Below, one piece after another: positions 1 to 21,507 of a DNA stretch of 21,507 bases. Positions within the stretch are counted from its first letter, which is position 1; each line of letters opens with the position of its first letter. The position numbers and the translations under genes are program-made. The DNA is from a virus: the IMG/VR virus record IMGVR_UViG_3300046500_000370, positions 1 to 21,507 of that record; one strand, written 5' to 3'. The notes under the pieces were generated by a model. That model had not been told where the DNA came from and did no database searches. It saw only the letters and a list, made by a program, of their open reading frames with translations.

Positions 1-297
1 TCACGGCGCCAGCATCGCCTTCACCGACCACTCTTGGCGGAACTCCGCCCCCGTTTCCGGGATCCGCTCGATCCCCCGAAACAGCATCATGTTGCCATGC
101 ATCGTAACCAGTTCGGCCTCGTACAGCACAGGGATGACCGGGTCTTGGCGCGAGCCGTCGTCGGCTGCTAACTTCAGCTCGCACCCGCCGCGGCACAGCG
201 CCAAGGTAAGGTCACCATCGATGCCAGAATCGGCGCCAATCTCGTGATCGCCTCTACGCGTACCACGTTTGCGTAGGACTTTAACTTTACTGTACAT
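1..297 (-). CDS. Small hypothetical protein, predicted SOS-regulated
   Basis: This is a 98-residue protein of no family I recognise. It has no signal peptide, membrane segment or obvious catalytic motif. The N-terminus is very basic (KVKVLRKRGTRR), followed by a mixed region with a CRGGC cysteine pair and a C-terminal part rich in charged residues. The strongest clue to its role is regulatory: its ATG (297-295) lies inside a near-consensus LexA box at 288-307, with a TATACT -10-like hexamer at 309-304 on its strand. If that hexamer is the -10, the transcript would begin at or next to the ATG and be nearly leaderless; no Shine-Dalgarno is visible. It is divergent from the hcp cassette and ends exactly at the window edge. 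The call as a real gene rests on the operator and the intact frame; the function is unknown. Confidence 0.6.
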   Translation of the reverse strand: MYSKVKVLRKRGTRRGDHEIGADSGIDGDLTLALCRGGCELKLAADDGSRQDPVIPVLYEAELVTMHGNMMLFRGIERIPETGAEFRQEWSVKAMLAP

Positions 298-307
298 GCA
301 TACAGTA
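288..307. promoter_or_regulatory. LexA (SOS) box
   Basis: The site reads TACTGTACATGCATACAGTA. It has perfect CTGT (290-293) and ACAG (302-305) half sites separated by 8 bp, and it matches 17 of 20 positions of the classical E. coli LexA consensus. It overlaps the start codon of the leftward gene and its -10-like TATACT (309-304), the expected geometry for repression. It also lies in the 111-bp divergent region shared with hcp, so an effect on the T6SS cassette is possible but not shown. Confidence 0.8.
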
Positions 308-408
308 TAGCAAAGGTTGTTGCGATCCCTCTGCCAGCAGGTTGATGCCAGCCAACTTGCCGTAAACCCAACTCTGCCACGATGTCTCCATTACAAACAG
401 GAGGCAAC

Positions 409-900
409 ATGGCAGTAGATTTTTACCTGCAGCTGGACGGCATCAAGGGCGAGTCGGCCGACTCGAAACACGCCGGTTGGATTGAGGTCACGTCGGTCAA
501 CTGGACGATCACCCAACCGAAGAGCGCAACCGCGTCGACCAGTGGCGGCCACACCGCCGAGCGGGCCGAACTGACCGAAATCAGCATCAACAAGCTGATC
601 GACTTGGCAACGCCGACGTTGGCCCAGAGCTGCGCCTGCGGCAAGACGTTCCCTAAGGCGCGCCTCGAGTTCATGCGCGCCGACGGCCAGGGCGATCCGA
701 TCAAGTATTTCGAGGTGGAGCTGGAGAACGTGCTGATCGGGCACGTCGCACCAAGCTTCACGGCTGGGCCGTTCCCGTCCGAGAACATCGGTCTCAAGTT
801 TTCGAAAGTGCGCTGGAAGTACACCCAGCAGAAGATCGGCGGCGGCAGCAGCGGCAACACGGCCGGCGGTTGGGATTTGGCGACCAATCGGATCGCGTGA
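409..900 (+). CDS. hcp: Type VI secretion tube protein Hcp
   Basis: Hcp forms the hexameric ring that stacks into the inner T6SS tube and can carry small effectors in its lumen. The 163-residue product shows the family pattern: N-terminal MAVDFYLQLDGIKGESAD, then a WIEVTSVNW strand, a central helix (EISINKLIDLATPTL), a CACGKTFPKARLEFMR segment, and a C-terminal KVRWKYTQQKIGG strand. It ends in a short Gly/Ser-rich tail (GGGSSGNTAGGWDLATNRIA). I chose the ATG at 409 over the upstream in-frame ATG at 382 because AGGAGG sits 5 nt before it and family members start MA-D-(F/Y)-L. Its TGA overlaps the next ATG (TGATG). It heads a cassette with an amidase effector and immunity gene, so it is probably the dedicated carrier. 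No other T6SS structural gene is in the window. Confidence 0.95.
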   Translation: MAVDFYLQLDGIKGESADSKHAGWIEVTSVNWTITQPKSATASTSGGHTAERAELTEISINKLIDLATPTLAQSCACGKTFPKARLEFMRADGQGDPIKYFEVELENVLIGHVAPSFTAGPFPSENIGLKFSKVRWKYTQQKIGGGSSGNTAGGWDLATNRIA

Positions 901-1073
901 TGCACCCCGAGCGCAGGTGGGACGAGTGCACCGCCAAATCGATCGATGACGCACTTCGGGCGCAGGGCACCCTTGCGAGAGCGCAGGCACTGGCGCACCA
1001 GAACATCAGGCCCGACCTGGCGCGCCGAGTGCTGACGGCCCCGGGCAAAAGGAGGGCGTCATGCGCGCGCTGA
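900..1073 (+). CDS. Small basic hypothetical protein between hcp and the immunity gene
   Basis: A 57-residue ORF, MHPERRWDECTAKSIDDA onward, coupled to hcp by a TGATG stop-start overlap and overlapping the next gene by 13 nt. It is basic and predicted helical (SIDDALRAQGTLARAQALAHQN), with no membrane segment or signal peptide. It has no Shine-Dalgarno of its own, so re-initiation after hcp would be the likely mode of translation. I do not recognise a family. Its tight packing between hcp and an effector/immunity pair suggests a co-expressed accessory such as an adaptor or chaperone, but that is only positional inference. It could also be non-coding filler that happens to stay open. Confidence 0.5.
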   Translation: MHPERRWDECTAKSIDDALRAQGTLARAQALAHQNIRPDLARRVLTAPGKRRASCAR

Positions 1074-1447
1074 TCCTGCTTGGCGCTACCCTCGCGCTGC
1101 CGTGCGCCGCGCAGCCGGTAAGCGTCGCGCCCTGGATGACGGGCGAACGGTTCTTGGAACTGGCTAAGTGGCCGCCGGGCGCGAAAGATAACTTCGACCT
1201 GACGCCGGCTCAGTACCGCGACCAGCAGATGGCGAAGATGTACATCCATGGCGTACACGATACCAGCGAGGGCAAAGCGTGGTGCTATAGCGTGAAAAAT
1301 CGGCCCAAGCCGGACGTTCTGGAGGATGACGTGATCAGCGGGCTCCAGCAGTTGCCGCCCGCCCAGCTCAAGCGTAACGCAGCGGATCTGTTCATCGAGA
1401 TCTGGCGCCGACGCTGGCCGTGCACGCCGGGAGCTGGCCATGAGTAA
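1061..1447 (+). CDS. Rap1a/Tai-family T6SS amidase immunity protein
   Basis: This 128-residue protein is predicted to be periplasmic and to protect the producer from the Tae4 amidase encoded next to it. It has a short Sec signal peptide (MRALILLGATLALPCAAQ, likely cut after CAA). A mature domain follows with the Rap1a/Tai-like pattern: an alpha-helical start (GERFLELAKW), then YIHGVHDT (61-68), then AWCY with Cys75. Cys75 and Cys121 (WPC) could form a disulphide. The start is well supported by AAGGAGG six bases upstream of ATG 1061. The 3' end overlaps the tae4 start by 8 nt, so the pair is translated together. In known systems Rap1a-type proteins bind the Ssp1/Tae4 active site. Here the family is recognised from pattern and from the cognate effector beside it. 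Confidence 0.85.
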   Translation: MRALILLGATLALPCAAQPVSVAPWMTGERFLELAKWPPGAKDNFDLTPAQYRDQQMAKMYIHGVHDTSEGKAWCYSVKNRPKPDVLEDDVISGLQQLPPAQLKRNAADLFIEIWRRRWPCTPGAGHE

Positions 1448-1928
1448 GATGCCCAACATTCCGTATGCTGTACTGAAGCAGCACTTCCCGGCGAAGGCGA
1501 CCGTCAAGAAACCGGAGCTCTACTCGAGCATCGGCCACCCGGAAAAGATACCCGATGCGAACTGGGATAACACCTGCGCTGTTCGACTAAGCATTGCGCT
1601 GGTGGGCGCTGGCGTCGCGATCGCGCCGGGGTTCCTGACAATCCTGGCCGGCCGCCACAAAGGAAAACGCATCGAGTCGAGGCAAAAGCAGCTGTCCGTG
1701 TTCCTGGCACAGAGGTGGGGTGAGCCGGAAAAATACAAGAGTGGGGCGGCGGCCAGGAAAGGCATTAGCGGACGCCGCGGCGTCATTAGCTTTTTCCAGC
1801 TATGGGGCCCGACCGACAGACAAGGGCACATCGACCTGGTGGCGCCGGATAACTGGGGCGACGACCTGCTGTGCGTGGATGACTGCTATTGGTCGTCGGT
1901 CGAGGTCTGGTTCTGGCCGCTCAAGTAG
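1440..1928 (+). CDS. tae4: Type VI amidase effector Tae4
   Basis: Tae4 effectors are NlpC/P60-like peptidoglycan amidases that cleave the D-Glu-mDAP bond of acceptor stems in rival cells. The 162-residue product has the hallmark NTCAVRLSIAL helix with catalytic Cys46, the downstream QGHIDL strand with the likely catalytic His130, and nearby Asp residues (Asp132, Asp137) as candidates for the third member. A C-terminal CVDDC pair (Cys145/Cys149) matches the regulatory disulphide described in this family. There is no signal peptide, as expected for a T6SS cargo. Its start overlaps the immunity gene by 8 nt and it is the last gene of the hcp cassette. All key residues are present, so it should be active. 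Confidence 0.93.
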   Translation: MSKMPNIPYAVLKQHFPAKATVKKPELYSSIGHPEKIPDANWDNTCAVRLSIALVGAGVAIAPGFLTILAGRHKGKRIESRQKQLSVFLAQRWGEPEKYKSGAAARKGISGRRGVISFFQLWGPTDRQGHIDLVAPDNWGDDLLCVDDCYWSSVEVWFWPLK

Positions 1929-1986
1929 TCCAGTTGCGCGTATTCCCCAGCTTTAGTTGACTCCCCTTCGGGGCCCACCGTTTACC

Positions 1987-2002
1987 GTGCAGACGTCTGC
2001 AC
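1987..2002. repeat. 16-bp perfect palindrome left of the tRNA fragment
   Basis: GTGCAGACGTCTGCAC is its own reverse complement. It has no loop and no T-run, so it is not a terminator. It lies 34 bp before the anticodon arm of the tRNA-Pro fragment. It could be a protein-binding site (recombinase arm, excisionase or regulator) or chance. Confidence 0.6.
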
Positions 2003-2035
2003 ATTTCCCCGCAGCCATATTGTTGTGTTAGCATG

Positions 2036-2085
2036 CTTGCATGGGGTGCAGGGGGTCTGAGGTTCGAGTCCTCTCGCCCGGACCA
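2036..2085 (+). other. 3' half of a tRNA-Pro(GGG) gene: integration (att) scar
   Basis: The anticodon stem is CTTGC/GCAGG (2036-2040/2048-2052, one G-T pair) around the loop ATGGGGT, giving anticodon GGG with the usual T33 and G37. A T-arm with the universal GGTTCGAGTCC follows (2061-2071), then acceptor strand CGCCCGG, discriminator A and encoded CCA (2083-2085). The T-stem has one T/T mismatch at its base. The layout follows tRNA-Pro(GGG) of E. coli closely. The expected 5' acceptor (CCGGGCG) and a D-arm are absent upstream: the corresponding 7 bases at 2009-2015 pair at only three positions. This is therefore a displaced 3' end, the typical product of site-specific integration into a tRNA gene. 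The exact 5' edge of the identity block cannot be set from this window. Confidence 0.85.
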
Positions 2086-2111
2086 ATAGAATCAATGACT
2101 TAGGCGCGGAT

Positions 2112-2127
2112 CTGTACATTTGAACAG
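2112..2127. promoter_or_regulatory. LexA-like box
   Basis: CTGTACATTTGAACAG has both LexA half sites with the required 8-bp spacing. It shares CTGTACAT with the box at 288-307, though its outer flanks match the consensus less well. A further CTGTATAT half site follows at 2130-2137. No clear promoter or gene start is attached; the nearest rightward gene begins at 2313 beyond a terminator. An SOS link would suit an excising element, but this is tentative. Confidence 0.45.
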
Positions 2128-2133
2128 CACTGT

Positions 2134-2155
2134 ATATTAGATGATCATCTAATAT
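2134..2155. repeat. 22-bp perfect A/T-rich palindrome
   Basis: The left half ATATTAGATGA is followed directly by its reverse complement, centred between 2144 and 2145. It has no loop and no T-run. It sits 49 bp after the tRNA CCA end and just after the LexA-like box. A dimeric regulator operator or a recombinase/excisionase binding site are the obvious options; the sequence does not decide between them. Confidence 0.7.
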
Positions 2156-2176
2156 TCTAATTCGCGGTAAAAAAGC

Positions 2177-2213
2177 AAAAAGGGTTACGCGCTTCTGGCA
2201 TGTAGCCCTTTTT
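2177..2213. terminator. Bidirectional intrinsic terminator
   Basis: AAAAAGGGTTAC (2177-2188) pairs with GTAGCCCTTTTT (2202-2213) over 12 bp with one G-T pair and a 13-nt loop. The arms supply a T-run on both strands. It would stop transcripts coming from the tRNA/T6SS side and insulate the gene at 2313. Confidence 0.8.
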
Positions 2214-2254
2214 CGCATTTGTGTAAAAACGCGCGACTTTTGCGCAGCAGCCGC

Positions 2255-2280
2255 CCCGGGCTACGCCGCCGCAGCCCGGG
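2255..2280. repeat. GC-rich hairpin upstream of the 2313 gene
   Basis: CCCGGGCT (2255-2262) and AGCCCGGG (2273-2280) form a perfect 8-bp stem around a 10-nt loop. No T-run follows on the + strand (CTATTTCTCC). It lies 32 nt before the ATG at 2313, so it may be a leader hairpin or a weak terminator. Confidence 0.5.
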
Positions 2281-2312
2281 CTATTTCTCCTTGTAATCCT
2301 TGCGAAGGAAGT

Positions 2313-2897
2313 ATGCAGCACTCGAACCGCCCATATCTAGAGCTGGACCTTGCCCGTCGTGCACTCGAAGCAATTCGTGCTGCTACGACGTTGGCGGAGA
2401 TTGAGGAACACTGGAAGGACTACCTTCGTCGACTTGAACGAGTCTGGAACAAGTCGGTAAGTCATTTCGGGAAAAGCCCAAAATGGAATGGCTGGCAAGG
2501 GCCCTTCCTAAAGTTGCGTAAGCACGATCCTCTTCTTTCCTATTTGATCAACGCGCGGGGCGCGGACGAGCATACCATTGCTGATATAACCAAGAAGAAG
2601 CCAGGAACGCTCAGGGTCGACCTTGGCGTCAGTCGATCGGTCCACATCAAAAAGCTCGAGATAGTAAATGACCGGATTTTCCACCTCGAGACCGACTCTC
2701 CCGATGCGGTGAGCTTCGAAGTGCCCGGGGTAGAGCTTCTCCCGATCACCAACCGTAACGTGCTCCACGATGTTCCCCGGGCACACCTGACTCACCCGAT
2801 CAACCCCTCGGACCTGATAGGTATTGCGGAACGAGGAATCGAGTTTTACGCCGATTTTCTTGCAAAGGCCGAAGCATTCTTCATTACGCCGAGCTAG
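2313..2897 (+). CDS. Hypothetical protein of unknown function (accessory gene at the prophage end)
   Basis: A 194-residue soluble protein without signal peptide or membrane segment. The N-terminal third is helical (LARRALEAIRAATTLAEIEEHWKD). A Trp-rich segment follows (WNKSVSHFGKSPKWNGWQGPF, about residues 45-65), then a DPLLSYLINARGADEH stretch, a predicted beta-rich middle and a helical C-terminus. It resembles uncharacterised accessory proteins carried on proteobacterial mobile elements, but I cannot name a family or function. GAAGGA about 5 nt before ATG 2313 supports the start. It is the only rightward gene in the prophage part, is visibly less GC-rich than the phage genes, and converges on the late operon with stops overlapping at a CTAG. 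This fits a separately acquired cargo gene. Confidence 0.75.
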   Translation: MQHSNRPYLELDLARRALEAIRAATTLAEIEEHWKDYLRRLERVWNKSVSHFGKSPKWNGWQGPFLKLRKHDPLLSYLINARGADEHTIADITKKKPGTLRVDLGVSRSVHIKKLEIVNDRIFHLETDSPDAVSFEVPGVELLPITNRNVLHDVPRAHLTHPINPSDLIGIAERGIEFYADFLAKAEAFFITPS

Positions 2898-3058
2898 TCC
2901 CTGAAGAAGAAAAGGATTCCGGCCAACTCTTCGTTTGTGAACGTCCCATCCAAGATGATTGCCCCGCTGCTGGCGTCAGGAATGCACACCGCCCAAACAC
3001 CACGCTCCCGCCACCGTCGCCCAGGTGCCAGTCCACTTCGACGGCGAGCTGCAGCGCC
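2894..3058 (-). pseudogene. Remnant of a small leftward gene, apparently frameshifted
   Basis: No start codon opens this frame, yet its 3' part reads like a genuine protein end: VWAVCIPDASSGA, then about 21 residues to the stop, ending FFFRD. The TAG (2896-2894) shares CTAG with the stop of the convergent gene at 2313-2897. Just upstream, a different frame on the same strand also looks coding (ALQLAVEVDWHLGDGGGSVV, about 3050-2990). The two stretches would join with a single frameshift near 2985-2995. This suggests a decayed last gene of the late operon, after the 3063-3584 gene. It may instead be chance open frame. Confidence 0.35.
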
Positions 3059-3062
3059 CTAC

Positions 3063-3584
3063 TCAGGCGCCAGACAACTTGTTGATCGTGTCATCCTTGG
3101 TCTTGTTCGCGCGCGTGGTGCCGAATTCGAACGAGAACAGCTGCTCGACCCAGCCCAGCGCACGGCCCAGGATCAGGCTGATCGTGGCTTTTGCGAAATC
3201 GTTTGCCGCCGAGTTGATCACGACAATGAACAGACAGATGATCACCAGCGACAGCGCCGCGCCGGCGAGCACGTTGGCGCGGTAGTTGTGGATCCCGGCC
3301 TTGGCCAGGTCAACGTCGCGCCCACGGGCGCTCTGCACGTCGGCCAGGTACGCCCGCTCGAGGTCCGCCTGCTGGCCGGCGATCGCCTGACGGAACTCCA
3401 GCAGCTTGTTCGGGTCGGCTTTGATCGCCTCGAGTGCAGCTTCGCCGCTATCCACGCCCGTGACCGTTTTCGCGATGTCGACCACCTTGCCGGCGACATC
3501 GGCCGCCTTGTCGCTACCTGTGAAAAGCTTAATCAGGGAAGGCGCGAACTGCGCCAGTGCCATGCCGATTGTAATTGGGTCCAT
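3063..3584 (-). CDS. Holin-like phage membrane protein
   Basis: A 173-residue protein with an N-terminal hydrophobic helix (MDPITIGMALAQFAPSLIKLF). A soluble charged middle includes a helix with FRQAIAGQQADLERAYLADVQSARGRD. A strong membrane segment (NVLAGAALSLVIICLFIVV) follows, and the C-terminal region is amphipathic (SLILGRALGWVEQLF) with a hydrophilic tail. This layout resembles the 3TM/GTA-type phage holin group. Its ATG directly abuts the TAG of the endolysin gene, placing it in the lysis cassette. It could be a holin, an antiholin or a membrane partner of the endolysin; with a separate holin candidate upstream, the division of work is undecided. It is the last intact gene of the late operon. 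Confidence 0.6.
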   Translation of the reverse strand: MDPITIGMALAQFAPSLIKLFTGSDKAADVAGKVVDIAKTVTGVDSGEAALEAIKADPNKLLEFRQAIAGQQADLERAYLADVQSARGRDVDLAKAGIHNYRANVLAGAALSLVIICLFIVVINSAANDFAKATISLILGRALGWVEQLFSFEFGTTRANKTKDDTINKLSGA

Positions 3585-4142
3585 CTATGCTGCCTCCACA
3601 CGGTTGAGTAGCCATCCAAAGTAAAAATCCTCGTTCTTCTCGTGCGCCTCGGTGATATCGAGGTAGCGCACGCCCTGCTGGCAGTTCAGCGCCCGCAGGA
3701 TCACCTTCTCGCCCTCGGCGCCACGGCGGCTCAGGAGGTCGCGCAGCGCACCGATCGTGGCCGGGCCGATCTTCCCGTCGACGCCGAGCTCGGGGTAATC
3801 CTTGCCGTGGTTGTTCAGCGCGTTGAGGATGCGCTGGAGCCACGGGCCAGGCAGCGATATGCCCATATTGACGCCGGTGTCGAACATCTCTTCCGCGATC
3901 GGCTGCGACACTGCGTAGACCTTGTCGAACCCGGGCGTTTCGAAGTATTCCCGCCGGTAGATTCGCATGGCCAGGTCGCGCCGCAGGTCGCGCATCAAGC
4001 CTGTGTAGCCCTGCTTGCGCGCTACCGCCTCGGTGATTCCCCACATAGTCGGGCCACCGGCATCATTGGGGTTAGCGGAGTAGCGCCCCTCGCGGCCGAT
4101 CAGCTCGTCGATCATCTGATCGACGCTTTTGCCGGCCGCCAT
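3585..4142 (-). CDS. Endolysin, glycoside hydrolase family 108 with C-terminal peptidoglycan-binding domain
   Basis: A 185-residue lysozyme-like enzyme that should cut the glycan strands of peptidoglycan at the end of infection. The N-terminal GH108 region carries the signature EGRYSANPNDAGGPTMWGIT, with Glu18 of the EG-x-Y motif as the catalytic acid. Then come a helical part and a C-terminal PG_binding_3-like domain (GVDGKIGPATIGAL and following, about residues 118-180). There is no signal peptide, so it should depend on a holin for access to the wall. The start at 4142 overlaps the stop of the upstream holin gene (TGATG), and the alternative upstream ATG at 4250 lies deep in that gene. Length and motifs are normal for the family. 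Confidence 0.9.
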   Translation of the reverse strand: MAAGKSVDQMIDELIGREGRYSANPNDAGGPTMWGITEAVARKQGYTGLMRDLRRDLAMRIYRREYFETPGFDKVYAVSQPIAEEMFDTGVNMGISLPGPWLQRILNALNNHGKDYPELGVDGKIGPATIGALRDLLSRRGAEGEKVILRALNCQQGVRYLDITEAHEKNEDFYFGWLLNRVEAA

Positions 4143-4522
4143 CACAGCACCCCCTTCACGTCGTTGACGATCTCGACGATATCGGCGTCCCGGTGCTTGT
4201 CGATGAAGATGAAGATCGCGCGGACGATCGCCCAGGCGGGCAGGCCACATGCGAACATAAGGCCACCTTGCGCCACTAGACCGAGCACGTCACTCGACCA
4301 GTGCTCGACGCCCAGGTACTTGATCAGCACAGCACCTCCGCCAAGGGACCCGACGAAGGTGCAGGCCAAAGCCACGCGCCATTCCTGATCCGTTTTCGGC
4401 TTGGTCATGGCCATTACGACGAAGGCCGCGAGGGCTGCGCCGATCGCGCCCATGCCGGCGAGGCCACCTATGATTTTCCAGCCTGCTACGCCGGCGGCCG
4501 TGCCGGAAATTGGTTCGCTCAT
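4142..4522 (-). CDS. Phage holin
   Basis: A 126-residue membrane protein with three predicted hydrophobic segments: WKIIGGLAGMGAIGAALAAFVVMAM, ALACTFVGSLGGGAVLI, and GLVAQGGLMFACGLPAWAIVRAIFIF. A charged C-terminus (DKHRDADIVEIVNDVK) follows. It would form the inner-membrane lesion that releases the endolysin. I chose ATG 4522 (MSEPISG) because this matches the usual start of such holins and a GAAAG lies upstream; in-frame ATG 4537 and TTG 4543 are alternatives. It is coupled to the endolysin by TGATG. Assignment rests on topology and position; no catalytic motif is expected. Confidence 0.75.
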   Translation of the reverse strand: MSEPISGTAAGVAGWKIIGGLAGMGAIGAALAAFVVMAMTKPKTDQEWRVALACTFVGSLGGGAVLIKYLGVEHWSSDVLGLVAQGGLMFACGLPAWAIVRAIFIFIDKHRDADIVEIVNDVKGVL

Positions 4523-4573
4523 GTTTTGGACTTTCATAGTCAAGTTGCAGATTAGTTAGAAGACCGTTCGGAG

Positions 4574-4587
4574 GACGCCGGGGCGTC
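4574..4587 (-). repeat. GC hairpin between tailspike and holin genes
   Basis: GACGCC-GG-GGCGTC forms a perfect 6-bp stem in the 77-bp gap. No T-run follows on the transcribed strand, so it is not a classical terminator. It may mark the tailspike mRNA 3' end or a processing site. Confidence 0.45.
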
Positions 4588-4599
4588 ACTTGGATTGCG

Positions 4600-6498
4600 T
4601 CAGCTGATCAAGGTGTTCATGTTGGCGCTCAGCAGTCCGGGCGCGTTCTCTCCGCTTTGGACAGTTGTCAAACCGACCCCAACCACATTGCCAATCGCCT
4701 TAACGTGCGCTAGGGTTGCACCAGCTATGCCGCCAGAGGTGTCCAGCCCGGTATTGGCGGACCCGTCGATGCTGTTGTGCGCAAAAATCAGCGGTCTCGT
4801 CTGCTGGTTATTGGTTTGCAGCACCGTGCCGGTTGTACCGCGAATAATGTTGTTAGCGAGGACCCCGCCATTCGGCTGGTAAGCCGCGCCCACATTGCTG
4901 TTCAGCAGGTTGAAAACATTCCACTGCGCTCCGACGATCTCGCAGCCCCTAATATTGGAGTCCTGAAAACCGTTCAGGTTGAATGCAACGAAATAGCCCG
5001 CGATCTTCAGCCGCTCAATGTCCCAGCTCTGGGTGACGTAATCCGACAGCAGGAACTGGCCGGATCCCGGCCCATCCGCCTCGATTCCTTTAATCGAGGA
5101 AAACGCATTGCCGCCCGCGCTGCCAGAGCGAATACTCGTGTAGCCTCGCCACAAACCGTCTATTAGCTTGAAACGCGATGCTCCGTCGTAATTCCAAAAT
5201 ATCAGCTGGTGATCGGAAATCGCGGTTGCGTCCACATTGATGTTGATCGCTGCGCAGTTCGTGTTCCCCTCGGCGCCGGCAGTGTCAACTAACCCCAGTA
5301 GCAATTTTCCGTTGGCCGACGACTCCAGTTTGATGTTAACGTTCTCGATCCGGCAGTTGGTCGAGGCATTCCAGCGCATCATTGCCCAGGTCTGCGCGAT
5401 AGTCCCGCCGGTATAGGCTGCCGTGTAGCGGATGACACCGTTTTTGAAGATGCAGTCCGCGGCTAATTCAAAGTGCAGCACATCCTTATGCTGATCGGCG
5501 ATTTCATCGAGGCCATTGTCGATCGCCTCGAACCCGTCCACAAGGATGCCTTGAGCGCCGGAATCAGTCGAAATTAACGAGCGCCCGTTGCGTACACCCT
5601 TAATGCTGCGGAACGTCGAATTCTTGGCGTTGGAATAATTGCTAATAACGTCCCAACCGCAGTTCTCGCTCTCGATGTCGAAACCAGTCGTACCTTCTGC
5701 GTTATTAAATACGGCGGTGTAAGTCACATCCCTGATGTACAGGCTGCGCAGCCTAGTTCTCGGGTGAGACACTAGCACGCCATAGCGCCCCTTTCGCGCA
5801 CCAGGCACGTCCGAACAGATTGTCCAGTCCTGTAGAGTTGCACCAGCGCCGCCGGTTGCTATGACGTCATCCCCACTAGTGCCGGAGCTCAGGAGCCTGC
5901 CACCGTTTCCGTCTAAAGTAACTCCAGCCGGCAGGACAAGTGACTTGACCCGATACGATAATCCGCAACCTGTGAGGTAGGTTGCGCCACTGTTGAGGGC
6001 AGCCTGAATCGGCGCGGTCAGATCAAATACTGAGCCATTGCGTGCCGCTGTGATCTGCTGCGGCGTCATGCAGTCGAGCAAGCTCACGATTTCGAACAGC
6101 TTGTCCTGAACCGAGCGTTTAAGCCCACCGTCGACTCCCTGGACAAATCCGATTTCCGATGCGCCCGACGCAGCCGAGAGCTCCTCGCGAGTCGCTCCCT
6201 GGTGTACGGTCACCTTGCCTGCGGCAAGATCCGCAGCCACCGTCGATCCAATATGATCGTTGACCGCAACATAGGCAATATTGCCATCGGTGTACACATC
6301 CTTCATCGCATACTCGGTACCACTAACAAATGGACCGCGGACATTGAACGCCTTAAGCGTGTTAATCGCCCCTTGCGCAGTTGGCTTCACTCTACCGAAC
6401 CGGTCGATCGCCGTCAGGTTTTCTGACGTCGCAATCTCTGCAATGTGATCCAGATCCTTTTTTCCATTATTCAGGTCGTTGATATTCAGGGCCGGCAT
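4600..6498 (-). CDS. Tailspike with right-handed beta-helix
   Basis: A 632-residue receptor-binding protein, probably trimeric, at the phage tail tip. Residues about 1-130 form a particle-attachment head (IDRFGRVKPTAQGAINTLKAF, then a carbohydrate-module-like segment with YVAVNDH). From about 145, the sequence resembles a pectate-lyase-type beta-helix: a VFDLTAPIQAALNSGATYL opening, then short beta-strand/turn repeats rich in N, G, D and I (for example STFRSIKG, CRIENVNIK, SNIRGCEIVG, ANNIIRGTTG). Such folds often hydrolyse or lyse capsule or O-antigen, but no catalytic residues can be fixed here. No C-terminal autocleaving chaperone is evident. AAGGATTT precedes ATG 6498, and a terminator separates it from the upstream fibre gene. 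This is the part most likely to vary between relatives. Confidence 0.85.
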   Translation of the reverse strand: MPALNINDLNNGKKDLDHIAEIATSENLTAIDRFGRVKPTAQGAINTLKAFNVRGPFVSGTEYAMKDVYTDGNIAYVAVNDHIGSTVAADLAAGKVTVHQGATREELSAASGASEIGFVQGVDGGLKRSVQDKLFEIVSLLDCMTPQQITAARNGSVFDLTAPIQAALNSGATYLTGCGLSYRVKSLVLPAGVTLDGNGGRLLSSGTSGDDVIATGGAGATLQDWTICSDVPGARKGRYGVLVSHPRTRLRSLYIRDVTYTAVFNNAEGTTGFDIESENCGWDVISNYSNAKNSTFRSIKGVRNGRSLISTDSGAQGILVDGFEAIDNGLDEIADQHKDVLHFELAADCIFKNGVIRYTAAYTGGTIAQTWAMMRWNASTNCRIENVNIKLESSANGKLLLGLVDTAGAEGNTNCAAININVDATAISDHQLIFWNYDGASRFKLIDGLWRGYTSIRSGSAGGNAFSSIKGIEADGPGSGQFLLSDYVTQSWDIERLKIAGYFVAFNLNGFQDSNIRGCEIVGAQWNVFNLLNSNVGAAYQPNGGVLANNIIRGTTGTVLQTNNQQTRPLIFAHNSIDGSANTGLDTSGGIAGATLAHVKAIGNVVGVGLTTVQSGENAPGLLSANMNTLIS

Positions 6499-6520
6499 GT
6501 AAATCCTTGTTCTTTGGACG

Positions 6521-6544
6521 AAAAAAAAGCGCCATTGGCGCCTT
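6521..6544 (-). terminator. Intrinsic terminator upstream of the tailspike
   Basis: Read leftward, AAG-GCGCC-AAT-GGCGC is followed by eight T (complement of 6521-6528). The 5-bp GC core extends by a G-T and A-T pairs. It ends 22 nt before the tailspike ATG and lies after the fibre gene at 6563. Confidence 0.85.
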
Positions 6545-6562
6545 GGTTGTGAATACCTATTT

Positions 6563-7039
6563 TTATGAACCTATACCGCAACTTATCAAGACAGCTCTTA
6601 TGCTATTGGCGAGATCGATCACCGTTGGAAGGTCGGTCGCGGGTGGCGCCAGTGGAGTGCCCTCTGGCTCGACCGGGAGATAGCCGAGGGCGCCCACAAT
6701 CTGGTCAGATGTAAAGCCCGTCAAGCCTGCCCCACTGCCCGCAAAGGCAGTCGCGCTCAGCCTCCCGGTCGACGGGTTAAACGACAGCCTGGAACTAGAC
6801 GTGTACTGCAGAACGTTGCCGACCGTCGCCTTTACCCAGGTCGGATACACGACCGCATCCGTATCGGTATCGTCCTTCACCGCGACCACTCCGGTCAGCC
6901 TGATAATGACGTCGTCGTACCCCTTGGAGTACAGGGTGTGGTCGGTCAAATTGACCGCAAGCCCGCCCTCGACTACTTCACTGGGCAGCGGCGCTTTGCC
7001 CTCCACGACGCTGTGTGGGATTTGTACCTGCTCGACCAT
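6563..7039 (-). CDS. Short tail-fibre-like protein
   Basis: A 158-residue protein. Its N-terminus (IPHSVVEGKAPLPSEVVEGG, then LAVNLTDHTLYSKGYDDVI) resembles the short baseplate- or tip-attachment domain found at the start of many phage fibres, where a GELAVN-type strand precedes a LYSK/LYTK turn. The middle has fibre-like sequence (SFNPSTGRLSATAFAGSGAG, followed by LTGF), and a Pro-rich linker (PVEPEGTPLAPPATDLP) leads to a short helix. It sits between the gpJ-like tip protein and the tailspike, 11 nt after gpJ. It could connect the spike to the tip or be a fibre truncated before a distal domain. A terminator follows immediately. Confidence 0.65.
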   Translation of the reverse strand: MVEQVQIPHSVVEGKAPLPSEVVEGGLAVNLTDHTLYSKGYDDVIIRLTGVVAVKDDTDTDAVVYPTWVKATVGNVLQYTSSSRLSFNPSTGRLSATAFAGSGAGLTGFTSDQIVGALGYLPVEPEGTPLAPPATDLPTVIDLANSIRAVLISCGIGS

Positions 7040-7050
7040 ATCGTCAGCCC

Positions 7051-9636
7051 TTAATTGATGATCTCGGACTTTGCCGGGATCGCACCGTAGTCAGCAGCGT
7101 AGTAATCCGCCGAGTAGTTGATCGCCCGGACAGTCACGTACTGCGGATCCGACAGGTCGAGCTCCTGCACCAGGTACGCCTGCGCCCCGCGCGCGCTGTC
7201 AGCCGCGAAGCTGTAGATCGTGCGAATGCCATCCTGCCCGTAGCTCGTCACGATCTCCTCGCCCGGTAACGCCTGCAGCACGACCTGGTTCGGCGCATCG
7301 CCAGCCATGCAGGCGATGCTCTGCAGCGAGCCGTCACGCCTCATGAGCACGACGCTATGCGATGCGCGGGGCGTGAACGCCACATCCCTGCTCAGCGTCA
7401 GCGTGAGCCCATCCTGCCCAACCACCTCGCCGTCGTACGACTTGAACCGCGTGTTGTCGACGATATCGATGCGCGCGTTCGGCAGCAGCGAGCGTGCGTC
7501 GCTGGTCGTCGTGGTCTCGATCGTGACGCGCTGGCCGAGCAGCTTCCGATATTCCCGGTTCGCCCGCAGCCACGCCTGGGCGAACGACCGGATCCCGGCG
7601 ATCTCAAACTTCTTCGCCTTCGTGTGCGAGCCATCGAGCGGCAGCGTGATCGTTTCCGACTGCCCGCTATCCGGGTCGGAATAGACGAACTCCACCCCGT
7701 CGTACTCCGTATCGGACGCAAACTTGCGCGTGATCGATTCGGCCTTCGGCTTCTTGTTCCGGTGCGTGAACAGCGCCGTGCTGTTCGCCTGGGCGCAGTC
7801 GAAGGCCAGCCGGATCTTGCCGTTCTGCCGGTAAGCGATGCAGAACCCCGCGTTCGCGATCGAGATCACGGTCTCCTCGAAACTGGTGTTATCCGTGTCA
7901 AAGGTGAAGTTGAACTGCCCGCACTCAGGGTTCCACGCATCGAGCGCCTGCTGCACGCCCCAGATCTGCCGCATATCGACTTCGCTCGCCAGGTTGCGCC
8001 GGCCGATCTTCGGGTCGACCGACACCGCGGCGATGATGTCCACCAGCCTCGAGGTGGCCGCGATCGTGCCGGCCACGAGGCGGCCATCCGCATCGAAGGC
8101 GCCGGAGAACCCCGCCCCGTTATAGATCGGCAGCTTCCTCGACGCCAGGCAGTTAAGCTGGCGCGACTTCACGGCCGTGGCGCGCGCGGTCGCCTGCGTG
8201 ACGGTGTGCACGGTGGTCTTGTTCCCGAACTCCGTCTTCGTCACTGGCGACACGCTGTACAGGTCCGCCCACTTGATCTCGTCGACCACCGTCCCCTTGA
8301 ATTCGAAATCGAACGGCGTCGACCGGAACATCCGCACGCGCGCGGGCCCGGTCCAGGCTGTGGCGTGCTCGATCGTTTCCGCCCGCTCGTCCTGCACTGC
8401 GCCGGACAGCGAGCCGGTAACGGTTTCGACGACGCCCGTCGGCGACAGGTCGGCGCGCATCTGCTCGATCTCGATCGTGAAGTTCACAGCCGTGATCAGC
8501 TTGCCGTTGTCGTCCTTGAACATCCCGTTCTGGGCAATCACGTTGCACCACACTTCGGTCCGGTCCGGCGCCGGCAGCGTGACCCAGTCGGTAACGTGGG
8601 TCGCGCCCACGATGGTGATCGTGCTGTCCACCTCCTTCGCGGCGGGCCAGCTCGAGGTAGTGAGAACGATCTCGCCGTCGTCGACGGACTTCACTGTGTA
8701 AGTACCTGAGTAGTTGTACGGGCCCGCGACCACAGTCTCGCCCACTTTCGAGCCGTCGTAATCCAGGCCAAGAATCGTGGTGGCATTGAATCCGGCCATA
8801 TCGACCGTGATCTGGTCGCCCGGCTCGAGGACCGAATTGAAGTTCGGCTTCTTGTCGACTTGCGTGATCTTGTCGCCGCCCGGCGCCGGCGTGAATTTGT
8901 ACGTCGCTCCCGCTGGCAGCTGCACCTGGTTGATTGCCTTGAGCGTGATGCCGTCGACCTCGATCGCGCGCTTGGCCGTCACGATGTCATCGACGATCGG
9001 GGCGCCGACCTGCAGCACCGGCGCGCCGCTGTTGGGCGACGTGAACGGGTCGTAGAAGGCCGCGCTGGCGCCATCGATGTCCGCGATCAGGGTGTCGCCG
9101 TCCCGCACCTCCGCAATGTCGTAATAGCCGCGCCCGACGCAGTAGTAGCCATACTCGAACTTCTTGTGCCCGATGTACTTGTTATAGGTCGGCATCATCA
9201 GCGACGGGATCGACTTCACCGTGCCGTAAATGTCCTCCACGCGCTCGAGCAGGCGCACCTTGTTCTCGCGGGCGCCAAGCGCGTTGTTCGGGCTCTGCTG
9301 CGTCCTGTTGACGTTGCCGGGCATGACCGGCTTCGGCATCAGGACGATCGCGGCCACGGCCACCACCGCGGCAACGACAAATGCCGCAATAGCCCACGTT
9401 ACCGGGTCGCCGCCGGGACTCTGCAGGACGACGTACTCGGCGCAGTTGTTGGCCAGGATCGCTTCCGCGTCCCGGCTGATTTCGTTTTCGGTGCACGGCT
9501 CGCCGGCAAAGATCTGCACTGTGACGGTCGGCGTGCCGCCATAGTGATCGAGCAGCCATTGCGCCAGGCTGGCCACCTCGAACACCTGCGGCGCAGCCGG
9601 CGCGAACGGTGAATCGTATAAGCGAATGCGCGTCAT
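7051..9636 (-). CDS. Tail tip attachment protein, gpI/gpJ-like (host specificity)
   Basis: An 861-residue central tip protein of a siphovirus tail. Residues 1-76 resemble a lambda gpI-like region (FEVASLAQWLLDHYGG). A hydrophobic segment at about 79-101 (WAIAAFVVAAVVAVAAIVLM) follows, then the gpJ-type core from about 108 (NRTQQSPNNALGARENKVRL). The core includes hub-like and fibronectin-like beta domains with a C-terminal LDLSDPQYVTVRAINYSADYY segment. The likely insertion at about 295-330 (YNYSGTYTVKSVDDGEIVLTT) is a small beta module. The start at 9636 overlaps the gpK-like stop by 4 nt (ATGA), preferred over ATG 9651. Compared with lambda gpJ (over 1100 residues) it lacks a long C-terminal receptor region, so the adjacent fibre and spike probably bind the host. 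Confidence 0.88.
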   Translation of the reverse strand: MTRIRLYDSPFAPAAPQVFEVASLAQWLLDHYGGTPTVTVQIFAGEPCTENEISRDAEAILANNCAEYVVLQSPGGDPVTWAIAAFVVAAVVAVAAIVLMPKPVMPGNVNRTQQSPNNALGARENKVRLLERVEDIYGTVKSIPSLMMPTYNKYIGHKKFEYGYYCVGRGYYDIAEVRDGDTLIADIDGASAAFYDPFTSPNSGAPVLQVGAPIVDDIVTAKRAIEVDGITLKAINQVQLPAGATYKFTPAPGGDKITQVDKKPNFNSVLEPGDQITVDMAGFNATTILGLDYDGSKVGETVVAGPYNYSGTYTVKSVDDGEIVLTTSSWPAAKEVDSTITIVGATHVTDWVTLPAPDRTEVWCNVIAQNGMFKDDNGKLITAVNFTIEIEQMRADLSPTGVVETVTGSLSGAVQDERAETIEHATAWTGPARVRMFRSTPFDFEFKGTVVDEIKWADLYSVSPVTKTEFGNKTTVHTVTQATARATAVKSRQLNCLASRKLPIYNGAGFSGAFDADGRLVAGTIAATSRLVDIIAAVSVDPKIGRRNLASEVDMRQIWGVQQALDAWNPECGQFNFTFDTDNTSFEETVISIANAGFCIAYRQNGKIRLAFDCAQANSTALFTHRNKKPKAESITRKFASDTEYDGVEFVYSDPDSGQSETITLPLDGSHTKAKKFEIAGIRSFAQAWLRANREYRKLLGQRVTIETTTTSDARSLLPNARIDIVDNTRFKSYDGEVVGQDGLTLTLSRDVAFTPRASHSVVLMRRDGSLQSIACMAGDAPNQVVLQALPGEEIVTSYGQDGIRTIYSFAADSARGAQAYLVQELDLSDPQYVTVRAINYSADYYAADYGAIPAKSEIIN

Positions 9637-10004
9637 GCTGTGCGTGCCCAAAACTCGATCAGGGCGTACGTATCGCCAATGACCGACATCTCTTCATAGC
9701 GGTTGCCAGCGGTAAGCCCGTGCAGCACCTTCCCCTGGTAGAACACACCGCAGTGGTGCAATCCCATCGCGGCCGTCTTCCCCATCAGCACGACGCAGTA
9801 GTCGGCCGGCGCCACGATCTGCGCGAAGCCCTCGGGCGACTTGTGAAGCGCGATCCGAAACGCGCTCGCGATCGCACGGATCGAGCCGTTGATGGTCTTG
9901 TAGTCCGTCACCGGCAGGGCCAGCTCGGAAGTGTAGACGTCTGCAACGAGCTGCCAGCAAGGCGGCGACTCGTACTGCTTGGCCAGGTACGCATTAATGT
10001 CCAT
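9633..10004 (-). CDS. gpK-like tail assembly NlpC/P60 peptidase
   Basis: A 123-residue NlpC/P60 cysteine peptidase of the type found at the C-terminus of lambda gpK, with a local wall-degrading or assembly role at the tail tip. PPCWQLVADVY holds the catalytic Cys16, GLHHCGVFYQGKVLHG the catalytic His84, and His95 is the likely third residue. The N-terminal JAMM-type domain of full gpK is absent, so it is the short form. It lies between the DUF1833 and gpJ genes, in the order L-K-J as in lambda, with TAATG and ATGA overlaps on either side. The motif set is complete. Confidence 0.87.
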   Translation of the reverse strand: MDINAYLAKQYESPPCWQLVADVYTSELALPVTDYKTINGSIRAIASAFRIALHKSPEGFAQIVAPADYCVVLMGKTAAMGLHHCGVFYQGKVLHGLTAGNRYEEMSVIGDTYALIEFWARTA

Positions 10005-10510
10005 TACAGGAATCCTCTCAGCATGGGCACGTCCCTGGGCGCGTACAGCTCGCCCGTGCGTGTCATGTTCAAACGCGGCGACACCGCGCTGATGGTGGCG
10101 GCGCCGATCGCATACGAGATGCTCTCGGCCTGCAGCACCGCAGTGGCCTGCGCCACGGTCAGGTCGTCGCTCAGGTACTCGCGGTACACGATCTTGATCT
10201 TCTCCGTCGTGCTGACCGGGATCCGGTCCAGCTGCTCGCGGAACTCGTCCTCGATGTCGACCAGCCCGATCCGGATGTCGAACTTCTGGTCCAGGTGGCC
10301 TTCGTTGCCGGCCAACTTGATCTCGATATTGCAGGGCTGCATATCGGCCAGCACCCCGTCAGCAACGGTCTGCCCCCCATAGGGCTCGCGCCACAGGTGG
10401 TAGGTCTTGCTCATGGCCGAGTGGCTGATCTGCAGCGTCTGGATTGCCCAGATGGTCTGCGGCGCGGACGCCAGAAACGTCCGCAGCCGGGTTTCAAGGT
10501 CGAGGCTCAT
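10004..10510 (-). CDS. DUF1833 phage tail protein
   Basis: A 168-residue protein ending in the characteristic DUF1833 stretch: FDIRIGLVDIEDEFREQLDR, then a KIKIVYREYLSDDL strand, QATAVLQAESISYAIGAATI, and a C-terminal SPRLNMTRTGELYAPRDVPM. DUF1833 proteins occupy the place of lambda gpL or its neighbours in many siphovirus tails and probably form part of the tip ring. The start MSLDLETRL at 10510 overlaps the upstream TGA (TGATG), and its TAA overlaps the gpK-like ATG. The biochemical role is unknown; structural placement is by synteny. Confidence 0.82.
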   Translation of the reverse strand: MSLDLETRLRTFLASAPQTIWAIQTLQISHSAMSKTYHLWREPYGGQTVADGVLADMQPCNIEIKLAGNEGHLDQKFDIRIGLVDIEDEFREQLDRIPVSTTEKIKIVYREYLSDDLTVAQATAVLQAESISYAIGAATISAVSPRLNMTRTGELYAPRDVPMLRGFL

Positions 10511-11001
10511 CAGAAGTCCAGTACGTTCGTGTCGACCGTGGCGAACGTCGCCAGGCGCTGCAGCAGCGCGTGCGAGCCGGCGCCGTACGCGTTGTACACG
10601 TCGACCATCCCCGCAGCGTCTGCCGCCGACATCTCGTACACCTTGTTCTCCGCCTCCACCACGAACGACACGACCATCGCGATACCGCCCGTGCGCGCTG
10701 CTGAATACGATCCCGGCATAATGTTGACGGGGTGCGGCTCCGTGCCGAAGCCGGAATCGAGCCGCATGTCGAACGTAATCGCGCCCTTCTTGATGATGTG
10801 GTGGTAGAAGGCCGTCCACACCGAGAACTTGAGCGCGTCCAGGATGAGGGTTACCTGGTAGCGCTGCGTCCCGCGGTCCCAGTCAAGGCCATACCGCGCC
10901 GCGCCGCCCGCGACCTCGGTCCGCAGCACGCCGCCCGGGTCGTCCATTGAATAGGCGGCCACGGTCGGCGTGAAGCCGTTCGGCATTACAGGGTTCGGCA
11001 T
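10510..11001 (-). CDS. Minor tail protein (gpM-like position)
   Basis: A 163-residue beta-rich protein. Its N-terminal half has features of small distal-tail proteins (GLDWDRGTQRYQVTLILDAL, then FYHHIIKKGAITFDMRLDSG). The second half includes a helix (AADAAGMVDVYNAYGAG). It is located directly after the tape measure and before DUF1833, the slot of lambda gpM, where a distal tail protein joins tube to tip. Its ATG overlaps the tape measure TAA. No enzyme motif is present. I judge it structural with good confidence but the specific homology is uncertain. Confidence 0.7.
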   Translation of the reverse strand: MPNPVMPNGFTPTVAAYSMDDPGGVLRTEVAGGAARYGLDWDRGTQRYQVTLILDALKFSVWTAFYHHIIKKGAITFDMRLDSGFGTEPHPVNIMPGSYSAARTGGIAMVVSFVVEAENKVYEMSAADAAGMVDVYNAYGAGSHALLQRLATFATVDTNVLDF

Positions 11002-13499
11002 TATCGAGTCCTCGACACGTTCAGGTTACGGCCCATGGCACGCGACGTTCGACTGTTCGGATCGGCCAGCGAGGATGCCGTAGCGTTCACAGCCTCCTCG
11101 ATGATCAGCGCCCGCTCGGTATCCGAAATTCGCTGCTCGGTCACGTTCCCGATCGGTGAGCGCGTGTTGTTCACGATGGTCAGCTTGAGGTCGCCGCCGG
11201 CGCCGCCGATCTTGTGGTTCGGGATGATGGTGCCGTGGGTTGGCGGCCGGAAGATCTCCGGCCCCTTCTCGCCAACCAGAAACGCGCCGCCATCCCACAC
11301 CGAGCCGCCTTTCTCACGCTGGCCAGCGATGGCCATGCCGGCCACCATGCCGGCGCTTGCGTAGCCAGTCACCCTGATCATGGTCGCCATTGGAATGCCA
11401 AAGATGCCGAGCTGGGCGCCTGCCTTCGCTGCGGCCACCTCGGTATTCAGGATGATTTCGGCAACGGCTATCGCCTTGTTCGCCAGGAACGCCGCCTTGG
11501 CAAGTGCCGACTGCTCCCTCCCGGCCGACTTCAACAGGTTGTAGAGCTGGTCCGCGGTATCGCCAGCCATTGCAAGCGATTGCTGGCGGTTTGCTGCCTC
11601 CATTTCCGTGATCGCGGCAACGTGGCGCTCTTTCTCGCGCTCGATGGCAAGATCGGCTTCGACGGTGTTTGCAAGCTCCTCATCGCGATACGCCTGCAAA
11701 TCCTTGAGCCGGTTCGCATGCTCCTCATTCTCCTTCTCCTGAGGCGTCTTCAGGGAGTCCGCGAGCTGCTTGCCGATACCCTGGGTCGTGGCGTGATTGG
11801 CCTTCGCCGCGTGGTCTGCGGCATCCTTCCGGTACTGCGCGATCGACGCCTCGGTGATCGTGCCCTTCTCTTTCGCCTGGCGAATCTTCTCCTCGATGTC
11901 CAGCTCGAGGCGGCGCGCCTCGGTCAGCTTGGCGATTTCAAGTGCCGACTTCCCGTACAGGTCGTTGTTGAACCTCATCTGGCTCTCGGCCAGGTCCTGC
12001 TCGCGGTTCCAATCCTGCATGGCCTTGTTCAGGCCAGACTGCGCGGCTGACATGCTGAGCGTTTGCATCCCCAGCGCCCGGGTCGCATCGGCGCGAGCCT
12101 TGTCCCTCAGCGCAATCTTCTCGTTGAGCTGGTTCGTGATCGCAGCCTTATCAGCTTCCTTGACCGCGACGGCATGCGCCTTTTGCAAAGCCGAGATTTC
12201 CGCGTCATACGCACGTACCGCGGCATCGCGCGCCTGCTCGATCGACGCGATCTTGTACTGTGCATACGTCTGCACATCGACGAGGTCCTGATTGCGCAGC
12301 TCCTGCATGAAATTATCGTGGAAGGCCGCTGTGTCGCGTTCCTGCGCGTAGGCCGCTTCGAACGCCTTCAGCTGGCCCTCGAGCAGCGCCTTGGCTGGGT
12401 CGTCGCCCTTGGCGCGCAACGTCGGTGCGCGCGATTTCGGCTTGTTGGCGTCATCCCCCGCGGCCGGTTTCTCGGCAGCCTTTGGGGTGCGGTCTAGGAC
12501 GTTGGCGATGAACGCATCGTGTTCCTTGCGCGCCTTCTCAGCGTCCGCCTTCATGGCCTCGCTGATCGCGTTGAATCCCTTCATGTCACCATGGGCCAGG
12601 CGCTCGATTTGCGCGGCAATTCCCCCGATTTCGGTACCGACGGCCTTGAAGGTATAGCCGACTTCCGACCCGACGATTACGAACGTCTCGAGCACCGTCC
12701 GGACCACGTCGCCGGCCAATGAAAACTTATCGGAATTCTCGGCCGCGCCCAGCATTTCATCCCCGACGGTCTGCAGCACAGGCAGTACCGCCGAGGAGAT
12801 CGTGTTGTAAAAACCTTTCTGCTGGACCGTCAGCTTGCCCATCGTGTCGTTGAAGTTGTCCGACGCGTTGGCCAGTTCTTCGGTCACACCGCTGTACTGC
12901 TTCGCATAGGCGATGTTTTCCCGCAGCGCGTCGCCGCCATCGTTGAGCAGCGGGATCATGTCGGCGCCGGCCTTACCGAAGATCCGGAGCGCGATCGCTG
13001 TCTTCTCCGGCCCGTCAGCGTAGTCCTTGAACTTGTCCGCTACTTCGGCAATAACAACGTCCGCAGTCTTCAGGTTACCTGCCGCATCACGCACGTTGAT
13101 GCCCAGCTTGGAAAAGGCCTCGCCCGTGTCCTTGTTGCCACCAGCTGCTTCGGCAATGGACTTGTTCACCTTGCCGGCCGCTGCGACCACGCTCTCGAGG
13201 TCCCCGCCCGCCTGGCCGGCGGCGAAGCCCAGGCCATTCAGCGTCTCGACAGCGACGCCCGTCTTCTGAGACATGTCGCGCAGATGGTCGGCCGCGTCGA
13301 TAGAATCCTTCACGAGGACAGCGAAGGCACCGACCGACACGCCAACACCGAGGAATTCGAGTGCTTTCTTCCCGGTCTCGATCGCGCCCTCGACACGCTT
13401 CATGGCATCCTCGGTGCTTTTCCCCGACTTCTGCATATCGCTGAGGTATTTCGCGATGTTCGCCTCGAGCGTGACGACCAAAGAGCCCAGATTTGCCAT
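11001..13499 (-). CDS. Tape measure protein
   Basis: An 832-residue tail length determinant. The N-terminus MANLGSLVVTLEANIAKYLSD is typical, followed by a hydrophobic patch (LEFLGVGVSVGAFAVLV). A long alpha-helical, Ala/Lys/Glu-rich coiled-coil middle (about 380-690) is followed by a hydrophobic segment near the end (AEIILNTEVAAAKAGAQLGI). The C-terminal GG-x-W-x-GG-x-FLVGEKGPEIF motif occurs in many tape measures. I chose ATG 13499, preceded by GAGGCAGG, over ATG 13511, which directly abuts the terminator T-run and so has no room for a ribosome site. ATG 13724 lies inside the upstream gene in another frame. Length fits a tail of medium size. It is translated next to its gpG/gpGT chaperones as expected. 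Confidence 0.93.
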   Translation of the reverse strand: MANLGSLVVTLEANIAKYLSDMQKSGKSTEDAMKRVEGAIETGKKALEFLGVGVSVGAFAVLVKDSIDAADHLRDMSQKTGVAVETLNGLGFAAGQAGGDLESVVAAAGKVNKSIAEAAGGNKDTGEAFSKLGINVRDAAGNLKTADVVIAEVADKFKDYADGPEKTAIALRIFGKAGADMIPLLNDGGDALRENIAYAKQYSGVTEELANASDNFNDTMGKLTVQQKGFYNTISSAVLPVLQTVGDEMLGAAENSDKFSLAGDVVRTVLETFVIVGSEVGYTFKAVGTEIGGIAAQIERLAHGDMKGFNAISEAMKADAEKARKEHDAFIANVLDRTPKAAEKPAAGDDANKPKSRAPTLRAKGDDPAKALLEGQLKAFEAAYAQERDTAAFHDNFMQELRNQDLVDVQTYAQYKIASIEQARDAAVRAYDAEISALQKAHAVAVKEADKAAITNQLNEKIALRDKARADATRALGMQTLSMSAAQSGLNKAMQDWNREQDLAESQMRFNNDLYGKSALEIAKLTEARRLELDIEEKIRQAKEKGTITEASIAQYRKDAADHAAKANHATTQGIGKQLADSLKTPQEKENEEHANRLKDLQAYRDEELANTVEADLAIEREKERHVAAITEMEAANRQQSLAMAGDTADQLYNLLKSAGREQSALAKAAFLANKAIAVAEIILNTEVAAAKAGAQLGIFGIPMATMIRVTGYASAGMVAGMAIAGQREKGGSVWDGGAFLVGEKGPEIFRPPTHGTIIPNHKIGGAGGDLKLTIVNNTRSPIGNVTEQRISDTERALIIEEAVNATASSLADPNSRTSRAMGRNLNVSRTR

Positions 13500-13511
13500 T
13501 GCCTGCCTCAT

Positions 13512-13537
13512 AAAAAAAGCTCGCCGTAGCGAGCTTT
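13512..13537 (-). terminator. Intrinsic terminator before the tape measure gene
   Basis: Read leftward, AAAGCTCGC-TACG-GCGAGCTTT is a perfect 9-bp stem, continuing in a run of T (complement of 13512-13518). It lies between the zinc-ribbon gene and the tape measure ATG, which follows 12 nt after the T-run. Confidence 0.88.
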
Positions 13538-13558
13538 GTATTGTTTGAACGGTTCGCG

Positions 13559-13882
13559 CTACTTGCGCAGAACGTACCGCCTGAATGCCTGGCCGAGCAT
13601 TTTGCCCGTTGCCCCCGCATTCGACTTCCGGACGGGCGTCGCAGGCATATGCGGCTGATGCTGCTGCGCCAGCGTGCGCCCAACTGGTGAGTTGACCGGC
13701 ACGAGCGCCACCGAGCCGCAGCATGCACAGGCGTCATACCGCGACGACAGGCGCCAGAATGAATAGATTAGCCCAGGCACGAGAAAACAAAGCCAAAGGA
13801 TCAGCTCGATCATTGTCGACCCCTTGGTGATTCGGGCTGGCTCCCCCGTCGTGCCGCAATCCTTGCAAACCATGTCGCTCAT
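13559..13882 (-). CDS. Membrane protein with split zinc-ribbon, unknown function
   Basis: A 107-residue protein with CKDC (Cys6, Cys9) near the N-terminus, one membrane segment (IELILWLCFLVPGLIYSFW, about 25-43) and a second CACC knuckle (Cys52 and Cys55). The segment VPVNSPVGRTL follows and a basic tail closes the protein (GKMLGQAFRRYVLRK). The two CxxC pairs could bind one zinc across the membrane helix or hairpin. Similar small zinc-ribbon membrane proteins occur uncharacterised in bacteria and phages. GGGAG lies before ATG 13885 and ATG 13882; I prefer 13882 for spacing. It sits in the tail operon between gpGT and the tape measure, where a virion assembly gene would be expected, so it may be an inserted moron acting on the host envelope. 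Confidence 0.7.
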   Translation of the reverse strand: MSDMVCKDCGTTGEPARITKGSTMIELILWLCFLVPGLIYSFWRLSSRYDACACCGSVALVPVNSPVGRTLAQQHQPHMPATPVRKSNAGATGKMLGQAFRRYVLRK

Positions 13883-13920
13883 CATTACTCCCAAATTGTG
13901 GTTATGGAGCAATAATGCCA

Positions 13921-14280
13921 CTATCGCGGCGGCATGCCAAACATCGCCGCCCGGATCAGGTTGGACTGTGCGACCGGATCCTCGAGCAGCGTTGGCTCTT
14001 CCTCGTCTGCCTCCGTCTGGCTCAGATCACCCCAGCTGATGAAGTCGGCGGCCCTGTATGGCTCCGGCCTCGCTTCAGTGTTCCGGTTGATGTTCGCCAG
14101 GAGCGCTGCAGCAGTGCCGTGCCGCATATCGCCGACCTGGTCACCGAACGGCTCGAGCTCGTAATAAGCCTGCCATTCGGTGAATTCGGCCGAGCTGATC
14201 TCAAGCTGCGCCTGTCGTACGCTCTTGCCTAGCTCTTTGGCGAGCCGGAACCAGAATCTCCGCTCTGGCCGCTCGCGGAG
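13921..14280 (-). CDS. Tail assembly chaperone T extension (gpGT, made by -1 frameshift from gpG)
   Basis: This frame has no good start of its own but is coding from the slip site onward: RFWFRLAKELGKSVRQAQLE, then EFTEWQAYYELEPFGDQVGD, a middle part, and a C-terminal MFGMPPR. The pattern matches DUF4035-type phage proteins that are the T half of gpGT. After slippage at 14286-14280 the ribosome enters at CTC (14280-14278) and reads 119 residues to TAG 13921. The fusion is about 234 residues (115 from gpG). In lambda, gpG and gpGT chaperone the tape measure while the tube assembles, and their ratio is critical. The next downstream structural gene is indeed the tape measure. Confidence 0.85.
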   Translation of the reverse strand, partial: LRERPERRFWFRLAKELGKSVRQAQLEISSAEFTEWQAYYELEPFGDQVGDMRHGTAAALLANINRNTEARPEPYRAADFISWGDLSQTEADEEEPTLLEDPVAQSNLIRAAMFGMPPR

Positions 14281-14624
14281 TTTTTTGCGGCATCCTCGAC
14301 CGCGACCGCACCCAAGCCGTTAAGACGCATGGCGACGGCCGCCGGCGCGTCGAGCGATGCTGCACTCTTCGCCTGCAGGGCCTCCATGTCGTCTATCGAG
14401 AACAAGCGCGCCCCGCTTTCGTCGATGCAGGTTGCGGCCAGCAGCGCTGCCGAGAACTTGCTGACCGGGACGTTTCCCTCGGCGGCGATGGTCGCACGAA
14501 ACTCGTCGCGTTCGACGCCGTTCATCACGCGCACACGTACCGTGCCGCCCCATTGCGGCACGGGCACGTCCTCGTGCTTCAGGTCGCTGGCGCCGAGGAT
14601 TGCCGATTTCGTCAACAGTCCCAT
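14229..14624 (-). CDS. Tail assembly chaperone gpG
   Basis: A 131-residue protein beginning MGLLTKSAILGASDLKHEDV, with a beta-rich first half (WGGTVRVRVMNGVERDEF) and a helical second half including AALLAATCIDESGARLFS. The last stretch after the slip site is a Ser/Gly-rich tail (NSASGQSGDSGSGSPKS), which is the default end when no frameshift occurs. It follows the tail tube gene by 2 nt, with GGAG before its ATG inside that gene. As in lambda it should bind the tape measure and prevent premature tube polymerisation. Most ribosomes should make this form, a minority the longer gpGT. Confidence 0.85.
   Translation of the reverse strand: MGLLTKSAILGASDLKHEDVPVPQWGGTVRVRVMNGVERDEFRATIAAEGNVPVSKFSAALLAATCIDESGARLFSIDDMEALQAKSAASLDAPAAVAMRLNGLGAVAVEDAAKNSASGQSGDSGSGSPKS
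14240..14286 (-). promoter_or_regulatory. Programmed -1 ribosomal frameshift signal (gpG to gpGT)
   Basis: The heptamer A-AAA-AAC (14286-14280) stands in the gpG frame exactly as X-XXY-YYZ, with AAA and AAC as the slipping codons. Three nt later, an extended imperfect stem-loop begins: GCGAGC (14276-14271) with GCTCGC (14245-14240), GG with CC, and CCAGA (14268-14264) with TCTGG (14255-14251). That is 13 pairs interrupted by one bulged G and a TT. An alternative shorter hairpin, TCCGC with GCGGA, is also possible. The zero frame stops at 14229; the -1 frame continues to 13921. Confidence 0.85.
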
Positions 14625-14626
14625 GA

Positions 14627-15259
14627 TCAGCTCCAGACCACAGGACCGCTGATCTTGGTGTCGACCTTGCCCTTGAGGAGAGCATTGACGCCGCCCGAGC
14701 TGGGGATCGATTTCACCAAGGTATTGAAGCTGGCCACGCTGCCGTCCGGCAGGGACAGCTTCATGCTAGCCACGTCGCCGCTGGTACGTGCGGCGCGCAG
14801 GGCGATCTGGCCGTTGTCGTCCTTGAGGACCTTCACCTCAAAGCCGAACTTGCCCTCGTCGCGCAGCCCGCTGATGTATTCCATCGCGGTGCTGTCCAGG
14901 TCAGTCGAGTCGATGTCGCTCGCTGCCCCGTCGAAGCCATCGAACGACAGCAGGCCATTGATCTTGGTATAGGCAGACGGGGTAGCGGTTCCGCCGTTGT
15001 CGTAGACCAGGCCGGTAGTATCGACATCGAGGAGCGCATAGGTGTTGGCCGTCACGTTCGAGACGACGTGGGACTTGCCGTTCAGGACCGCCATCGTGCC
15101 GACGATATCGGCGAGAGCGGCAACGGTGCCGTTAGTCAGGCCATGGCCCGCGCTTGTCACGATCGCGGGAAACCCCGCAGAAATTCCCGTGATAGCCTTC
15201 GCGCCGCCGGCCCCGGTGGCAATCTCCAGGGTGCTGCCTTGTGCAGAAATTCCGCTCAT
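14627..15259 (-). CDS. Major tail tube protein with inserted beta domain
   Basis: A 210-residue tube subunit of a long non-contractile tail. The core appears in two parts: residues 1-20, and about 97 onward, with YTKINGLLSFDGFDGAASDI, then DSTAMEYISGLRDEGKFGFE, then LPDGSVASFNTLVKSIP. These features are typical of lambda gpV/TP901-1-like tail tubes. Between them, about residues 22-95 (FPAIVTSAGHGLTNGTVAAL, then VGTMAVLNGKSHVVSNV, then LVYDNGGTATP) form a small beta module. It is like the HGL-x-x-G ... GM-x-x-LNG ... DTTG-x-x-Y-x-x-GGT repeat often annotated as an E1 FCCH-like domain in virion proteins, and it probably decorates the tube surface. GAGAGG precedes ATG 15259. It is one of the two most abundant virion proteins. 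Confidence 0.88.
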   Translation of the reverse strand: MSGISAQGSTLEIATGAGGAKAITGISAGFPAIVTSAGHGLTNGTVAALADIVGTMAVLNGKSHVVSNVTANTYALLDVDTTGLVYDNGGTATPSAYTKINGLLSFDGFDGAASDIDSTDLDSTAMEYISGLRDEGKFGFEVKVLKDDNGQIALRAARTSGDVASMKLSLPDGSVASFNTLVKSIPSSGGVNALLKGKVDTKISGPVVWS

Positions 15260-15277
15260 CTGTTACCTCTCAAAATG

Positions 15278-15297
15278 AAAACGCCGCACAAGGCGGC
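15278..15297 (-). terminator. Weak terminator-like hairpin upstream of the tail tube
   Basis: Read leftward, GCCGC-CTTGT-GCGGC is followed by GTTTTCATTTTG. The stem is 5 bp of pure GC with a short, interrupted T-run. It lies in the 59-bp gap, 18 nt before the tail tube ATG. Confidence 0.6.
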
Positions 15298-15318
15298 AAT
15301 GGTTGAAGCTGCAGGTGC

Positions 15319-15735
15319 TCAAGCGCTAAGGCTGAGCCGATCAGTGCAGTAATGGACTTTGTAACGGGTCGTCATCATGCAGGCGTTGCCGTCCGCACCG
15401 GCGAACACCGGCGCGTTTGTCCCGACCTCCTCGATCAGGACGATGCCCGGCGCGCGGAACTGCATGATCGCTGGGTGCGCGACCTCCATGACCTCGTCCG
15501 CCTCCTGGTCGGGAGCATCGGCGCGCGATATGACGCTGGCCAGGATCTCGCATTCGCGGTCGGTGTCGTCGCCCAGGGTGTTCTCGACATCCTCGGCGCC
15601 ACGGTGCACGATCAGCACCGGGCTTTCGTCCCGGCGGAAGGCCACTGACATCGAGCGGTGTACCCCAGCTGGAAACGCCGGGATGGCCTGCAGCATGGCA
15701 ATGAGTCCTTGGATGTAGCTCTCGCGCAGCGTCAT
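15319..15735 (-). CDS. Tail completion/terminator-like protein
   Basis: A 138-residue protein starting MTLRESYIQGLIAMLQAIPA, with beta strands (ESPVLIVHRGAEDVEN), a helix, and a C-terminal strand pair (TNAPVFAGADGNACMMTTRY). Its place just before the tail tube gene and the general alpha-beta pattern fit a tail terminator or neck protein like lambda gpU or HK97-type completion proteins. Its ATG overlaps the preceding stop by 4 nt (ATGA). No active-site motif is present. Function is assigned from position and fold impression, not from a recognised signature. Confidence 0.6.
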   Translation of the reverse strand: MTLRESYIQGLIAMLQAIPAFPAGVHRSMSVAFRRDESPVLIVHRGAEDVENTLGDDTDRECEILASVISRADAPDQEADEVMEVAHPAIMQFRAPGIVLIEEVGTNAPVFAGADGNACMMTTRYKVHYCTDRLSLSA

Positions 15736-16040
15736 GGCTTCACCTCTTCCAACGCGGCGACGTAGAACGTGCCGTCGCCCTTGGCGGACGGCGTCTGCCG
15801 AACCTTGTAGCTGCTGCCAGCAATCTGCAGCATGTAACCGCGCTGGAGCTCGATGTCGGCGCGCTGGTATTCGATGCTGTAGTCGGTGGTATGCACCATC
15901 CCATCGAGCACTACCTGGTCGGGCCGGTTGAAGCCGACATCGAACGGCACCGCCGGGCCAACTGCAGGTTGATAGACTGCCTCGTCCAGCATGCCGGCTT
16001 GCTTGAATGCCGGCCAGAAAACATCGGCGCCAAACGACAT
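15732..16040 (-). CDS. Head-tail connector/completion protein
   Basis: A 102-residue beta-rich protein (DVGFNRPDQVVLDGMVHTTD, then IEYQRADIELQRGYMLQIAG). It resembles in size and style the small head-tail joining proteins of siphoviruses that sit between capsid and tail genes. The gene lies 2 nt after the decoration protein stop and overlaps the next start by 4 nt. The repeated short strands and C-terminal GTFYVAALEEV fit a ring-forming beta-barrel. Whether it corresponds to lambda gpFII or to another stopper cannot be decided by eye. Confidence 0.6.
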   Translation of the reverse strand: MSFGADVFWPAFKQAGMLDEAVYQPAVGPAVPFDVGFNRPDQVVLDGMVHTTDYSIEYQRADIELQRGYMLQIAGSSYKVRQTPSAKGDGTFYVAALEEVKP

Positions 16041-16042
16041 GA

Positions 16043-16375
16043 TCAGGTGATCACGGCGTCGAGCTTGATCGTTGCCGTCGCGGCCCCGTTCGCCTTTGCC
16101 ACGACCGCGACACCAACCCGCGTATTGCCGGCAGCGGTAATCGTCAGGCGCTTGTTGACGGCGTCCCAGTACAGGATGGCGCCCTGCGCAGCAACGTCGG
16201 CGGCCAGCGCCGACAGCTCGAAGACGCCTTCGGTCTGGAATTCGCCCGTTGCGCCAGCGGCAACGTTGGCCACCGCGACGCCGAAGAGCTTGCCGACCAG
16301 TACAGCCTCGCCTGCCTGGACGGCTGCAGCGGCGAGCAGACTCAGGGTGAGACCCTTCTGGATAAAGTTTTTCAT
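16043..16375 (-). CDS. DUF2190 capsid decoration protein
   Basis: A 110-residue protein with the DUF2190 pattern: MKNFIQKGLTLSLLAAAAVQ, GEAVLVGKLFGVAVANVAAG, EGVFELSA, then AQGAILYWDAVNKRLTI, and GVAVVAKANGAATATIKL. These are Gly/Ala/Val-rich small beta barrels that cement the capsid surface. The hydrophobic start looks superficially like a signal peptide but belongs to the family pattern. AAAGGAACC precedes ATG 16375. It directly follows the capsid fusion gene, separated by a hairpin, as is usual for decoration genes; high expression is expected. Confidence 0.85.
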   Translation of the reverse strand: MKNFIQKGLTLSLLAAAAVQAGEAVLVGKLFGVAVANVAAGATGEFQTEGVFELSALAADVAAQGAILYWDAVNKRLTITAAGNTRVGVAVVAKANGAATATIKLDAVIT

Positions 16376-16403
16376 GTGGTTCCTTTGAAATGGAGGACTT
16401 CGG

Positions 16404-16437
16404 AAAACGAACTGGCCAGCCCCTTGTAGGCCGGCCA
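16404..16437 (-). terminator. Terminator-like hairpin after the capsid gene
   Basis: Read leftward, TGGCCGGCC-TACAAGG-GGCTGGCCA pairs over 9 bp with one G-U pair and is followed by GTTCGTTTTCC. The T-run is short. It sits in the 79-bp gap between the capsid fusion and the decoration gene. Confidence 0.6.
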
Positions 16438-16454
16438 TCACTGCCGAACGCGGA

Positions 16455-18506
16455 TTACGCGCCCGCGTTCTTGTACATGCCGCGCCAGTCGATCGCCTTG
16501 GCGCCGAACACGTGGCGGGCCTTGATCTGCAGGCCGTCGACCTCGAAGCCTTGGCGGGTCTCGGTAAACAGGCCTTGCTCGCCTTCGAGGTAGGAATACT
16601 CGATGGTGTCGACCAGCGCCGGGGTAGCCGACAGGTGCCACGCATTGCCCAGGATGCGCGGGTCGACCACGACTTCCAGGCTGGTGTTGTAGTTCGGATT
16701 GATGTCGCCTGCCTTGGCCGCAACGAACGACGCCGACGTGTACTTGTTCGCCTCGCTCTCCTTGTCCGGACCGACGATCAGGAACGACGGCGTCAGGTTC
16801 AGTACGCGGCCCTTGAGGCCGATCTGCTTGCGCATCGCGGCGCGGCCTGCGCCGAGCGTCACATCGTTGATGGCAGTCGCCGCACCGGCCTGATTGCCGT
16901 GGCCAGCATCGAACAAGGCGACTCCGTCCGACATCAGCCCAGCGCCCGTCAGGATGCCGTAGACGATGTCGCCTTCGATCGCGGCTGCCTCGGCCGCCAG
17001 TGCCAGCGGGATGCGGTCGAACGCGCCCAGATCATCGTTGATGATCGTTTCCCAGGTCAGCGCGACGATGCCGCCCCACTTACCCAGCGAATACTTCTCG
17101 GCCGAGTCGCCGAACGTGATCATCTTGTATTCGCCGCCTTCCTTGACCTGCTTGAACGCGGCCGATTCCGACAGCTGCGTGCGCGCCACTTCGCGGAAGT
17201 CCGGCGCCGTCGACTCCCGGGCCCAGCCCGTGAAGGTGCGCGGCTGGATCGAGTAGGCGGTGCGCAGCGAGCGGTTCACGGTACCGGCCAGGATCTGCGG
17301 GAAATCGCTGGTGGAGCTCATGCCCGCGCGCCCCTGCATATCACGGTCCAGGTTCAGCGCCATGACGGCGATCTCACGACGCGACAGGCTGCGCGTGCTG
17401 CCGCCGGCGGCCTCGATCGATTCACGCGCCATGTCCATCAGGGTCATGCCGCGGTACTGGCGAGCAGCTGCGACACGTGCAGCGTCGCTGCGGAAAGCTG
17501 CGTTCGGGTTGGCACGCAGGACGATCGCGTCGCCGAGCGCGTTCCGACGCATTTCCGTCTCGTCGCTGATGGTACGGATATCAGCAGCGCTGCGCGTTGG
17601 GGCTGCTGCGTCACGCTTCGCTTTCTCGCGCAGCACTGCCATACCGGCATCGGCTGACGACATGTCGCGCTGGCCGATCAGCTGCAGGGCATACGCTTCG
17701 TCCAGTCCGCCGAGGCGGACTGCTTCGCGAATGCCGGCTTGGCGCTCGCCTTCGTGTGCTGCGCCTTCGGCGCGTGCAGCGTCAAGCAGCGCTTGGGTTG
17801 CGGCCGAGGACGGCGCCGCCGGAGTGCCTTGTTCACCTGGCATGTTATTTCCCTTTCTGGTTTGGTTGCCGGCGGCTGCCGGCGGTTGGACTGCGGAGGT
17901 ACTGCGGGTATTGAACTTGCAGGGCGCCATGCGAACGCCTGGCCCCGGTTTAGTGTTCGGCTGATTGGGGTCATCGCTACGGGTTCCGCAATCGGCATCC
18001 GCGCCGATGGGGCAGAGCGAGATCTCGCTCGGCTCCCAGTCGACCGCAAGGTACGTCCAGGGCTGCCCGTCAGCGGACGGAGGAATGCGGTCATATTCGA
18101 AGACGGTATAGCCGACCGAGACGTTGCAAATGATCTTGTCGAGCACGTCCTGGTAGTAGGGCTGGACGTCCTCGCGTTTCGAGAACTCGACCGTGGCAAC
18201 GCCTTGGGTCGGCTCCAGCGCTGCCGTACGAACCACGCCGAACACCGAGCTCAGATCCCAGCGCGAGTGGGTGTTGAGCAAAGGCGCCTGGCCAGACTGG
18301 AGCCGGCCCATCCGGACATGCTTGGGATCGAGGCTCAGTTCCTCAACGTAGTAACGATCGTTGTACCAGTCGTAGCGCCGCACGCCAGCGCCTGTGGTCC
18401 ACACCAGGTCGACCGTGCGCGCCTCGGTATTGATCGTCGTGATCGGCGCCGTGCGCGCTTGCATGGGCATCTGCAGGACTTCGATCGGGATGTCTTTCGG
18501 ATTCAT
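16455..18506 (-). CDS. Prohead protease / major capsid protein fusion
   Basis: A 683-residue single polypeptide combining maturation protease, scaffold-like linker and major capsid protein. Residues about 1-170 are an HK97-type prohead protease: PLLNTHSRW carries the likely catalytic His80, and CNVSVGYTVFEYD the catalytic Ser130. A Pro/Asn/Gly-rich linker (about 172-220) leads to an Ala-rich helical scaffold-like part (about 235-345, AARAEGAAHEGERQAGIREA) and then a Mu gpT-like capsid domain from about 370 (LAGTVNRSLRTAYSIQPRTF, then TFGDSAEKYSLGKWGGIVAL). The protease would cut itself and the scaffold away during head maturation. AAGGCG precedes ATG 18506. Fusions of this kind are known, so the long ORF is not an assembly error. 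An internal start (17843) may give capsid without protease. Confidence 0.92.
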   Translation of the reverse strand: MNPKDIPIEVLQMPMQARTAPITTINTEARTVDLVWTTGAGVRRYDWYNDRYYVEELSLDPKHVRMGRLQSGQAPLLNTHSRWDLSSVFGVVRTAALEPTQGVATVEFSKREDVQPYYQDVLDKIICNVSVGYTVFEYDRIPPSADGQPWTYLAVDWEPSEISLCPIGADADCGTRSDDPNQPNTKPGPGVRMAPCKFNTRSTSAVQPPAAAGNQTRKGNNMPGEQGTPAAPSSAATQALLDAARAEGAAHEGERQAGIREAVRLGGLDEAYALQLIGQRDMSSADAGMAVLREKAKRDAAAPTRSAADIRTISDETEMRRNALGDAIVLRANPNAAFRSDAARVAAARQYRGMTLMDMARESIEAAGGSTRSLSRREIAVMALNLDRDMQGRAGMSSTSDFPQILAGTVNRSLRTAYSIQPRTFTGWARESTAPDFREVARTQLSESAAFKQVKEGGEYKMITFGDSAEKYSLGKWGGIVALTWETIINDDLGAFDRIPLALAAEAAAIEGDIVYGILTGAGLMSDGVALFDAGHGNQAGAATAINDVTLGAGRAAMRKQIGLKGRVLNLTPSFLIVGPDKESEANKYTSASFVAAKAGDINPNYNTSLEVVVDPRILGNAWHLSATPALVDTIEYSYLEGEQGLFTETRQGFEVDGLQIKARHVFGAKAIDWRGMYKNAGA
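17841..17857 (-). promoter_or_regulatory. Possible internal ribosome binding site for the capsid part
   Basis: Within the fusion gene, GAAAGGGAAATAACATG places GGGA (17853-17850) six nt before an in-frame ATG (17843-17841, MPGEQGTP). It lies exactly at the end of the linker, before the scaffold-capsid part. Initiation here would give a product of 462 residues lacking the protease. Confidence 0.5.
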
Positions 18507-18518
18507 GTGTCGCCTTAT

Positions 18519-18550
18519 AAAAAAGCCCTACGAGCAGATGCTGGCAGGGC
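18519..18550 (-). terminator. Intrinsic terminator between portal and capsid genes
   Basis: Read leftward, GCCCT (18550-18546) pairs with AGGGC (18529-18525), with an inner AGCA/TGCT stem, followed by six T (complement of 18519-18524). The capsid Shine-Dalgarno and ATG begin within 12 nt after it. Confidence 0.75.
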
Positions 18551-18570
18551 GTGGTAACGGGAGGAGCCTT

Positions 18571-20022
18571 TTACTGCTGGCCGATCATCTGGGCAGCTGT
18601 CGCGGCATCAATCAGGCGTTGCGCAATCGCAGCGTCGGAATCGGTCAGGATGCCCAGTTCCGCCAGCTTCTTGCGCTCGGCCGCGATCTCGGCAAACACC
18701 TTGTCCGGGTCTTCGCCCATCTCGCGGATCGTCTCGGAGATGCTCTTGACCGTGCCGCGGTGCGCCTCCTTTGCCGCCATCACGTCCTTGAGCGGATCCA
18801 CCCACTGCAGCTTGGGCATCGTCCACCCCATCGCCGTCACGGGCTTGCGGGTCTTGCCGGCCAGCCGCGCCACTTCCTGGAAGCGGCGCCCGATCGGCGC
18901 CAGCACCATCGGCTTGAGGGCCAGCCATTGCTCGGCCTTGACCATCTGCCGGAACTCGACCAGGCCGGCCCGGTAGCTGGAGAAGTTGAAGTTCGACAAG
19001 TTGCCCGTCATCTGCGAGTACATCACGCCGGCGCCGGCCGCAATCGCGTGCAGCTGGGTGTCCGTGTAGTCACCGTAGCCGCCGCTCGATGCCGGGTTGC
19101 CGAAGTCAACGCCCTCGGAGTTCGACAGGTACTTGATCATTCCGGGCGCGACCTTCTCGTTCACCGCGCGCGGAGTCGCCTTGGTCTCGGTCCCCATGCG
19201 CAGCGACGTGTCGTCGGTGCGCACGAAGGCGACGAAGCACGACTCGATCTTCTTGCGCACCAGCTCGGCCTGCTCGTAGTCGGCCAGGTCGCGCAGGCGC
19301 AGCAGCGAGACCGCCAGTTCGGGCATGCCGCGCACCTGGCTGGGCCGGCGCTTGCGGTAGTAGTGCAGGACTTCCGAAGCCGGCACGCGCTTGCTCTCGA
19401 GGCTGGCCAGCTGGTAGCTCGCCATCTCGCCCGGGTGCACCGGAAACAGCCAGTAGGCGACGCGCTGGCCGATAAGGTTGAACTCGATGCCGGCGATCGC
19501 ATAATTGCCGTTGGCCAGCGGCCCCATCTTGCGTGTGTCCAAGTGGTCGGGCTCGAGCACCTGGATCTGCAGCGGCACCGGGTAGCCGTCGTCCGGCATG
19601 CGGGAGCGGAAGCGGATGATCACCTCGCCGCTCTCGCGCCGGGTGCGGTGCGCCAGGTCGATCAGCCCGTTAAAGTCGAGCTGGCCGTCGGCGTCGCAGT
19701 ACTCGCACCAATCGTCCCACAGCGCCTGGTCGGGTGCCTTGGCCACGATGCCATCGCCAACGGTGTTTACGCACAGCGTCTCGATCGCTTTGGCCGCGTA
19801 CTCGTTATTGCGGACCACGTCCCGGCAGCGGTTGCGCACCCGTGAGAGCGCGGGCGCGATCTCGACGTTGGCGCTGCCGCCGTTGGCGATCCAGCCGTCC
19901 GTGCGGCGCCCGACCTTGGCCGCATCGTAGCCGCGCATCATCTCGAGCGCGCTGCGCGCCTGGGCGCGGCGCACACCGGCCATCGGGCTAAAGAACCCGA
20001 CCATTTCATCGATCAGGTTCAT
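18571..20022 (-). CDS. Portal protein, lambda family
   Basis: A 483-residue portal subunit that forms the dodecameric DNA gate at one capsid vertex. The sequence follows the lambda portal family from start to end: a YDAAKVGRRTDGW start, PALSRVRNRCRDVVRNNEYA, NTVGDGIVAK, RESGEVIIRFRSR, LEPDHLD, YWLFPVHPGE, then GMPELAVSLLRLRDLADYEQ, and a C-terminal helical tail (AAATAAQMIGQQ-like). The ATG at 20022 lies one nt after the gpW stop, chosen over ATG 20100 because the latter overlaps gpW deeply and its extra residues are Arg-rich out-of-pattern sequence. Its neighbours gpW and gpA-type terminase agree with lambda-type packaging. Confidence 0.93.
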   Translation of the reverse strand: MNLIDEMVGFFSPMAGVRRAQARSALEMMRGYDAAKVGRRTDGWIANGGSANVEIAPALSRVRNRCRDVVRNNEYAAKAIETLCVNTVGDGIVAKAPDQALWDDWCEYCDADGQLDFNGLIDLAHRTRRESGEVIIRFRSRMPDDGYPVPLQIQVLEPDHLDTRKMGPLANGNYAIAGIEFNLIGQRVAYWLFPVHPGEMASYQLASLESKRVPASEVLHYYRKRRPSQVRGMPELAVSLLRLRDLADYEQAELVRKKIESCFVAFVRTDDTSLRMGTETKATPRAVNEKVAPGMIKYLSNSEGVDFGNPASSGGYGDYTDTQLHAIAAGAGVMYSQMTGNLSNFNFSSYRAGLVEFRQMVKAEQWLALKPMVLAPIGRRFQEVARLAGKTRKPVTAMGWTMPKLQWVDPLKDVMAAKEAHRGTVKSISETIREMGEDPDKVFAEIAAERKKLAELGILTDSDAAIAQRLIDAATAAQMIGQQ

Positions 20023-20023
20023 G

Positions 20024-20245
20024 TCAGTCCCGGCTGAAGGTGGCCAGCGAGGCGGGGCCGCGGTTGGACAACGGCGGCGGGGCCAGCTGGCCCGACGCAA
20101 TCAAGTCGCTACGAATCAGGTCGCGCGCCTGCCGCAAATCCGTGAAGCTGCGGTACGTGACGCTCTTGCCGTCGTAGTTCACAGACAGTTGACCCGAGGC
20201 GATGGCCGCTTCGATCGCGTTCAGTTGCGTAAGTGTGAATGCCAT
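20024..20245 (-). CDS. gpW-like head-tail joining protein
   Basis: A 73-residue protein: MAFTLTQLNAIEAAIASGQL, VNYDGKSVTYRSFTDLRQAR, DLIRSDLI, then a flexible C-terminus. This is the alpha-beta pattern of lambda gpW, which joins the filled head before tail attachment. It lies between terminase and portal exactly as in lambda. The ATG begins 5 nt after the terminase stop, and its TGA is 1 nt from the portal ATG. Length is close to lambda gpW (68 residues). Confidence 0.9.
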   Translation of the reverse strand: MAFTLTQLNAIEAAIASGQLSVNYDGKSVTYRSFTDLRQARDLIRSDLIASGQLAPPPLSNRGPASLATFSRD

Positions 20246-20250
20246 AATTT

Positions 20251-21507
20251 TCAGTCCAGCCAGTTATCGGTACCGGAGAGCCAGCTGCTCTCCTGACGTT
20301 GTTCTTCTTGCGCAACGGGCGCGGCCATCGGTGGTGCTTCGGCCGGCGCGGGCGCAGTTTCGGTGGGCGCTTGGCCATCCGCTTCCGGAGTGTCCATGGT
20401 CGGGCCCGGCTCGCCACTTGGCGCCAGCGGCGCCGTGAACAGGTCCCCGTTGACAGGCTCGATCATGCTTTCCAATTGCGCCCAGTCGGCATCGCGCATC
20501 GTGTCCAGCCGCAGCAGCGGGTGGTAAGCCGCTGCGAAGCCGTACACGAACAGGTCGATCACTTCGTTCCGGCGCCCAGGCAGCTTCCGGTACTGCGACT
20601 TGCCGGCGTCCCATACCTCGGCGGTCAGCTGCTCGAAGTAGTCATCGGCCAGGCCAGTTGGGAACCGGATGAAGCGGTCGTTCGGCACCGACTCCTCGTC
20701 GGCCGCGATGTAGTTGAACAGCAGCGACTTGGCCGTGTCCGTGCCGACGTGCCACAGCTGCACCCCGCCCTTGATCGTGCGGCCCTTGTGGTTCACGTCC
20801 ATCGACACCGGACGGCCGATCACCGGCTTGCCAGCGGTCGACGCGCCCTTGACGGCGAAGACGCCAACGTGCCGGTACAGCCGCGCGTAGTGGTACACCT
20901 CGTGCGTGTGGTGGCCTCCCGAGTCGATTGCACACGTCTGCACACGCATCGAGACACCGAAGCTGTTTACCAGCGGGCGCTCGCGCAGCGTGGTCAGGCG
21001 CGTCCAAACGTCATCCTTGGCCGGGTCGCCATCGATGATCCCGTAGTCGATGACCCAGTGCTTCTTGGCGCGGCCGAAGCCGAGGATCTGGTACTCCAGA
21101 CGGTTGCCCTGCACGTCCACCGACATGACCAGGGCAAGACAGCCCTTCGGTATCGTGCGCAGCGCGTAGTCCTCGCGGCGCTTCGCGATCTCCGCGCTCT
21201 TGAGCTGGCCGCTCAGGTCCTCCCAGCACTCGGCCAGCTCGTTGTTGATGAAGGCCTTCAGCGCAACTGGGTCATCCTTGGCCGCGGCAAAGTCTGCCGC
21301 CATCTCGGCCCACGGTCGCCAGCCCAGCGGGGCATACAGCGACGGCAGATGGAAGCTGGCCACACCAGGCTCACCTTTCGCAGTCGGCTGCCAGAAGGCG
21401 CCCTCGTAGCCGCGCGTTTTCCACTCGGCTTCGGTGCTGAGCACATCGCAGTGCTCGCACAGGTAGCGCGCCTTTTCCGGCTCGCCGGCCGGCCACTTCA
21501 TCTGGCC
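20251..21507 (-). CDS. Terminase large subunit, gpA family (5' end missing)
   Basis: The 418 residues seen are the C-terminal part of the DNA packaging motor of a lambda-type phage; the ATPase domain lies beyond the window. A CEHC motif near the start precedes the nuclease domain: ALVMSVDVQGNRLEY carries the conserved Asp that binds metal. The next signatures are GRAKKHWVIDYGIIDGDP, TCAIDSGGHHTHEVYHYAR and the late FEQLTAEVWDAGKSQYRKLP, followed by NEVIDLFVYGFAA. The last 60 residues are a Pro/Ala/Glu-rich tail ending SSWLSGTDNWLD. The reading frame is open to position 21507, so ATG 21501 is not the start. Packaging by cos cutting is likely for this family. It is the first visible gene of the late operon; a small terminase subunit is expected just to the right. 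Confidence 0.93.
   Translation of the reverse strand, partial: GQMKWPAGEPEKARYLCEHCDVLSTEAEWKTRGYEGAFWQPTAKGEPGVASFHLPSLYAPLGWRPWAEMAADFAAAKDDPVALKAFINNELAECWEDLSGQLKSAEIAKRREDYALRTIPKGCLALVMSVDVQGNRLEYQILGFGRAKKHWVIDYGIIDGDPAKDDVWTRLTTLRERPLVNSFGVSMRVQTCAIDSGGHHTHEVYHYARLYRHVGVFAVKGASTAGKPVIGRPVSMDVNHKGRTIKGGVQLWHVGTDTAKSLLFNYIAADEESVPNDRFIRFPTGLADDYFEQLTAEVWDAGKSQYRKLPGRRNEVIDLFVYGFAAAYHPLLRLDTMRDADWAQLESMIEPVNGDLFTAPLAPSGEPGPTMDTPEADGQAPTETAPAPAEAPPMAAPVAQEEQRQESSWLSGTDNWLD

Follow-up and report, generated by a model that had tools for sequence, protein, structure and literature searches.

The left end of the viral record analysed here probably comes from a tRNA-Pro gene holding two mobile elements in a row: a small T6SS islet without a visible integrase, then the displaced 3′ half of the tRNA, and then a tandem lambda-like prophage. 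The window, that is, the whole stretch of DNA analysed, is an entire IMG/VR virus record of 21,507 bases. Its right end is cut inside the terminase gene, and therefore both outer att sites fall outside the view. The tRNA half would be the att core common to two elements that abut within a single tRNA-Pro(GGG) gene. On its left, the core would adjoin the distal end of an element that bears orf98-hcp-rap1a-tae4 and has a predicted left boundary. The following features were located:

1–297, − strand: orf98L, 98 aa, late-end marker gene that adjoins the att core in related prophages (tblastn)
382–900, + strand: Hcp, T6SS inner-tube/needle protein (PF05638, E=2e-39; phrog_27303, E=3e-36)
1061–1447, + strand: Rap1a/Tai4-type immunity protein (PF18602, E=4e-12)
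1440–1928, + strand: predicted Tae4-type peptidoglycan amidase effector (PF14113, E=5e-17)
1929–2025, no strand: 97-bp spacer between Tae4 and the tRNA remnant, with no resemblance to a tRNA 5′ half or to the P arm on the int side of related attP sites
2026–2085, + strand: displaced 3′ part of tRNA-Pro(GGG), the att core (3′ side of the D stem, anticodon arm, T arm, acceptor strand and CCA)
2086–2160, + strand: P′ arm of the right-hand prophage, CTGTATATTAGATGATCATCTAATAT type (identity to related junctions)
2178–2213, + strand: terminator-like hairpin AAGGGTTACGCGCTTCTGGCATGTAGCCCTT with a T run, also found beside the att core in loci L010 and L033
2313–2897, + strand: ORF2313, 194 aa, first prophage gene past the att site (phrog_23516, E=6e-19)
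3063–3584, − strand: late-end phage gene, phrog_1544, with related genes in 20 viral loci
3585–4142, − strand: endolysin (GH108 and PG-binding 3, Pfam)
4600–21507, − strand: lambda-like late region cut by the record end (tail fibre-like protein, J-like tail protein, tail tube, portal and terminase large subunit)

The tRNA half and the prophage beside it

Through direct reading, the anticodon stem and loop were placed at 2036–2052 (CTTGC ATGGGGT GCAGG) with the anticodon GGG at 2043–2045, followed by the variable loop (2053–2057), the T arm (2058–2074), the acceptor strand (2075–2081) and A plus CCA (2082–2085). ARAGORN found no complete tRNA gene in the window, and the stretch 2011–2082, taken at full length, scored 15.8 bits with the Rfam tRNA model, of which the cut-off is 29. 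A 30-base probe allowing at most 3 mismatches matched the window once and never matched in 100 shuffles, which ruled out a chance match. The window thus holds a 3′ tRNA segment lacking the 5′ half and ending in CCA, and these results confirmed the first-pass annotation, which had read a displaced 3′ half of tRNA-Pro(GGG) in + orientation. The extent given there, 2036–2085, needed correction at one end: the named parts are all present, but homology with intact tRNA-Pro genes reaches 10 bases further left and begins at 2026 (TGTTAGCATGCTTGC versus TGGTAGCGTACTTGC, 12/15). This D-stem match is the single such place when both strands are considered.

Two pair-breaking changes were found in the half, T:T at 49:65 in the T stem and the acceptor strand CGCCCGG, the latter unique among 55 distinct related sequences compared; together they would be consistent with relaxed selection. 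A degenerate full-length tRNA pseudogene was also considered and rejected. The 3′ 50 nt differ from the family consensus at only a few positions, whereas no 5′ acceptor strand can be recognised, and replacement of the 5′ half is therefore favoured over uniform decay. The exact 50-nt core was absent from every other virus record by exact search, and the exact 18-mer of the left junction (2015–2032) was absent from other IMG/VR records, so no sibling of this exact junction is known among virus contigs.

The P′ arm of a phage follows the core directly on the 3′ side, which makes the core a part of the left att site belonging to this prophage. Core and P′ arm together (2026–2155) showed 80–85% identity over 105–131 bp with L034, L017, L018 and L027, and up to 85% identity with genomes; L034 and L017 have an intact tRNA-Pro at this junction, and in L018 and L027 the core is an attP. 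The CTGTATATTAGATGATCATCTAATAT sequence after CCA is an arm recurring in a related phage group which uses tRNA-Pro(GGG) in Massilia/Duganella-like bacteria. The order of att core, phage P′ arm and phage genes is that of a tRNA-Pro(GGG) prophage. The first-pass annotation had left two choices for the prophage, a tandem neighbour in the same site or a position elsewhere. The adjoining P′ arm supports the former, as do the tRNA-Pro tandems of other records, and it rules out integration at another site. Similarity points to a host from the family around Massilia.

That annotation had also argued that, with the late end of the prophage here and its integrase at the far right, the tRNA would be expected to point the other way. 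Four related layouts contradicted this. G001/L003 has the order intact tRNA-Ser (+), ORF2313 homolog (+), lysis and late genes (−), and, at the other end, int (+) and a displaced Ser half; the tRNA-Pro prophages L034, L137 and L233 likewise have the lysis end beside the intact tRNA. In the attP-type contigs L018, L027, L047 and L048, the core separates int, on its left, from the late end, on its right.

Paraburkholderia phage IPK also uses the 3′ half of tRNA-Pro(GGG) as att core, and its attP matches the core of the window with 89.6% identity over 48 nt. The integrases of IPK, L018 and L027 are 53–57% identical and share the same tRNA-Pro core. The int of IPK (L002, 5001–6255) is on the 3′ side of the core, opposite to L018 (744–2079) and L027, where it is on the 5′ side; both arrangements therefore exist, as if the core were inverted relative to int.

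ORF2313 is a rare protein. L003 contains its closest relative (357–950, 52% identical), which starts 114 bp past the intact tRNA-Ser and occupies the same slot. Other relatives were L323 (36%, without a recognisable tRNA core nearby) and one weak partial match in 394 genomes. In other prophages of the group this slot beside the att site holds different cargo, such as hcp-tai4-tae4, and in L064 it holds a 312-aa ORF with a very weak PADLOC match. A defence-family search gave no match for ORF2313 or orf98.

The T6SS block and its relatives

Positions 1–1928 are occupied by orf98-hcp-rap1a-tae4, and the earlier proposal that a T6SS block 5′ of the tRNA half is cargo of a left element was counted as supported. 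The predicted Tae4 matched the Tae4 structure PDB 6ijf (E=2e-24) and also SSP1 (4bi3/4bi4), and its Cys46 and His130 are invariant in 12 aligned sequences. With a Tae4 domain keeping the predicted catalytic Cys/His and a Rap1a/Tai4 gene adjacent, the two genes form a putative Tae4/Tai4 effector and immunity pair. No integrase or recombination gene was found in positions 1–2035.

In the spacer (1929–2025), by-eye motif similarity to P arms of other integrase classes was weak. A perfect palindrome, GTGCAGACGTCTGCAC, is located at 1986–2001 and recurs in L013 (11440–11458) and L014 (6384–6400); the copy in L013 is likewise just behind tae4.

Virus contigs contain 12 relatives of the Hcp of the window, and behind nine of these Tai4 and Tae4 come in the same order. 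L017 carries, one after another, an intact tRNA-Pro, orf98, hcp, tai4, tae4 and late genes; L018 shows almost the same phage in its attP form, and the layouts of L016 (tRNA-Leu) and L010 (tRNA-His half) agree with L017. The window differs from these in that the core is directly behind tae4, on the opposite side from orf98. The orf98 gene belongs to no Pfam family, and tblastn found relatives in about 15 related viral loci (40–65% identity). Wherever both were visible, orf98 was 50–1060 bp from the att core and always on the core side. Since the core side of orf98 is off the left edge in the window, a second core or an intact tRNA is predicted just beyond position 1. Separately, L011 (10001–12863) has Hcp-Tai4-Tae4 upstream of apparent Mu/P2-type baseplate genes (by eye) on the same strand, and this copy is not att-proximal.

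The tRNA-Pro(GGG) gene is heavily used as an integration site in Massilia, Duganella, Janthinobacterium and relatives, and tandem occupation was found in three cases. In IMGVR_3300048091_000143, an intact tRNA-Pro lies close to one end and a displaced half about 46 kb off; behind this half come a P′ arm of the same kind and an orf98 fragment, and left of it lies an Arm-DNA-bind_3-type integrase homolog. In Duganella sp. CF517, an intact tRNA-Pro is followed after 17.4 kb by a displaced half with P′ arm, and in Glaciimonas soli GS1 the intact tRNA-Pro and the displaced half are 4.8 kb apart.

Small T6SS islands were found at other RNA genes. In L255 a 271-bp direct repeat (90%) at the tmRNA brackets hcp-tai4-tae4. 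L262 has tRNA-Phe, then hcp-tai4-tae4 with a U32 peptidase gene, then a 3′ copy of 37 bp; L295 has tRNA-Ser, tae4-tai4 and a remnant of 22 bp, and both of these repeats are short and degenerate. Among the proteins scanned from the small islands there was no integrase. An RNA gene was present within 18 kb in 17 of 45 Tae4 regions and in 3 of 20 control regions, an excess which is only suggestive.

Complete tandem duplicates of a tRNA were observed directly beside chromosomal tai4-tae4 pairs, namely tRNA-Ser in L260 (8087–8317, 100%) and tRNA-Asn in L269 (8238–8471, 99%). In L004/L006 (IMGVR_UViG_3300046499_000314), where rap1a-tae4 is beside a tRNA-His half, an exact 127-bp repeat at 1481–1607 and at the contig end links a chromosomal junction with an apparent circular phage form. 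The viral comparisons were made mostly with metagenome contigs.

Readings of the junction

On the reading we consider probable, the left element would be a T6SS islet of about 2.3 kb without its own integrase. Its insertion would have displaced the 3′ half of the tRNA, and the lambda-like prophage would occupy the distal core of the islet. The islet would most likely be the remnant of a related prophage which lost everything between tae4 and the att end. By synteny, an intact tRNA-Pro or other core would lie about 50–250 bp left of position 1, barring an intervening slot gene. Because the left boundary is outside the record, the islet size and the intact tRNA remain predictions. From what we take to be the roles of these families, the islet would arm the T6SS of the host with an Hcp-delivered amidase, and Rap1a would protect the host. 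This reading agrees with the recurrence of hcp-tai4-tae4 in prophages, with orf98, if present, on the core side, and with the three tandems and the islands L255, L262 and L295. It also fits the P′ arm beyond the core, the late ends adjoining intact tRNAs in relatives, the lack of the int which attP-type junctions have left of the core, and the two pair-breaking changes in the tRNA half. The short, degenerate repeats of L262 and L295 count against it, and no other locus was found with tae4 directly abutting a tRNA-Pro half. In addition, streptococcal tandems have the decayed element farthest from the target gene, which is the opposite order (PMC7563491).

The left element could instead be a complete prophage or island of tens of kb, with orf98-hcp-rap1a-tae4 as its terminal cargo. 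The same tRNA does hold full-size first elements, of 17.4 kb in Duganella CF517 and of about 46 kb in IMGVR_3300048091_000143, and in G002/L004 and L254 Tae4-Tai4 adjoins the displaced half at the late end. However, the block in G002/L004 and L254 is inverted relative to that half, and in the window the core side on which orf98 otherwise always faces is the far side. Moreover, int is about 210–220 bp from the displaced half in IMGVR_3300048091_000143 and Duganella, and none is present here. We therefore regard a full-size left element as rather unlikely.

Much less probability is given to a single phage in circular or excised form opened at attP, whose int end would carry the T6SS block as cargo, even though bare 3′ halves at free attP junctions are frequent among the loci compared (L018, L027, L047 and L048). 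In all four of these contigs int ends within about 100–150 bp left of the core, where the window has Tae4. The CTGTATATT-type arm between int and core of L018 and L027, the two fully read, is missing from the window, and orf98 in relatives is a gene of the late end, not of the int end. An assembly chimera of two unrelated genomes joined at the tRNA is also very improbable. Conserved sequence of about 50 nt makes up the core, and tRNA repeats are classic points of metagenome misassembly; but the core is shorter than the assembly k-mer judged from the 127-bp exact end repeats of G002, its exact sequence recurs in no other virus record, and the layout has counterparts in isolate genomes.

Known systems and meaning of the proposed islet

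The closest precedent is Aux3 of V. cholerae, a T6SS effector/immunity module on an att-flanked, prophage-like element of about 40 kb in environmental strains (Santoriello 2020, PMC7721734); its reduced form of about 6 kb, also att-flanked, is grounded in pandemic V. cholerae strains (PMC7721734). A T6SS effector/immunity module with an att-flanked, prophage-like carrier was likewise found in L017/L018/L016/L010 and in L254, and for the window it is proposed by synteny only. Aux3 has retained an integrase and is inserted between gcvT and thrS, whereas the sites here are tRNA/tmRNA 3′ ends with no integrase seen, the module is hcp-rap1a-tae4, and the same site also holds a stacked prophage.

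The arrangement also resembles CIMEs (cis-mobilizable elements), small att-flanked remnants without recombination genes, which share the 3′ end of a gene in tandem with a functional element (PMC7563491). The right att site is present in the window, and both sites are present in L255, L262 and, weakly, L295. CIMEs are defined as derivatives of ICEs or IMEs and spread by conjugation (PMC7563491). Here the partner and the likely ancestor are phages, the nearest full-size carriers found being prophages, which does not support descent from an ICE or IME by deletion, and the decayed element is predicted to adjoin the target gene instead of lying farthest from it. Because the likely ancestor is a phage, we did not file the islet as a CIME, although it would work like one. 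Polymorphic toxins of temperate phages (PMC5576092) are antibacterial and are encoded by cargo genes of the phage, as would likewise be the case here; the cargo in the window would differ in being a T6SS amidase accompanied by genes for its own Hcp and immunity protein. Among the hits listed from an open-access library, none described phage-borne Hcp-Tae4 modules.

We might speculate, with considerable doubt, that hcp-rap1a-tae4 islets are recurrent integrase-less cassettes between tRNA/tmRNA att cores, excised and moved in trans by the integrases of prophages stacked at the same site. If true, they would be a phage-linked counterpart of CIMEs, shuttling T6SS weapons among Massilia/Duganella-like bacteria.

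Scars in tRNA genes and tandem integration are ordinary; a toxin island linked to phages is less familiar among the ways in which bacteria acquire weapons. The spread of orphan T6SS effector modules has so far been mostly inferred. The hcp-immunity-effector block was found here as prophage cargo beside an intact tRNA, in the same kind of phage at attP, in small islands at tRNA/tmRNA genes and, probably, as an islet with a tandem second prophage. This series of four states offers concrete material to test whether phages deliver and then abandon T6SS weapons, as proposed for Aux3.

Follow-up and report, generated by a model that had tools for sequence, protein, structure and literature searches.

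The window, which spans all 21,507 bases of its virus record, carries tail genes on its minus strand in the order tail tube, G, T, one cargo ORF and tape measure, as read from the ORF list together with Pfam and PHROG matches (Table 1). The G and T frames lie between the tail tube and tape measure genes, as expected of lambda-type chaperones. By its PHROG match the G half is a member of a tail assembly chaperone family, and it gave no match in Pfam or NCBIfam. The T half lies in the –1 frame, where the Phage_tail_T domain scored 70.7 bits against a cut-off of 25.9 and covers T residues 29–99. The initial annotation had described this frame as open for 119 codons up to a stop at 13921, with a protein pattern typical of T, and this description holds. 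The neighbouring tape measure gene probably has its true start near 13500. Scanning the window for Rfam families and tRNAs returned no matches.

Table 1. Features of the tail chaperone region, in window coordinates
Feature	Position	Strand	Basis
Lambda-like major tail (tube) protein, upstream neighbour	14627..15259	-	PF16460 E 2.6e-10; phrog_158
gpG-like tail assembly chaperone ORF, 131 aa, frame 0	14229..14624	-	PHROG 344 'tail assembly chaperone' (phrog_344) E 4.1e-26
Shine-Dalgarno-like GAGG, candidate 5' stimulator, 7 nt 5' of heptamer	14294..14297	-	Sequence and relatives
Slippery heptamer A_AAA_AAC	14280-14286	-	Phase 2 relative to gpG start; conserved at relatives' junctions
T extension, -1 frame, 119 codons from the re-read C at 14280, plus stop	13921..14280	-	Pfam PF06223 Phage_tail_T E 1.4e-19
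Imperfect stem-loop, 3 nt after heptamer	14240..14276	-	Present in sequence; role unsupported
Outer arms GCGAGC / GCTCGC	14276-14271 / 14245-14240	-	Read in sequence
Inner arms CCAGA / TCTGG	14268-14264 / 14255-14251	-	Read in sequence
Moron-like unit between T and tape measure	13516-13940	-	ORF, promoter-like site and terminator-like hairpin
Extended -10 promoter-like site	13940-13912	-	
Small ORF, zinc-ribbon-like CxxC pairs flanking a hydrophobic stretch	13559 to about 13880	-	By eye
Nine-pair terminator-like hairpin	13537-13516	-	
Tape measure protein	11001..13724 (listed ORF)	-	Numerous PHROG tape-measure matches, the majority covering residue 57 onward

The slippery heptamer and its conservation in relatives

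Near the 3' end of G, a heptamer of the X_XXY_YYZ type is read in frame 0 as GCA AAA AAC, in phase with gpG as had been proposed from the sequence of the window. The string AAAAAAC occurs once in the window, with about one occurrence expected by chance across its whole length; calculated from this count of one, the number expected in phase within the 91-nt overlap is about 0.0014. In E. coli, A_AAA_AAC is a low-efficiency heptamer (PMC4066793).

The initial annotation had suggested comparing the heptamer in related phages, and this comparison came out in favour of the frameshift. Scans of viral contigs yielded 68 loci with the T query and 79 with the G query, and a scan of genome contigs added 5 (Massilia, Paraburkholderia, Oxalobacter and two metagenome-assembled bins). 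Both halves stood in the –1 relation in 99 of 99 nonredundant loci, and 97 of these carried A_AAA_AAC, the remaining two being GGGAAAC and GGGAAAA. With the genome and named-phage loci included, there were 116 unique junctions: AAAAAAC in 106, GGGAAAC in 5, AAAAAAG in 2, and GGGAAAA, AAAAAAA and GGGTTTC in one each. All ten junctions other than A_AAA_AAC also fit X_XXY_YYZ, and the heptamer was found at the exact aligned base in 109 junctions and 3 nt away in 7. These junctions derive from 157 of the 162 loci examined. The five loci without a heptamer comprise one whose contig begins inside the site (L051), three with no T match (L093, L117 and L118) and one (L161) in which no X_XXY_YYZ heptamer was found within 30 nt of the expected place. 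In a further set of 35 family-model loci from other genomes, AAAAAAC lay within 3 nt of the aligned place in 27; L188 had no heptamer, no hit was obtained for L186, and only other or displaced candidates were present in L185, L187 and L192; all five are distant loci where the alignment is uncertain. When both halves were searched by tblastn, the end of the G match and the start of the T match fell on the same base in seven Streptomyces phages (Gibson, Rooney, Yara, PHTowN, Lizz, ShakeNBake and Dubu).

The T frame could instead be translated independently, from the ATG at 14127 or by reinitiation, and in several deposited phages T is indeed annotated with an internal start codon. In the window, a stop at 14320-14322 closes the T frame on its upstream side, and between this stop and 14127 the frame holds no ATG, GTG or TTG; the ATG is therefore its first start codon, and the warning that automatic annotation would call T an orphan ORF at 13921-14127 is correct. 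However, a protein begun at this ATG would lose the first 51 residues of T, and with them the conserved RPERRFWFRLA segment and some of the Pfam match, and independent initiation would leave the conservation of the heptamer unexplained. Relatives were compared through 73 representatives under 90% identity, drawn from 112 T frames of at least 60 codons, which also served for the folding and codon analyses below. In 54 of the 73, the T frame has no ATG, GTG or TTG from the upstream stop to T codon 8, and in the remaining representatives no Shine-Dalgarno (SD) tetramer precedes the T-frame starts. Given the startless T frame in the window and in these 54 representatives, independent initiation was rejected as extremely improbable.

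Slippage by the polymerase on the A run, rather than by the ribosome, would also join the two frames, and in some relatives the C is indeed preceded by at least seven As. Against this, the run in the window is six As, whereas transcriptional slippage sites are described as An with n > 7 in PMC3711429, and distant relatives have G_GGA_AAC at the same place, with no long homopolymer. On these two grounds transcriptional slippage was likewise set aside, as a very improbable account.

We conclude, with a probability of about 0.95, that the locus would encode a siphophage gpG/gpGT tail assembly chaperone, with gpGT arising by –1 slippage on A_AAA_AAC. Programmed –1 frameshifting giving gpG and gpGT is very likely because of the in-phase heptamer, the T family match, the startless T frame and the conservation in relatives, all of which are features of sequence. 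We infer the slippage itself, its efficiency and, from phage lambda, the chaperone function. Most ribosomes would produce gpG, and a minority would slip back one base on the heptamer, so that GCA AAA AAC is re-read as AAA AAA followed by CUC, to give gpGT. The T part of gpGT would be expected to bring the tail tube protein to a complex of the tape measure protein and gpG. In 19 of the 73 representatives (e.g., L052, L055, L062, L112 and L150) a frame-0 stop immediately follows the heptamer, and gpG therefore ends at the slip site; in the others gpG extends up to 23 codons beyond it, mostly 12, 16 or 20.

Candidate stimulators on either side of the heptamer

The initial annotation had called the signal complete, with an unusual nested stem as its stimulator. 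The stem itself is present, with both pairs of nested arms and a 3-nt spacer, and slippage might depend on it, or on a pseudoknot formed by CUCCGC/GCGGAG together with CCAGA/UCUGG. The 50 nt 3' of the heptamer fold into a 14-pair hairpin of –19.3 kcal/mol (z –0.96 relative to dinucleotide shuffles), and all five inner pairs are formed in each of the 28 nearest representatives. However, an 81-nt fold that includes the heptamer has a different minimum, CUCCGC/GCGGAG (z 0.41), and relative to synonymous codon shuffles of the T frame there was no excess folding next to the heptamer, the mean z being –0.11 over the 73 representatives and –1.12 for the window. The lowest mean z along T was –0.85, at T codons 31–47, about 30 codons past the slip site, where 33% of the 73 representatives reached p <= 0.05. 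Four relatives (L144, L104, L057 and L128) have strong folds of their own, with z from –2.4 to –3.4, so RNA structures may matter in a few lineages.

Individual pairs were counted in the 60 of 73 representatives whose T codons 11–13 encode FRL, FRI or FKL. Across these, pairs were formed in 55% of cells for the outer stem, 82% for the inner stem and 52% for the proximal alternative; among the 28 nearest, the figures were 77%, 100% and 71%, and the innermost pair of the outer stem was formed in 8. Substitutions in the outer-stem and proximal pairs were one-sided, with no compensatory changes. The inner pairs are no evidence for structure, because their columns hardly vary among the 28 nearest representatives, and reading the sequence shows that four of the five are dictated by the P-E and F-W codons of T. 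A published E. coli survey considers hairpins potentially relevant in a single phage cluster only (PMC4066793). With no excess folding, broken pairs left uncompensated and a competing fold, no conserved or covarying downstream structure emerged; the stem and the proximal-stem or pseudoknot alternative were rejected, and dependence of slippage on either is unlikely. To call the signal complete is an overstatement, and the claim of an unusual stimulatory stem is removed, as the relatives do not support it.

The 5' side of the heptamer carries an SD-like GAGG that was absent from the initial annotation. Among 33 offsets scanned in G, the five codons 5' of the heptamer gave the best pairing with the 16S rRNA tail, with a mean of –6.5 kcal/mol and, in this discovery set, a pooled z of about –4 relative to synonymous shuffles. 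Among 61 junctions sharing less than 80% identity, GAG and GAA were used 35:9 at the third codon upstream, as compared with 65:66 at other positions before a G (Fisher p 7e-4, with relatedness not otherwise corrected). The GAGG ends 7 nt 5' of the heptamer, as it does in the window, in 31 of the 45 junctions that have it. A published SD criterion (PMC4066793), under which the GAGG of the window counts as lying at 8 nt, held in 59 of the 73 representatives and at 975 of 5373 background positions (about 18%).

Because the SD idea was drawn from inspecting aligned upstream regions, it is post hoc, and fresh loci were compared. Of the 35 family-model loci, 33 had a candidate heptamer, and 26 remained once three with at least 80% identity to the discovery set (L163, L164 and L165), one close to another new locus (L179) and three whose heptamer does not begin with AAA (L185, L187 and L192) were excluded. 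An SD tetramer was present in 14 of the 26, just above the 50% threshold set beforehand, as compared with 13.6% of background windows, and the same published criterion held in 16 of 26 versus 341 of 1924 background positions. The bias for GAG over GAA was not significant in these loci (16:8 versus 28:32, p 0.15), and part of the SD enrichment may therefore reflect conserved acidic residues.

Internal SD elements that stimulate –1 frameshifting have been described, with a spacing for –1 sites of 9–14 nt (PMC5009743), longer than the 7 nt in the window; a conserved SD is given for 3 of 13 insertion-sequence and prophage clusters in PMC4066793. In the literature covered, which was seen in part and mostly without subscription papers, we found no account of an internal SD for this chaperone clade. 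Judged from sequence comparison, the 5' SD-like element would, with moderate confidence, be a better candidate stimulator than the 3' stem. Slippage would probably be set mainly by the heptamer, with the GAGG as a possible stimulator, and the 3' stem-loop would be unnecessary for explaining the conservation. More broadly, and only tentatively, since we hold it at below even odds, a large clade of proteobacterial siphophages might use a low-efficiency A_AAA_AAC frameshift tuned by a 5' internal SD-like element and not by 3' RNA structure. Such an element offers a simple idea for how the gpG:gpGT ratio might be set without downstream structure.

The gap between T and the tape measure gene

The distance from T to the tape measure gene, measurable in 65 of the 116 junction loci, is bimodal: 38 loci have at most 54 nt and 27, the window included, have 271–1662 nt. 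The long-gap loci fall within L002–L147 (e.g., L002, L003, L004, L007, L018, L020, L022, L033 and L095). Their gaps hold small, unrelated ORFs, many of which begin, as judged by eye, with a signal-peptide or lipobox-like sequence and some of which apparently lie on the opposite strand; matches include BamE, DUF4468 and GIY-YIG/NUMOD3 (a homing-type endonuclease), and further cargo includes putative lipoproteins and a zinc-ribbon membrane protein. The small ORF of the moron-like unit in the window has a weak Pmp3 match, below cut-off, and a homologue (74%) only in L034/L076, which are the same contig. On this comparison the gap is a variable cargo site, and a role of its cargo in superinfection exclusion is possible.

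Relation to known frameshift systems

The initial annotation had remarked that automatic annotation would miss T, which is fair: the joined product is annotated in 3 of the 11 named-phage regions inspected and lacking in the other 8. The present analysis enables correct gpGT annotation here and in the relatives of this phage. A joined CDS for homologous halves is already deposited for Streptomyces phages phiSASD1 and Dubu and for Rhodococcus phage Jflix2. These three differ at the slip site: G_GGA_AAC occupies the aligned place in phiSASD1 and Dubu, and in Jflix2 a scripted search gave GGGTTTC, 3 nt away.

E. coli dnaX, an unrelated gene, is similar in combining an A-run heptamer with a 5' SD-like stimulator, and its frame-0 stop directly follows the heptamer, like those of the 19 representatives described above. 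Its heptamer is A_AAA_AAG with a proven stem-loop according to PMC5009743, which also summarises the –1 frameshift mechanism of lambda gpG/gpGT. The window resembles lambda in its two overlapping frames between the tail tube and tape measure genes, in their –1 relation and in the PF06223 domain. It differs in a weak match of its T to the NCBI lambda-T equivalog model (26.3 bits, where the cut-off is 77.35) and in its A_AAA_AAC heptamer, that of lambda being G_GGA_AAG. The system is a textbook lambda-type one, of a kind already known, and this locus is a new member.
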